This document shows, one piece after another, positions 1-64,000 of a DNA stretch of 64,000 nt (positions are counted from its first letter, which is position 1; each line of letters opens with the position of its first letter). The notes below the pieces were generated by a model that worked only from the letters and a program-made list of their open reading frames with translations, made no database searches and was not told where the DNA came from. The translations under genes and the position numbers were made by a program. Origin of the DNA: an uncultured Saprospiraceae bacterium (GTDB lineage Bacteria > Bacteroidota > Bacteroidia > Chitinophagales > Saprospiraceae); the NCBI GenBank assembly GCA_937959275.1, contig CALGLU010000058.1, positions 118,290 to 182,289 on the forward strand. The letters are read 5' to 3'.

Positions 1-1493
1 ACCGACTTTATAGCATTTTTTGACAATGTTTCTATTAACCAATTAGGAATCGTAAGGTTTCTCACTTTAAGATCTTTATTTGACATCACACTAATCCCAG
101 ATCGTCTGATGATGTAGACTTCATCGTTGGCGTCATCCTTAAACAATGAGGTAGCGTCCTTAATACTGGGATACTGAGTACTTTCTACAGTTTGGTCTTT
201 AAAATCATTATAAAAAACAATATCTCCAGGATTTAGATTCAGCATTAGAATGCTGTCATTGACTTGAATCATTTCCTCATTTTCTAATGTGGGATAATCT
301 CTGTAGGTTATAAATTTAGAAGTAAACTGATTCGTTAGTCTGTTGTATACATTTAGTCCGACTTCAGTGCCGATCCAAATTAAACCTTGATGATCTTCGT
401 AAATTGATTTTATAAAATTATTACTTAAGGATCGCTGGTTTGATGGTGAATAATAGTTTTGTTCTATTTGTAAAGATGGTTTGTCATAAGTAATTGAATT
501 GTATTGTGCGCTATCAGGAAGGTTCTCTTTAAGAACATGACTTAGTCCGTGGACTGTACCAATCCATAAATCACCCAATTGATCTTGCAAAACTTCTACA
601 ACAAAATCATTTGTCAAGGTCCCCGGAATCGAATAACTATTTGTAAAATAGTGAAAATGCGGTTTCCAGGCCTGTTGATCAAGTGAAATATTTGCTTCTT
701 CAGGTAATTGCATCAAAACGAGACCATCCATATGTGATGCGATCCAATATCGATTTTGCCGATCATTAAAGACAGACCACATACTATGCTTACTTTCTTC
801 ATCACTAGGCAGTATCACTTTAAATTTGCTATTCCCAACATTACTGAGATCAGGCAACATTAAATGAAGCCCCCCCGCCCATGTTGTAATCCAGATCCAA
901 CCTTTGTTATCTTCTGATACACTTAGAACAGATTTAGTATTGAGTGATTGGTCATCTTCTGGATCAGGAAGAAAACTGATGAAAGAATCCAGTGAATCGA
1001 CGTAGACATTAAGGCCATTCTCTGTACCAATCCAAATCCGTTCTTGGGAATCAAGCATTAAACTGAGTATATCGTTATTACTTATACTCGTCGGATCATT
1101 CTGGTCATTTTTATAGGTCGTCCAAGTATCGCTCACTTGATTATACTTCGTTAGACCACCGAGTTTAGTGCCTATCCAAAGATTTCCTTTGTCATCAGGC
1201 AATAACTTTGTAATTGTATTCGATAGTAATCCAGATGGATATTCCTCATTATGCGCTTTAAATATTTTTACTCTGTCAGGTGAATCATAGCGACAAAGAC
1301 CTTCATTCGTACCAATCCAAACTAAATCTTGCTGATCTCTAACAATCGAATTTATACTATAATTAGGAAAATCACGAGGCATGTCAACACGAGCAAACTG
1401 TTGACCAAAGTCATTCTGTGCATTACTGGAGAAACTTAACAAACAAAGCCCCACGAATACAAAACAATTCCTATGAAAAGATTCTAAATTCAA
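1..1493 (-). CDS. Two-component-regulator-propeller (Reg_prop) sensor protein, N-terminal part; runs off the left edge
   Basis: Not in the ORF track (no stop in window). Minus-strand frame from TTG at 1493 reads open: LESFHRNCFVFVGLCLLSFSSNAQNDFGQQFARVDMPRDFPNYSINSIVRDQQDLVWIGTNEGLCRY..., with repeated 'D..G.LWIGT..GL' propeller motifs. Confidence 0.85.
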   Translation of the reverse strand, partial: MNLESFHRNCFVFVGLCLLSFSSNAQNDFGQQFARVDMPRDFPNYSINSIVRDQQDLVWIGTNEGLCRYDSPDRVKIFKAHNEEYPSGLLSNTITKLLPDDKGNLWIGTKLGGLTKYNQVSDTWTTYKNDQNDPTSISNNDILSLMLDSQERIWIGTENGLNVYVDSLDSFISFLPDPEDDQSLNTKSVLSVSEDNKGWIWITTWAGGLHLMLPDLSNVGNSKFKVILPSDEESKHSMWSVFNDRQNRYWIASHMDGLVLMQLPEEANISLDQQAWKPHFHYFTNSYSIPGTLTNDFVVEVLQDQLGDLWIGTVHGLSHVLKENLPDSAQYNSITYDKPSLQIEQNYYSPSNQRSLSNNFIKSIYEDHQGLIWIGTEVGLNVYNRLTNQFTSKFITYRDYPTLENEEMIQVNDSILMLNLNPGDIVFYNDFKDQTVESTQYPSIKDATSLFKDDANDEVYIIRRSGISVMSNKDLKVRNLTIPNWLIETLSKNAIKS

Positions 1494-1544
1494 AATTACA
1501 CTTAGGACGTTAAAATGGTGATTTTTTATACAATCTCGATACTA

Positions 1545-1580
1545 CAAAATTAGTGCAATGGGTAACAATACATAGACAAA
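1545..1580 (-). promoter_or_regulatory. Putative Bacteroidota promoter (TTTG-N24-TAATTTTG) for the propeller sensor
   Basis: Minus strand TTTG (1580-1577) and TAATTTTG (1552-1545), matching TAnnTTTG, ~52 nt upstream of the TTG start; spacer slightly long. Confidence 0.35.
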
Positions 1581-1820
1581 CTAATAAAATGGTAAAATCT
1601 TTAACAAAAGATAGCAATTATCACTTGATTTTAGCGTATTAAATCAAAAATACATTCCAAAAACACCTCATCAAAAATGCCCTTTATCCTGATCTCTTTT
1701 GATTCTTTTTATCATAAAACAGGCGCCATGAACCTCTAATCAACTATCAAAATTACAACTCTTGTGATTGATTTTCTGTCCCTATTTCAATCCTAATTGA
1801 TATATTATTAACTTGGTATA

Positions 1821-3278
1821 ATGTCTAAACTTATCCCAGGAATATTAGGTCCCGTTTTGTTTACAGTGATCTTATTATTCTTCCATCCCGAAGGCTTATC
1901 CAAGGAGGCGAATGCTGTTCTTGCGTCAACAGTCTGGATTGCTATTTGGTGGATTTTTGAGGTGACAGATATTAGCGTAACAGCCTTGTTACCGATTATA
2001 TTATTTCCACTCACAGGAGCATTAGATCTAAAAACGACGACTGCTAGTTATGGACACAAGTATATATTCTTGTACATGGGTGGCTTCATTTTAGCCTTGA
2101 CTATTGAGAAATGGAACTTACATAAGCGGATAGCTTTAAACATCATTCAAGCATTAGGGGCAGGTATATCCAAAATCATTTTGGGATTTATGTTAGCAAC
2201 AGCCTTTATGTCTATGTGGATTTCAAATACGGCAACAGCTGTGATGATGTTGCCAATCGGATTAGCTATCATCAAACAATTGAAGGACCATCCTGATACA
2301 CCTGAAGATGAAAATGCATTATTTGGGAAAGCTCTCATGCTTGCTATTGCTTATAGTGCATCGATTGGTGGTATGGCTACACTGATCGGTACACCTCCTA
2401 ATCTCGTCTTGGCTGGTGTCGTTCAAGAGATTTATGGTATTGAGATTAGTTTTGCACAATGGTTTAAGTTTGGACTTCCGATTTCAATGCTACTCTTATT
2501 TATTTGCTGGCTCTACCTGACAAAATTTGCATTTAAGTTTAAAATGGACGAATTCCCTGGAGGCAAAGCAGAAATAAAACGACTAATCAAAGAGCTTGGT
2601 GACTGGAGTTATGAAGAGCGGATCGTGCTTATCATTTTCACTTGTACAGCTATGCTCTGGATATCTAGAAATTACTTGCAAAACTTCCTACCACAATTAG
2701 ATGATACGATCATAGCAATGGCCGCGGGGATGCTTATCTTTTTAATGCCGTCTTCAAAATCAGGTGAACCACTCTTGACATGGAAAGAAGCTGTAAAGAT
2801 GCCTTGGGGAATTATGATTCTATTTGGTGGAGGTATGGCTCTGGCGGCAGGATTTCAAGGGAGCGGTTTGGCAAATTGGATTGGTGGGCAGTTTACATTA
2901 CTTAAAGGCTTGCCAGTTATTATTCTAATACTAGCACTCATAGCAGCTGTCAACCTATTGACTGAGATCACTTCTAATTTGGCAACAACAGCGATGCTCT
3001 TACCTATACTTGCGCCGATGGCATTGACCATTGATATTCATCCATATATCTTATTGGTTTCTGCGACTGTTGCTGCTTCGTGCGCCTTTATGCTGCCAGT
3101 AGCGACTCCGCCAAATGCGGTGGTTTTTGGTTCAGGTTATTTGAAAATTCCAGATATGGTCAAAACGGGGATTTGGATGAATATTTTTTCGATTATCATA
3201 TTGACCTTGATCGTATACTTTGTACTGGCCAATTTGTGGGGATTTGATCCTCATTCATTTCCTGAATCTCTCAAATAA
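1821..3278 (+). CDS. SLC13/DASS family anion:sodium symporter
   Basis: 485 aa polytopic; SNTATAVMMLPIG, GTPPNLVLAG, ATPPNAVVFGSGYL signatures typical of DASS transporters. Confidence 0.88.
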   Translation: MSKLIPGILGPVLFTVILLFFHPEGLSKEANAVLASTVWIAIWWIFEVTDISVTALLPIILFPLTGALDLKTTTASYGHKYIFLYMGGFILALTIEKWNLHKRIALNIIQALGAGISKIILGFMLATAFMSMWISNTATAVMMLPIGLAIIKQLKDHPDTPEDENALFGKALMLAIAYSASIGGMATLIGTPPNLVLAGVVQEIYGIEISFAQWFKFGLPISMLLLFICWLYLTKFAFKFKMDEFPGGKAEIKRLIKELGDWSYEERIVLIIFTCTAMLWISRNYLQNFLPQLDDTIIAMAAGMLIFLMPSSKSGEPLLTWKEAVKMPWGIMILFGGGMALAAGFQGSGLANWIGGQFTLLKGLPVIILILALIAAVNLLTEITSNLATTAMLLPILAPMALTIDIHPYILLVSATVAASCAFMLPVATPPNAVVFGSGYLKIPDMVKTGIWMNIFSIIILTLIVYFVLANLWGFDPHSFPESLK

Positions 3279-3314
3279 CATATCAATTAACTTTAAAGCC
3301 TCAGTATTGTCAGC

Positions 3315-5828
3315 TTAACGCAAAGCAGAAACCCGCTCACCAGTCTCAGACATCCAATAGGGTATCCAAGCTAACATCACGCGCTCTACCTTTACATCTG
3401 CTCGTCGAGGCTTAACCTCTTTTTCTGTAATGTCTTTAGAAATATCATCCCATTTCAAAGTAATCTCCTCCATCTTCTCTTTCAAATCAAGTTCCAGCTC
3501 ATCAAAATCTTGATACAGTTCTTCTAAGTCTTCTCGACTTTCTTCTACTTTTTTATTTGCCTTTTGCCTCATGCGCCGTTTTGTTAATGTCGAACTGGCC
3601 GATCTTGATCTGCGTCTGACAAATACAGAAAAGATGGTCTCAGCCATACCCACTATTTCTTCAGTTCGTCTTCCTTTGACTTCTGATTGGGCCTCATCCA
3701 AGTCTTGTTTTTCTTTACGAATGCGATCATTAAGTTTTTCAAATTTATCCTCGTATTTATCTTGAAGTTGATCCACATCTTCATCTCGCTCCTCCCTGAT
3801 GAGTTGCAAAACGCGCATTTTGAAAGCTTCAGCTGATTCTGTTGATTCTTGGGAGATTTCTAATTTCTCATGTTCGAGTATTGTGTGGCTTTGTGAATTG
3901 TATAGCCAATCAGCAAATTCCTTCTCAATCTTACTCAATTCCTTTTGAGAATTGGCGGATTCGGGAATCGGTAAATAGCGTACCTGTACATTATCAGGAT
4001 GATCGGGTTCGTCCAACAATGAATTCTCCCAACCACCAATTGGCAAAGCCCCGTCCCAGTCAGTCCTACCAAATTCATCTGGAGAATCTGCTAACAAAGA
4101 TTTAGAGACGACCTCATCTACTCCTCTTTTTTGGTCGTAAAACCTCACTTTACTGACGGCGATAATATTGGGTTCGTAGGCTAGATTGATAACTGATGTC
4201 ACATTTAGCTCGCGCGATGCCTCACTAGAAGATTTCCAAACAGCAAAATACTTTTGAGTTATTGAGGGACCCAGCGAAGGTCTGACGGACTCTGTCGCCA
4301 TGGCTTGTGTCTTTGGTTTGGCGGATTCTCGATGCGAAAGGTGTTGAGATGTTGACACAATATTCGCTTTTTTGTCCTTCATTAATTGTTTTACCTGTGG
4401 CCGTGTTAATGGTCCACGCAGGTATGACATAGCCCATCTGGTGTGGTATACGATTGGACTGTCTTCATGAACATTGTGCATCAAAAATACGCGTGATCCA
4501 AGAGAGGGAATTATTTTATCAAAATCCATTGCTTTCCCACCTGCCTCTGCGATTGCCCCTTCTAGGCCATCCAATACGCGTGCTTTGTCCCGTTCAGTCT
4601 GCATTTTACCGATAAACCATGTACCGGCGTTGGCTAAGCCTTTGTAATCAATATCAACAGGGTTTTGGGTAACCAGCACTGCACCGACCCCATAGGCTCT
4701 TCCTTGTTTTAGGATTGTTAGCAAAGGCTTTTTGGATGGTGGATTGGCAGTTGGTGGAAAGTAACCAAAGATCTCATCAAAGTAAATCAAACTCCTTAAA
4801 CTAGTCGTACCAGATTGCTTACGCATCCATGTGATGAGGGTATTGAGTAAGAGTGTTACAAAGAACATTCTCTCTGATTCGGACAAATGAGCGATATAAA
4901 TAATGCTGTGTCTAGGTTTGCCATCTGATGAGAAATAGAGCTTATCAATATCCATATCTTCTCCTTGCAACCAATATTGAAATTGTGGCGAGGCGATTAG
5001 ACTATTAAAGTCCATTGCAAGATTGAATCTATCTTTTTCTGGAAAAAAAGTATCCATATCGAAGACTCCCAATTTCTGCATCGGTGGTTTTTGGATCCCT
5101 AATATCAATTTGGCTAGATCAAGGTCCTCGTTGTTTCTCCAATAATGTTCGAATAAATTGGATAATAAGATCCCATCTCTACTTCTTACCGGGTCTTCTT
5201 TGCTCCCAATCATACCTAGCAATGCAGCAACAGTTCCTTGAATCCGCTCACGCAACATTTCAGAATCTGAGTCAAAGTCAATACCGGGTGCCGCAAATGA
5301 CCCCATGATGTTGATAGGCATACCTGAATCTGATCCAGGCGTAAAAATTGTATAATCTACAGACTCTTTTAGCAACTTTACTCGATCGCGATTTTGACCC
5401 CAATCTGCTAATCCATTTGTCCAGAGTTCTGACATAGATTGAGCATATTCATCGACAGTTTTACCTTTGCGACTAGCGTCGTCTGGGTTGATCCAGGGTT
5501 TAAATTCATCTGCTGACAACCCCTCAAACTGTAACATCAAGTTGGTCATATCACCTTTAGGATCAATGATGATTGCTGGCACCTGATCAATTGCTGCCTC
5601 TTCTAGCAGGCCAATACACAAACCAGTTTTCCCACTACCCGTCATCCCTACGCACACGGCATGTGTTGTTAAATCACGAGAATCATAATTGACTGCTTCA
5701 GCTGTAATGGCACGATTGTCTAAGTCATATCGAGCGCCTAAATAGAATGAACCCAGCTTTTCTGGTGGTAGAGTGATCATATTATGTATTTCTTGAATTT
5801 GTTTCGCAAAATATGAAAATGGATGCAA
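3315..5828 (-). CDS. HerA/DUF853-like P-loop ATPase with C-terminal coiled coil
   Basis: 837 aa; Walker A GMTGSGKTGL, IIDPKGDMTNL, YFDEIFGYFPP, VTQNP. True start is probably the internal Met of MITLPPEKLGSFYLG. Confidence 0.8.
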   Translation of the reverse strand: MHPFSYFAKQIQEIHNMITLPPEKLGSFYLGARYDLDNRAITAEAVNYDSRDLTTHAVCVGMTGSGKTGLCIGLLEEAAIDQVPAIIIDPKGDMTNLMLQFEGLSADEFKPWINPDDASRKGKTVDEYAQSMSELWTNGLADWGQNRDRVKLLKESVDYTIFTPGSDSGMPINIMGSFAAPGIDFDSDSEMLRERIQGTVAALLGMIGSKEDPVRSRDGILLSNLFEHYWRNNEDLDLAKLILGIQKPPMQKLGVFDMDTFFPEKDRFNLAMDFNSLIASPQFQYWLQGEDMDIDKLYFSSDGKPRHSIIYIAHLSESERMFFVTLLLNTLITWMRKQSGTTSLRSLIYFDEIFGYFPPTANPPSKKPLLTILKQGRAYGVGAVLVTQNPVDIDYKGLANAGTWFIGKMQTERDKARVLDGLEGAIAEAGGKAMDFDKIIPSLGSRVFLMHNVHEDSPIVYHTRWAMSYLRGPLTRPQVKQLMKDKKANIVSTSQHLSHRESAKPKTQAMATESVRPSLGPSITQKYFAVWKSSSEASRELNVTSVINLAYEPNIIAVSKVRFYDQKRGVDEVVSKSLLADSPDEFGRTDWDGALPIGGWENSLLDEPDHPDNVQVRYLPIPESANSQKELSKIEKEFADWLYNSQSHTILEHEKLEISQESTESAEAFKMRVLQLIREERDEDVDQLQDKYEDKFEKLNDRIRKEKQDLDEAQSEVKGRRTEEIVGMAETIFSVFVRRRSRSASSTLTKRRMRQKANKKVEESREDLEELYQDFDELELDLKEKMEEITLKWDDISKDITEKEVKPRRADVKVERVMLAWIPYWMSETGERVSALR

Positions 5829-5949
5829 ATCCTATGATTAGAGCCTAATTAAGCTGCATTTATGAGATGTCATCCATTTGTAGGGGGCTGTAGGTTTATT
5901 TGTAGAATTAGAAAAATGTGGGCTAATTGAAAAAAGACAGTCTTAAGAG

Positions 5950-6020
5950 TATACAGTTTAAGGGTGCTATTAAAGCAAATAAAAACGGTCATCGGAAAAG
6001 TTCAATGACCTCTTTTTTAA
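5950..6020 (+). terminator. Terminator-like RNA unit 1 of a tandem set
   Basis: tatacagtttaagggtgctattaaagcaaata, then GGTCAT-N12-ATGACC, then TCTTTTTT. Confidence 0.6.
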
Positions 6021-6082
6021 CCTTGAAAAGAATAAACATTGACATCATTCTGATGGAGGATATTTACTCTCTCAGATCAAAA

Positions 6083-6152
6083 TATACAGTTTAAGGGTGC
6101 TATTAAAGCAAATAAGAAAGGCCACCGAAAAAGTTCAGTGGCCCTCTTTTTA
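6083..6152 (+). terminator. Terminator-like RNA unit 2 of a tandem set
   Basis: Same leader as unit 1, stem GGCCAC-N12-GTGGCC (compensatory changes), then CTCTTTTT. Confidence 0.6.
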
Positions 6153-6205
6153 TCTTGGACTAAAAATAAATACTAAGGGTGTTTTATAGATTTATAAAAC
6201 AGAAA

Positions 6206-6235
6206 AACTTGCTGACGGTGTCAGCAAGTTTTTTT
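6206..6235. terminator. Bidirectional Rho-independent terminator
   Basis: AACTTGCTGAC-ggt-GTCAGCAAGTT with A tract before and T8 after; immediately downstream of the minus-strand DUF4197 gene stop. Confidence 0.85.
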
Positions 6236-6237
6236 TA

Positions 6238-6942
6238 TTAGTTACCATCTTGTTTGGCAAAAACCTTCTGCAATAAGGATGTAGTACGTTGGGAAACATC
6301 TGATCTGATTCCTTCTTCCTTTTTCTCTACTAATGAAAACAGACCTTCCATCGCTTTGCCTGTCACATGATCTCCAAGATCAGGATTCACTTTGGTGATG
6401 AATGGGATCTTATTATATGCATTCACCGCATCAGCCCAATATTCCAAGGCATTAAACTTATTCAATGAATTGGTAATAACAGGACTAAACTCACTATACA
6501 AAGCTTGATTCGTATTTCTGTTTAAATATGTCGTAGCAGCATTTTTCTCACCCATCAAGATGTTCATTGCATCAGAAAAGCTCATTTTCTTTATCGCATC
6601 TAAGAAAATGGGACCAGCACTTTTCGCAGCGTCTTCTGCTGCTCGATTGATTTTTTCTAGAATCACATCTTCTACCTGACTGAATCCAGGGACAACTTTT
6701 AGTTTGTCAGTTACTTTCCGTGCTTCTTCAGGTAATAGAATTCTATACAACGATTTGTTATATCCATCTTCAGCAGATAAAAACCCTACAGCATCTTCAA
6801 CCCCAAAATTGAGTGCTTCCTTTAATCCTCTGGCTGTTTCTTCACCAGTTAATTGAGACGTCGTGTCCAATATTTTCTGTAAGTCAGCAGGATCGCAGGA
6901 TAACATAAATACGGGCATGAGTAAAAACAATATCTTTTTCAT
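6238..6942 (-). CDS. DUF4197 domain lipoprotein
   Basis: LSCD lipobox; GLKEALNFGVEDAV, LLPEEARKV, NRAAEDAAKSAGPIFLDAIKKMSFSDAMNIL. Confidence 0.85.
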   Translation of the reverse strand: MKKILFLLMPVFMLSCDPADLQKILDTTSQLTGEETARGLKEALNFGVEDAVGFLSAEDGYNKSLYRILLPEEARKVTDKLKVVPGFSQVEDVILEKINRAAEDAAKSAGPIFLDAIKKMSFSDAMNILMGEKNAATTYLNRNTNQALYSEFSPVITNSLNKFNALEYWADAVNAYNKIPFITKVNPDLGDHVTGKAMEGLFSLVEKKEEGIRSDVSQRTTSLLQKVFAKQDGN

Positions 6943-7010
6943 TTCAATAATTATTTGTTAGTTATAAGACGGTCAATAGTGGGTAATGTATTGCTAAGGA
7001 ATGGTTAAAA

Positions 7011-7358
7011 CTACATTTGGATAGTCACAACCGCTTTCTTGACATCACCATCAATCGGAGGGTTCAATTTCTCAATACGAACGTTGACATTTAGGATAGA
7101 GGGAAATCTTGTCTTGACATCATTTGCAATCTGGACTCCAAGCGTTTCGATTAGCTTGTACTTTTCGAGCATATGTTTCTGACAAATCTCGTATATACCT
7201 TCATAATTTATCGTATCTGAAATATCATCTTCAAAACTTGAATAGTCTTCAATGCCGACGGATACGTCCAAGTTATAGTGATTGCCTTGTTGTCTTTCCA
7301 CATCATAAAACCCATGATAAGCGTAAAATGACATCCCTTCTAGTGCTATAACGGTCAT
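7011..7358 (-). CDS. folB: Dihydroneopterin aldolase
   Basis: 115 aa; EGMSFYAYHGFYDVERQQGNHYNLDV..., KLNPPIDGDVKKAVVTI. Confidence 0.85.
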   Translation of the reverse strand: MTVIALEGMSFYAYHGFYDVERQQGNHYNLDVSVGIEDYSSFEDDISDTINYEGIYEICQKHMLEKYKLIETLGVQIANDVKTRFPSILNVNVRIEKLNPPIDGDVKKAVVTIQM

Positions 7359-7507
7359 AGGACTGGATATTTTGAGTGTAATATTAATTTAATATTTCTA
7401 CTCTCAGCGGATTCTGATCATGATAATTTGCGGTTAATAATTCCTTAAATCTGTGAGGTCAGCAACAAAATGCATACCTTAATCATTAGAATAGAGTCGA
7501 TTATTCA

Positions 7508-8797
7508 TTGATGAGGATTACTACATTCATATGTCTTCTTTTTTCCTGTGCATTTATTAATGCGCAAGACACCATCTATCTCGATAATCCATCGTTTGAA
7601 GATAGACCTCGTCGAGGAGGTAACGGCTTCATGATGAACATCGACGGCTGGTTTGATTGTGGGAAAATACAATTTAAAGGCGAATCTCCACCAGACATAC
7701 ATCCGACTAGAGACGGCGCTTGGGAAGTCCAAAAATACGCCATGGATGGCGACACCTATTTAGGCATGGTTGTTCGTGATAATGACAGCTGGGAGGCCTT
7801 ATCACAAAAACTAAGTAGTCCACTCATAGCAGGTACTTGCTACTCTTTCTCCATTTTACTGTCTAGATCTCAACGCTATGTGAGTCATTCACAAATGACA
7901 AAGCAAGAAGCCAATTACGATCGGCCAACGGTTCTAAGGATTTGGGGTGCTAACAAGTTTTGTGGAAGAACGAGGTTATTGGCTCAGTCAGAAACTGTAA
8001 ATAATGATCAATGGCGTCAGTTCAACTTTAAGTTTGAGCCAAAAGACAATTTCTCTTATGTGGTGATCGAAGCGTATTATAAAACGCCTGTATTAATCCC
8101 ATATAATGGACACATCTTAGTTGATGGAGCTTCTGATATTGTACCGATTCCATGTGATACTGAAATAGAGCATGAGCCTATACTTGTACAACAATCTCTT
8201 GACTTATTAGCAGATGCTGACCAACCGACTAGCCAACTTACTGAAAAACCAAGCAAAGCAGATTATAAGTCTCCGAAACCTAATATCGGTGTAGCAGAAA
8301 ACCAGCCTAGGACTAATAAACCCAAAGAACCAGTAAAAGAGCTGAAAGAAGTTTCGACAAAACCTCAAGAACAGACAGTTCAAGCAACACCCGATGTAGA
8401 AAAAACCATTGCAGGTGTCACAAGACAAAAGATGGAAAAGGGTCAAACCTTTTTAATTGAAAAATTATATTTTGAAGCAAATGCTTCTGATATTAATAAG
8501 AACTCATATCCTGTTTTAAATGAAATCTTTTATTTCCTAGAAGACAATGATGACATTGTTGTTGAAGTTCAAGGACACACCAATGGTGTTCGAGGCATCA
8601 CTCATTCATTTTGCGACGAACTCTCTACAAATCGTGCAAGAGCAATAGCCAAGTACTTTGCTGAAAAAGGTATCGATCCTGATCGACTTAAATACAAAGG
8701 GTACGGCAAGCGAAAACCAATTGCTACAAATCGAACACCTGAAGGCAGAAAACGTAATCAGCGCGTAGAAATTAAGATCTTAAGTATCAAAAATTAA
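7508..8797 (+). CDS. OmpA-family protein with N-terminal jelly-roll (CBM-like) domain
   Basis: Signal peptide; DTIYLDNPSFED...GWFDCG region; C-terminal OmpA VEVQGHTNG...NRARAIAKYFAEKGIDPDRLKYKGYGKRKPIATN. Confidence 0.8.
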   Translation: MMRITTFICLLFSCAFINAQDTIYLDNPSFEDRPRRGGNGFMMNIDGWFDCGKIQFKGESPPDIHPTRDGAWEVQKYAMDGDTYLGMVVRDNDSWEALSQKLSSPLIAGTCYSFSILLSRSQRYVSHSQMTKQEANYDRPTVLRIWGANKFCGRTRLLAQSETVNNDQWRQFNFKFEPKDNFSYVVIEAYYKTPVLIPYNGHILVDGASDIVPIPCDTEIEHEPILVQQSLDLLADADQPTSQLTEKPSKADYKSPKPNIGVAENQPRTNKPKEPVKELKEVSTKPQEQTVQATPDVEKTIAGVTRQKMEKGQTFLIEKLYFEANASDINKNSYPVLNEIFYFLEDNDDIVVEVQGHTNGVRGITHSFCDELSTNRARAIAKYFAEKGIDPDRLKYKGYGKRKPIATNRTPEGRKRNQRVEIKILSIKN

Positions 8798-10056
8798 TTT
8801 TGATAGTCAAGCGTAAACCCAAGAGTCTCTAAGTCTTTCCAATAATTACTGTACGATTTTGTAACAACCTTCGGTTTAAGAATCCGCATGGGAACAATCG
8901 CTGCAATTGGCGCAAAAGCCATTGCCATTCTATGATCCTTATAAGTTTCAATTTCAACAGGATTCTCTGCAGACACAGTTCCATTTATCGCATAATACTC
9001 AACATCAGATTTTGGACTAAACTTAGCCGGCAGCAAAGAGACGAATACTTGTAATTTTTCTAATTCTTGCCTTAGTGCTGTGATGCGATCAGTCTCCTTG
9101 ATCTTTAATGTATCTAAGCCTGTAAACACACTATAAATACCAAGCCCTGCTGCCATAACCGCAACAGATTGAGCTAGATCGGGGGCCTGAAGAAAATCGT
9201 ATTCAAAAATGTCTTTTTTGAGAGATGCATCCTTCGTCAAGACCAACTGATCATTCTTAAATGTCGATCTCACACCAAAAGACTCAGCAATCTTGACAAT
9301 GGCAGAATCGCCTTGCAAGCTGTCTTCAAACAATCCCTCTAAGGTAATGCTTGCTTCTTCTGAGAATGCTGCGATGATGTAATGGTAAGAAGCGGCTGAC
9401 CAATCAGATTCCACAGTAAAATCCTGAGCTACATAGTCTTGATGAGGTACATCTATAGTTGTCTCATTTATCCAAGAATGCTTGACACCAAATCGCTCCA
9501 TGATGCGCAAGGTCATATCTAAATAGGGTCGTGAGACAAGTTTATCTGTTATTTGCAATTGCAAGCCATCAGGCAAGACCGGTGCAATCATTAATAAGGA
9601 TGATAAATATTGGCTACTGACTGACCCAGATATAGAAATATTTTTGTTGTAATTGGACTTGTCCAAGGAGCCGATCCGTAATGGCGGGTAGCCTTCATTT
9701 TCCATGTAGTCAATCTGCGCGCCCAAGGATCTCAAGGCATCAACCAAAGGGCCAATCGGTCTTCCTTTCATGCGCTCACTGCCTGTCAATATTTGTTCTC
9801 CATCCTGAATTGACAAGTACCCTGTCATAAATCGATAGCAAGTTCCAGCATGCCCAGTATCATAGGTATCACCTGACTGACTTAAGAGAGTCGCCAAATT
9901 TTTAGAATCATCACTTATAGATAAATTGTCAATCGCGAAGTCCTTTCCAGTCAAGGCTCTAATGATTTGGACTCGATTACTAATACTTTTAGAACCCTCT
10001 AATTTGATTATTCCGTTCGTAATTTTACTTGGCTTTTGCACTAACACTGATTCCAT
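8794..10056 (-). CDS. aroA: 3-phosphoshikimate 1-carboxyvinyltransferase
   Basis: EGSKSISNR, TGHAGTCYRF, SGSVSSQYLSSLL, KETDRI, YKDHRMAMAFA. Confidence 0.9.
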   Translation of the reverse strand: MESVLVQKPSKITNGIIKLEGSKSISNRVQIIRALTGKDFAIDNLSISDDSKNLATLLSQSGDTYDTGHAGTCYRFMTGYLSIQDGEQILTGSERMKGRPIGPLVDALRSLGAQIDYMENEGYPPLRIGSLDKSNYNKNISISGSVSSQYLSSLLMIAPVLPDGLQLQITDKLVSRPYLDMTLRIMERFGVKHSWINETTIDVPHQDYVAQDFTVESDWSAASYHYIIAAFSEEASITLEGLFEDSLQGDSAIVKIAESFGVRSTFKNDQLVLTKDASLKKDIFEYDFLQAPDLAQSVAVMAAGLGIYSVFTGLDTLKIKETDRITALRQELEKLQVFVSLLPAKFSPKSDVEYYAINGTVSAENPVEIETYKDHRMAMAFAPIAAIVPMRILKPKVVTKSYSNYWKDLETLGFTLDYQN

Positions 10057-10057
10057 C

Positions 10058-11053
10058 TTATTCTTCTTCTTTTTTATGTTTTGCTAACTGTTTCTTTCGC
10101 CATTCCTCTCCATTTTTCTCATAGGCCCTGATGATATCTTTCACCAATTTATGTCTCACGACGTCATCTGCATTTAGATATAATGTCCCTATTCCTTTAA
10201 TAGATTGGAGAATATCGACAGCAGTATGAAGACCCGATCGCTGACTGCGAGGTAAATCAATTTGACTTAAATCTCCCGTAATAATACACTTTGCTGAAGG
10301 CCCCAGACGTGTCAAAAACATCTTGATCTGTGCACTTGTGGTATTCTGGGCTTCATCCAAAATAATAAATGCATGATCCAATGTCCGGCCACGCATGTAA
10401 GCTAATGGAGCCACTTCTATAATCCGAGTTGACATGAAATGCTCTAACTTCTCTGCTGGCAGCATATCTTCAAGCGCATCATATAGAGGTCTGAGATAAG
10501 GATCTATTTTTTCTTTTAGATCGCCTGGTAAAAACCCTAAACTCTCCCCTGCTTCGACTGCGGGACGAGTCAAAATAATCTTTTTGACTAACCTGTTCTT
10601 TAGTGCACGGACTGCTAAGGCAACTGCCGTATATGTTTTACCCGTTCCTGCAGGACCAATGGCAAATAATACATCATTCTCCTCAGAAAGATCAATCATC
10701 TTTTTCTGATTCTGCGTTCTAGCCTTAATGGGTTTTCCATTGCGCCCATGTAAAATCGCACTACCGATATGACCATTGCCCACCTCAGTGTTAAAGGGAT
10801 TAGCTCCAGCGATAATGGCATTGATAGTCTCCTTATCTAGCACTTGTTTTTGCTTGATGATTCGAACCATCGTTTCCAGTTTACCCTTTACGGTTTGGGT
10901 ATGCTTTTTTTCGCCTGTTAACTTGATGTTGTTACCTCGAGAGGTTATTGTGACTTCGGGATACGCTTCTTTTAATATATTGAGTTTGGCGTTATGTTGG
11001 CCATACAGATCAATCGGATCGACGTCAGTTATGTTTAATATAATTTCACTCAA
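10058..11053 (-). CDS. PhoH family ATPase
   Basis: LFAIGPAGTGKTYTAVALAVRAL, ILDEAQNTT, ITGDLSQIDLP. The ORF track begins at 11116, but that N-terminus lies in a repeat arm; TTG at 11053 (SEIILNITDVDP) is the likelier start. Confidence 0.85.
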   Translation of the reverse strand: MSEIILNITDVDPIDLYGQHNAKLNILKEAYPEVTITSRGNNIKLTGEKKHTQTVKGKLETMVRIIKQKQVLDKETINAIIAGANPFNTEVGNGHIGSAILHGRNGKPIKARTQNQKKMIDLSEENDVLFAIGPAGTGKTYTAVALAVRALKNRLVKKIILTRPAVEAGESLGFLPGDLKEKIDPYLRPLYDALEDMLPAEKLEHFMSTRIIEVAPLAYMRGRTLDHAFIILDEAQNTTSAQIKMFLTRLGPSAKCIITGDLSQIDLPRSQRSGLHTAVDILQSIKGIGTLYLNADDVVRHKLVKDIIRAYEKNGEEWRKKQLAKHKKEEE

Positions 11054-11074
11054 ATGATATACTATGTTTAGAAT

Positions 11075-11280
11075 GAAGTGATTTAAGAATAAACTGTGAA
11101 TTGATTTGCAAGTCATTGAATATCAATACCCGCCTGCCGGCAGGCAGGTTTCAGCTTTTCCTCAAGCCATAGCTACGGCTATGACTTTCCAAAAGAGCTT
11201 CATCTTGATATCCAAGCCTGCCTGCCGGCAGGCAGGCAGGCACTTACAACTCATTTTAACATTTATTCTTAAATCACTTC
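11075..11280. repeat. Long imperfect inverted-repeat (MITE/REP-like) element with nested CCTGCCGGCAGG palindromes
   Basis: Perfect 19-bp terminal inverted repeats gaagtgatttaagaataaa (11075-11093) and tttattcttaaatcacttc (11262-11280); inner GCCTGCCGGCAGGC at 11132-11145 and 11216-11233; central AAGCCATAGCtacGGCTATGACTT. Confidence 0.8.
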
Positions 11281-11495
11281 GATGATTAAAGATCAAAAGT
11301 ACAGCGATAAGCCTTAATTATTCATTTTCTATGATAATAATGCTTGAAGTATGCACAATATGGACACAGTTTAAACTCTCCGAAACAGTTTATTAGTTCA
11401 ACATTATACTCTCTTTTCAAAGCTTTTAGAGAGTATCTGATTATTTAAAGCTTACAATTTCTAATCGTTCCTGTCGAAATTATAAATATCATCCC

Positions 11496-11503
11496 TATAT
11501 TTG
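11496..11503 (+). promoter_or_regulatory. Putative -7 box TATATTTG upstream of the SAM hydroxide adenosyltransferase gene
   Basis: Exact TAnnTTTG match 57 nt upstream of ATG 11560; no clear -33 box. Confidence 0.35.
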
Positions 11504-11559
11504 ATGAATATTTGTAATATGTATTTAATTGATAATGTGCATATTTAGATGATAATCCC

Positions 11560-12333
11560 ATGAATATAGTAACCCTTACATCCGATTATGGATATCAAGA
11601 TTATTACGTAGCTCAGCTTAAAGCAGCCATTTTATCTAGAATTACAGATATCACAATCGTTGATGTCAGTCATCATATAAAGCCTTACGATATTGTTGAA
11701 GGGGCTTTTTATATAGAGAACGTATTTGAGCGCTTTCCCGCAAAGACCATTCATATTGGTTCTGTGCAAGCTTACAGTTCTCATAATAATCAGGTCATCA
11801 TTTTTGAAAAAGACGGCCACTATTTTATCGGTCCAAATAATGGTCTGTTTTCACTTGTTTTTCATGAATCCTCAGATTTGAAGGCGTATCAAGTCACAAT
11901 AGATCGTGAAAAATTTCCATTCATTATGGACGTCTATGCACATGCTGTAGCAGCGATTGCGCACGGCCTTGCTTTAGCTGATATCGGTACTCCGATTGAA
12001 GACTTTGTGATCAAAATTGGCATCCAACCAGTCAAAACGGCGCATCAAATCAGGGCAACTATTATCCATACTGATCAATATGGCAATGTCATTGTCAACT
12101 TGAAAAAGGATACATTTGAAAGTATCAGGCAAAAAAGACGGTTTAAAATATTTTATAAAAGCAAAGATCCCATTATACAATTGAGCAAGCATTACGGTGG
12201 TGTATCAATGGGAGAGGTTCTTGCATACTTTAATGCATCTCAATATTTAGAGATCGCAGTTAATATGGGTAATGCCAATGAATTATTAAGTTTGCGTAAG
12301 CATGAGACTATTCAAATAGATTTTTTCGACTGA
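11560..12333 (+). CDS. SAM hydroxide adenosyltransferase (DUF62 / chlorinase-fluorinase fold)
   Basis: MNIVTLTSDYGYQDYYVAQLKAAI..DITIVDVSHHI..; IHTDQYGNVIVNL. Confidence 0.85.
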   Translation: MNIVTLTSDYGYQDYYVAQLKAAILSRITDITIVDVSHHIKPYDIVEGAFYIENVFERFPAKTIHIGSVQAYSSHNNQVIIFEKDGHYFIGPNNGLFSLVFHESSDLKAYQVTIDREKFPFIMDVYAHAVAAIAHGLALADIGTPIEDFVIKIGIQPVKTAHQIRATIIHTDQYGNVIVNLKKDTFESIRQKRRFKIFYKSKDPIIQLSKHYGGVSMGEVLAYFNASQYLEIAVNMGNANELLSLRKHETIQIDFFD

Positions 12334-12334
12334 T

Positions 12335-12631
12335 ATGGTACACAGATTTGTAAAATTAACTTTTCAAGAGCAACACATCGATACGTTCGTTGGCAAGTTC
12401 AATGAAATGAAATTGCAAATCAGAGGTATGAATGGCTGCCACTATCTGCGGCTTTTTCAAGATAAAAAAGACAAGCGAATTTTCTTTACGCACAGCATAT
12501 GGATAGATGAAACCTGTCTAAATGCATATCGCAAATCAGAATTCTTCGGAATCAATTGGCCAGAAACAAAAAAACTTTTTGCTAAAGAACCGATTGCCTG
12601 GAGTCTGGATCAAATCGTAGAACTCAAGTAA
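12335..12631 (+). CDS. Antibiotic biosynthesis monooxygenase (ABM)-fold small protein
   Basis: 98 aa; MVHRFVKLTFQEQHIDTFVGKFNEMKLQIRGMNGCHYLRLFQD...FFTHSIWIDE. Confidence 0.65.
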   Translation: MVHRFVKLTFQEQHIDTFVGKFNEMKLQIRGMNGCHYLRLFQDKKDKRIFFTHSIWIDETCLNAYRKSEFFGINWPETKKLFAKEPIAWSLDQIVELK

Positions 12632-12635
12632 TACA

Positions 12636-13688
12636 ATGACGAACATAGACTGTCAGCAATATGAAGTTGTATTTCATCAACCGTGGAATACCTTAAATAC
12701 CTTGTTAGCCGCAAAAGACTATAGCCAGATCTTTGTTCTAGTTGATGAGAATACGAGTACGCATTGCCTCCCAATCATTACAGCAAATATAGCTTCAGCA
12801 CTCTCAGTCATTACGATTCCTGCTGGAGAAATTCATAAGCAAATTCAGACCTGCCAATCTATATGGAGCCAACTGCTAAACCATGGTGCAGATCGACACT
12901 CATGTCTATTGAATCTAGGTGGAGGCGTAATAGGTGACATGGGCGGATTTTGTGCTTCGACATTTATGCGTGGCATTGACTTCGTACAGATTCCTACAAC
13001 ACTATTGTCACAGGTTGATGCTTCCGTTGGCAGCAAGCTTGGCATCGATTACAAGGGGTTTAAAAACTTAGTTGGCGTCTTCAATGAACCGCAAGCCGTA
13101 ATTGTCTATCCGCCGTTCTTAAAAACGCTCGATAAACGAGAATTGCGAAGCGGATGTGCCGAGGTCATCAAACATGCGCTCATCAAGGATAAAGCTCTCT
13201 GGGATCAACTCCTAGCTTTGTCATTAGCAGATGAGATTTCAACAGATGTCATTATACATCGAAATGTTGAAATAAAGAAAGAGGTTGTCGATGAGGATCC
13301 TTTTGAACGAGGTGTGCGCAAAATTCTAAATTTTGGACACACGATAGGGCATGCTGTGGAGACAGAGTATTTAGAGACTAGCCAGCCACTATTGCATGGC
13401 GAGGCGATTGCGATTGGGATGATTTGTGAAAGTTGGATTGCCGCAGAACTGAAGATGCTAGACCAAGAAAAATATATTGGTATACAATCCTATCTCAAAT
13501 TGATCTATCCAGATTTACCGAAGGATATTATCAATCATGACAACATCATCTCTTCTATGCTTAAAGACAAAAAGAACAAGGAAGGGATTATTCTGGGTTC
13601 ATTGCTTGAGGATATTGGGCAATGCGCAATTAATGTTCCACTTACACCTGAGCTTATAACAGCCAGTTTATTGGCTTACAATTCGTAA
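12636..13688 (+). CDS. aroB: 3-dehydroquinate synthase
   Basis: LNLGGGVIGDMGGFCASTFMRGIDFVQIPTTLLSQVDASVGSKLGID; ILNFGHTIGHAVE. Confidence 0.95.
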   Translation: MTNIDCQQYEVVFHQPWNTLNTLLAAKDYSQIFVLVDENTSTHCLPIITANIASALSVITIPAGEIHKQIQTCQSIWSQLLNHGADRHSCLLNLGGGVIGDMGGFCASTFMRGIDFVQIPTTLLSQVDASVGSKLGIDYKGFKNLVGVFNEPQAVIVYPPFLKTLDKRELRSGCAEVIKHALIKDKALWDQLLALSLADEISTDVIIHRNVEIKKEVVDEDPFERGVRKILNFGHTIGHAVETEYLETSQPLLHGEAIAIGMICESWIAAELKMLDQEKYIGIQSYLKLIYPDLPKDIINHDNIISSMLKDKKNKEGIILGSLLEDIGQCAINVPLTPELITASLLAYNS

Positions 13689-13795
13689 AACGATTCTTGG
13701 CGTCAATTGATCTTATATTTAACAGAGAAATCAATTCAGAACAAATACGCTATATCATTAATTATCAATATTTTAAATATTATAATAAAATGTAA

Positions 13796-13803
13796 TATAT
13801 TTG
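13796..13803 (+). promoter_or_regulatory. Putative -7 box TATATTTG upstream of the first PBP1A gene
   Basis: Exact TAnnTTTG match 69 nt upstream of TTG 13872; no clear -33 box. Confidence 0.3.
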
Positions 13804-13871
13804 TAGATTGCCATGTCTTGCAATAAACAAGCATATGGCATCGTCCTATTTGATAACTAATCATATGCTTC

Positions 13872-16361
13872 TTGGCTAAGAAAAAAAAGAAAAACAAAGA
13901 ATCGGGTAACCCACTTTATAAAACGCTCGCTATACTATCGTGGATCGCCTTTATTGGAGGTGTTCTATTGGCTATTCTTATGTTCATGTTTATCTCATTC
14001 TCGAAGTTGCCAAATACTGAGGAGCTAGAAAATCCAAGTTTTGAATATGCTACATTAATCATTGCAGAAGATGGCAAAACTGAAATCGGGCGATATTTTA
14101 GAAAGAATAGAGAATGGGTAAGTTTTGATGAACTCAATCCACATATAACGGATGCCTTAGTTGCTACAGAAGATGAGCGTTTTTTCAATCATAGTGGCAT
14201 AGATGGAAGAAGTACAGTGCGAGCGATTGCCAACTTTGGTCGTAAAGGCGGTGGAAGTACGATCACTCAACAGCTAGGAAAACTTTTCTTTACAACACGC
14301 TCTCGGAATCCGATAAAAAGAATCTATCAAAAATTACAGGAGTGGGTGATCGCTGTCCACTTTGAGAAACGCTATACCAAGCAGGAAATCATTGCGATGT
14401 TTTTGAATAAGATGGACTTTAGATATGATGCGGTAGGCATTGGTTCGGCAGCAAAAACATATTTTGGTAAGGATCAAAAAGAACTCAATATAGAAGAGGC
14501 AGCTGTACTTATTGGGATGCTTAAAAACCCTCGTCTATACAGTCCGATTTCAAATCCAGAAAACTGTCTTAAAAGAAGAGAAGTCGTCCTCAAGCAAATG
14601 CTCAGGGTCGGCACATTAACTCAAGCAGCCTATGATTCTTTAAGAGTACTACCAATCAATATGGATCGGTTTAGCCGATCTGATCATGTCAAAGGACTAG
14701 CGCCCTATTTTAGAAGTGAGCTAACCAAAAAGCTAAAATCGATTCTTAAAGAACCTCAATACGCTGATCCGTCAGGTAAACCATATGATCTATATAATGA
14801 CGGTCTAAAGGTATATGTCACTATTGATTCAGATATGCAAGCTCATGCAGAAGATGCCATGCGTATACATATGAAAACTGTGCAAGACAAATATTTCAAT
14901 GTTTGGAAAAATAAAGACCCTTGGAGTTATGAAGCTGATGCTCGGCAAAAATCATATCGACAAGGAAAGTTACGCGACATGATCGACGCTTCATCTAGAT
15001 ACAAGAAGCTTCGCAATACATATCTACAAGGCGTGACAGGCCGCATATCAGCAGACATTGAAAAAGTGAGACTTTGGAATGCCGATATTAAAAGACTACT
15101 AAAAGCAAAAGAGGACAAAGGCTATCTGGATAAGTTGATTAGGGATAAGTATATCTCCAAAGAGCAACGGTCTACGTATATTAAAATACTAGAAAGTGAT
15201 CATATGCTCGAGCTCGTCAATCAGTGGAATAAGCTAGAGCGTGCGGCTAAAACAAATTTTTCCAAGAAGACAAAAATGAAGGTATTTGACTACAGCGCAT
15301 CAGGTGAAAAAGATGCTGTCATGAGTCCCTTAGATTCGATCAAGTATCATGGTGAACATCTCCAACTTGGCTCTGTATCTATCGAACCAATCAGCGGGTA
15401 TGTCAAAACATGGGTCGGCGGTATTGGCTATAAGTATTTTCAATACGACCATGTCTTTTCAGATCGACAAGTTGGATCAACATTCAAGCCTTTCATCTAT
15501 ATGCAGGCCATGCAGCAGTGGGCATTATCGCCTTGCTTAAAAGTGATAGATCAACAATACTGCATTGATAAAAATGATCCTAATTTCTCTATCTCAGATA
15601 CTTGGTGTCCAGAGAATAGCAAGAAAAAATATAGCGGTGAAAAACTGACTTTATACGAAGCTCTCAAGCGATCTTTGAATTCTATCTCAGCCTATCTGAT
15701 GAAAGAAATAGGTAATGTAGAACGTGTCAGAGACCTTGCTGCACAAATGGGTATACCAAAATCTAAAATCCCACCCTATCCATCCATCGCGCTAGGTACT
15801 CCAGATTTAAATGTGATGGAAATGACTGCCGCCTACAATGCGTTGGCAAATAAAGGTGTCTATGTCGAACCTACTTTTATCAAACGCATTGAGGACAAAG
15901 AAGGAAAGGTAATATACCAATCGAATCCTAAGCGTAGAGAAGCGCTCAATGAACAATATGCATTTCTCATGATAGATATGTTACGCAATGCACAAGCACA
16001 TCGAAGTTGGGAAATACAATCAGCCTTTGGTGGAAAAACAGGTACAACAGATGACCATCGAGATGGGTGGTTTATGGGGGTTACACCAGAACTTGTCGTC
16101 GGTACTTGGGTCGGTGGCGAAAACCAATGGATACGTTTTTTAGATATCGCAGAAGGCCAAGGAGGTGTGATGGCAAGACCCTATTTCTTTGAGTTTATTA
16201 GACAACTGGAACAGAATCCAAAGATTAGATTCAACACGGGGGCTACTTTTCAACAACCAGAGGTCATGGATATTCAAATGGATTGTAGTGTGTATGATGC
16301 GCTGTATCAACAGGAGCCTGCACCTGATGAGATGGAAGATGAGTTTGAAGAGGAATTTTAA
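13872..16361 (+). CDS. Penicillin-binding protein 1A (transglycosylase/transpeptidase), paralog 1
   Basis: TTG start; ATEDERFFNHSGID, GGSTITQQLGKLFF, DRQVGSTFKPFIY, GGKTGTTDDHRDGWFMG; acidic C-terminus EDEFEEEF. Confidence 0.92.
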   Translation: MAKKKKKNKESGNPLYKTLAILSWIAFIGGVLLAILMFMFISFSKLPNTEELENPSFEYATLIIAEDGKTEIGRYFRKNREWVSFDELNPHITDALVATEDERFFNHSGIDGRSTVRAIANFGRKGGGSTITQQLGKLFFTTRSRNPIKRIYQKLQEWVIAVHFEKRYTKQEIIAMFLNKMDFRYDAVGIGSAAKTYFGKDQKELNIEEAAVLIGMLKNPRLYSPISNPENCLKRREVVLKQMLRVGTLTQAAYDSLRVLPINMDRFSRSDHVKGLAPYFRSELTKKLKSILKEPQYADPSGKPYDLYNDGLKVYVTIDSDMQAHAEDAMRIHMKTVQDKYFNVWKNKDPWSYEADARQKSYRQGKLRDMIDASSRYKKLRNTYLQGVTGRISADIEKVRLWNADIKRLLKAKEDKGYLDKLIRDKYISKEQRSTYIKILESDHMLELVNQWNKLERAAKTNFSKKTKMKVFDYSASGEKDAVMSPLDSIKYHGEHLQLGSVSIEPISGYVKTWVGGIGYKYFQYDHVFSDRQVGSTFKPFIYMQAMQQWALSPCLKVIDQQYCIDKNDPNFSISDTWCPENSKKKYSGEKLTLYEALKRSLNSISAYLMKEIGNVERVRDLAAQMGIPKSKIPPYPSIALGTPDLNVMEMTAAYNALANKGVYVEPTFIKRIEDKEGKVIYQSNPKRREALNEQYAFLMIDMLRNAQAHRSWEIQSAFGGKTGTTDDHRDGWFMGVTPELVVGTWVGGENQWIRFLDIAEGQGGVMARPYFFEFIRQLEQNPKIRFNTGATFQQPEVMDIQMDCSVYDALYQQEPAPDEMEDEFEEEF

Positions 16362-16458
16362 GGCTGAACTTGTCTATTCTATCGAACATCCAAGCAATAC
16401 AATTTAGATATACTTGAATTATATTAAATAATGATATACTTTTATCAAAAAAAGAATA

Positions 16459-16689
16459 ATGAAAAGTATATCATTAAAACTGGGAGAACAAATTCTAAGT
16501 GAAACAGAATTAATATTAGTGGATTTAAAAACCAGCAGAAATAAATACATTAATGATGCAATTGATTTTTACAACCAATATCAGAAGAGGAAATTAATTG
16601 AAAAGCAAATCGCAACAGAATCCAAATTAGTGAGTGAAGACTCACTAGCTATTCTTCACGAATTTGAAAGTTTACAAGATGAATTGTAA
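16459..16689 (+). CDS. Putative antitoxin of a MazEF/PemIK-type module
   Basis: 76 aa; MKSISLKLGEQILSETELILVDLKTSRNKYINDAIDFYNQYQ (ribbon-helix-helix-like) directly upstream of a MazF-like ORF. Confidence 0.7.
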   Translation: MKSISLKLGEQILSETELILVDLKTSRNKYINDAIDFYNQYQKRKLIEKQIATESKLVSEDSLAILHEFESLQDEL

Positions 16690-17026
16690 GCAATTCGAAA
16701 TACACTTGGCCGATTTGAATCCACGCTTTGGAACTGAAACAGGAAAAACAAGGCCAGTTTTAGTACTCCAAAGTGATCTACTTAACAAAGTACATCCTTC
16801 AACAATTATTTGTCCAATAACAACAAACATCAAAAAAGGAGTTAATATTCTAAGGGTCGACATCAAAAAAGAAAGCGGAGGTTTGCACAAAGATTGTTCA
16901 ATCATGATCGATCAAATTCGAGCAATAGATAATAAGAGACTAATTGAAAAAATTGGAGTCTTGCCAAATCAACTTCAAAGCAAAGTGAAAGAAAATATTA
17001 AAATCGTATTGGACCTTGCAAAGTAA
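16679..17026 (+). CDS. MazF/PemK-family endoribonuclease toxin
   Basis: FEIHLADLNPRFGTETGKTRPVLVLQSDLLNKVHPSTIICPITTN...IMIDQIRAID. Start MNCKQFEIHL at 16679 (ORF track 16664) overlaps the antitoxin stop. Confidence 0.88.
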   Translation: MNCKQFEIHLADLNPRFGTETGKTRPVLVLQSDLLNKVHPSTIICPITTNIKKGVNILRVDIKKESGGLHKDCSIMIDQIRAIDNKRLIEKIGVLPNQLQSKVKENIKIVLDLAK

Positions 17027-17393
17027 ATGATGTCGAAGGTATTACATATATAATGATCGGCGTACACTTATAATCATCAGATTGAAAGAGAACATAAGGC
17101 AAATTAGACTCTGATTCTTTATTCGAGACACATAAGAATTGCGCATTCAACTCGTAAGTGTGGAAGTCATAGACATTGGAAAAATCATATTAAATCCTAC
17201 TATCTAGACTTTCGTTTTTCAGACAAACGAAGCATTTGAAACAGCTGCTCACTGTTTCATCTTAGCTTTGCCTATTCGTAAGTTTGACTAGAATTATCTC
17301 ATTTTACCGCCCTCAACGTATTAATGAACCTAGAATAGTTCGGTCGCACCTTAAAAAACCTTATTTTGCCCTTTCATCCGAAGCACTTTTTTA

Positions 17394-20009
17394 TTGGCTA
17401 AGATAGATTGGAATAAAAGACGAAAATTACTACGCCCTTTCATTATCCTACTTTGGATATTGATGGTGCTTGGCTTTTTAGTCATTGCCTTTATCCTTTG
17501 GAGTACGAGTCAAGGTGACCTTCCGACATTTGAAGACTTAGAAAATCCCGAATATGACCTTGCTTCTCTGGTTATTGATGCAAATGGAGAAACATTTGGG
17601 AAATATTATATTGAAAATCGACAGCAGATCGATTTTGAAGAGCTATCACCTGAAGTATTAAGTGCCTTAATGTCTATTGAGGACATCAGATTCTTTAATC
17701 ACTCGGGTATTGATTTGCAAGCACTGTTTAGGGTCGCTTTCAAAACAGTGCTTCTTAGGCAGGAAAGTTCTGGAGGTGGTAGTACCATTACACAACAATT
17801 AGCCAAGCTACTGTACAGCCGCCCTAGTCTAGCAGGGAAGTCAAGTCTTGGTAAGATAAAAGCGCTTGTTGAAATTAAAATCAAAGAATGGATCACAGCT
17901 GTTAAACTCGAAACCGCCTATACAAAGGAGGAGATTTTGTCTATGTATCTCAACAAATTTGAGTTTATCAATGGTGCTCATGGGATCCAATCTGCGGCAG
18001 AAGTCTATTTTGGTAAAAACCAGGACGAGTTAACAACAACAGAAGCCGCAACCCTTGTGGGCATGCTAAAAAATCCGGCGAGATATAATCCGGTCCGTTT
18101 TTTAGACAGGACCAAAGAGCGCAGAGATGTTGTCCTTGACCAAATGCGACGTAAGAATCATATAGATGCTGAAGTCTACGATTCATTGAGGTTACTCCAA
18201 ATTGACTTGACGAATTTTAATCGCCGCAACCATTCAGAAGGACCTGCTCCCTATTTCAGAATGGAGCTAACTAAATGGTTGAAGAATATGCTAGAAGAAG
18301 AACGCTATCATAAACCAGAAGGTGGCAAATACAACATTTATACCGATGGCCTTAAGATTCATACAACAATAGACTTGGGCTACCAAAAGCATGCAGAAGG
18401 AGCTGTTAAGGATCATATGGAATGGATTCAAAATCGCTATTGGGACCGATGGAAGGGTATGGACCCTCTGACATATGAAGCGGACTCACTTCAATTAATC
18501 CAACGTAAGGAATCCGTACAGAGGCGCATTCATTATTCTGATAGATACTTGAATTTGTTCGCTAGAAAATTTTCAAAACTCAATGAAAAAGTTGCTGCAA
18601 AATACCAAGATTTTGAATTGACAGAGCCTGCACTAAGACAACTTTTTGATGCACGAAACTATGAATCAGCTATATCGAACTTTGGCAATGAAAAACTCAA
18701 AATTGGGTATCGGAAGTTAACAACAGATTCGATATGGGATGAGATCAAAGACCAGTGGCTGGATTTCAGATCAACATATGATGTTGAGTTCAACACTAAA
18801 ATCAGTTTGATGGCTTTTGATTATCAAGCAGGTGAGGTGGAAAAAGAGATGACTCCGATGGATTCTGTTTTATTTCACATGCGTCATTTCCAAACAGGCA
18901 TGATGGCGGCAGATCCAAAAACAGGCCAAATCAGAGCGTGGGTCGGCGGCACAAACCATCGCTATTTTAAATTTGATCATATCAATAGTCGACGCCAAGT
19001 GGGGTCAACTATCAAGCCATTTGTATACTCTACAGCTATTTCCTTTCAAGGGATATCACCCTGTCAAGAATTTGACGATATCCAATATACAGTCGCCCCT
19101 GGTGATGCTGGTTTGTATGTCGATGAAGAATGGTCTCCTTCCAATGCGAATGGTGAATTCACAGGTAACAAATACAATTTATTTCAAGGCCTGCTATACT
19201 CCAAAAACTCAATTTCTGTGCGGCTTGTCAAGGAAATGGGTAATGTAGAAGTCATTCGGGATTTACTGCACAATGCAGGTATTGACAAATATGCTAAGCA
19301 CCCAAGCGGTCGTTTATTAGTGCCTTCTATACCTTCACTCTGTTTGGGCTCAGTGGATTTATCTGTCATGGAAATGACTGGAGCCTATACGACATTCGCA
19401 AACAATGGTCTGTACACAGAACCTGTGTTTGTAGATTATATTGAAGATAAAAGCGGCAAGGTGATTTATAGATCAACACCTAAGCAAAAACAAGCTTTGA
19501 ACCCTGTACACAATGCAGTCATGGTGGATATGCTCAAAAACAATACGGGCGGCAGATTTGGGATGGACATCAAATCAGAAAATGGTGGCAAGACTGGTAC
19601 TACGAATGATTATGCAGATGCTTGGTTTATGGGTATTACGCCAGGCTTAGTCGTAGGTACCTGGGTTGGAGGAGATGAAAAGTGGGTTCGATTTTATACC
19701 CTGGATGATGGTCAAGGTTTCATTATGGCTAGACCAATATTCAAAGAATTTATGAAGCGAATCGAAGCAGATGAAGAGTTGGCTTATGATTCAAACAGAG
19801 AGTTCGTTACGCCTCCATCGGAGTATTATGACCTGATAGATTGTGAACGATATAAGCAGCAGGATGTTGAAGAAGAGGCACAGGAGCGAATGGACGAAAA
19901 GGCTCTAAGCGATGAATTTGAAGAAGAGGAATTTGATTTTGATGGAGAATTCGAAGAGGAATGGGAAGAAGAACCAATTGACACATCAAGATTTAATCGA
20001 AACTTATGA
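17394..20009 (+). CDS. Penicillin-binding protein 1A, paralog 2
   Basis: TTG start; SIEDIRFFNHSGID, GGGSTITQQLAKLLY, SRRQVGSTIKPFVYSTA, GGKTGTTNDYADAWFMG; long acidic tail EFEEEEFDFDGEFEEEWEEEP. Confidence 0.92.
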   Translation: MAKIDWNKRRKLLRPFIILLWILMVLGFLVIAFILWSTSQGDLPTFEDLENPEYDLASLVIDANGETFGKYYIENRQQIDFEELSPEVLSALMSIEDIRFFNHSGIDLQALFRVAFKTVLLRQESSGGGSTITQQLAKLLYSRPSLAGKSSLGKIKALVEIKIKEWITAVKLETAYTKEEILSMYLNKFEFINGAHGIQSAAEVYFGKNQDELTTTEAATLVGMLKNPARYNPVRFLDRTKERRDVVLDQMRRKNHIDAEVYDSLRLLQIDLTNFNRRNHSEGPAPYFRMELTKWLKNMLEEERYHKPEGGKYNIYTDGLKIHTTIDLGYQKHAEGAVKDHMEWIQNRYWDRWKGMDPLTYEADSLQLIQRKESVQRRIHYSDRYLNLFARKFSKLNEKVAAKYQDFELTEPALRQLFDARNYESAISNFGNEKLKIGYRKLTTDSIWDEIKDQWLDFRSTYDVEFNTKISLMAFDYQAGEVEKEMTPMDSVLFHMRHFQTGMMAADPKTGQIRAWVGGTNHRYFKFDHINSRRQVGSTIKPFVYSTAISFQGISPCQEFDDIQYTVAPGDAGLYVDEEWSPSNANGEFTGNKYNLFQGLLYSKNSISVRLVKEMGNVEVIRDLLHNAGIDKYAKHPSGRLLVPSIPSLCLGSVDLSVMEMTGAYTTFANNGLYTEPVFVDYIEDKSGKVIYRSTPKQKQALNPVHNAVMVDMLKNNTGGRFGMDIKSENGGKTGTTNDYADAWFMGITPGLVVGTWVGGDEKWVRFYTLDDGQGFIMARPIFKEFMKRIEADEELAYDSNREFVTPPSEYYDLIDCERYKQQDVEEEAQERMDEKALSDEFEEEEFDFDGEFEEEWEEEPIDTSRFNRNL

Positions 20010-20824
20010 AAATCATTACTATAGTCCTCATATGTTCTGGTTTTCTGAGCTGTCATGTTAAGTCAGACACTGGGCATCTAGCAGAGGCTGACACGTCACC
20101 GATAAAAGAGTCAGCTGAAGCAAAACCGCTTGAACAAGATCCAGGTATTAATCTACAAATCGTCACTGGTAAGTTTGATCCGAAGACCCATCCTTCATTT
20201 ACGAAAGTGGACATCCAATATGCTGACAGAGAAGGACTTTTTTTGCAAAAAAGGACATACGATTCATTTAAACAAATGCATGCAGCAGCAAAAAAAGATG
20301 GGATTGACTTAATTATCAAATCTGCCACCCGAAATTTTGATTACCAAAAAGGGATTTGGGAGCGCAAATGGACAGGAACAGCAAAAATTGAAAATGGGAA
20401 AAATGCTTCTATCTCCTATCCCATGGCGAATCGCCGTGCACTCAAAATACTAGAATACAGCTCAATGCCTGGTACATCTAGACATCATTGGGGTACAGAT
20501 ATTGATCTCAATAATTTTGAAAATGAATATTTCTCAAAAGGAGAAGGCTTAACAATATATAATTGGCTTGGCCAACATGCAGCCGATTATGGCTTTTGCC
20601 AGGTCTATACTGAGAAAAACCAGGATCGACCCAATGGTTATAATGAAGAAAAGTGGCATTGGTCATATCTACCAGTAGCCCAACAACTAACTGCTTTAGC
20701 AAAAAGCTCTATGTCAGCTAACATGATTGCTGGCTTTCAAGGAGCTGAAGTAGCAGAAGAGCTGGATGTCATCAATAACTACGTTTTAGGTATTAATCCT
20801 GCTTGCCAAATCACAAACAACTAA
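20006..20824 (+). CDS. M15-family D-alanyl-D-alanine carboxypeptidase (VanY-like) lipoprotein
   Basis: LSC lipobox; SATRNFDYQKGIWERKW, SSMPGTSRHHWGTDIDLNN, EEKWHWSY. Confidence 0.82.
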   Translation: MKIITIVLICSGFLSCHVKSDTGHLAEADTSPIKESAEAKPLEQDPGINLQIVTGKFDPKTHPSFTKVDIQYADREGLFLQKRTYDSFKQMHAAAKKDGIDLIIKSATRNFDYQKGIWERKWTGTAKIENGKNASISYPMANRRALKILEYSSMPGTSRHHWGTDIDLNNFENEYFSKGEGLTIYNWLGQHAADYGFCQVYTEKNQDRPNGYNEEKWHWSYLPVAQQLTALAKSSMSANMIAGFQGAEVAEELDVINNYVLGINPACQITNN

Positions 20825-20828
20825 TCCT

Positions 20829-21386
20829 ATGGCCCTAACTGAATCAAACATGCTACCAATTGGTACTCAGGCTCCAAATTTTCATTTGCTAGACACGGTG
20901 ACTGGTAATTATCGTAGCCTCGATGATTTAAAATCTGATCGTGCTACTGTGATCATGTTTATCTGTAACCATTGTCCTTTTGTTATACATGTTAATCCAG
21001 AGCTCGTGAGAATGGCTAATGAGTATCGTAATCAAGGAGTTTCATTCATTGCTATCAGCTCTAATGATATCGAGAGTATTCCTGATGATGGGCCTGATCA
21101 AATGAGATTAGTCGCGAAGGTATTGCGCTTTCCTTTCCCCTACTTATTTGATAAACGACAGGAAGTGGCGAAGGCATATGATGCTGCATGCACGCCTGAC
21201 TTTTATGTCTTTAATGGCGATTTAAAGCTTACGTATAGAGGTAGGCTAGATAAATCAAGACCAGGCAACAGCGAAGCCTTAACTGGTGAAGATCTGCGAC
21301 TAGCGATTGACAAGACCTTAGTAAATCAAGAGATCTTAGATCAATACCCAAGTGCTGGCTGTAATATCAAGTGGAAATCAACATAA
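20829..21386 (+). CDS. Thioredoxin-like (AhpC/TSA, redoxin) protein
   Basis: IGTQAPNFHLLDTVTGNYRSL..VIMFICNHCPFVIHVNPELVRMANEY..; CTPDFYVFN. Confidence 0.82.
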   Translation: MALTESNMLPIGTQAPNFHLLDTVTGNYRSLDDLKSDRATVIMFICNHCPFVIHVNPELVRMANEYRNQGVSFIAISSNDIESIPDDGPDQMRLVAKVLRFPFPYLFDKRQEVAKAYDAACTPDFYVFNGDLKLTYRGRLDKSRPGNSEALTGEDLRLAIDKTLVNQEILDQYPSAGCNIKWKST

Positions 21387-21412
21387 TTATACTGTAAGCT
21401 AGGCTCTCTTTC

Positions 21413-22132
21413 TTATTGCTTGACATCGTTATGATCAATCAATCTAAATCCATTACCATGGATATTGACGATCTCTAATTTGTCATCTTTGCTGATATAC
21501 TTACGCAATTTGGTAACAAAGACATCCATACTTCGCGCTGTGAAGTAGTTATCCTCACCCCAAATCTTAGTTAGAGCTTCAGATCGTGTGAGGACTTCAT
21601 TTTTGTACATGCAAAACATACGCAATAGATGCGCTTCTTTCGGAGAGAGTTTTGCTTTGCTGTCTTCAGCTTGTCCATCTCCAAATGTCAAAATTCGAAG
21701 TGGATAGTTGAAGTGATAATTGCCAATATTGAATTCTGTAATCTCTTCACGAGGATCAGCTTTCTTTTCGCTTCTTCTCATAATCGCTTGTACGCGATAG
21801 AGCAGTTCTTCTGAGTTAAATGGCTTTGTGATATAATCATCTGCCCCTATCTTAAAACCTTCTAGCACATCTTCTTTCAATGCTTTAGCGGTCAAGAAAA
21901 TGATAGGAATCTCTTTGTCTTTTTCACGGACTTCCTTGGCAAGAGTGAAGCCATCTTTTTTAGGCATCATCACATCAAAAATACAAAGGTTGTATGCACC
22001 TTTACTATAGGCTCTAAATCCTGCCTCACCGTCAGATTCTAAGGTGACATCATAATCGTGCATTTCAAGATATGACCTAAGAACATCACCAAAATTTTGG
22101 TCGTCTTCTACTAAAAGAATTTTATTACTCAT
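21413..22132 (-). CDS. OmpR-family response regulator
   Basis: KILLVEDDQNFGDVLRSYLE..FDVMMPKKDGFTLAKEVR..LTAKALKEDVLEGFKIGADDYITKPF; winged helix C-terminus. Confidence 0.92.
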   Translation of the reverse strand: MSNKILLVEDDQNFGDVLRSYLEMHDYDVTLESDGEAGFRAYSKGAYNLCIFDVMMPKKDGFTLAKEVREKDKEIPIIFLTAKALKEDVLEGFKIGADDYITKPFNSEELLYRVQAIMRRSEKKADPREEITEFNIGNYHFNYPLRILTFGDGQAEDSKAKLSPKEAHLLRMFCMYKNEVLTRSEALTKIWGEDNYFTARSMDVFVTKLRKYISKDDKLEIVNIHGNGFRLIDHNDVKQ

Positions 22133-22187
22133 GCTTTTGCGGGTCCGTTAGTTAAACCGTTTAGTATTTTGATGAGGAAAGTGTTAA

Positions 22188-23597
22188 TTAGTCACTATTT
22201 GACGAAGAAAAAGGCAAAAATATTGTAAAGCTACTGCCAATATCGAGCTCACTTTCCACTTTGATGCTTCCTTGGTGCGCATTGACGATCGCTTTCACAT
22301 AGGACAAACCGAGGCCAAAGCCTTTCACATCGTGCAAGTTACCTGTGTGAACACGATAAAATTTCTCAAATATACTTTTGAGCGCATCCTTGCTCATCCC
22401 GATTCCTTTATCGGCTATTTCAATATTGATTCCATTAGGGGCATCCGAGGTGATAATAGATATTTCTGGAATCTCTTTTGAATACTTTTCTGCATTGTCT
22501 AACAGATTGTGTATAACGTTTGAAATATGATTGTTATCTGCCTTTATTCTTACGCTTGTTGCCTTCAGATCTAGTGTAATGCTTCCATCTCTTCTGTTGA
22601 CCTTTAATCTGGCGTGCTCAGCGGCAGTTTTTATGAGGTCGTGAACGTCAAAATCCGTCACCTTCAATTGAAAATCACTTTTTTCAAGCTGAGCCATTTG
22701 CAAGACTTTCTCCACTTGACCCAGCATCCGTTTATTCTCTTGCTTGATGATGTCAGCATAGCGCTTTACTTTATCAACATTGCCGCTTATTTTAGGACTT
22801 ATCATGGAATCTGCAGCAAGAGAAATCGTTGAAATCGGCGTCTTAAACTCATGCGTCATATTATTGATAAAATCAGTTTTCATCTCAGAAACCTTCTTTT
22901 GAAATAAAATGACATTTATGGTATACACAAAGCAGAACAAAATCAAACCAGTAAAAATCAATGAACTCACCAAGGGTACCCAACTTGACTTCCACAAATA
23001 GCTGGTTTTATTCGGGAAATAAACTTTTAATTGGCCTGGCTCTGTCTCATTTGGAAATAAATTAATAAAGTAAATTGATCCGTATAAATTTTGGAGTCCT
23101 TCTGATTGACTAATCTCAGATGAACTTGATTGCGGATTCTCTTCATCTGAGACAACATACTTGCCATTATAAATAGAAAAACTATTGGTCTTATTCGAAT
23201 AGATGCCATAATCGTAATCTGTTTTTATTCCATGGCTATCAAATTCATCCTTTACCCATTGGTCTAGTTTGTCAAGTCGAATATTTTCAAGGTATTTATT
23301 GGGTTGAAGCATAAACCCCACTTCCTCTAATTCAGATTGTTTGCTCTTAGTCAAAAAGCTCTCTAGTCCTCCACCTTGCGGTTTTTTATAATGGGAGGTC
23401 TTCATGATCTTTTGAGTTGCATCATGATAGGCGATGATCTCATCATGAACTTTACTCATGGCCTCTCGAACATTATTCGTAAAGTTTTCTTTTTGGAGGT
23501 CAACTGAGTGTTTTATCCATAAAAATTGAATCACAGAAGTCCCGATTAAAGCGAAACTCATAAGAGCGATGATAATAATTATGGATTGTTTATTCAT
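22188..23597 (-). CDS. Membrane sensor histidine kinase paired with the upstream-listed OmpR regulator
   Basis: Two TM segments; MTHEFKTPISTISLAADSM, HNLLDNAEKYS, IADKGIGM, GFGLGLSYVKAIV. Confidence 0.92.
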   Translation of the reverse strand: MNKQSIIIIIALMSFALIGTSVIQFLWIKHSVDLQKENFTNNVREAMSKVHDEIIAYHDATQKIMKTSHYKKPQGGGLESFLTKSKQSELEEVGFMLQPNKYLENIRLDKLDQWVKDEFDSHGIKTDYDYGIYSNKTNSFSIYNGKYVVSDEENPQSSSSEISQSEGLQNLYGSIYFINLFPNETEPGQLKVYFPNKTSYLWKSSWVPLVSSLIFTGLILFCFVYTINVILFQKKVSEMKTDFINNMTHEFKTPISTISLAADSMISPKISGNVDKVKRYADIIKQENKRMLGQVEKVLQMAQLEKSDFQLKVTDFDVHDLIKTAAEHARLKVNRRDGSITLDLKATSVRIKADNNHISNVIHNLLDNAEKYSKEIPEISIITSDAPNGINIEIADKGIGMSKDALKSIFEKFYRVHTGNLHDVKGFGLGLSYVKAIVNAHQGSIKVESELDIGSSFTIFLPFSSSNSD

Positions 23598-23711
23598 GTA
23601 ACAAAACTAGCTATTGCAGTATAAACAAATTACATGAAAGTCTCATGAATTCTGTCATAGCTTTAACGATCATTTAACCGCATTAGTAAGATGTCGTTAA
23701 ATTCAGCTCTA

Positions 23712-26700
23712 TTAATTCAAATTGAATCGTGCTGTCACACCGCCTTGCACACTTGTAATAGGATATGAAGTCGATAAATAAGGCTGAGTCGTACTGAAAT
23801 CTACAAAGCCTCTAAGCGTCAAATTCTCATTGAGTTCATAATCAACCGATGGATTTATTCTGAGTGTTTTTAATCCCCTGATTGGTTTTGCACTCGTCCC
23901 TTGATCAATCTTATGAATCCATGTTACATCATCCCTAAAGGACATATCAAAATTAATAGTCATCTCTCGACCTTGCGTATCTGTAACTCGTGAATTCGTT
24001 GGGGCTGTTGGCAAGGCAGGATCAGCTTCTACAGGAGGTGGGCCCCTTCGTTTACGTCGGCCTGAGCCTAGTTTGACATCCTGTATTGTCCAACCAAAAC
24101 CCACTGTAAATTCTGTATTTCGGGCTTCTGTTAGCTCACTAATACTTCCTGTTACCAAACTGAGATTTCGAGTCTTTTTATATTCGAAATTCATATTGAT
24201 GTCATTCCTAGTCTTTAAATCAATACCGATAATCGGCACAAACTGTTCTGAAAGAACCACAGCTGGAATCTCAAATAACGCATAGTAATTCGCTTGCTCC
24301 TGATCTGTCGGGATATAAAAACTTGTATTAAATTCTTCTATTGACGACTGGTACTGAAGATCTGTTTCGTAACGATTGATCTTTAAGTTTGTCTTGTAGG
24401 CATGTGAAACTGTAAAACTTGAAAAGATATCCTTAAACCCATTCAATTTTGACAAGCCATCCCACTTCACGCTCCAATTTGGTGCGGGGATATAGCTCCT
24501 TTGCTTGACGTCCTGCGTGATATTTAATGATACTTCATCGGTTTGCCCTGCCGTTAAATCATGTCCGCTGTATGCCGATAAAAAGGCATGAATGAGTACA
24601 TCATTTTGTTGTTTGCCAAAGCCTCTGGCATACGCTGCACCATCTTGATCGTGTGCTAATCCATCATTAGGATTTGTTTCTCCATTTCGATTAAGTAAAG
24701 CCAACCGCCTTGATATTTCAGGTCGGTTATCCTCGAACATTTGAAACAATACGTTTTGATCTCGATTAAACAAGGTCCGCATCGCAAAGTAGGTCACATC
24801 AAATGAACCTATATCTCGCATTGTAGTGTGTTGAAATATTGCTGGCGTTGTATAGCTTGCGTCTGTATTGGTATTGATAAAATACTCGGAATGGTTCTCC
24901 GAAAATGTCTTTTTAAAGTTGACTTCAATTTCAAAATCTCTCCATGGCTCGATATCTAGCTGTAATTCATAGTTCTGCTGCTGATCCTGAAGGACTTGCT
25001 GGTTTTGGAATCGATCGGATGTAATCCAGCCATTACTAGCAGCATTATCCAAAAATCCACCAGTGCCAAGGTCAGGCTGTAGACCAAACGCAAAGGCCCA
25101 ACCCGGTGCAGAAAAGCCATTTGATAAGCCCAAATATTTGGTCTCTGGTAAAAATCCTGGCACGACCGTCGATAGATTTTCACGATAAGTAAACTTCACA
25201 TTACGCAATGCAAATAAAGGTCTCAGCAATAATTTTTCAATAACAGTTCTCTCTCCATCTTTCTTATCTTTTCTATCCGTTGGCTCCTCTTCGGCTACCT
25301 TTTCTTCAGGTGCATTTCTCTCCTTACCGCCTCTTCTTGACGTTTGCTTTTGCTTATCGAGACTCTTTATATATTTCGATTTCTCGAACAGTTTATCAAA
25401 GTTAAATGTTGCATTTACTGAGCGGCTTTGATTATTGTGAATCACGTTACCCAATTGTATGCCATCAGCTCCGTCAACATCAGTACCTAATAAAATACCA
25501 TTATTCACTCCAAGTGATCCCGCAGTCCAAGCATAATCTGAATCATATTGTGCCTTTACATTGACCCAATCCATATAAGGTAAATATCGAATCGGAAGAT
25601 TCCATGACAGGGATAAACTTTGATCATAATTTCTATTACGTCCCCAGTTTCTAAGATTCTTATTTAAGGTGTCTCGAGCAGCTTGTTGCTTTTGACTGAT
25701 ATCTGCCAAGGCATTAACTTCATTGACTTCTCTACCAAATTTATCAAAAAATGGTCTGGCATCTCGATTAACCCGAATACTACCTGGACGAATTTCATCG
25801 ATCACAGAAAAGTTATTCGCAACAAAATTCATCTTTAAGGATTTTGTGAAATCCCATTTTAATGTATATCGCCGATCCCAATCAAATCGCTGATCATTAA
25901 ACACATAATCTATATCTGTCGGAATTCTATATTCCTTAATATTCTTAAATCGATTCAATTGTGTACTAAAGGAGAAGCTATTCGGAATTGGATTAAAATT
26001 AAACTCCTTAAGTATTTTTAAATGATCACTTTTTATTTTTTTGAATGGTTCTATTGGCTTGCCTTGACGTGTATAATTATAATCTAAACCGCCCGTATAA
26101 TCATCGGAGATTTCAGATTTCACAATCTCGTCCTTATACTCGGTTCTTGTATGACCATAGCTTACCGTTACATTTTCAATATCCCATGGTTTTGGTTTAC
26201 CTTTTGCATTCTGGCCTCTCTCCTTTCTGACATTTGTGAAATTGATTGTTTTGATCGTCGTCGTTTTAGCACTACGATCTTTAATATCTGCGATTTCGTC
26301 AGGGTCAGTGGTGACGGCTAATAACTCATCAACAGTCAAATCAAGTTGATAAGGATCATACTCCTCTTGAATCCTTGATTTTGCATATTGGGCATAGAAT
26401 GGAATGCTGACATTCCATTTGTTCGGTAAAAATTTTCCGAGCTCTAGATTGGTAGCCACATCATATTCTATAACACTTTCTATATTTCGATCATAGACCC
26501 GTTCATCAAGTGCTCCCCACCCAATACTTTGGTAGGATGTCGAGGCTGTAAAGTCACCAAAATCAGCTAATTGAACCTCCAACCGAGCTTCGGCTGCAAC
26601 ACCGCCCCGTTCTTGAAGTCCATTAATTCTTAATTCATTAATCCAAACCTCTCCACAAAATCGCTTACCTTGTTCACTATGTCTCACACCCACCGTGAGT

Positions 26701-29700
26701 CCTTTGACATACCCGAGGGTTGGATTTCCTTTGATCGTTATCCTTCCAGTATAATTGACTGTATCGCCTTCTATACGGAGTGAATTGGGATCATCCACTG
26801 AAAAATCTTCTGTTATTGCTCGCCCACTCTGGTTCCTTAATTTTTTCAACTCTGTGAATAAGGCAAGGCCCATATCAAACTTGTTCTCTGCTCTCCAGAC
26901 CTCATCTGAATAGTCGTCAGTTCTAGCCCGAACAAAAGACGTATCCGAAAAGGTGAGTGGGACCTCATACTCATAATAGTTATTCGTAAAATCTCTACCG
27001 ATTCGAATAAATGCCTTCAATTCCCCATTTTCAAATTCATCACTCAATGCCGAATTAATCTCTGCATGAGTGAACATTTGCATCCGTTTATAATAACGCA
27101 AATCAAGTTCAGTGAGCTTATAAATCTGAGCATTACAACTATCAGGCAACTGACAAATCTTCATGTTCAAGGCATTCTCATCCTGCCTTACATTGGCAAA
27201 CGTATTGAAGATGCGTTCTTGTTTTATACCTCGTGGTGACACATAATTAAATGGTGTTTTGCCACTGTTTTCTTCTATCCCTATTTCGTCAATAATAAAT
27301 TCGCCATCAAAGGTACCATCAGCACTCAAACAATCACCACCACCTAATTCAAATGGCAATCTTCTCCATTGGTTACGGACCAATTCAAACTCCGCCATCC
27401 GCAATATTTTGGGCGTTTGAAAACCGGTCATATACATTCTAATAAATTGAATGGATCTAAAGCCTTGGATATCATTAACCACCATATCAGGATTGATATC
27501 CTTGATTGGTATTTGAAATCTGTACCACTTTTCTTCTGTACCAGCAGGCTGTATGACATCAGTAATATAGTCTGAATTTGTTCGTCTAATTTCCCCATTG
27601 TCATTCGTCAGTCTCACTCTATATTCGTAGTAAGACTCATTTTGATCCAATGATCGATTATCGTTTAAATCTTCTGAATCCGGGATTGGATTCCCTGTAC
27701 CAATTCTAGTTGTCTCTTCTGGTGCATTTCCTTGAGGATTATTATAGCGCAAATATCGATTGGAGAGATTTGCTTCGCTATCAAATACTGGATCACGATA
27801 AGAGATAAAATTATCATTAGCTGGATCCATATCAACAGCGATATCACCTGGGAATGCTCCTCTTATGGCTTGCACATAGTTATCAAAAAATGCACGCTCG
27901 TCATCATCAGTCAAGCCATCCAATCCTAAATCCTGATCAAGTCTAAATTGAAGATCAAAGGCATTCACCTGAGGTATCGAGGATGGCACTTCTCCCCAAG
28001 CTGTTCTTTGTGTAGGTATCGACTCTTCAGGTGTCTCAATCGAGTTTTCATAAAACTGAAGATTATCCTTCAAAATATCCTCCGATACACTTCCTAAATT
28101 GAAATATAAAAATCCATCTTCATCAAACGGTTGGGATTCACCCTCACGCGTATCAATAAATGGATTCAACATCCAAAACTCTATATATTCAAAATTGGAA
28201 GCTTCAAAATCATTATTGGGCAAATAGCGCATGATACCTCCCCATCGGCTTTCCGGAGCCTTCAGTACAGCTTTCTGCTGTTGTTGATCAAACTCTAGCC
28301 CTGCAGTCGATACGGCCACTGATGAATCTCCTACAGCAACATTCCCTGTGAATCCTTCTGGTGGATCAAAATTATAAGGACCTCTTTCTTGAGGGTAATA
28401 CGCCACATCAAATGTCAATAAATCAGGAATTTGACTGATCGGCACATCTCTATCAAATAACTCTGATTGGTCCACTGTTCTCGTATAGGGATCATTTCGA
28501 TCTTCGTCACTTCGAATTGTTCTATCATCTATGATATACCAGTTCATCAAGGCTCGATTATACCCATAAGCCAGATCATCCGTGAGGGCAGATTCTGCAA
28601 ACCGACTCGGCGTACTGGACATAAACCATAAGTTGGGCCTCGTACCAAGCGGGATACTACTACTCGCCCCCTCAAAGTCATCAATACTCACAACACCTTC
28701 ATCTTCTCCAGAAGCATTGATTGCCCCTGAGTGTCCTGGCTTGAGTGCTGCCACCTCTGCGGAAAAATTGATTAATGATTCTTCTTTAGTATCGATGAAT
28801 GGAATTTTATCTACTAATCGCGTGATGAGTGGAGCTTCAGAACTATAATTCATATCCAGTCCAAAAACACGGTTATTAATCGGATCACTACCGATGTTTA
28901 CTTTTTCTGTGAATGGGCGCTCGAACAATCTCATATACGTCGCCCCAAAATTTAATTTTTTGTTAGCTGCAAAATCCGCTCGTAAGCCAAACATTGTTTT
29001 TTGCTGCAGACTGAATAATGAGTTATCTTCAAAGGAGACTCTAATCGGCACTCCTTGTTGCAGATAGGCATCATTCAAAATCTTAATTCGGCCAATCCCA
29101 TAATCAATATCATAATCAATACCTTCTCTCAGGATTTGGCTACCTGCTCTAACTGTGACAGATCCTTGTGGAATATTAAATGAATTCAAAGATATCTCTG
29201 AGGAGACACTGGACTTCATTCTACCCTTGATTAAGAATCTGTTTTGATCTAAATTTTCTCTTGCAATGGTTACGGAGTTCCGGTATAATTCAGGATAGCC
29301 GTACGATTCATACAATGCTTGATCGCCACCTAACAGGTCAAGTAAGGATTGTCCAAATGGCTCTAATACAGGGAAGAAAACACTTCCTGTTCTCGTATTG
29401 ACAGTTAATCCAGGGACAAAATCAAACACTCCATCCTGTTGTGGATCACCATAGGAGTTTAATCGATCTAATTGAAAAAAGTCTAACAATGGAATTTCTC
29501 TAAAGCCATCCTCCGGTAAAAACCGCTTCAAGCTAACATCATTATTATCTTCAAAAAAGATATCTAAGAGAAAATCTTCTTGCGTTAATTGTGAAGTACC
29601 CAGCCCATACACGTTTTTCATCATAAGGTCCCATGATGGTAAATCAATACGCTGATTAGAACTCTTCAACATTTTAGCATAAATAACATCCTGTGGTTCT

Positions 29701-31262
29701 GGTTCTTCTAGTCCATCCTGACCTGTCCGAATCCCTCCAGACCCTGTCTCGTTAGTCATCTCTCCTACTTTGTAAATTTTATTCCCATTCAAGGAGTAGG
29801 TGTATTCGTAGGCGACTGCTAGGACTTGATTTGGTTGCAATCGAGTATTTAATGATATAAATCCTAATTCTGGATGAAACGAAAACTCACTCGAAGTCAA
29901 CCGTCTCATACTCTGGATTTCAAAATCACGAACCTGAGTCAAGCTATATGGTGCTTTCTTTAAATTGTCAGCCGTCTGGACAATGGATCGTGTCTCATCG
30001 TCTCTAACCAATTCTGAAAATAAATCCGAATTGGTATTATCTGGCATTGTAATCCCATCGACATCTAAAAGATTAGGTGATGGATTTGGGTTCGGCGCCC
30101 ATCTAGAGTTAGGGTCCAATTCTTGATTAGCAAACTTTGTAATATCAGACTCACCCAACTGATCAATCGCTGCAACAGTTGTTGATGAACGAAGCGAAGC
30201 ATTTCTTTCATTTGTAACCCAGACTTCAATATTCGTAATCCTCATCAAGGATCTAATCTGAGGCATATTAGCTAAAGCGCCTTCGTATAAATTACGATGG
30301 TAATGAGAGATGAAAAAGTGCCTATTTTCATCATATTCATCTGGCCTTATCTCAAACTCTCGCACCAGAGCACCATTTTCGATTTGAATATCTTTTTGTT
30401 CAGATCGTTGCTGAGAGGCTACACCTGTCAAGGTCAATCGACCAAACTGAGTCACTGTTTTGACTCCGAATAAACTTTGCGGTCCTTGGATCAAGTTACT
30501 CGGGAGTGCAAAACTCACGTCACCTGCTTCGATCTTCTTGATAATATCATCTTCAGAGAATTGCTCGCTGTCGTAATCAATCTTGATCTTATTATCAAAA
30601 TCAAATGATGCATTTGTATCATAGTTAAAATCGAGATTCATTTTCTCACCGATATTCCCTTCAACATTCATTTGAATATCCATATCGAAATCGAATCCAC
30701 CTTGTCGTTGTAATCTCGGTGGAATATTTGGATTTTTAATTTCCTGATAATCCAATCCAAAGGTTAAATCAATGTTTCCTTTAGGTTCGATACTAACATC
30801 TGTACCTCCAAATAGTCGATCAACAATACTGTTCTTGATATCAATTTTTTCAATGGGATCTAGAAATTCTGCACTGCCTCTGGTTCGAGAGGTGCTGATT
30901 CCTGCCATTTTACTGTATTGATTAACTTTTTGTTGTTCTTCTCGATACTTGAGATACTCATCAAATGTCATGTAGGTAGGCGCCCGATAGTATTCATCAC
31001 CAATCTTTTCAATTAAAATATAATTGCCTGTTTCGGGATCGTATTCTACTTCTTGTTTGATGATAGCGGGCTTGATATCGAATGGATTATATTGATAATC
31101 ATTGATAAAATCACCTTGTCTGTCTTGTAAAGGGAAGGTATCCTGTGTGATCTCATATTGAAGTATACTATATGGATCATCAGGCAAAGTACCAGAAGCA
31201 AAGGTGTTCTGACTAACCAGAGCACTCAATATAATTACAAAGAAAATAAGAATACGCTTCAT
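23712..31262 (-). CDS. sprA: SprA, giant outer-membrane translocon component (type IX secretion/gliding)
   Basis: ~2516 aa; DFSMN/IKIDYDSEQFSEDDIIKKIEAGDVSFALPSNLIQGPQSLFG, DDFEGASSSIPLG, FNRDQNVLFQMFEDNRPEISRRLA. Likely start MKRILIFF at 31262 (ORF track starts 31301). Confidence 0.93.
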   Translation of the reverse strand: MKRILIFFVIILSALVSQNTFASGTLPDDPYSILQYEITQDTFPLQDRQGDFINDYQYNPFDIKPAIIKQEVEYDPETGNYILIEKIGDEYYRAPTYMTFDEYLKYREEQQKVNQYSKMAGISTSRTRGSAEFLDPIEKIDIKNSIVDRLFGGTDVSIEPKGNIDLTFGLDYQEIKNPNIPPRLQRQGGFDFDMDIQMNVEGNIGEKMNLDFNYDTNASFDFDNKIKIDYDSEQFSEDDIIKKIEAGDVSFALPSNLIQGPQSLFGVKTVTQFGRLTLTGVASQQRSEQKDIQIENGALVREFEIRPDEYDENRHFFISHYHRNLYEGALANMPQIRSLMRITNIEVWVTNERNASLRSSTTVAAIDQLGESDITKFANQELDPNSRWAPNPNPSPNLLDVDGITMPDNTNSDLFSELVRDDETRSIVQTADNLKKAPYSLTQVRDFEIQSMRRLTSSEFSFHPELGFISLNTRLQPNQVLAVAYEYTYSLNGNKIYKVGEMTNETGSGGIRTGQDGLEEPEPQDVIYAKMLKSSNQRIDLPSWDLMMKNVYGLGTSQLTQEDFLLDIFFEDNNDVSLKRFLPEDGFREIPLLDFFQLDRLNSYGDPQQDGVFDFVPGLTVNTRTGSVFFPVLEPFGQSLLDLLGGDQALYESYGYPELYRNSVTIARENLDQNRFLIKGRMKSSVSSEISLNSFNIPQGSVTVRAGSQILREGIDYDIDYGIGRIKILNDAYLQQGVPIRVSFEDNSLFSLQQKTMFGLRADFAANKKLNFGATYMRLFERPFTEKVNIGSDPINNRVFGLDMNYSSEAPLITRLVDKIPFIDTKEESLINFSAEVAALKPGHSGAINASGEDEGVVSIDDFEGASSSIPLGTRPNLWFMSSTPSRFAESALTDDLAYGYNRALMNWYIIDDRTIRSDEDRNDPYTRTVDQSELFDRDVPISQIPDLLTFDVAYYPQERGPYNFDPPEGFTGNVAVGDSSVAVSTAGLEFDQQQQKAVLKAPESRWGGIMRYLPNNDFEASNFEYIEFWMLNPFIDTREGESQPFDEDGFLYFNLGSVSEDILKDNLQFYENSIETPEESIPTQRTAWGEVPSSIPQVNAFDLQFRLDQDLGLDGLTDDDERAFFDNYVQAIRGAFPGDIAVDMDPANDNFISYRDPVFDSEANLSNRYLRYNNPQGNAPEETTRIGTGNPIPDSEDLNDNRSLDQNESYYEYRVRLTNDNGEIRRTNSDYITDVIQPAGTEEKWYRFQIPIKDINPDMVVNDIQGFRSIQFIRMYMTGFQTPKILRMAEFELVRNQWRRLPFELGGGDCLSADGTFDGEFIIDEIGIEENSGKTPFNYVSPRGIKQERIFNTFANVRQDENALNMKICQLPDSCNAQIYKLTELDLRYYKRMQMFTHAEINSALSDEFENGELKAFIRIGRDFTNNYYEYEVPLTFSDTSFVRARTDDYSDEVWRAENKFDMGLALFTELKKLRNQSGRAITEDFSVDDPNSLRIEGDTVNYTGRITIKGNPTLGYVKGLTVGVRHSEQGKRFCGEVWINELRINGLQERGGVAAEARLEVQLADFGDFTASTSYQSIGWGALDERVYDRNIESVIEYDVATNLELGKFLPNKWNVSIPFYAQYAKSRIQEEYDPYQLDLTVDELLAVTTDPDEIADIKDRSAKTTTIKTINFTNVRKERGQNAKGKPKPWDIENVTVSYGHTRTEYKDEIVKSEISDDYTGGLDYNYTRQGKPIEPFKKIKSDHLKILKEFNFNPIPNSFSFSTQLNRFKNIKEYRIPTDIDYVFNDQRFDWDRRYTLKWDFTKSLKMNFVANNFSVIDEIRPGSIRVNRDARPFFDKFGREVNEVNALADISQKQQAARDTLNKNLRNWGRNRNYDQSLSLSWNLPIRYLPYMDWVNVKAQYDSDYAWTAGSLGVNNGILLGTDVDGADGIQLGNVIHNNQSRSVNATFNFDKLFEKSKYIKSLDKQKQTSRRGGKERNAPEEKVAEEEPTDRKDKKDGERTVIEKLLLRPLFALRNVKFTYRENLSTVVPGFLPETKYLGLSNGFSAPGWAFAFGLQPDLGTGGFLDNAASNGWITSDRFQNQQVLQDQQQNYELQLDIEPWRDFEIEVNFKKTFSENHSEYFINTNTDASYTTPAIFQHTTMRDIGSFDVTYFAMRTLFNRDQNVLFQMFEDNRPEISRRLALLNRNGETNPNDGLAHDQDGAAYARGFGKQQNDVLIHAFLSAYSGHDLTAGQTDEVSLNITQDVKQRSYIPAPNWSVKWDGLSKLNGFKDIFSSFTVSHAYKTNLKINRYETDLQYQSSIEEFNTSFYIPTDQEQANYYALFEIPAVVLSEQFVPIIGIDLKTRNDINMNFEYKKTRNLSLVTGSISELTEARNTEFTVGFGWTIQDVKLGSGRRKRRGPPPVEADPALPTAPTNSRVTDTQGREMTINFDMSFRDDVTWIHKIDQGTSAKPIRGLKTLRINPSVDYELNENLTLRGFVDFSTTQPYLSTSYPITSVQGGVTARFNLN

Positions 31263-31363
31263 TTTTGTGATACTGTCGTTACTGTCTATGCATAAACGCA
31301 ATAGCCTGGGATTAATGCAATACTAAACGCATAAGACTTGGAATGAGTATACCGAATTGCCAT

Positions 31364-31954
31364 TTATCTTGAAACTTGTTGCAATACGGCTTTTATAAGT
31401 TCTTCTACAGAAATTTCAGGCTTATAGTGGCTATCTATTGCCTTTTGCACTTGATTCCTTTGGAAACCGAGGGCTATCAGTGCTTGAGTGGCTTCTTGCC
31501 TCTTATCAATATGGGTTATTTCTGTTGAAACTTTAACATCTCCTGAGAGACCTTCTTTTATCATTTTGTCTTTTAGATCAAGTATGACTCGTTTAGCTGT
31601 TTTAGGTCCAACGCCCTTTACTTTGTTAAAAGCAACGACATTTTCATTCGAAATGGCACTTCGAACTTCGACAGAGGTCATGGAAGACAAAATCAGTCTG
31701 GCTGTATTCGGCCCAATTCCTGAAACCGAAATTAAATGAACAAAAACCGCTCTCTCATCTTGCTCTTTAAATCCATAAAGAGTTTGACCATCTTCTTTTA
31801 CATGCAGATAAGTCCAAAGTTTTACCTTTGTCAAAGATTCAATGGCAGAGTAGGTCTGTAAACTGATGTTCACATGGTAACCCAAGCCGTTGATGTCGAT
31901 GTAAACATACGTAGGTGTATGGAGTGTGATCTGACCGTTTATGTAAGCTATCAT
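31364..31954 (-). CDS. ruvA: Holliday junction branch migration protein RuvA
   Basis: MIAYINGQ...YIDINGLGYHVNIS..LWTYLHVKEDGQTLYGF..SVSGIGPNTARLILS..VKGVGPKTAKRVILDLKDK. Confidence 0.93.
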   Translation of the reverse strand: MIAYINGQITLHTPTYVYIDINGLGYHVNISLQTYSAIESLTKVKLWTYLHVKEDGQTLYGFKEQDERAVFVHLISVSGIGPNTARLILSSMTSVEVRSAISNENVVAFNKVKGVGPKTAKRVILDLKDKMIKEGLSGDVKVSTEITHIDKRQEATQALIALGFQRNQVQKAIDSHYKPEISVEELIKAVLQQVSR

Positions 31955-32031
31955 AATAGGCTACAAAGATAATCGTTTCAAACACATTATGATATTATTC
32001 ACTATATAATATACTGAAATACAATAAACTA

Positions 32032-33291
32032 ATGAACATATTATTGATTGGTAGTGGAGGAAGAGAGCATGCCATCGCTTGGAAATTTAATCAAAGTTTG
32101 ATCCAACACAGCTTATTTATTGCTCCAGGCAACTCAGGGACTGCAGCGTTTGGGACTAATATTAGCATAGATCAGACAGATTTTAATGCCATTGAATCAT
32201 TTGTCAATACAGAAGATATCGATATCATTTTTGTTGGCCCGGAAGTCCCACTTGTTGCAGGAATCGTTAATCACTTTGCCAAACATGATGTGTTTGTCTT
32301 TGGACCAGATGAGGAGGCAGCAGCATTAGAGGGGAGTAAAGAATATGCTAAACTCTTTATGGACGAATATGCAATCCCGACCGCATCATACAGATCCTTT
32401 CGACAAGATGAATTAAAGCAAGGCTTAAGCTATTTGGAAGGACTTCAAACCCCAATCGTATTAAAAGCTGATGGCTTGGCTGCAGGAAAAGGCGTTTTGA
32501 TCCTCGATACTATAGATGAGGCAAAACAAGAATTTAAAGAGATGCTGAGTGGAAAATTTGGCGATGCCTCCACCAAAGTCGTTATCGAAGAATTTTTAGA
32601 TGGGATCGAATTTTCAGTTTTTGTAGTGACGGATGGGGCTTCTTATAAGGTCTTACCGATTGCGAAAGATTATAAGCGGATAGGTGAAGCTGACACAGGT
32701 TTGAATACGGGGGGCATGGGCGCTATTTCTCCTGTTTCATTTGTTAATGAACAATTGTTTAAGAAAGTAGAAGAGCGGGTTATTCAGCCGACCATAAGAG
32801 GTATCCAAGAACGAGATTTGAATTATAAAGGTGTTGTCTTTATTGGCTTAATCTCCGTTGATGGCGAACCCAAAGTCATCGAATATAATGTTCGTCTGGG
32901 TGATCCTGAAACTGAAGTGGTACTACCTCGCTTAAACACTGATCTCTTAGAAATCGTGCTCGCTGTGAGAGATGGCTACTTAGATGACATTCAGATCGAA
33001 ATAGATCCTCGATATGCAACAACTATCATGCTGGTATCTGGTGGGTATCCAGAAGCGTATGAAAAAGGAAAATTAATCTCTGGTATAGACCAAGTTGAAG
33101 ACTCAATACTCTTTCATGCAGGAGCGATTAAAAAAGATGCACAGATAGTCACAAATGGTGGTCGTGTCATAGCAATCAGTTCGTATGGTGCTACACAAGA
33201 AGAGGCTCTCCAAAAATCGATGCAAAGTGCCCAAAAAATAGATTTTGAAGGTAAATATTATCGCTCCGACATCGGGTTTGACCTCGTATGA
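32032..33291 (+). CDS. purD: Phosphoribosylamine--glycine ligase
   Basis: MNILLIGSGGREHAIAWK..APGNSGTA; VLKADGLAAGKGVLI; LNTGGMGAISP; YNVRLGDPETEVVLPRL. Confidence 0.95.
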   Translation: MNILLIGSGGREHAIAWKFNQSLIQHSLFIAPGNSGTAAFGTNISIDQTDFNAIESFVNTEDIDIIFVGPEVPLVAGIVNHFAKHDVFVFGPDEEAAALEGSKEYAKLFMDEYAIPTASYRSFRQDELKQGLSYLEGLQTPIVLKADGLAAGKGVLILDTIDEAKQEFKEMLSGKFGDASTKVVIEEFLDGIEFSVFVVTDGASYKVLPIAKDYKRIGEADTGLNTGGMGAISPVSFVNEQLFKKVEERVIQPTIRGIQERDLNYKGVVFIGLISVDGEPKVIEYNVRLGDPETEVVLPRLNTDLLEIVLAVRDGYLDDIQIEIDPRYATTIMLVSGGYPEAYEKGKLISGIDQVEDSILFHAGAIKKDAQIVTNGGRVIAISSYGATQEEALQKSMQSAQKIDFEGKYYRSDIGFDLV

Positions 33292-35735
33292 ATTATAGTA
33301 TAAATGACATACAAAAGATAACTGGAGGTGAAATTCAAGGTGCCGAGTCTAGGGTCGTCCTCAAGCATATTTTTTTTGATACACGTAAAATTGCTATTGC
33401 CAGACAAGGTTTATTCATTTGTTTTAGTGGCTTTAAGCGAGATGGGCATGACTTCATCCAATCTGCTATCGACAAAGGTATATCTCACTTCATCGTCGAA
33501 AAACTACCTGAGGTTGCGCTATTGAAGACAGCGCAGTTTTTATTGGTTGATTCCTCTTTGGCTGCCTTGCAGCAATTGGCTACACATCACAGAAAACGAT
33601 TTGACATTCCGATTATCGGTATCACAGGTAGCAATGGCAAAACGATCGTCAAAGAATGGCTCTACACGATATTAAGCGAGGTGATGACGGTGGTCAAAAG
33701 TCCAATGAGTTACAATTCACAGATAGGCGTAGCCTTGTCCTTGTTACAAATAAACGACAGTCATGATGCAGCTATCATTGAGGCAGCTGTCGCAGATGTT
33801 GGTGACATGAAAAGCCTGAGTGAGATGATTGATTGTACGCATGGTATATTCACAAATATCGGTGATGCGCACCAGGCAGGCTTCGAGTCGCTAGACCAAA
33901 AAGTAGAAGAAAAGGCCCTACTCTTTCAACATGCCGACACCGTTATTTTTAGCAGCGACCATCAAGAGATTAAACATAGACTGTCTACTTTTTCTTTTGA
34001 AACAGATTCTTCTTGGTCAACTCAAAACAGTCCTTCATCTTTTAAAATTACAATAGACTCAGCAACCGGAAGAAGAACTATACACATTGATAATTCGTAT
34101 GCATTCTATACAAAACTACAAGAACCGTATGCACTTGAAAATCTAAATCATTGTATTATAGCGAGCCTCAAGTTCGGCTTGACAACTGAACAGATCCAAT
34201 CCGGTATCAATAAATTACAAAAACTAAGTCTTCGATTAGAGCTAAAAGAAGGATCATACCAAAACACCATAATTGACGATAGCTACAGTTTTGATTTAAT
34301 CTCCTTTGAGTCAGCGCTAGCGTCTCTTCGAAATCATGCTAATCAAAAAGAAAAAGTCGTTATACAGAGTGATATCCCTCATTCTCATGACAATGAAAAC
34401 GTCTATCAAACAATCGCAGCATTATTACACTCACATGGTGTCTCACAAGTCTATCACGTCGGACAAGATGCTAACCGACTACGCAAAGAGCTTGACCCAT
34501 CGATTCAACTGCATCGATTTGCTGATACAAACTCTTTACTAGAATCCATCCAACAAAGTCCAATCAAGCACTCAGCAATTCTTGTCAAAGGAGCAAGGGT
34601 ATTTCATTTTGAAACGATCGTCAAAGCATTAACAAAACAAAGACAGCAAACAGAGCTCGAAGTCAATCTATCGGCACTTCGGCACAACCTCAACGTGTTC
34701 TCTAAGCACTTGAAGCCAGCAACTAAGATTCTCTCTATCATTAAGGCGAATGCCTATGGCACAGGAAGTGTAGTCTTAGCTCGATTCTTAGAATCAATTG
34801 GGATAGATTATTTAGCAGTGGCATATACGGACGAAGGGATTGAGCTAAGGGAGCAAGGCATTAACTTACCGATCCTAGTGCTTAATCCAGAGTTGCATCA
34901 CTTTGATGATCTCCATAGATATCGTCTTGAACCGGAGATATATAGTCTTGAGCAGTTATTACAATTATGCGAATACACAGCGATTAAAAGTGAGCTGCCG
35001 ATTCATCTAAAGTTTGACACAGGCATGAATCGGCTTGGGTTTCATCTTGATGAACTCGAGCAAGTCACCGCTATCATCACTGAACATAAGCTACAAGTCA
35101 AAGCAATCATGTCACATCTAGCTGCTGCCGATGATCCTAGTAAAGATGAGCGTACACATGCGCAGATTGCCTCCTTTAAATTACTTGTCGAATCATTGAA
35201 CAGCCAATTAGAAAATATACCAATTTGTCACATTTTAAATTCTTCGGGCATTATTAGATTTCCTGAAGCTCAGTATGATATGGTGAGGATAGGTAAAGGG
35301 ATGTATGGGATAGATATGACGGATGAATTTGATGACACTTTAGAGCGGGTGCATCGATTGACAGCTACCATTTCTCAAATAAAAGAAGTCCCTAAAGGCA
35401 GTACGATTGGTTATGGATGTCACACCATCTTAGATCGAGATCATCGGATTGCAATCATCAATATTGGCTATGCCGATGGTCTAGTCAGATCCTTGGGCAA
35501 TGGTCAGATTTCATTTAAGGTGAGGCAGAAGATGGTCCCAACGATTGGGAATATATGTATGGATATGTGTATGTTAGATATCACTGGGCAGGATGGTATT
35601 GAGCTTGGAGATCGGGTGGAGATCTTTGGTGAGCAGGTTGATATTCGCAAGGTGGCGGCTGCAGGTGGAACCATCCCTTTAGAAATTTTGTCTAAGTTAT
35701 CTCGGCGGTTGAAAAAGGTCTATTCCGAGGATTGA
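33288..35735 (+). CDS. Bifunctional UDP-N-acetylmuramoyl-tripeptide:D-Ala-D-Ala ligase / alanine racemase
   Basis: MurF half (IIGITGSNGKTIVKEWLY) fused to Alr half (TKILSIIKANAYGTGSVVLARFLES; VRIGKGMYGID; IGYGCHTILDRDHRIAIINIGYADG). Confidence 0.93.
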   Translation: MNYSINDIQKITGGEIQGAESRVVLKHIFFDTRKIAIARQGLFICFSGFKRDGHDFIQSAIDKGISHFIVEKLPEVALLKTAQFLLVDSSLAALQQLATHHRKRFDIPIIGITGSNGKTIVKEWLYTILSEVMTVVKSPMSYNSQIGVALSLLQINDSHDAAIIEAAVADVGDMKSLSEMIDCTHGIFTNIGDAHQAGFESLDQKVEEKALLFQHADTVIFSSDHQEIKHRLSTFSFETDSSWSTQNSPSSFKITIDSATGRRTIHIDNSYAFYTKLQEPYALENLNHCIIASLKFGLTTEQIQSGINKLQKLSLRLELKEGSYQNTIIDDSYSFDLISFESALASLRNHANQKEKVVIQSDIPHSHDNENVYQTIAALLHSHGVSQVYHVGQDANRLRKELDPSIQLHRFADTNSLLESIQQSPIKHSAILVKGARVFHFETIVKALTKQRQQTELEVNLSALRHNLNVFSKHLKPATKILSIIKANAYGTGSVVLARFLESIGIDYLAVAYTDEGIELREQGINLPILVLNPELHHFDDLHRYRLEPEIYSLEQLLQLCEYTAIKSELPIHLKFDTGMNRLGFHLDELEQVTAIITEHKLQVKAIMSHLAAADDPSKDERTHAQIASFKLLVESLNSQLENIPICHILNSSGIIRFPEAQYDMVRIGKGMYGIDMTDEFDDTLERVHRLTATISQIKEVPKGSTIGYGCHTILDRDHRIAIINIGYADGLVRSLGNGQISFKVRQKMVPTIGNICMDMCMLDITGQDGIELGDRVEIFGEQVDIRKVAAAGGTIPLEILSKLSRRLKKVYSED

Positions 35736-35883
35736 GATTAAATGCGTCTTTGGATGGAGAGAATTATGGTTCTGAAATCAAGACATTGTACTCTGTTACT
35801 GGATATACTTTTCATTATAACTGTTTGGTACTATAACTATTATAGCATAGTTTATGTAATAATTTAAAAACGAACCGAAGCAA

Positions 35884-36477
35884 ATGAGCCAAGATTTCTT
35901 TTTCTATGTATTATCACAAGGAAATCAAGAGGAACTTATCATTGGTAAGACAAAACCAATTTTAGAAGATATATTAAAAGCAAAAATTGAAAACAAGGAT
36001 AATGAATCTTTGTATTGGTGGTATTATGATGAGTTAATTACTAATTCAATAGAACAAAGTGGAGTGGAAGATGAGAAAAAGCTTTGGTACTTATTAAATA
36101 GATTTCAAAAAGGCCTAGTTGCAATTAATGTTCTAATCTGGCAACAAAGTGCAGTATTTTATAACTTTCCACATTACTTTTTTGCAGTATCTCAAACTTT
36201 AAAGATGTTTGAAATCGATGAACTATCAATAGTTTTTGATAACATGGAAGAGTATATTGAAAAACATCTTGGACCAATATCTATACTTGAATCAATTTAT
36301 GGAGAAGATCAAAAAGTATTTTACAAAAAACGAGATGAATTTCTAGAGATTCATGCCCATAAAATCGACTCTCTAAATCATACGGATAGATTGTTATGGA
36401 ATGATGAATATCTAGATAATTTTTACTCCAAGCTAGTGAATTTAATTGAAGTTAATATGAATACAATAACAAGATAA
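35884..36477 (+). CDS. Hypothetical protein, 197 aa (possible distant DMP19/DUF4375-like helical protein)
   Basis: Intact acidic ORF; FYNFPHYFFAVSQTLKMFEIDELSIVFDNMEEYI weakly recalls DMP19-type proteins. Confidence 0.55.
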   Translation: MSQDFFFYVLSQGNQEELIIGKTKPILEDILKAKIENKDNESLYWWYYDELITNSIEQSGVEDEKKLWYLLNRFQKGLVAINVLIWQQSAVFYNFPHYFFAVSQTLKMFEIDELSIVFDNMEEYIEKHLGPISILESIYGEDQKVFYKKRDEFLEIHAHKIDSLNHTDRLLWNDEYLDNFYSKLVNLIEVNMNTITR

Positions 36478-36730
36478 ACTGTAGATTAAACCAAAATCCG
36501 ACAGACATCGTAGTTCGTTTAAAATCAAATATGAAAATTTTAACGATTTACACTGTATCGTTGGATAATTCTACTTTCTGAGTGTAAATCGAGCACTAAA
36601 TGAATTAGATTTTTAACAACTAAACAGGTTTCATATATCATCAAAATCGAATTCAGCATTGACAATACAAATTACATACTAAAAGCCTTAAGTTTGCAGT
36701 TCATATGCTAGTTTAATTAGTAATACCACC

Positions 36731-38692
36731 ATGACACACAACATACTGGTTATCAGCTTTTTACTATCGTGCAGCCTAGCATTTGGGCAGCAGGATGACC
36801 CAGTATTGTTCACTGTAAACAAGAATCCGGTTCATGTTTCAGAGTTCGATTACATTTATAAAAAGAACAATGGCGACAAGGCTGACTATAGTCAAGAAAG
36901 CCTTGAAGAATACTTGGATCTATACATCAAATTTAAATTGAAGGTTGAAAAGGCGAAACAATTGAAATTGGATACCCTGGTTTCACTTCAAAAAGAACTT
37001 GCTGGATATCGCAAGCAATTGGCAAATGCCTATTTGGTCGATCGAGATGTGACTAAGACTCTTGTCGATGAGGCTTATGATCGAAAATTACAAGATGTTA
37101 ACGTGAGACATCTGCTCGTCACCTTGGCAGAGTACGCGACTAAAGAAAAAGAGTCAGAGGCATTAGATCGTATTTATTTAATAAAAGAAAAAGTAGATAA
37201 TGGAGCAGATTTTGGACTGATCGCAAGAACATTATCTGATGACTCTAGATCTGCTAAACTGGATGGCGATTTAGGTTGGTTAACGGCGATCTTACCAAAC
37301 GGCTTTTATGGGTTTGAAAATGCGATTTATACATTACCTATTGGTAAAACCTCGCAGCCTATTCGCACTAAACTAGGCTATCATTTAATACAGGTGTTGG
37401 AAAAACGTCCTGCTCGAGGGCAGATGAATGTATCTCACATCTTAATTCGAAAATCAAATAATGGTGTGCCTGTAGCAGGTGCCAGAGAGAAAGCTGACAG
37501 TTTATTTCTAGCTATTGAAAAAGGAGCTTCGTTTGAGCAAATTGCGCGCGATTATTCTGATGATAAGGGGACATCAAAAAATGGTGGTGGCTTAGGATTT
37601 TTTGGCATAGGCATGTATGACAAAGCATTTGAAGATGCTGCCTTTTCACTCCAAGAAGATGGTCAGATTAGTTTACCAATTGAATCCAAAGTAGGATGGC
37701 ATATTATCCGTAGAGAGTCAATCAAAGATTATACAAATGAGAAAAAAATGAAAAGCTCATTGAAATCTGAGATCTCTCAGAATGATCGATTTGATTATGC
37801 AAGGGAGAAAAAAATTGAATCTATTAAAGAGGAAGCTGGATTTACAGAAGATAGAGAGTTATTAAAACGATTTGCTCAGAGTCTAAATCAATCCTTTTAT
37901 TCCTACAAATGGCAAATGCCAGAAGTCGAATCTGGACAGTTAGCATCATATGGTCATGAAGAAAGCTATACAATTAAAGATTTCGCAGACTATTGTAAAC
38001 AAAATGGTAGACAGCGAATGCGGTTTGACAAAGAGCAAGATCTTCAAATAGCTGTTGCTGAAATGTATGATAGCTACATTGACGATTTAACTGTTGCTTA
38101 TGAAGAAGCTAATTTAGAACGAAAATATCCTGATTTTAAAGCCTTGATGAGAGAGTATTCAGAAGGTGTCTTACTATTTGAAGTCACGAAGGATAACGTA
38201 TGGGACAAAGCTTCTCAGGATACAGTCGGTCTCCAAGCGTACTTTGACCAACATCGCGATCTCTATCAATGGAAAGACAGGGCTGAAACCACAAAATACA
38301 TTATAGAGACAACGGACAAAGACATTCTTAAAAAACTAAATAAGGTGGTCAGCAAATTAAAAGATAGCGAAGCAGTAAAAGATCAAATAGAGTCGGAATT
38401 TGGTGAAACTGTCTTTGTAGAAGACTATACTTACGAAAAAGGCAATCCAGAAATCGCACATTTAAAGTGGAAGGAGGGGCAAAGCGAAGTGTTAATAGAC
38501 AAGGTGAAGAATGAGGCCACCATTAAACACATCAATCAACTCCTGCCTGCTCGTGCAAAGACCTTGAAAGAAGCGCGGGGCTACATTATTTCCGATTACC
38601 AAACTGTCCTCGAAAAACAGTGGGTCAATACGCTTAAGGAAGAATTCAAAGTGGATATTCGTAAACGAGTCCTGTCAAGTCTCGTAAAATGA
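36731..38692 (+). CDS. Periplasmic PpiC/SurA-type peptidyl-prolyl isomerase
   Basis: Signal peptide; two parvulin repeats VRHLLVTLAEYATKEKES..GGDLGWL.. and VSHILIRKSN..DDKGTSKNGGGLGFFG. Confidence 0.88.
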   Translation: MTHNILVISFLLSCSLAFGQQDDPVLFTVNKNPVHVSEFDYIYKKNNGDKADYSQESLEEYLDLYIKFKLKVEKAKQLKLDTLVSLQKELAGYRKQLANAYLVDRDVTKTLVDEAYDRKLQDVNVRHLLVTLAEYATKEKESEALDRIYLIKEKVDNGADFGLIARTLSDDSRSAKLDGDLGWLTAILPNGFYGFENAIYTLPIGKTSQPIRTKLGYHLIQVLEKRPARGQMNVSHILIRKSNNGVPVAGAREKADSLFLAIEKGASFEQIARDYSDDKGTSKNGGGLGFFGIGMYDKAFEDAAFSLQEDGQISLPIESKVGWHIIRRESIKDYTNEKKMKSSLKSEISQNDRFDYAREKKIESIKEEAGFTEDRELLKRFAQSLNQSFYSYKWQMPEVESGQLASYGHEESYTIKDFADYCKQNGRQRMRFDKEQDLQIAVAEMYDSYIDDLTVAYEEANLERKYPDFKALMREYSEGVLLFEVTKDNVWDKASQDTVGLQAYFDQHRDLYQWKDRAETTKYIIETTDKDILKKLNKVVSKLKDSEAVKDQIESEFGETVFVEDYTYEKGNPEIAHLKWKEGQSEVLIDKVKNEATIKHINQLLPARAKTLKEARGYIISDYQTVLEKQWVNTLKEEFKVDIRKRVLSSLVK

Positions 38693-39549
38693 TCCGTCTT
38701 TATTCATTGGCCGTATACGCAGCTTTATTTTTGATATTCAATTCTTGCCAACAATCTGTCAATTCATCGCAGATTGATAATCCACTTATTGCAAAAGTGC
38801 ATGACTACGAATTGAGACAAAGCGATCTGAATATGGTCTTGTCACATAACATGTCGCCGGCAGACAGCAACTCTGTTGCTAATGCATTTATAGAAAACTG
38901 GATACGAAATCAGTTGTGGAATTATGAAGCTGAAAAACAAGTCCATGACGATAAGAGAATATCCCAACTTGTAAATTCGTATCGAACTAGCTTATTGGGG
39001 ATCGAATATGAGTCCCAGATCTTAAAGGAAAAACTGGATAGTACAATCAGTCAGCAATCTTATGCAGATACCTATGAGCAATATAAGACTCAATTTGTGC
39101 TAGAGGAACAGATATTGCGAGGGTGGTTTGCCAAAATTGATAAATCATCTAGAAATCAAGCAGCATTTTATAAGGCCTGGAAGCAATCGGATATAGAAGC
39201 TGTCAAATCATATTGTGCGTCTCAATCCGGTGACTGCGTATTCTCCGAGCAGCAATGGCTTGATCGGTCAGCATTAGAACAAGTTATCCCTTCGAGGTTT
39301 CTTAACGGTGATCAAATCAAAAAGCTAAGCAACTATAAAAAATCAGATAAAAACTATAATTATTACTTAAAGTATAGCGGATATACGGACAAAAACGAAG
39401 TTGCACCGTTAGATTATATTAAGGATGAGTTAAAGAGAGTTATCTTACATGCTAGAAAAGAAAGAATTATTGCAGATTTGACGGAGGAAATGTATGAAGA
39501 CAAGATACAATCCAATCATATCCAAGTATTTACAAGTCCAGACAAATGA
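38689..39549 (+). CDS. Lipoprotein of a PPIase operon (SurA N-terminal-like, no parvulin core)
   Basis: FNSCQQ lipobox; overlaps upstream PPIase stop; IAKVHDYELRQSDLNMVL..ENWIRNQLWNYEAEKQ. Confidence 0.65.
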   Translation: MIRLYSLAVYAALFLIFNSCQQSVNSSQIDNPLIAKVHDYELRQSDLNMVLSHNMSPADSNSVANAFIENWIRNQLWNYEAEKQVHDDKRISQLVNSYRTSLLGIEYESQILKEKLDSTISQQSYADTYEQYKTQFVLEEQILRGWFAKIDKSSRNQAAFYKAWKQSDIEAVKSYCASQSGDCVFSEQQWLDRSALEQVIPSRFLNGDQIKKLSNYKKSDKNYNYYLKYSGYTDKNEVAPLDYIKDELKRVILHARKERIIADLTEEMYEDKIQSNHIQVFTSPDK

Positions 39550-41069
39550 AAAAAATAATAGTTAGTATAGCCTTTTTCTGTTTGATACAAATGGTACAAG
39601 GCCAAGTTGAGCCAGTTCAAGAACAAGTTCAAGATAAAGTCGAAGAGAAGGTCAAAGAGAAAGTTCAAGACAAAAGTGAAGAGGTCGAAGTCAAAACTGA
39701 GGAGGTTGAAGGACAAGGTGAGCCAATTCCAAACCCAGATGAACAAATCATTGACAAGGTGATTATCAAGGTAGGTGGTGAGTATGTGTTGTATTCTGAG
39801 GTTATCAATAACTACAGGTACATTAAAAATAATAATCCAAAAGCTAATATCAATATTTGTGCAGTTGCGGAACAGGTCATCTCTCAAAAGATTTTAGTTG
39901 ATCAGGCAAAGCTAGACAGTGTAGAGGTGAGTGATATTGAAGTTGAAGGGCAATTGGATTTTAGATTTCAGAATATCATGAGGCAGCTGGGAGGAGATGA
40001 GGCAAAGTTTCTAGAATATTACGGTAAGTCGATACCAGAATTGAAAGAAGAGCAGCGAGACGATATGAAGCAGCAAATCCTCGCTGAGCGTATACAAGGG
40101 CAATTAATCAACGAAGTAACAATAACACCGAAAGAGGTAATCGAGTTTTTTGAAATGATTCCAAAGGATAGCATTCCTTTTTTAAGCTCAGAAGTTGAGA
40201 TTTCAGAAATCGTCATAAAACCTAAAGTCAATGCAGTAGAGCACGAAAAATCGTCGTCTAAACTGTTAGAGATTAGAGAAAGTATTATGTCTGGCGAAAT
40301 GACCTTTGAAGAGGCTGCTATGAAGTTTAGTGCTGATGGATCTGCACAAGATGGTGGTAATTTGGGCTGGGCTAAGAGAGGTAGTTATGTTCCAGAATTT
40401 GAAGCTGCGGCTTACAGTTTGGAAAAGGATGAGATTTCAGAAATTGTGGAGAGTGAATTTGGCTTTCACATTATCAAAATGAATGAGCGTCGAGGAAACT
40501 CAATAAAAGTACAGCATGTCTTGATTCGACCTGAGATTACGGAGAATGACCTTGTGATAGCTCAGGAAAAACTGGATTCTGTCAAGCAGTTGATCGAAGT
40601 CGACTCATTACCATTCGATTATGCGGTTAGAATATATTCAGATAAGAAATCAGAAAACTATCACAATGGTGGTCGAATGGCTAATCCTAAAACGGGAGAT
40701 AATTACTTTGATACAGGAGATTTGGCTCCGGATGTGTACTTCCAAACAGAAGAAATGGAGGTTGGGGAAATATCCCCACCATTAGAGTATACAAATAGAG
40801 GCGGGGAAACACTGTATCGAGTCATCAAATTAGATAGCCGTACCAAGCCACACAGGGCTAGCCTAGAACAGGACTATTCCAAGATTTCTAGCTTTGCGAA
40901 AGAAAGCAAAAAGAATTTGTACTATAATAAATGGATGATCGAAAAAATGAATGAAACATTTATTAAGGTTGATCCAGATCTTAGCTCTTGTACAAATCTC
41001 GCAAAGTGGATTGATGAAGAAGAAGCACAATCAATTGAAAAACCGACAGGTACAGGATCAAAGGAGTAA
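39546..41069 (+). CDS. SurA-like peptidyl-prolyl isomerase
   Basis: Signal peptide, K/E/V-rich linker, then parvulin repeats (FSADGSAQDGGNLGWAKRGSYVPEFEAAAYSLEKDEIS; VQHVLIRPEI). Confidence 0.88.
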   Translation: MKKIIVSIAFFCLIQMVQGQVEPVQEQVQDKVEEKVKEKVQDKSEEVEVKTEEVEGQGEPIPNPDEQIIDKVIIKVGGEYVLYSEVINNYRYIKNNNPKANINICAVAEQVISQKILVDQAKLDSVEVSDIEVEGQLDFRFQNIMRQLGGDEAKFLEYYGKSIPELKEEQRDDMKQQILAERIQGQLINEVTITPKEVIEFFEMIPKDSIPFLSSEVEISEIVIKPKVNAVEHEKSSSKLLEIRESIMSGEMTFEEAAMKFSADGSAQDGGNLGWAKRGSYVPEFEAAAYSLEKDEISEIVESEFGFHIIKMNERRGNSIKVQHVLIRPEITENDLVIAQEKLDSVKQLIEVDSLPFDYAVRIYSDKKSENYHNGGRMANPKTGDNYFDTGDLAPDVYFQTEEMEVGEISPPLEYTNRGGETLYRVIKLDSRTKPHRASLEQDYSKISSFAKESKKNLYYNKWMIEKMNETFIKVDPDLSSCTNLAKWIDEEEAQSIEKPTGTGSKE

Positions 41070-41411
41070 TCATCTTCTATAGGGAAACAGTACTCGTTTC
41101 TATAGTATTCATAGTGAAAGCCCATAAAAGCTTGAATCCAACTGCGTTGGATAGCGCCCAAAACACAGTGTTTAAAATCATATTATTTTGAATAGTGCTC
41201 TGTCAAGATATAACTGACTAGTGCTTTTGGCGTATTTTGCACATGCACGTCGTTACAGAACCTTCCTTGATAGTTAGTTGAGTCATTCTATATCCCCGTT
41301 TATTTTCGAAAAAAAATTCTACAAATCAACAGCTTGGCAAGGTTTTGGCTTAAGTAAAAGTGTTCAGTATACTTTAATACTTAGGGATTAAGTATTGAAA
41401 TGTAAAAAAAT

Positions 41412-41443
41412 GGTCGGCTACTGGGGGGTAAGCCGACCTTTTT
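41412..41443 (+). terminator. Rho-independent terminator
   Basis: GGTCGGCT-actggggggta-AGCCGACC followed by TTTTTATTT. Confidence 0.75.
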
Positions 41444-41536
41444 ATTTCGCTATTCTCGCATCGCTGAGTCTGTCAAACACTACATATTTTAAAGAAGCAA
41501 CATTCAACTAATTCTATCTAAATTCATGGAATTGCT

Positions 41537-41694
41537 AACCTGAGTTCGGGATATAAAGTGACTGAATATCAGCATACAAGAAGTTTAGGATTATCTCAAA
41601 AACTTTGTTTTACCTGATAATTTCATTTTACCCTACTCATTTGATTTTCAAGAACATATAATATTCAAGTCAAAGTTATCCCATACTCAGCTTA
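41537..41694. repeat. MITE-like element copy A
   Basis: Terminal inverted repeats AACCTGAGTTCGGGA / TCCCATACTCAGCTT; body similar to 41892-42065. Confidence 0.7.
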
Positions 41695-41697
41695 AGT

Positions 41698-41889
41698 AGC
41701 CTGAAGGGCTATAAATTCTAAATCTAGGTGCATCGCCCCTAGCCTCAAACTGTCATTGATCTGCAGCCTGAAGGGTTGCGACTCCTGAATAGTGCTCTTT
41801 GAATCTCAGCCCTTCAGGCTGATGACCTTATTTTGCCTTTTTCTAGGGACATTGTCCCTAGCTTTGGAATTTCAGCCCTACAGGCTGAA
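41698..41889. repeat. Palindromic intergenic repeat array
   Basis: AGCCTGAAGGGCT, CTAGGTGCATCGCCCCTAG, CAGCCTGAAGGGTTG, then CAGCCCTTCAGGCTG, CTAGGGACATTGTCCCTAG, CAGCCCTACAGGCTG in opposite orientation. Confidence 0.8.
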
Positions 41890-41891
41890 CA

Positions 41892-42065
41892 ATCTGAGTT
41901 CAGGAAATAAACTGACTGATTATCAGCACACAAGATGTATAGGGTAATCTCAAGAATTTTTTTTGAGCTGATAATTTCATTGCAAAAGAATAACGATTGA
42001 CTATACTCATTTGATTTTTAAAACTTGTAATATTTTAAGTCAAATTGTTACTCGAACTCAGGTTA
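41892..42065. repeat. MITE-like element copy B
   Basis: Direct repeat of 41537-41694; termini CTGAGTTCAGGA / CGAACTCAG. Confidence 0.7.
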
Positions 42066-42153
42066 ACTACCGTTTTTTCAAAGATGTTTTACAAACAGTA
42101 GGAGTGGTCTAATAAATACGTGTGGTAGAATATTCTATTTAGACTTTATTTAT

Positions 42154-43002
42154 TTAGGCTTTATTTAGCGACCAATCATAATCCATATATTGAATGTCAT
42201 TCTTGTCATTGAATTCACTATGGTATTTCTTCAAGAGAGCATTGTCACCGCCAAGTGAATCAAAATCACTAGAAAACCAATCGAATATTTTAGAAATATA
42301 AGTCTCCTTCTGGTTTATCTTATTCTTATTGGGATTGTTAATGAATACTGATGTTTGATGCTCCAGTTGAGTTTCTAATTGCTCTGCTGTGTAGGCTTCC
42401 TTTCTTAAGACGGGGCAAGAATACGAAGCGCAATTGATGGCAAAATGAATCCGAGGCTCATCTAACTTCCTTAAAATTTGATGCTCAATTGTATTTAAAT
42501 CAAAATCCACACCTCCGATTTTAAAAAATTTAATATCCCAAGGAGAATTGATCATCGGCAATCCGCTGCTGATATCTTTAATGCTCTCTAATGGATAATG
42601 ATTGAGGATAAGCTTTACTGTGAATGCATTGTAGGCATTTATCCAATAAGCTAATTGCTCATGAATATTCCAATTTTTGCCGGGAGGGTTTTGGCTCAAT
42701 CGACTTAAGTACTCGTCTAATTCAATTTGATTATTTAAGAGTTCACCATACTTAACATTTCCATCTACTTCCACATAACGGTTAAGAATCTCATCCCACA
42801 AATCATGCTTGATTAATGCTTGTTGCGTAGAACCCAAAGCTGAAATATCTACAGCCTGACCGCTCACCTTCTTGACCCAAGTCAAAACACCTAAACCAAT
42901 TTCGTTATAATTCATTTTCGAAACAATTAAGCCCAACACAATAGCTAACGCTAAGCCAATTACATATAATTTACTTTTGCGCGTAGCTAACTGAGTCAGC
43001 AA
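42154..43002 (-). CDS. DUF547 domain protein
   Basis: QLAYWINAYNAFTVKLILNHYPLESIKDI..SPWDIKFFKIGGVDFDLNTIEHQILR..DEPRIHFAINCASYSCPVLR. Confidence 0.88.
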   Translation of the reverse strand: MLTQLATRKSKLYVIGLALAIVLGLIVSKMNYNEIGLGVLTWVKKVSGQAVDISALGSTQQALIKHDLWDEILNRYVEVDGNVKYGELLNNQIELDEYLSRLSQNPPGKNWNIHEQLAYWINAYNAFTVKLILNHYPLESIKDISSGLPMINSPWDIKFFKIGGVDFDLNTIEHQILRKLDEPRIHFAINCASYSCPVLRKEAYTAEQLETQLEHQTSVFINNPNKNKINQKETYISKIFDWFSSDFDSLGGDNALLKKYHSEFNDKNDIQYMDYDWSLNKA

Positions 43003-43003
43003 T

Positions 43004-43306
43004 TTAATTCAGTTTACTTGGTACCGTTTTATAGTTTCCTTTACATGCAGGACAAACCTGTTGATCACCATCTTTTTTTAAGCGGATACCGGTTACATAT
43101 GTTTCTACAAATTGAGCAACAAATGCCTTTTTATTAAATTTATCTTGATTAATATTTGCCTTGGTTGGATCATTGGCATACTCAATAAATTTTTTGTCAT
43201 ACTCTTGGTGACCCCAACAATTAGGACACACACCAGCTTCGACTAGTGTATCATTGTCAATACCTTCATCTTCTTTTGACCCAAATAATTTTTCAAATAA
43301 TCCCAT
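43004..43306 (-). CDS. Small zinc-ribbon-like protein (two CPxC pairs)
   Basis: 100 aa; VCPNCWGHQEYDKKF ... QVCPACKGNYKT. Confidence 0.65.
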   Translation of the reverse strand: MGLFEKLFGSKEDEGIDNDTLVEAGVCPNCWGHQEYDKKFIEYANDPTKANINQDKFNKKAFVAQFVETYVTGIRLKKDGDQQVCPACKGNYKTVPSKLN

Positions 43307-43373
43307 TTCAATTTAATTTCAAATTCAATTTTATAATATAAATAAACTTTATTTTCCGAATAATGCAAATAGA

Positions 43374-44948
43374 TTAGGAACTGCAAGAAAGCATCGAACA
43401 CCCTACTTTATGCCTAGCCCATTCTGGCCTTTTCGCAAACCATTTATCAGCCTCCATTTGCTCATCATAAGGCTTTTTCAACAGCTCGTACAATTCAGAA
43501 ATCAAAGAATAATCTCCATTATCAGCAGCATCAATGGCTAATTGAGCCATGTAATTTCGTAAGACATATTTCGGATTCACGGCGTTCATTAACGCTGATC
43601 GTTCTTGATCCGAGCTTGCATTGTCTTGTATTCTTGACAGATATAATTTCATCCACGCATGCCATTTTTCCAAAACTGAATCCACAATGTCGTCAGGCTT
43701 ATAAAAGGCATCATTGATTTTATTCATCGCGTCGCCAATATTATCATTTTTTACCATGCTTGACAATCGTCTAAAGAAAATCGTCATATCTGTTTCCGAC
43801 ACGACAAGTATTTCGTTCAATGATTCAATCAATTGATCATCCCCCTTTACTTGTTCTACCAAACCCAACTTAGACATCATCATCTTTTTATAAGAGTTAA
43901 CATATTGAGATTTATAGTCCTCAAGTACATCTTCGAATGCTTGTCTCTCTTCGACTAATGGATAAAGGGCACTAGCTAACTTTGACAAATTCCACAAACC
44001 AATAGCTGGCTGATTCCCATACCTATATCTCCGATGTTGTTTATCTGTTGTATTAGGTGTCCAATTAGGATCATAGCCCTCTAACCAGCCATAGGGACCA
44101 AAATCAATCGTCAAACCCAGAATCGACATGTTGTCCGTATTCATCACGCCATGCACAAAGCCAACACGTTGCCAATGCATAATCATGTCAAGCGTACGAT
44201 CCACCACGGTCTTAAATAATTCGATATACGCTTCTTTACCCGTTAATTTTATCTCTGGAAAAAAATGGCGAACTGTATAATCAGCCAGCTCCTTTAGCCG
44301 AACCGTATCCCCGCGACTTGCAAAGATTTCGAAATTGCCAAAGCGAACAAATGATGGAGCGACTCGACAAACCACTGCCCCTTTTTCGTAGGCGGAGTTG
44401 CCATTATATAACATGTCTCTTAAGACCTCATCCCCTGTCAAGCTCAATGCTAATGAACGTGTGGTCGGCACACCCAGATAAAACATGGCCTCACTGCATA
44501 AATGCTCACGGACAGATGACCGCAGCACAGCCAATCCATCAGCAGTTCTAGAATAAGTCGTCTCGCCTGCTCCTTTTAATTGCAATGCCCACCTCTGATT
44601 GTCATGGACTAACTCTGCTAGATTAATGGCTCTACCATCGCCCAACTGTCCAGCCCAATGACCAAACTGATGCCCGCCATAACACATTGAATATGGAGCT
44701 GTCCCAGGCAGCACTGCGGCTCCACTCACGACCGATCTAAACATATCTGACTCCAGATCCTGATCGAGAAGTCCTAACGACGAGGCCAAGTCAGCGGCGA
44801 CATGAAGCACTTGTGGATTAGACGGCTCCCTTGGAGTCACATAGGAAAAACAAGCTTCTGTGACTTGTCTTCTGCTTTTATCTCTAATGCTATCAGCTGG
44901 CAGCTCTTTATTAAAACTGTCTTGAATGTTGAGGTTCATATTGTACAT
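43374..44948 (-). CDS. selO: Protein adenylyltransferase SelO (YdiU/UPF0061)
   Basis: YGGHQFGHWAGQLGDGRAINL, LQLKGAGETTYSRTADGLAVLRSSVREHLCSEAM, GVMNTDNMSILGLTIDFGPYGWL; C-terminus GCSMLSCSS. Confidence 0.93.
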   Translation of the reverse strand: MYNMNLNIQDSFNKELPADSIRDKSRRQVTEACFSYVTPREPSNPQVLHVAADLASSLGLLDQDLESDMFRSVVSGAAVLPGTAPYSMCYGGHQFGHWAGQLGDGRAINLAELVHDNQRWALQLKGAGETTYSRTADGLAVLRSSVREHLCSEAMFYLGVPTTRSLALSLTGDEVLRDMLYNGNSAYEKGAVVCRVAPSFVRFGNFEIFASRGDTVRLKELADYTVRHFFPEIKLTGKEAYIELFKTVVDRTLDMIMHWQRVGFVHGVMNTDNMSILGLTIDFGPYGWLEGYDPNWTPNTTDKQHRRYRYGNQPAIGLWNLSKLASALYPLVEERQAFEDVLEDYKSQYVNSYKKMMMSKLGLVEQVKGDDQLIESLNEILVVSETDMTIFFRRLSSMVKNDNIGDAMNKINDAFYKPDDIVDSVLEKWHAWMKLYLSRIQDNASSDQERSALMNAVNPKYVLRNYMAQLAIDAADNGDYSLISELYELLKKPYDEQMEADKWFAKRPEWARHKVGCSMLSCSS

Positions 44949-45202
44949 TATACGTGTAGAGAATTTTCAAATCTCAAATTATTAGACTAACTGACAAACA
45001 AACACCATGTGGGGCTGTAATGTTCGCTTAATCTTATATCGTAAGTTATAGGATTTACTGATTTCGTGTTTGCTTTAAAGCGAATGAGCCATAAATCAAT
45101 TCCATAACGACGATAAAGTGAAATCATGAGTTAGAAAAACCTGAACTAAGATATATAGGATTTGATTGAGTATAGGATATGTGTTTTTTGAATAAAGCTA
45201 TT

Positions 45203-45300
45203 CGATTGTATTTCAATCGTATCAATCTGAAGTTGAAAACTTCAGAAATCCGTCTTCAAGATGGATCTTCGAGGTATTCTACCTCGAAGAAATACGATTG
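45203..45300. repeat. Cloverleaf-like cluster of adjacent hairpins
   Basis: Outer CAATCGTAT (45214-45222)/ATACGATTG (45292-45300) encloses CTGAAGTTgaaAACTTCAG, ATCCGTCTTcAAGATGGAT, CTTCGAGGTAttcTACCTCGAAG. Confidence 0.75.
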
Positions 45301-45389
45301 ATCTATATTATATGCTCAATTCATGCAATCATAATAATCAATTAGTCATCAAGGGTTCAGACAAAAATATCGAATCAGTTCAGACAACT

Positions 45390-46784
45390 TTACAACTTAT
45401 AAAACTCCTCCCACCCTTTTCGAGGCGCAACATCTGTTAATAGTAAATTCGCTAATGGATTATTAGTGACCTGCTTGCTTTTGCGATCGAATATTAATTT
45501 AGCATTTAAGCGTTGTGCCAATACACCCAATGCAAAAACTTGGCTCAGCGGGCCAGCTATATCAAATGAGGAACGGCATTTTTCTTCACCCTTACAGGCC
45601 AGCAAGAAGTTCTCAAAGTGATTGGAACTACTTTCAGGGATATCAGGTAGGCTTGACGCCATGTCCTTCGCCTTATCCTCTGGTATAATCTCCAATGTAC
45701 TTCCATGAGATTTCCCTTTGAAGGTTAGGTCCTTTCCATAGATTATTTTTCCTGGATTCAACTTGACTTCTTCTAATTTACCATCGCTTGGTGGTGGGAT
45801 ATTAGGATCTAATCCTGAGACACCATAACCTTTTGGAATGGGCGGCAAGTTATCAAGCCCATCATACCATGTCAGGTCTAATGCTGGCATATCTCCACGT
45901 TTGGGAAACTTAAATTCGATCGTTGAAGACATCGGGAAAAAGAATGGATTGTGTCCATCTAGTCGTGTCGGATTAACTTCATAAGGTAATCCGAGATCCA
46001 AAAATTCATGAACAGTATCCATGGTGTGCGCGCCCCAATCGCCTAGTGCACCCATACCAAACTCGTACCAGCAGCGCCACTGCCCATGATGATAATCCTT
46101 ATGATAATCATGGTGTCGTGCCGTCATCAGCCATGTATCCCAATCCATTGTATCAGGGACCGCCTGCCCTGCTGGGAAGCTTTGCATCTTAGGGTCCCAG
46201 CTGTGCCATCTACGTCGATTATTCATATGCGCACTGACCTTCGTCACATCTTTTATAATGCCATGCTCCACCCAGGTTTTAAATTGAAAATAGTTGGCTT
46301 CTGAATGACCTTGGTTACCCATCTGTGTAGCAACCTTATATTTTTTGGCTCCATCCATCATGCGTTGTACTTCGTCGAATGTTCGAGCCATTGGCTTTTC
46401 GACATACACATGTTTACCGAGTGACATGGCTAGCATCGTGATCGGGAAATGTGAGAAGTCAGGCGTACCAACACTCACAGCTTCTATCTCATCGCCCATC
46501 TTTTCAAACATTTCTCTAAAATCCTGGAAGCGAGGCACATTGGGAAAAGCCTTGATCACCTTGGCTGTATGCTCGGCGCCCATATCCACATCACAAAGTG
46601 CTACAATATTCGCCAAGCCAGTCTCATGAAGCGACATCGCAATATTACCACCACGATGACCAACACCAACACATGCCAGATTCACTTTATCGCTTGGGGC
46701 TGTATGGTTTGTGATATTGCCTAGGGCGGCAGAAGGGATAATGCTAACTCCTGCGGCAGTTTGGATAAAGTGTCTACGTTTCAT
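45390..46784 (-). CDS. Gfo/Idh/MocA-family oxidoreductase with signal sequence
   Basis: MKRRHFIQTAAGVSIIPSAALG; VNLACVGVGHRGGNIA; GKHVYVEKPMARTFDE; MGNQGHSE. Confidence 0.88.
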   Translation of the reverse strand: MKRRHFIQTAAGVSIIPSAALGNITNHTAPSDKVNLACVGVGHRGGNIAMSLHETGLANIVALCDVDMGAEHTAKVIKAFPNVPRFQDFREMFEKMGDEIEAVSVGTPDFSHFPITMLAMSLGKHVYVEKPMARTFDEVQRMMDGAKKYKVATQMGNQGHSEANYFQFKTWVEHGIIKDVTKVSAHMNNRRRWHSWDPKMQSFPAGQAVPDTMDWDTWLMTARHHDYHKDYHHGQWRCWYEFGMGALGDWGAHTMDTVHEFLDLGLPYEVNPTRLDGHNPFFFPMSSTIEFKFPKRGDMPALDLTWYDGLDNLPPIPKGYGVSGLDPNIPPPSDGKLEEVKLNPGKIIYGKDLTFKGKSHGSTLEIIPEDKAKDMASSLPDIPESSSNHFENFLLACKGEEKCRSSFDIAGPLSQVFALGVLAQRLNAKLIFDRKSKQVTNNPLANLLLTDVAPRKGWEEFYKL

Positions 46785-47023
46785 GTGTGTTATTTTAGAT
46801 ATTGATATTAATTCTAAACCAATTTAAATAAATCTTGGGGAAAAGACGGTGAGATTTTGTGGGAATGTCATAGCATAGCGAAGATCCTATACCGAACGTA
46901 GTGAGCGGCGGGATGGGAATGTTGCAGCTCAGCAGGGATCATGGATTGGATACAAACTTGTCTCAATTATAATTAGCTGCTGATCAATTTAAGGAATGTG
47001 GTTCACTTTTTCAAAGGGAATAC

Positions 47024-47177
47024 AAGGGATTTTGTTTTGACTTGCATAATCATCGGGCTAGGAATCCAAACATATGCAGACAATTGATCTTTTTAAAAAT
47101 CACAAGCTCAAATAAAATAGATGCTGTTGAATTTAAGAAACACGGTTAAGGGGTTTTGCTTTGACTTGCCGAATCAT
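47024..47177. repeat. Pair of 30-bp direct repeats (47024-47053, 47148-47177)
   Basis: aagggattttgttttgacttgcataatcat vs aaggggttttgctttgacttgccgaatcat, 26/30 identical by eye. Confidence 0.5.
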
Positions 47178-47218
47178 TGAAATCAATCCTCAGAATTTAT
47201 TTACTATAAAGCTAAAAA

Positions 47219-47240
47219 GGCTGCCTCAGTTGAGACAGCC
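47219..47240 (-). terminator. Hairpin terminator of the 691-aa HYR-type gene
   Basis: Minus strand GGCTGTCTCAACTGAGGCAGCC followed by TTTTTAG. Confidence 0.75.
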
Positions 47241-47375
47241 TCTTCACAGAGATTTGTGTTAATTGACATTTAATAAATTAGTCGTTTTGACAATCAACTC
47301 CTTGGGTGTATAAGAGGTCTTCTATAAGATGGCAGAAGTAAAATCTAAACATATTATGGATATAAATTGAATCAT

Positions 47376-49451
47376 TTATTCGTCACAAAAGCCATTTGGA
47401 TCAATAATCGTTTGAATCGTAATACATGGTTGTCTGAATACTGTATCTAATACGCCATTGTTATCGACATCGATTACATCCCAGGTAAATATGGTCATTT
47501 GTTGGCCGCCTATATCATCGCAAGTAAAATCGGTAACATTATCTGTTGGATCAAAAGAAAATGATGATATAATTTGTGTAGATGAAGGATAGCAATCATA
47601 TTCTAGGGTCGCGATTTCGGAAGCCTGTATTGCGACTGTGCCAGAATCGTCTATTGATTTCACAAGCCATTGGCATGTAAACGTCGTTGGCAAGTTTGGG
47701 TCGGCAACATGTACAGTAAAGTGATCAGTTGCAAACAGATTACACTGTTGGTCTTCTACAGTAATCGTTATGGTGTGGAGTCCAAATGGCATAGTACCAC
47801 TTAGTGTATAAGCAATAGAAGATCCGCTTACTGATGTAGTTTCAATCATTACATTTGCTAAGGGTGAATTTGGTCCGGCAATATCAACACGAGTGGATAA
47901 ATATTCGGGTATGCAATATTGAATTGAAAACGGTACACTTATGGAGACTTCACAATTTTCATCTCCTACAGTAGACAGATCAGTCAAGGACTGCAAAAAT
48001 ATTGGTGCGTTTTCCATAGACGGACAAGACCTTTGCAAAGCAACACTGCATGTATCTTTGTTTTCAGAGCCATCCACAGCAAAAATAAGTAACTCTGCAA
48101 CGCCAACCCAAACAGAACCTTGTTGAGGCACTTGATAGATTCTTGGACCTGCACCATCCGTATTTGTGGGTATTAACGCGTCACAATTATCTAAGCCATC
48201 TCTCAGATCAGGAATTAGGAATTGACAATTTGAGTCTATTGGCATCATAATCGTTCCATTGGCTGGACATATAATATTTGGAGCGACTAAGTCTACGACT
48301 TCCAAGTCAAAGGAACAGGTAAATATCGAGCCATCATAATTCATAGCCGTCATCGAAATAGTATCTGTTGATAGACCATAAAGAAGAGTAGCTGGAGCTG
48401 GTGACTGTACGATATCTCCCAAACCGATATTACTTGTGCAAGAATTTGAAATTAAAACCTGATTTCTATAATTGCTGACAAACGCAGTGCAATCCTGATT
48501 TAACGACACCACTTGGTTAGCGGGGCATTCTATGCTGGGAGGAAGAGTATCGATGACGCTCACTGTAAACGCCACATGAGTTAACAGATTACAATTAGAA
48601 TCTTCTACATCGATATAAATATAAGTTTGACCTATGGGAATACTGCCGCTCAAGAGATAATTCGAAATCGAATCTGTAGTCTCTTCCGTATTTATCATGA
48701 GTGATGAATTCAAAATGCCATAGGAATTAAGGTCAACAGATAAGCGGTCTGGGAATCGATAATCAACTTGAAACGGGAGTTGTAGGAATGCCATGCACGT
48801 ATCATCTGCTAAAAGAGTCATGTCAGGCAAGTCTTGTAAGAAAGTTGGAGCATCTTCTATTGGGGGACAAAATTGGTCAATGCAATTATCAGGATCAATG
48901 AGTGCTTCAAACATAGCAGGCTGTAAGACTTCAAAATTTGGATTGAGTACGATTTCATTTGATTTAAAGATGACATGTGAACTGGTATCGACCGTCCCAC
49001 TAGATAAAATAGATTCAAAAGACTGATATGTATCTTCTGGAATAAAGACATCATTGACTGATAGGACATCATAGCATGGATCTCTTTCTAAGACGGTGAC
49101 GATACAATTGTTGCAACCTGGCACACCGTGGCTATCGATGATGTAGCAAGAATCTGAAATTGCTTGACCTAGACACACATTATTTTGTACAGGAGTGCCA
49201 TCGCCACAAGTCATGCCCGCTTCAAAAACAATATTTTTAAAATCAGGATACATGGGATGAATATATACGCCAATTCTGTCGTTTCCATTCACTCTATCAA
49301 AACATTGACAGCCGTTAATATCTGGTCCAACAACGTATTCATCATTCGCAGCATATCCACAATTAGAGACTTCGATTTTTATGGGTCGTTGACTGTAGAT
49401 AGTTGACATAGTAATAATGAAAAGTATACAAAAGATGATTTTAGTTTTCAT
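47376..49451 (-). CDS. Secreted HYR-type repeat protein
   Basis: 691 aa, signal peptide; DTLPPSIECPANQVVSLNQDCTAFV HYR-like repeats; C-terminal DVIDVDNNGVLDTVFRQPCITIQTIIDPNGFC shared with 50870-51790. Confidence 0.7.
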   Translation of the reverse strand: MKTKIIFCILFIITMSTIYSQRPIKIEVSNCGYAANDEYVVGPDINGCQCFDRVNGNDRIGVYIHPMYPDFKNIVFEAGMTCGDGTPVQNNVCLGQAISDSCYIIDSHGVPGCNNCIVTVLERDPCYDVLSVNDVFIPEDTYQSFESILSSGTVDTSSHVIFKSNEIVLNPNFEVLQPAMFEALIDPDNCIDQFCPPIEDAPTFLQDLPDMTLLADDTCMAFLQLPFQVDYRFPDRLSVDLNSYGILNSSLMINTEETTDSISNYLLSGSIPIGQTYIYIDVEDSNCNLLTHVAFTVSVIDTLPPSIECPANQVVSLNQDCTAFVSNYRNQVLISNSCTSNIGLGDIVQSPAPATLLYGLSTDTISMTAMNYDGSIFTCSFDLEVVDLVAPNIICPANGTIMMPIDSNCQFLIPDLRDGLDNCDALIPTNTDGAGPRIYQVPQQGSVWVGVAELLIFAVDGSENKDTCSVALQRSCPSMENAPIFLQSLTDLSTVGDENCEVSISVPFSIQYCIPEYLSTRVDIAGPNSPLANVMIETTSVSGSSIAYTLSGTMPFGLHTITITVEDQQCNLFATDHFTVHVADPNLPTTFTCQWLVKSIDDSGTVAIQASEIATLEYDCYPSSTQIISSFSFDPTDNVTDFTCDDIGGQQMTIFTWDVIDVDNNGVLDTVFRQPCITIQTIIDPNGFCDE

Positions 49452-49765
49452 AGTAAAGGTCTTAGTATATAATCCAATATTAGAATTATATATTGATTAA
49501 TAAATGTTGCAATAGAAGTGTTCGATATCGTCTTTTCTTCAGTACATAGATATGTTCAATTACAAAAAATAACAAGACAATATTTTCTATTTCTCCTATA
49601 TTATTTTTTGAATAGATTAGTACATCTATCTGACTATCAGCTTATTGTCTTCTATATTGTCATAATTATTTAATCTCCGCAAACCGAATAAAACTAAGAG
49701 ATTTTCTGAATGGAGCCCTTCGAAATTGAAGTTGGCTATTAGCAACATAAACAATAAGCCCACCC

Positions 49766-49850
49766 GCGCCCTTGAATCCCTAAAGGGAGGCCAGCGCAGA
49801 GCCATGTCTTGAATTTATGTGGGCGAATTCCCTTTAGGGCTAGGGCGCGC
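49766..49850. repeat. Intergenic inverted repeat
   Basis: GCGCCCTtgaatCCCTAAAGGGA ... TTCCCTTTAGGGctAGGGCGC. Confidence 0.75.
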
Positions 49851-50000
49851 GATAGCAACTAAATAATTTACTTTTTTAAAAAATGCAATTTGAAATGCAC
49901 ATAGACAAATCCACACATTAAAACAAATGAACTGGAAATTGCATTCTTGCAAATAGATTTAAAGGGCTGAAAATGAGATATAAAAATCGACTTATTTTAA

Positions 50001-50141
50001 TCAGAATAAATTTATAGCTGCTCCAATTTGTATCGCTTGACTTCTGGCAAATGCAAAACCTATTGAACCTCCATTTAAATCAGTTATATTCATACGAACC
50101 GACTTAATCCTGAGTGCCTCAAGAACTAAATATACAGCCAT
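50001..50141 (-). pseudogene. Displaced C-terminal fragment of an outer-membrane beta-barrel protein
   Basis: Unlisted frame MAVYLVLEALRIKSVRMNITDLNGGSIGFAFARSQAIQIGAAINLF*, a beta-strand with terminal Phe, just downstream of the truncated OMP ORF. Confidence 0.5.
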
Positions 50142-50201
50142 ATTAAATTGTTCTTTTCCGCCTTCTCTGCGTTACAGAACCGGCCTTGATAGCTTTGGCT
50201 A

Positions 50202-50762
50202 TCAAAGCGAACCTGTGCCTTGAGTAGACGAAAAATAACTGCTTTCATATAGCCATTTATTTAGTTCTTGAGACACTAGGACATATCTCGCTTCAATGGA
50301 CAATTGATCTGTCAATCTAAAAGACATTCCAGCAAGGCCACTGTGATTCCACTTCAGCTGATATATTGCAAAGACCCCTACTCTTCTTGTGGCTTCATAG
50401 CCAAGCAATACAGCAATTTTATCTGACAGTTTATATGAAGGAATAACGGAAGCATTTAGTTCTGTAAAGGAATAGACCATATCTCTATTAAAGAGCTTTT
50501 CAGGATTATAACCACGTTTGCTGAACTGCAATTCGGAGCGCAAGGCGAAGCGATTCGATAGTTCGAAATGAATCGTTGGGCCAAGATAATATCCGGCTAT
50601 TGAATTATCTGCAGCGATGAATGCTGCGGCTGTTTCATTGACTTCGTCATTGGGTCTGTGTAACATGGATGAGTGATTGTATCCTGCGCGGAAACCGATG
50701 TCAATTTGTGTGAAGGCTGCGAGAGGGAATAGTAACAGGAGTATGATAAATACATGTTTCAT
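50202..50762 (-). CDS. Outer-membrane beta-barrel protein (porT/OMP_b-brl-like), 3' end probably disrupted
   Basis: Signal peptide; IDIGFRAGYNHSSML...FELSNRFALRSELQFSKRGYN...VIPSYKLSDKIAVLLGYE; ends abnormally in YESSYFSSTQGTGSL. Confidence 0.65.
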   Translation of the reverse strand: MKHVFIILLLLFPLAAFTQIDIGFRAGYNHSSMLHRPNDEVNETAAAFIAADNSIAGYYLGPTIHFELSNRFALRSELQFSKRGYNPEKLFNRDMVYSFTELNASVIPSYKLSDKIAVLLGYEATRRVGVFAIYQLKWNHSGLAGMSFRLTDQLSIEARYVLVSQELNKWLYESSYFSSTQGTGSL

Positions 50763-50789
50763 GATGTTCTATTTATTGGGGTTAAAAGT

Positions 50790-50814
50790 GGAGCCTTGCG
50801 GGTGGCAAGGCTCC
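50790..50814 (-). terminator. Hairpin terminator of the 306-aa HYR-type gene
   Basis: GGAGCCTTGC-N5-GCAAGGCTCC, minus strand followed by ACTTTTAAC. Confidence 0.7.
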
Positions 50815-50869
50815 GCACAGAGATTTATATTTTAAAGATGAATAGAGGATCATTATGATAATCAAATAG

Positions 50870-51790
50870 CTAAAATTGGCAAAAGCCATTTTGGTCAACG
50901 ACCGTTTGGATAGCAAAACAGGGTTCTCTAAATACGGTATCTAGTACGCCATCGTTGTCACTATCAAGCACGTCAAAAATGAACATGGTCACCTGGTGGT
51001 CTCCCAAATCTCCACATACATAATTTCGGACATTGTCGGTTGGATCAGCAGAAAAAGCTGAAATTATTGTTGGTGCTAAAGGATCACATGAACTTCCTTC
51101 TGTGACACATACAATTTCATCTGAAGTAAATGTGACTGATGGTATCGGACCATCTTCAAGTGATTTTACTATTTTTTTACATTGGAAAGTGGCTGGTGTT
51201 CCATTCGGTGCGACTACAACTACATCAAAACTTTTAAATGTGGAAAGGGCACAATTAGAGTCGTGAGCTAATACGGTTACAGTATGTATACCAATTGGCA
51301 CAGTTCCACTCAATGTGTACTCTAAAGTAGATCCATTTGTCGCCGTATTAACTATAGCTAAATCTCCACTTGTCGAATTTGGACCTGCAATAGAAAAGCT
51401 CATAGAAATATGATCGGGAATGCAATACTCTATTTGAAATGAGACATTGATCTCAGCTTCACAATTCCCATTCGCATCAAAGCTTAAATTAGAAAATTCT
51501 TGCAAGAAAGAAGGTGCGTCGGCATCTTCGGGACAAGTCATACATGGAGTAAATGGACATGCTACAGCTTCTGTTCCAAAAGAGCCATCATCTTGGACAA
51601 GCACACGAAAGCATGTGCCATTAGGAGCTGTCATGACAATGCCATCACAAGATCCTTCAATAAAAATATCACCATCTTCGATGTGAAGTTCAGGAAGAGG
51701 AGCTAAAGAATTATTGGCACAGCTTTGTGCTTCAACATTATTTAAGGAGCCAATTACCCAAATGATTAGAATAACTATATAATGATTCAT
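50870..51790 (-). CDS. Secreted HYR-type protein, paralog of 47376-49451
   Basis: 306 aa; N-terminal LHIEDGDIFIEGSCDGIVMTAPNGTCFRVLV module; C-terminal DVLDSDNDGVLDTVFREPCFAIQTVVDQNGFC. Confidence 0.7.
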   Translation of the reverse strand: MNHYIVILIIWVIGSLNNVEAQSCANNSLAPLPELHIEDGDIFIEGSCDGIVMTAPNGTCFRVLVQDDGSFGTEAVACPFTPCMTCPEDADAPSFLQEFSNLSFDANGNCEAEINVSFQIEYCIPDHISMSFSIAGPNSTSGDLAIVNTATNGSTLEYTLSGTVPIGIHTVTVLAHDSNCALSTFKSFDVVVVAPNGTPATFQCKKIVKSLEDGPIPSVTFTSDEIVCVTEGSSCDPLAPTIISAFSADPTDNVRNYVCGDLGDHQVTMFIFDVLDSDNDGVLDTVFREPCFAIQTVVDQNGFCQF

Positions 51791-51794
51791 GGTA

Positions 51795-52841
51795 CTAGTT
51801 TGGGCAGGTTACAAAAGTTGTTTCTAAATCACCGTTGTTGTTGACGGTCATTCTGTAGCAGTTTCCATCAGGAGTGGTAAAGACGACACCACGACATGAT
51901 TCTTCTAGATAAACGTCGCCATCTTCAATATGGACGTCTGGTTTGATGTCTTGGTCGCATAAAGGTTCTTCACATAATCCTTCATTAGCTAATTCTGGAT
52001 ATCTGTAAATACCGTTTATAGAACCACCAGAAGCATAAGAATAATACGACAAATAAATTCTACTCCCGATTGATCCCAGAATAAACGGGGCAATAGTACC
52101 TCCTTTACCCTGAACTAATTCAAAACAGGTTAAAGGGACTGGATTTAAATCAGATGTTAATTGGAAGTGATCGCCGTAATCAATAGAAAAAACTTCTCCA
52201 TTTACATCTACCTCGTCAGTAGCACAAAATATGCTTGTTGTTGGCAGCGAAGAACTATAATTGGATTCAGAAATCGAAACAATAGTATTTATAATTGGAT
52301 CAAATTCATAATAGTAATATTCTACAGACGGACCAGCTGTATTTGTAAAAATATATACCTTATTGTTTGATTCATGAATTCGAATCGTATTTTGAATCGG
52401 TCCTGGAAATTGGTAATCATTAATAATTACTCCGCTTGAACTTAATCTATAAAGAAGGAGTTCGGTTTCCCCAAGTCCAAAGCCTACGAAATAATATTCT
52501 GAATTCACTGCTGTGATTCCGCGGCTATAAATAGACAAATTAGGGTCATTAAATATAGTTGTTGGCATATTATTAATTAAGCTAATTCTAGAGATTGATT
52601 GAAAGTCATATGCGTACAGTGATCCATTATATTCCATAGTAAGTTGTCCGGGTACTATAGAGGTTATAGTTTCAGATTGATTTAAAAAATAAATTATACC
52701 ATCACTTCCTTCAAAGTATAAACCATTGGTTTTACATATGACACTTCCACCCCTTATAATATTTGAATCAATAAGTGTTTGGCCAGATAATAAATTCCAA
52801 AATCCAGTAATAAGAATAAATAGAATGCAGTGATTTTTCAT
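51795..52841 (-). CDS. Secreted protein with C-terminal HIEDGDxYxEESCxGVxxTxPxGxCYR module
   Basis: 348 aa, signal peptide; C-terminus DVHIEDGDVYLEESCRGVVFTTPDGNCYRMTVNNNGDLETTFVTCPN. Confidence 0.65.
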   Translation of the reverse strand: MKNHCILFILITGFWNLLSGQTLIDSNIIRGGSVICKTNGLYFEGSDGIIYFLNQSETITSIVPGQLTMEYNGSLYAYDFQSISRISLINNMPTTIFNDPNLSIYSRGITAVNSEYYFVGFGLGETELLLYRLSSSGVIINDYQFPGPIQNTIRIHESNNKVYIFTNTAGPSVEYYYYEFDPIINTIVSISESNYSSSLPTTSIFCATDEVDVNGEVFSIDYGDHFQLTSDLNPVPLTCFELVQGKGGTIAPFILGSIGSRIYLSYYSYASGGSINGIYRYPELANEGLCEEPLCDQDIKPDVHIEDGDVYLEESCRGVVFTTPDGNCYRMTVNNNGDLETTFVTCPN

Positions 52842-52888
52842 AATAATTTAATTATTAAAGATTTAAAGATTATATGATTTTATAAATC

Positions 52889-52911
52889 GGAGCCTTGAGT
52901 TTCAAGGTTCC
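52889..52911 (-). terminator. Hairpin downstream of the 806-aa LamG gene
   Basis: GGAGCCTTGA-N3-TCAAGGTTCC, same context as 50790-50814. Confidence 0.6.
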
Positions 52912-52928
52912 TCATAGAGATTTTAATT

Positions 52929-55349
52929 TTAAGGACACTCAATTCCTTGAGCATATAAGAGGCCTGCATCGCTAACTTTTATTCTATAGCATGACCCATT
53001 TGGTGATTTGATAATCATCCCGAAACATTCATCATAGATATATAAATCGCCTTGTTCGATTTCGCTGAGGACATTTGGTGGACAGAAGTTGCAATTTGGA
53101 TCATCTGCTCCTTGCTCCACCACTAGCTGTAAGTAATCTGTCACCACACAGCCATTCGTTAAAGTCATGTCTAAACGAATATGATAGGTACCTCCAGTTT
53201 CAAAAGTGACAGTCTCAGAGGTATTGGTGGAATTTCCGATGGCATCAAATTCCCATTCCAAAGTATGAATATCTATGAGCGCATATCCACCTATAGGAAT
53301 AATGCCAAATTCATATTCTCCACATCCGACTTGTTTGTAGCTAATCGATGCCGAATAATCACTAAAGCGCATACATCCATTCACAGGTATTTCATTGCCA
53401 TCACAATCGCGGATCATAAAATTATATTCCCCATTTAAAGCTCCTGGTGAAACAGTATAGCTTCCAGTGTTACTTATCGTAGATAATAAAATATCTGGTT
53501 CAAGACCCTGGCATTGCATAGCTATAATATCTATATCGCAGTCACAGTCTTGACCTATCCAATTAATGTGGACAGGCGTATTAGGTCCGACACAGAGATC
53601 TTGTAAATCCTCTGTTTCGATTGGACCTTCATATTTGTTTCCAAAGTGATAGCCACCTTGTACTACAAAAGTGCCAAGAGTAACTTGATAATAATTATTA
53701 TTAGGAAGAGTACGTTCCCAATTAGGTTGATTGACTTCGCTAATCGCATAGGAGCCTGCAGATAAATTTCGAAAATAGTAAAATCCAAGATCGTCTGTAA
53801 ATTGGGTCTCTAAGACTTGACCATTACTTGGGTCTCTGAGTTGGATTTCCCAACCTGCTAAGCCCATTGATAATTCATAATCAGAATATTCACCATCACA
53901 ATTCTTGTCGTGAAACTTTTGACCTGTTATCACACTACCATCTCCATCGCAGCAACCATAATCAATAAAGGTGGCCCCAGAAATGGTTCCTTCTAAATTG
54001 AATCCCATTGCAACAGCGTTGGTATTTCTGACATCCCCTCTGATACAATATGTGCCTGCATCCAAATTGATTGATTCATTGACATCTAAAGCAGTTGATT
54101 GTTTATAATTTGCTTCACCAAAAGTATGAAGTGCATTACCCTGTGTGTCCGTAAGCAATACAGTGACTTCATCATCTGCTAATGCTTGGAAATCAAATAG
54201 TACATCACTGTTATCTTCTGACACACAGAAATATGTTTCATAACTGTAAGGTGGCAGAGGTGGTCGATTGTTTTCGTCTAAATTATTGCTATTAAAAGCG
54301 CTAATCCAGGTACTTGTTGGGAAATTCCCCCAAGCTCCATTTGGGCTTATACTAAATGGACTATAAGGCAAACTTATATTCGAAGTTGGTGCAGATGGTG
54401 GCGGTGGCATATTAACCAAGGTCCAATAACCTGTTTGTTGGCCTATAGGGTATAGTTGATTATTGGCATGATTGACTCCGGTGCTGATGTTGATTGTGTT
54501 TACAAAGCATTCTGTTGGAAGTATTGGTCCACATGGTAAATCATTACAAGTATCTTCCAACACGTTTATTTGTAAGTCATTTGTAATAAAGTTTGAGACA
54601 TTGCCATCCATTGTAAAACTGACAAGAGATCCATTATATCCATTTCCAGACCAATCACAAACTTCGGTTATAGCACTATTATCTTGATTAGGCACACCTT
54701 CACTAAATTTATAGTAGGTCACAAGTCCTGTTTCGTTTCCAACCAATTCAGTACCGCGATTATTTGTAATTTGACTTTGTGATCTAGCAAAATTCCAAAT
54801 TCTCACTTCATCCATTGATCCAGTTAATGAAGCAGATACTACTTCAGAAGTTCTCCCTAATTTAATTGTATTTGGTAAATCAAAAGTAGATGTTACATTA
54901 GTGACATAGCTATACATTAAATCATCCAGAAAGAGAGTAATATCATTTCCGTTCTTAGTCATAGCAAAATGATGCCATATGCCGTCTCTAACATTCACAC
55001 CAATAAATGGCCTTATCCAATCCTGACCACCATCAAAATATCTATCAACTACTCTTAATTCATCCACAACTTGGGTTATAGAAAATGGTTCATAGTTATT
55101 TGCTCCTACCCATTTAAAATATTTTCTTAATGCTAATTGTTCATTTGGATTCGGCTTAAACCAAAATTCTACAGTAAAATCGGCATTACCAGTTAATGCA
55201 GAATTTAAGATAACTTGATCACTATTTAAATCAAAACCTAAAACTTCATTGTCACAATTAGATTGTGCAGTCAGGTTCGTGGCTGACAAAATAAATACAA
55301 TAAAAATCAATTGGAAAATATTATTATAAATATACTTAAGTGTTTTCAT
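52929..55349 (-). CDS. Secreted LamG / SdrD_B-like adhesin-type protein
   Basis: NSALTGNADFTVEFWFKPN...HHFAMTKNGNDITLFLDD (LamG); ITGQKFHDKNCDGEYSDYELSMGLAGWEIQLRDPSNGQV..TDDLGFYYFRNLSAGSYAISE (SdrD_B); C-terminal DLYIYDECFGMIIKSPNGSCYRIKV. Confidence 0.78.
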   Translation of the reverse strand: MKTLKYIYNNIFQLIFIVFILSATNLTAQSNCDNEVLGFDLNSDQVILNSALTGNADFTVEFWFKPNPNEQLALRKYFKWVGANNYEPFSITQVVDELRVVDRYFDGGQDWIRPFIGVNVRDGIWHHFAMTKNGNDITLFLDDLMYSYVTNVTSTFDLPNTIKLGRTSEVVSASLTGSMDEVRIWNFARSQSQITNNRGTELVGNETGLVTYYKFSEGVPNQDNSAITEVCDWSGNGYNGSLVSFTMDGNVSNFITNDLQINVLEDTCNDLPCGPILPTECFVNTINISTGVNHANNQLYPIGQQTGYWTLVNMPPPPSAPTSNISLPYSPFSISPNGAWGNFPTSTWISAFNSNNLDENNRPPLPPYSYETYFCVSEDNSDVLFDFQALADDEVTVLLTDTQGNALHTFGEANYKQSTALDVNESINLDAGTYCIRGDVRNTNAVAMGFNLEGTISGATFIDYGCCDGDGSVITGQKFHDKNCDGEYSDYELSMGLAGWEIQLRDPSNGQVLETQFTDDLGFYYFRNLSAGSYAISEVNQPNWERTLPNNNYYQVTLGTFVVQGGYHFGNKYEGPIETEDLQDLCVGPNTPVHINWIGQDCDCDIDIIAMQCQGLEPDILLSTISNTGSYTVSPGALNGEYNFMIRDCDGNEIPVNGCMRFSDYSASISYKQVGCGEYEFGIIPIGGYALIDIHTLEWEFDAIGNSTNTSETVTFETGGTYHIRLDMTLTNGCVVTDYLQLVVEQGADDPNCNFCPPNVLSEIEQGDLYIYDECFGMIIKSPNGSCYRIKVSDAGLLYAQGIECP

Positions 55350-55569
55350 AAGAAAGTAGTTTTTGTCTGGCTATCGACTATGATGCCATAGACGTATAAA
55401 TGTTTTTTAGATGAGTTCGAACTATTAATTTCACTACAGAATTATCCCTATTCTTCGTGATTTAAAACACAAAAAAATCAACTTCCCCCACAATATTTTT
55501 CAGTATTCTTTTTGTAATTCACTGATAATCAGTATATTCAACTAAGAAATAACACCTGAAGATTAAGCC

Positions 55570-56943
55570 ATGACTTCCAAATTAATCTCTTGCTTAGCCG
55601 TTCTTTCAAAAGAAGAATGGAGCTCTTTTCGAAAATATCTGTTGATGAAAACAGGTGAGGAATCTGATAATTATCACTTATTCAAAACATTCCAGAAGCG
55701 AAAATCGAAACTAGCAGACATGAAGAATGCTGACCAAATTTGGCAAGGTGAATTTAGCCAGATGAGTCAGAAATCATTTGCTAATCTCATGTCAAGAGTT
55801 ACTGGCTGGCTAGAAGAATGGCTTGTGTTTTTTGATGCACAGAAACATAACTATCAGCAACAGGTAGAACTTGTAGAAGCCTATAATAAAAGAGGATTGT
55901 ATACACTCGCAGATAAGGTGTACCATAAAATTTTAAAGGAGATGAATGCAGAGGAGAAAGAGTCTATTGAACGGGATAGCGCTCTTGCATCATTGTACAA
56001 AGCACAATATTATAGTGACAATCCAATTAAATATGCTTTAGGAACAGAGCTCTTAGAATATGTTGTGCATTCCTATACTAATTATTCAAATAAGCAATCT
56101 GCAATCTATCTAGCAGAACTATTTAACTGGGGAGAAATTAAGCACGTTGATTTTATAACAGAAAAAAAACGCATTGATCACAGCATTAATAGAAATGAAC
56201 TACCATTAGCTTATTCTTTACTCTTGGAACTAGTTAGTAAAAAAGAAGCAACATATTTATATCAACTCACAGATGAAATATTCAATAACAACATTCAGCA
56301 AGAGAGTATTATTCATATGCTTGTCATTATGTACAGTATTAACTATTATTTGAAATTATTTAATAAAGGGTCAATCGATGATCCTGAATTATTAATTCGA
56401 CTGTATAATTATGCTATGAAAACTGGTGCCTTATTTACAAACGGGAAAATTCCAATTGTGCGATTTCATAATACTGTTAATGCGATTTCAACATGCGTGC
56501 CTCAAAAAGACTGTGATGCCTTTATAGAAATGTGGGCTGATCGAGTAAGTGCAGCGGATATAGAGTCCAGCAAGAGAGTTGCCTTAGCTTTGTCTCATTT
56601 CTATTATGAAAATTATTCCAAAATTGTTCCATTATTACAAGGGATACACTATGAAGACGTCTATGTTAAAATTCGGTCCAATTCCTTGCTACTTATTGCC
56701 TATTATGAAGAAGGTGAAGCATACGATGATGTACTAATCAATCATATATTTAATCTGAGAAGGCAGCTAAAAAGACTTAAAGCTAAGCTGAGTCTTAGAA
56801 CTTTTCATGCACACTATAACTTATGCGACTTTGTTGAAAAACTTGCCGAAATAAGCTGGAGAAAAGAAGGACAGTTAGATCACACGACATACCCCTATCT
56901 ATTTTTTCGAAACTGGGCCAAGACTAAATCGTCTGCGCAGTAA
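55570..56943 (+). CDS. Hypothetical helical-repeat protein, 457 aa
   Basis: Long intact ORF, Leu/Glu/Lys-rich, TPR-like; no family recognised. Confidence 0.6.
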   Translation: MTSKLISCLAVLSKEEWSSFRKYLLMKTGEESDNYHLFKTFQKRKSKLADMKNADQIWQGEFSQMSQKSFANLMSRVTGWLEEWLVFFDAQKHNYQQQVELVEAYNKRGLYTLADKVYHKILKEMNAEEKESIERDSALASLYKAQYYSDNPIKYALGTELLEYVVHSYTNYSNKQSAIYLAELFNWGEIKHVDFITEKKRIDHSINRNELPLAYSLLLELVSKKEATYLYQLTDEIFNNNIQQESIIHMLVIMYSINYYLKLFNKGSIDDPELLIRLYNYAMKTGALFTNGKIPIVRFHNTVNAISTCVPQKDCDAFIEMWADRVSAADIESSKRVALALSHFYYENYSKIVPLLQGIHYEDVYVKIRSNSLLLIAYYEEGEAYDDVLINHIFNLRRQLKRLKAKLSLRTFHAHYNLCDFVEKLAEISWRKEGQLDHTTYPYLFFRNWAKTKSSAQ

Positions 56944-56965
56944 AGGAATAGATGTACAATTAAAA

Positions 56966-56992
56966 AGGGCCAGACATTTAGAGTCCAGCCCC
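56966..56992 (-). terminator. Minus-strand intrinsic terminator downstream of a 25-aa ORF
   Basis: Minus RNA GGGgCUGGAC...GUCUGGCCC pairs with two G-U wobbles (A-C mismatches on plus), followed by TTTTTAATT. Confidence 0.7.
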
Positions 56993-57002
56993 TTATTCTT
57001 AA

Positions 57003-57080
57003 TTAAATTCCTTCGCAATCTTCACCTATGATAGAGCTGATCCACCACATGAAGTCTAGAAGTTCTTGAAATACGTCCAT
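57003..57080 (-). CDS. Candidate small protein, 25 aa
   Basis: MDVFQELLDFMWWISSIIGEDCEGI*, stop ~10 nt before the minus-strand terminator; below the ORF-track length cutoff. Confidence 0.5.
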   Translation of the reverse strand: MDVFQELLDFMWWISSIIGEDCEGI

Positions 57081-57201
57081 GATATTTAAGTTTGTGAGTT
57101 AAAAAATTAGCTCACGGCTTATCCATCACTTGTGGCCACAGAATGAAATGACATTCCGCTTACTAGTAGAGTAAAAAACATTGAAAAATCATTGTTCGAT
57201 C

Positions 57202-57293
57202 AAAGGGTCTAGAATCTTGAAGGAAGTTGAATAGGTTATTTTACTTCATACTACTAAAGTATGTTCTCTTTAAACTTAATGAGACCCCCTTTT
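57202..57293 (-). ncRNA. Candidate structured leader/RNA upstream of the 25-aa ORF
   Basis: Minus-strand AAAGGG(GG)TCT/AGACCCTTT closing stem enclosing CATACT-N5-AGTATG hairpin and a GAAG/CTTC pairing. Confidence 0.35.
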
Positions 57294-57536
57294 TAAATCT
57301 GGTATTCTTCCAATCAAAAGTGGTGTTATTGATTTGGTACTTGGAATTTACCAATCCAGCAAATAATATATTCTTAGGTGCTTAAAAGTCAATTTCTAAT
57401 TTAGGAATCAGAATAAATTCCCTTGAGAATTATTATTATAGAACCGAGCTTTAAGCTCACAAAGTTGAAATTGATTCTAAAAAAGTAGAAGATAGACTAC
57501 TTTCTATTCGTACGAATGAAGGCATTAGTATTAAGC

Positions 57537-60404
57537 TTATAGCGCTATTCTTACTCTAATATATGTCCCTTCATCTGAGGGTAGCTCTTCAATTGAATAT
57601 ACATCAGAACTCGCCTTATTAATATGAGCTAATCTCTTTTGGGTGATGCTCATACCTAGAGATCTATGTTTTTTAGATAGTTTATTCTTGATATTGCCAG
57701 ATCCATTATCCTTGATGTCGATGAGGAGCGTGGTATCTTCTTCGTGGAAATCGATGTTAATCATACCGTCAGATGTTAATCCTTTCATGCCGTGTATGAC
57801 GGCATTCTCAACAAAGGGTTGGATGAGCATGGGAGGGATTTCGATCTCTTCTGGATACAAGTCATTAGAATTGGTAATCTCGTAGTCGAAACTGTGATCG
57901 GCTCTAAGCTGCTCCAAGGCTAGGTAATTTTCTAAAATCAATATCTCTTGATCGAGTCTGATTTGTGAATCGACTGAGGCGTTGAGATTAAGCCGAATAA
58001 GCTTGGCAAACTTACCTAAGTATTCCATGGCTTGTTCTTTTTCGTTATCCATGATGAAGCTTTGGATGGAGTTGAGGCAATTAAAAATGAAGTGAGGATT
58101 CATCTGGGCTTGAAGGGCTGATTTTTCGAGTTGGTTTAATTCATTTTTGATACGTAGGGCTTGAGTGAGTTGGCCGACTCTATATCTATATAGGAAAAAC
58201 CCTAGACTTATCAAACTTAATCCAGCTAAGCTATAAAACCAGTATGTGCGCCACCAAGGTGGATTGATCTCAAAATCGAACTTAGTCATTTCTGTCATCT
58301 CTCCTGATGGCAAAATGCCTTGGACAACGTATTGGTAATCATCTGGTGGGAGGAATGGGAATTCGACTTCTGCCCCATTTTCGACGATGGTCCACTCTGG
58401 GTAGTGTGGGAGCAGCTTGTATCTGACAGATGATAAATCTGCATTGTGCCAGTTATTGGTGTAATATGTGAGGGCAACTTCATTTTGTGTATAGTGCAAA
58501 TCTAGACCATTAGTTAAATCGACTGATCGATGATCGAATACTTCTCTATTGATTTTAAGTTCATCAAACTTAAGTGTATAGTTATTGGTGTCTGTGAATG
58601 CTTCATGGATGTGATAGCTTGTGACATACTTTTCGGCTACGTGTATGACTGAGTCTTGTATAGCGAATACGGGTGTGTGCTCAAATCGATCTTTGGTGAA
58701 GTATTTGAGTTCCGCAGTTTCTATGTGATATCTTGCTAGCTTGTTTTCTATTGACATGTAAAGGTATCCGTCTTGGTAGTCAATTTCTGAGATTGTTTTG
58801 TTGTCTATTTCCCAAGGGGCGGTGGCGAGTTTTGAGACTTTGTAAGTACTGTCTATTTTGTATAGACCGGAGTTGGTGGCGCAGTAAAAGTTGTTTTGGA
58901 GAGAGTCGTTGGTGACTTGGTTTAAATATGATCCTACGTTTATCAAGGTATCAATAGATGGGCCATTTATCCAAAATTCAGACGTATTTAAAAAATAAGA
59001 TTTATAAGTATTTGTAAAAGGTCCAAAACCAAATATTTCACCTTCATATTTACAACTTTCCCGTTTTTCAAACCTAAGCTCATTCAAGCTTGAAGAAAAC
59101 AAATGAAAATTTGCAATTACATACAATGAATCTTTAAACATTTTTTTATCCATAATCCTTTGTCCAAACTCGAAGGGAACCATCTTAAAATCACGATTTG
59201 TAAAGGTGTAATTTCTAATCTGGAAATTTCCAAAAACTAGTGCATTTAGTGAGTCTATAATTTCTATATCAAGAATCTGCTTAAGATCGATATTTTTAGA
59301 ATTAACAATCTCTATTTTAGGCATATTAGAATCCAAGCCATCAACAACGAATTTATTTTTTTTATCTGTATAGACCACTAAATCTTCATAATGATCAAAT
59401 TTCAACCAATTATTAGCAGCTTTTATTTTTTTTGAGATCAACTCATCTACATTTGAAACGATTTGAATGCCAACATCATAATAGGACAACCATAGGCGAT
59501 TAACTTTATCCACAAAAATATCAGCAGGACTATTTGTCAATAGTTGCACACCGTCACTTTCATCAGTTAATAGTTGGCTATATTCATTTTTCAACAAATC
59601 AAAAACAAACACGCCATCACCTTTTGTTGATATTAACAAATTGTTTTTAAATAAAAAGGCAATATTAAATTCAATGTTAGGAGAAGGGTAGATCGTAGAT
59701 AAACACGGATCAGTCATATCAAGGTTTATCAATCCTATATTTGAAATCAAGAATATTTCAGTCTTATAAAAAAGAACTTGACTAACTTGAATTTCTTTTT
59801 CATAAAATTCACAATCTGTAAATTTTACTATTTTCTTTACCCAATCATTACTTTTTTTCCAAATCTCAACACCATCATTTAACAACCACGGACATGCTAC
59901 AATTAGGTCACCTTTAACCCCAAAACGCATACCATAGGATAGCCCAATAATTTCTACTATTCGCTTTTGACCAGTATCATAAACCAATATGGTGTCACCT
60001 GCTTTTAAATAGATAAAACTTTTAATTGATGCAAATACATGATACCCTTCATCAATAATTTCATTATCAATTTGTAATTGAAAACTTTTAAACTTTTGAA
60101 CGCTAGCATCAAAATAACAAATACTGTTATATGTAGAAGTCCAAAAACCCCCTTCTAAGTCTTTAAACAAAGCGCTTTGTAGTACTTCGTCATTCAGTCC
60201 ACTTAATGTATCATTTAATTTAAAGTGCGTTGTACCAATCCCATTAAATCTATTCCATCCATCATTTGTGCTCGCAATCCATATATCATTTTTGAATTCA
60301 GTAATAAACGTATTGAACTTGGGAGATAAAAGATCAATTTGATGTTGGCCGTTTACTTGACCAATTAAAAATACATTAAATAATAACACTATCCGATAGA
60401 GCAA
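57537..60404 (-). CDS. Propeller-type sensor histidine kinase (Y_Y_Y + PF06580/LytS-like)
   Basis: 955 aa; N-terminal propeller; YQYVVQGILPSGEM; TM; LQAQMNPHFIFNCLNSIQSFI..EKEQAMEYLGKFAKLIR; MLIQPFVENAVIHGM. Confidence 0.88.
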   Translation of the reverse strand: MLYRIVLLFNVFLIGQVNGQHQIDLLSPKFNTFITEFKNDIWIASTNDGWNRFNGIGTTHFKLNDTLSGLNDEVLQSALFKDLEGGFWTSTYNSICYFDASVQKFKSFQLQIDNEIIDEGYHVFASIKSFIYLKAGDTILVYDTGQKRIVEIIGLSYGMRFGVKGDLIVACPWLLNDGVEIWKKSNDWVKKIVKFTDCEFYEKEIQVSQVLFYKTEIFLISNIGLINLDMTDPCLSTIYPSPNIEFNIAFLFKNNLLISTKGDGVFVFDLLKNEYSQLLTDESDGVQLLTNSPADIFVDKVNRLWLSYYDVGIQIVSNVDELISKKIKAANNWLKFDHYEDLVVYTDKKNKFVVDGLDSNMPKIEIVNSKNIDLKQILDIEIIDSLNALVFGNFQIRNYTFTNRDFKMVPFEFGQRIMDKKMFKDSLYVIANFHLFSSSLNELRFEKRESCKYEGEIFGFGPFTNTYKSYFLNTSEFWINGPSIDTLINVGSYLNQVTNDSLQNNFYCATNSGLYKIDSTYKVSKLATAPWEIDNKTISEIDYQDGYLYMSIENKLARYHIETAELKYFTKDRFEHTPVFAIQDSVIHVAEKYVTSYHIHEAFTDTNNYTLKFDELKINREVFDHRSVDLTNGLDLHYTQNEVALTYYTNNWHNADLSSVRYKLLPHYPEWTIVENGAEVEFPFLPPDDYQYVVQGILPSGEMTEMTKFDFEINPPWWRTYWFYSLAGLSLISLGFFLYRYRVGQLTQALRIKNELNQLEKSALQAQMNPHFIFNCLNSIQSFIMDNEKEQAMEYLGKFAKLIRLNLNASVDSQIRLDQEILILENYLALEQLRADHSFDYEITNSNDLYPEEIEIPPMLIQPFVENAVIHGMKGLTSDGMINIDFHEEDTTLLIDIKDNGSGNIKNKLSKKHRSLGMSITQKRLAHINKASSDVYSIEELPSDEGTYIRVRIAL

Positions 60405-60423
60405 GATTACGGTTTTTACAAGC

Positions 60424-61332
60424 TTATTGTGGTATCCAATGTGGTGGGCAAGGCATTGCTAAATGCTCTGCAGGAATCGCATGGTTAATTGCTGCAACAC
60501 CACGTTCAAGCACAACATTTGATTGAACAATACCATCCTCAACAACTTTAAAACCAGTAAATTTTAAAGTAAAATAATTTTCATTTTGTCCAGAAGATAG
60601 TTGATTATTTGAATTCTCATAAACGTGGTAATTACCTGTACTTATTTTTGTTCCAGAAACACCAATGTATTCAGTTTCATTATAAAGCAATATTTGCATT
60701 AGGTCATGGTAACCAATAAAAGAATCTTCCAATCCGATAGGACAAGGATTATTTTGTGCAAAATTCATGCAAAATTGAAAATCAGTATCTAAAATTCCAT
60801 TATCCTGTTCGTACATGTACGTAGAAGGCAAAGTAATAATGCTGGTATTGGAATTAATATTTAGAGATACAGGAGAACGTTTAATTCTAATTGGGTTTAG
60901 CCCTGGATTACAAACACGTTCCTTATAGTCTGAATTTGAAATATCAATAAAGTCATTCGTATACAAAGGTTTTGAATATGCTGGGATTATATCTAAAACA
61001 TAAGTATTATTCCCAGTAGCAGAAGGCTTTATATAAAACCCTTCCAATGAAAATCTTGCATCATTTACTTTATTAGGGCAATAAGCTTGTGACCATGCCT
61101 TATTTAAAAGAAAAATAAAGTCTTCCTTTTTAAAAAGTATCATTTTGAAATTCCCCACATTCATGTCACTTTCACAACAGTCACAACACGTTATTCCTTC
61201 TGAAACATAAGTAGGCGGACATTCCGGGCATTGATCACAAGTTGGGCATGGATTAAAAAACCAGCACCAAAAAGAAAATCCAATAGCTATTGGTGCTAAT
61301 ATTGTCAAAATATTTCTAACTGAATTACTCAT
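60424..61332 (-). CDS. Membrane-anchored Cys-rich protein ending in PCPPHWIPQ (X3)
   Basis: 302 aa; N-terminal TM then CPTCDQCPECPPTYVSEGITCCDCC; C-terminus AEHLAMPCPPHWIPQ*. Confidence 0.7.
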   Translation of the reverse strand: MSNSVRNILTILAPIAIGFSFWCWFFNPCPTCDQCPECPPTYVSEGITCCDCCESDMNVGNFKMILFKKEDFIFLLNKAWSQAYCPNKVNDARFSLEGFYIKPSATGNNTYVLDIIPAYSKPLYTNDFIDISNSDYKERVCNPGLNPIRIKRSPVSLNINSNTSIITLPSTYMYEQDNGILDTDFQFCMNFAQNNPCPIGLEDSFIGYHDLMQILLYNETEYIGVSGTKISTGNYHVYENSNNQLSSGQNENYFTLKFTGFKVVEDGIVQSNVVLERGVAAINHAIPAEHLAMPCPPHWIPQ

Positions 61333-61422
61333 ATAGTATTCTTTATTTAAATAACAAATCCTTCTTCCGCTCCACCAACATTAATTTATAAACCTGTCAA
61401 CTATAAAATATTTACACAAAAT

Positions 61423-62151
61423 CTAAATCCTAGGACTAGGAATTCTAGATTCAGTAATCTTAAATTTTATCTCCTTAATTTTACCTGTGCTCTTTTTCAA
61501 AGTTTCTGGGATCCAATGTGGTGGACATGGTGGAGCGATCAAAGACAATGGCTGTGCAGGTGGATTTCCTGATCTACCACCTGAAGAAGTTGAAGCCGGT
61601 GCTGGTTCATAGACCAAAATGGTATTCTCACCTCGTCCACCACAAATAATTTTTAAAATATCATAGTCCTGATGGTGTGATTTTTTCCATATTGAGTTTT
61701 CAAAGTTTAAAGTTGCATGAGAAAAATAGTACCAATTACAATATTTTATAGTTTCATTGAAATTCCCGTATTCTAAGAAGAAAAAATCAAAACTTGCATT
61801 CAACGATGCAATGTGATGCGGTTTAAACATTTCTTCGTGAAAAAAGTCTAGCCCATGAGTTGCGACGTCATAAACTTCTGGATCCCCCCCATCATATACA
61901 TTGCAATGTCTTTGTTCATTATTAGTTAACTCCATTGGAGCACTGTTTGCCTTATTTGTGTGACTATGATAAACTTTAGTAAACTCAAAACAACATTGAT
62001 TTGATGTATCTCCGACCAACTTTATGATCCAACCTCTTAGATCGCAATGGTTTGGATGCTTTATTGGTTTTTTATTGCTCATTGATTTATAGCCAAGAGC
62101 AATGAGTAAATCCGAACTACTAACTTTTATGAAACTATGTAAACCTGACAT
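61423..62151 (-). CDS. Uncharacterised protein with APPCPPHWIPE motif (X2)
   Basis: 242 aa; paralog of 62252-63010 (FFFLEYGNFNETIK, LKI-CGG, LIAPPCPPHWIPE). Confidence 0.7.
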   Translation of the reverse strand: MSGLHSFIKVSSSDLLIALGYKSMSNKKPIKHPNHCDLRGWIIKLVGDTSNQCCFEFTKVYHSHTNKANSAPMELTNNEQRHCNVYDGGDPEVYDVATHGLDFFHEEMFKPHHIASLNASFDFFFLEYGNFNETIKYCNWYYFSHATLNFENSIWKKSHHQDYDILKIICGGRGENTILVYEPAPASTSSGGRSGNPPAQPLSLIAPPCPPHWIPETLKKSTGKIKEIKFKITESRIPSPRI

Positions 62152-62251
62152 AATATATTTTATTTATTTTCTGATTATAGTACTTTTTCTATTTAAAATA
62201 GTTCATTCCTCCGACTGACAAGAGCCTGTTACTCATTGGACCTTATCTGCG

Positions 62252-63010
62252 TTATTCTCCTTTAACTTTAATTAGTTTATCTTCTACCATTAACCCCTTC
62301 TCATCACTATTCAATAGTTCAGGTATCCAATGTGGAGGACATGGAGGTGCAATTAACATCAAAGGTTGAGCGATTGGCGCTTCTTGCCTGCTCTTAGATG
62401 ATTCTGCTCGCCTTAGCGGATAAGTTGCAATGGTCTTAGGCTTATTTCCGCCACAAAGAATTTTTAAAACATCAAAGCTTCCGTCTTGTGAGTTCCGCCA
62501 TAGAGAATTTCCAAAGTTCAAAATTGATCGAGAAAAATAATATGAATCACAATGTTTTATAGTTTCATTAAAATTTCCATATTCTAAGAAAAAAAAATGA
62601 AAATTTGGTTTAACATCATTTTGATCACCTACAAACATTTCTTTATTAAAAAAATCTGCATTTTTAACTATAATATTAACCCTATCAGAATTACCTTCAG
62701 ACGTATCTAAAGTATCTTGAGAACCAATCGGTATTCTAAGATCAATATCACAGTGTATTTGTTCAATTTTATCTAATTTCCTTTTTTTTGAATATGGTTT
62801 ACTACCTGAGGATCCTTTACTGTGATAAACTTCTACAAACTCAAAACAACTTTTATTTTTTGGATTTCCAACGAATGTAATTTTCCAACCTCTCATTTCA
62901 TTATGTCTAGGATGCCTAGGAACACTCTCGTCTTTGACACCCTTTTTGTATCCAAGAGCACTTAGTAAATTAGGACTGTTAACTTTTATAAAATTATGTG
63001 TATTAGACAT
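62252..63010 (-). CDS. Uncharacterised protein with APPCPPHWIPE motif (X1)
   Basis: 252 aa; paralog of 61423-62151. Confidence 0.7.
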   Translation of the reverse strand: MSNTHNFIKVNSPNLLSALGYKKGVKDESVPRHPRHNEMRGWKITFVGNPKNKSCFEFVEVYHSKGSSGSKPYSKKRKLDKIEQIHCDIDLRIPIGSQDTLDTSEGNSDRVNIIVKNADFFNKEMFVGDQNDVKPNFHFFFLEYGNFNETIKHCDSYYFSRSILNFGNSLWRNSQDGSFDVLKILCGGNKPKTIATYPLRRAESSKSRQEAPIAQPLMLIAPPCPPHWIPELLNSDEKGLMVEDKLIKVKGE

Positions 63011-63057
63011 TAAATTTGCTTTATACTGTAAATAATATTTTTAACTTTTAAGATTTC

Positions 63058-63771
63058 TCAAAACAACACATCCTTCTTCCGTCGACTAACAGGCACCTGT
63101 GCCCCATTGGACATCAATGCATAGCCACCGTCTTCTCGGATGTATTTTCGCAAATACTGCTTATTAATTAAATGACTGGTGTGTACCCGTAAGAAATCTA
63201 TGGAGTCTATCTCCTTTTCTAGATTACCTATGGATCGGCTGACCATTTCTTTTTCTCCGTTTGCTAAATAAATGGTGGCGTAAGAGCCATCTCCTTCTAC
63301 CCGAATGATATTTGACTTGGTCAGAAGACTAAGCCCTTCGGATGTGCTGATCGCGAGTTTTTCGTCTTCCGTTCGATCCAATAATGCTTTTAGTTTTTGG
63401 AAGGAAAGCTGGGATTCATTTATTTTTTTTACTTTCTCAACCGCTGTCATCACATCTTTAGGGCTGATCGGTTTCAGAAGATAATCTAAGGCTTCATATT
63501 TAAAGGCTTTAATGGCGTACTCGTCATAAGCTGTGGTGAAGATCACCTTTAACTCTTGTGTATCTAGGATATCAAGTAGGTCAAAGGCATCGCCATCATC
63601 TAACTGTATATCCAGAAACAATAAGTCCGGCTTTTGCTCCATAATGAGTCTTCTACTATCCTTAATAGTTGCTGCAACACCGACTAACTCCAACTCTGTA
63701 CAATATTCTGTAATGATCTTGGAGAGTAGACGCTGCGCTTTCAGCTCGTTTTCTATAATGGCTGTTCTCAT
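63058..63771 (-). CDS. LytTR-family response regulator
   Basis: RTAIIENELKAQRLLSKII..PDLLFLDIQLDDGDAFDLL..TTAYDEYAIKAFKYEALDYLLKPI; LytTR IIRVEGDGSYATIYLANGEKEMVSRSIGNLEKEI..FLRVHTSHLINKQYLRKY. Confidence 0.92.
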   Translation of the reverse strand: MRTAIIENELKAQRLLSKIITEYCTELELVGVAATIKDSRRLIMEQKPDLLFLDIQLDDGDAFDLLDILDTQELKVIFTTAYDEYAIKAFKYEALDYLLKPISPKDVMTAVEKVKKINESQLSFQKLKALLDRTEDEKLAISTSEGLSLLTKSNIIRVEGDGSYATIYLANGEKEMVSRSIGNLEKEIDSIDFLRVHTSHLINKQYLRKYIREDGGYALMSNGAQVPVSRRKKDVLF

Positions 63772-63816
63772 TGGAAGATGTTAGTCAATACAATATAAAA
63801 AATGTCGGCTAAAACA

Positions 63817-63828
63817 CATACTAGTATG
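63817..63828. promoter_or_regulatory. 12-bp perfect palindrome upstream of the LytTR gene (possible operator)
   Basis: CATACTAGTATG, 46 nt upstream of the LytTR start, beside a TACTTTG sequence on the minus strand. Confidence 0.35.
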
Positions 63829-64000
63829 CAAAGTATTTTGACTTCTTTTGATTTTAATAATATATGAGTCCCCGCAATCTTACCAGTATGATTTAGCTGT
63901 CGCAATAATTACCCTATCGAATAATTTAGGTCCAAAGTACCTCCTGTTTAGTTTATAGCAAAATTCATTTAAATAATTCTGCAAATATTTACCTTTAACC

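Follow-up and report, generated by a model that had tools for sequence, protein, structure and literature searches.

The stretch of DNA analysed here, referred to below as the window, comprises 64,000 nucleotides from an uncultured Saprospiraceae bacterium. Its end coincides with that of contig C58, which cuts off the view upstream of a LytTR-type regulator gene that opens a group of five minus-strand genes. All five are present in the order claimed by an earlier note on this DNA: regulator, three uncharacterised proteins (X1, X2 and X3), and a sensor kinase of the PF06580 type. The features of the locus and its surroundings are as follows.

63058 to 63771, minus strand: LytTR-type response regulator of 237 aa, receiver plus LytTR DNA-binding domain (PF00072 and PF04397).
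62252 to 63010, minus strand: X1, 252 aa, without evident signal peptide; probable divergent member of the CPPxW family described below.
62322 to 62344, minus strand: PCPPHWIP codons of X1.
61423 to 62151, minus strand: X2, 242 aa, tandem paralog of X1 (48%).
61508 to 61530, minus strand: PCPPHWIP codons of X2.
60424 to 61332, minus strand: X3, 302 aa, with an N-terminal membrane segment, a Cys-rich stretch and a C-terminal PCPPHWIPQ; clear CPPxW-family member.
60431 to 60453, minus strand: PCPPHWIP codons of X3, at the very C-terminus.
57537 to 60404, minus strand: sensor kinase of 955 aa, with signal peptide, periplasmic region, transmembrane (TM) segment at about residue 717, and PF06580 His_kinase and HATPase domains.
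55570 to 56943, plus strand: 457-aa protein of a multi-copy family; its best relatives in genomes G159 and G345 adjoin CPPxW loci there.
52929 to 55349, minus strand: 806-aa secreted LamG/SdrD_B surface protein, a candidate regulated output.

X1 and X2 are tandem paralogs, as had been proposed; they are 48% identical and have the stretches FFFLEYGNFNETIK and QPL.LIAPPCPPHWIPE in common. The periplasmic region of the kinase can be read, from relatives of the kinase, as a putative diverged beta-propeller. The kinase gene starts with a TTG codon 19 nt past the X3 stop. No Rfam or tRNA features were found in the window, nor any terminator-like structure in the locus, and the lack of such a site, together with the short gaps between CPPxW and kinase genes, fits an operon without proving one; X1–X3 and the kinase probably share an operon.

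The three X proteins are tied together by the octapeptide PCPPHWIP, which the window encodes exactly three times (shuffles expect 0.00). The relaxed form PCPPxW has three matches, a count that covers the window only, and in the 6.8-Mb genome CPPHW is encoded exactly three times, once per X gene. The three DNA copies differ at synonymous codon positions only, which indicates that the peptide is under purifying selection. Its description as an element near the C-terminus fits X3, which ends in the motif; in X1 and X2 it lies approximately 25–30 residues before the end. A search of 399 genomes of the order returned one PCPPHWIP match beyond the window locus, off-frame inside an OmpA-like gene in G193 (L011) and taken as chance. 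No papers on the motif were found in the open-access literature at title and abstract level.

Searched as a single sequence against 140 genomes of the same family, X3 retrieves three relatives, in G159, G437 and G397 (E=1e-10 to 5e-8), and a profile built from these four proteins brought further matches. After inspection, CPPxW proteins are present in 9 of 398 sampled family genomes (the window genome G000, G159, G437, G397, G395, G468, G446, G345 and G410). Among 396 genomes across the phylum no other one yields a match, no relative of X3 was found in viral contigs, and the named records in which an independent scan detects CPPxW proteins are Saprospiraceae MAGs. A further candidate, L027 in G355, proved to be an unrelated enzyme region without CPPxW, and an internal duplication of the X3 domain was checked and is not supported.

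The members of this family vary in length, and most share less than 30% identity with X3. X3 is nevertheless homologous to its relatives over the body of the protein, where single-sequence and profile matches follow the order helix, ISGAxIxxGN, YFTLKxxG. The 11 sequences compared (X1, X2, X3 and eight relatives) contain P-C-P-P-x-W without exception, and no other residues are invariant among them; nine of the 11 carry an extra proline, in the form P-x6-PCPPxW. The endings include PCPPHWIPQ, PCPPVWIPQ, PCPPRWV, PCPPRWVP, PCPPMW, PCPPSWRPQP, PCPPYW, PCPPLWRP and PCPPRWFG, and the octapeptide first singled out as the shared element is a local form of this PCPPxW core. Judged from sequence, the X3 family is one of fast-evolving proteins with a single fixed element, the C-terminal PCPPxW. 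Comparison of X1–X3 with Pfam, NCBIfam, PHROGs, PADLOC and the sequences of solved structures gave no meaningful match, in agreement with the earlier note, which recognised no described family for them. By hydropathy and reading of the N-terminus, X3 and the G159 protein have an N-terminal membrane segment and the G395 protein is lipoprotein-like, while an evident export signal is absent in X1, X2 and the proteins of G468, G446, G410 and G345.

The place of X1 and X2 in this family depends on the part of the sequence that is considered. A profile built without them finds both in their own genome through the C-terminal third (X1 with E=1.7e-5, X2 with E=0.01), and in a collinear gapped alignment YFSxxxLNFxN and DxLKxxCGG of X1/X2 face ISGAxIxxGN and YFTLKFxG. 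Once the motif is removed, hmmsearch ranks X1 219th and X2 578th when 4000 shuffled sequences are included, which is chance level, and in the profile–profile comparison 6 of 200 column shuffles score at least as well. AlphaFold models are too poor to judge the fold (mean pLDDT 41 for X3 and 38 for X1). X1 and X2 alone have no relatives in the genome contigs, viral contigs, plasmids or 140 family genomes searched; one weak X2 match at C37 (L003) contains in-frame stops, spans unrelated genes and was attributed to chance. The view that X3 is otherwise unrelated to X1 and X2 is not established: they have the extended module P-x6-PCPPxW in common and the profile matches X1 and X2, although no significant similarity is left once the motif is taken away. 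Common descent of the C-terminal module in X1/X2 and X3 is likely, and common descent of the whole proteins is probable but unproven. X1 and X2 are probably tandem divergent CPPxW members, an assignment that rests mainly on the C-terminal module.

The family also has a recurrent gene neighbourhood. In the window, G159, G395 and G468 the order is LytTR regulator, CPPxW gene and LytS-type propeller kinase, and in G397, G446 and G345 it is CPPxW gene, HisKA_3 propeller kinase and NarL regulator. G437 has a CPPxW gene followed by a kinase at the edge of a short contig, and in G410 a NarL-type regulator lies upstream of the CPPxW gene, with no kinase visible on that contig. In eight of nine genomes, therefore, the gene immediately downstream of CPPxW encodes a propeller kinase, and in the ninth the CPPxW gene adjoins a NarL regulator; at most loci the interval between CPPxW stop and kinase start ranges from an overlap to 19 nt. 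This adjacency is kept with two kinase classes, so the linkage to the kinase is conserved, and because the partner can belong to either of two transmitter classes, each with its own kind of regulator, what stays constant is the pairing of CPPxW protein and propeller sensor. The expectation that tagged proteins are linked to a regulator/kinase pair elsewhere was tested for X3 and is upheld, with a kinase or regulator adjoining in all nine genomes.

Other genes also occur near these loci. In G159 a relative of the 806-aa protein (38% over 547 aa) is encoded immediately ahead of the regulator, and unrelated large secreted proteins occur near other CPPxW loci. The closest relatives of the 457-aa copy in G159 and G345 adjoin CPPxW loci; the best relative in G397 is unlinked.

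The components of the locus also differ in their rates of change. Between the window genome and G159, of the same genus, the regulator is 73% identical and the TM and transmitter part of the kinase 71%, while three propeller segments are 38%, 18% and 42% identical and the CPPxW protein 27%. The CPPxW protein and the propeller thus diverge much faster than the transmitter and regulator. Joint fast divergence of sensor and CPPxW protein is expected for input partners, but weak constraint would fit as well.

A parallel family, with CPPxC in place of CPPxW, emerged from a query with a 100-residue consensus, which serves as a lead only; the matches themselves are real genomic DNA. Members occur in up to 25 of 248 phylum genomes and 17 genera (E down to 5.6e-22), a count in which at least two of the weakest matches are unusable. 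The proteins are mostly about 105–150 aa long, end in PCPPxC or in variants such as CPxxC, and mostly carry no signal peptide, though some are TM-anchored or lipoprotein-like. Those compared with Pfam and NCBIfam gave no meaningful match. A search of 21 relatives with the pattern CPP[FY]C returned chance matches only. When the neighbouring proteins are clustered, two recur immediately downstream, a protein with six to seven TM segments (6/7TM) and a HisKA_3 kinase. In 12 of 14 extended Bacteroidota loci the order is CPPxC gene, 6/7TM protein, HisKA_3 kinase and NarL regulator (G857 is counted among the 12, its CPPxC ORF being present though masked by an overlapping ORF); of the two others, G678 carries these four genes in a different arrangement and G814 lacks a clear kinase. 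No Pfam family was found for the first two genes of this operon, and the four-gene arrangement matched no library and was recognised in no paper at title and abstract level in the open-access literature.

The two families are alike in their C-terminal PCPPx(C/W), in having a kinase gene in the same gene group, and in consisting of small proteins of which most have no signal while some are TM-anchored or lipoprotein-like. They differ in that CPPxC proteins have Cys for Trp (the second Cys is replaced by Trp in all 11 CPPxW sequences), are mostly 105–150 aa long, and are paired with a 6/7TM protein instead of a propeller. No 6/7TM partner is seen between CPPxW gene and kinase at any CPPxW locus, where the kinase has its own sensor region and TM segment. 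Profile comparison with the motif included gives E about 1e-3, with 0 of 100 shuffles as good; without the motif, 6 of 200 shuffles reach the observed score, which is no better than the reversed control, and hhalign probabilities are 8.5–36% by segment. CPPxC proteins are at least analogues of CPPxW proteins in motif and gene arrangement, and the two may be distantly homologous.

Several known systems invite comparison. The LytS/LytTR and HisKA_3/NarL systems of the Reg_prop type in Bacteroidota have a periplasmic propeller, a TM segment, a PF06580 or HisKA_3 transmitter and a LytTR or NarL regulator, as here; the window-type loci differ from them in encoding one to three extra PCPPxW proteins with the kinase. 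In the hybrid systems (HTCS) of polysaccharide utilisation loci a periplasmic propeller sensor likewise feeds a histidine kinase, but kinase and regulator are fused, whereas here they are separate proteins (57537–60404 and 63058–63771); we know of no HTCS with a CPPxW partner. Two-component systems with accessory proteins are already known. For a CPPxW protein that accompanies propeller kinases, as for the four-gene operon headed by CPPxC, no described counterpart was found in the libraries searched or, at title and abstract level, in the open-access literature. The C-terminal domain signals of the type IX secretion system (T9SS) are another conserved C-terminal element of Bacteroidota proteins (PMC8545088). 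These signals sit on secretion cargo, whereas CPPHW sits on three adjacent genes, two of them without an evident signal peptide. Nor is it spread over many unrelated exported proteins as T9SS signals are, being encoded at three places in 6.8 Mb.

On balance, we favour the reading that X1–X3 are dedicated accessory components that serve the adjacent kinase on its input side, the motif being a contact or ligand site. The sequences show the family, its invariant motif, its adjacency to two classes of kinase and the unequal rates of divergence; an input role, contact with the kinase, the direction of signalling and the target genes are inferred from these. The body of the CPPxW protein would bind or report a stimulus, the C-terminal motif would contact the kinase or bind a ligand, and the LytTR regulator would then control nearby surface-protein genes, the 806-aa protein gene (52929–55349) being a candidate target. 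An input position is suggested by the location of the gene, which with two kinase classes is immediately before the kinase gene or flanked by regulator and kinase; that CPPxC proteins independently hold the first place in kinase operons was also counted for it. Co-localisation alone fits input and output alike, and the strongest objection to a simple input model is the variable localisation of the family: with six members lacking an evident export signal, not all can reach a periplasmic propeller by ordinary export. The absence of a kinase next to the G410 gene on its contig also counts against it. We consider it unlikely, though possible, that the CPPxW proteins act as envelope proteins or effectors under two-component control and take no part in sensing. 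Such proteins could well evolve fast and vary in localisation, and large secreted proteins lie near several loci; the nearly coupled position beside two classes of kinase, and a CPPxC analogue that heads the kinase operon in 12 of 14 loci, speak against it.

The earlier note had proposed a signalling system in which the motif is a shared docking, processing or recognition tag. The first part stands to the extent that X1–X3 belong with the regulator/kinase pair, X3 relatives adjoining a kinase or regulator in 9 of 9 genomes; the general tag does not, since CPPHW occurs only in these three genes and PCPPxW is the fixed end of one kinase-linked family. An independent, mobile C-terminal signal on unrelated proteins would account for the lack of significant similarity between X1/X2 and X3 outside the motif, but with CPPHW restricted to three genes of the genome, with the motif in relatives ending one family that always lies beside a kinase or regulator, and with a resemblance that reaches upstream (P-x6-PCPPxW in 9 of 11), we think it very improbable. 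Least credible to us is redox, metal or haem sensing by the CPPxW protein itself, which would pass the signal to the kinase and use the invariant Cys-Pro of PCPPxW as redox switch or ligand. In favour of this, haem is bound by Cys-Pro dipeptides in the haem-regulatory motifs already described, the 11 sequences have no invariant residues besides those of PCPPxW, and CPPxC proteins retain Cys-Pro; against this, the family body offers no second invariant ligand (His, Cys or Met), and no family or structure match was obtained.

Propeller sensor kinases are common in Bacteroidota, and to our knowledge few of their inputs have been identified other than at polysaccharide loci. With its single fixed part, a co-encoded PCPPxW protein offers a concrete, mutable handle on such input. 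The CPPxC–6/7TM–HisKA_3–NarL operon, present in several classes of the phylum, may be a common unnamed signalling module, and a look-alike family that heads sensing operons across Bacteroidota suggests an overlooked kind of input protein. A bolder reading, which we hold to be speculative and rather doubtful, is that CPPx(C/W) proteins form one superfamily of dedicated, motif-bearing input proteins for a variety of Bacteroidota kinases, which CPPxC would reach via a 6/7TM partner and CPPxW directly via a propeller. As with AgrD, they would possibly be made as precursors whose C-terminal signal is secreted or presented. Were it true, it would amount to an undescribed three- to four-component signalling principle across the phylum.

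Three successive secreted proteins of the window have in common, at their start or end, a module of about 40 residues (GD-[LIV]-[YF]-[IL]...C-x-G...P-[ND]-G-x-C-[YF]-R...CP), which is also found at the end of a surface protein (L020:6349-9351) adjoining the locus for CPPxW proteins in G159, a genome of the same genus; it looks like a mobile surface-protein module. The features concerned, with two others of the window, are:

50870-51790, minus strand, secreted protein with the module
51795-52841, minus strand, secreted protein with the module
52929-55349, minus strand, secreted protein with the module
23712-31301, minus strand, 2529-aa SprA_N-containing protein (PF14349), type IX secretion/motility gene
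55570-56943, plus strand, 457-aa protein of a multi-copy Saprospiraceae family

The SprA_N gene and the secreted-protein cluster lie within one 64,000-nt window. The protein at 50870-51790 and another secreted protein at 47376-49451, also on the minus strand, are apparently paralogous surface proteins, with closely similar segments (e.g. SSFSFDPTDNVTDF and SAFSADPTDNVRNY, followed by VDNNGVLDTVFRQPC-like and SDNDGVLDTVFREPC). The 457-aa protein has no match in Pfam; its family reaches as many as 10 matches per genome in Saprospiraceae, and the linkage of the window copy to the CPPxW locus recurs in two other genomes.

The look-alike CPPxC proteins, small and usually ending in PCPPxC, head a four-gene operon that is widespread in Bacteroidota (loci L112-L125), in the order CPPxC protein, 6/7TM protein, HisKA_3 kinase and NarL regulator. 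Examples are:

L113:796-3248
L122:785-3329
L121:729-3250

Comparison of tested CPPxC members with Pfam and NCBIfam gave no match, and the 6/7TM protein is without a Pfam family. In the genome G678, the operon includes a lipoprotein-like CPPxC protein, 249 aa long and apparently made up of two similar domains (L105:1489-2235), and a further CPPxC-like ORF immediately upstream of the 6/7TM gene (L105:2935-3195), an apparent duplication inside the operon that recalls the CPPxW proteins X1, X2 and X3 of the window. The four-gene operon is possibly an unnamed signalling system, broader than the CPPxW finding.
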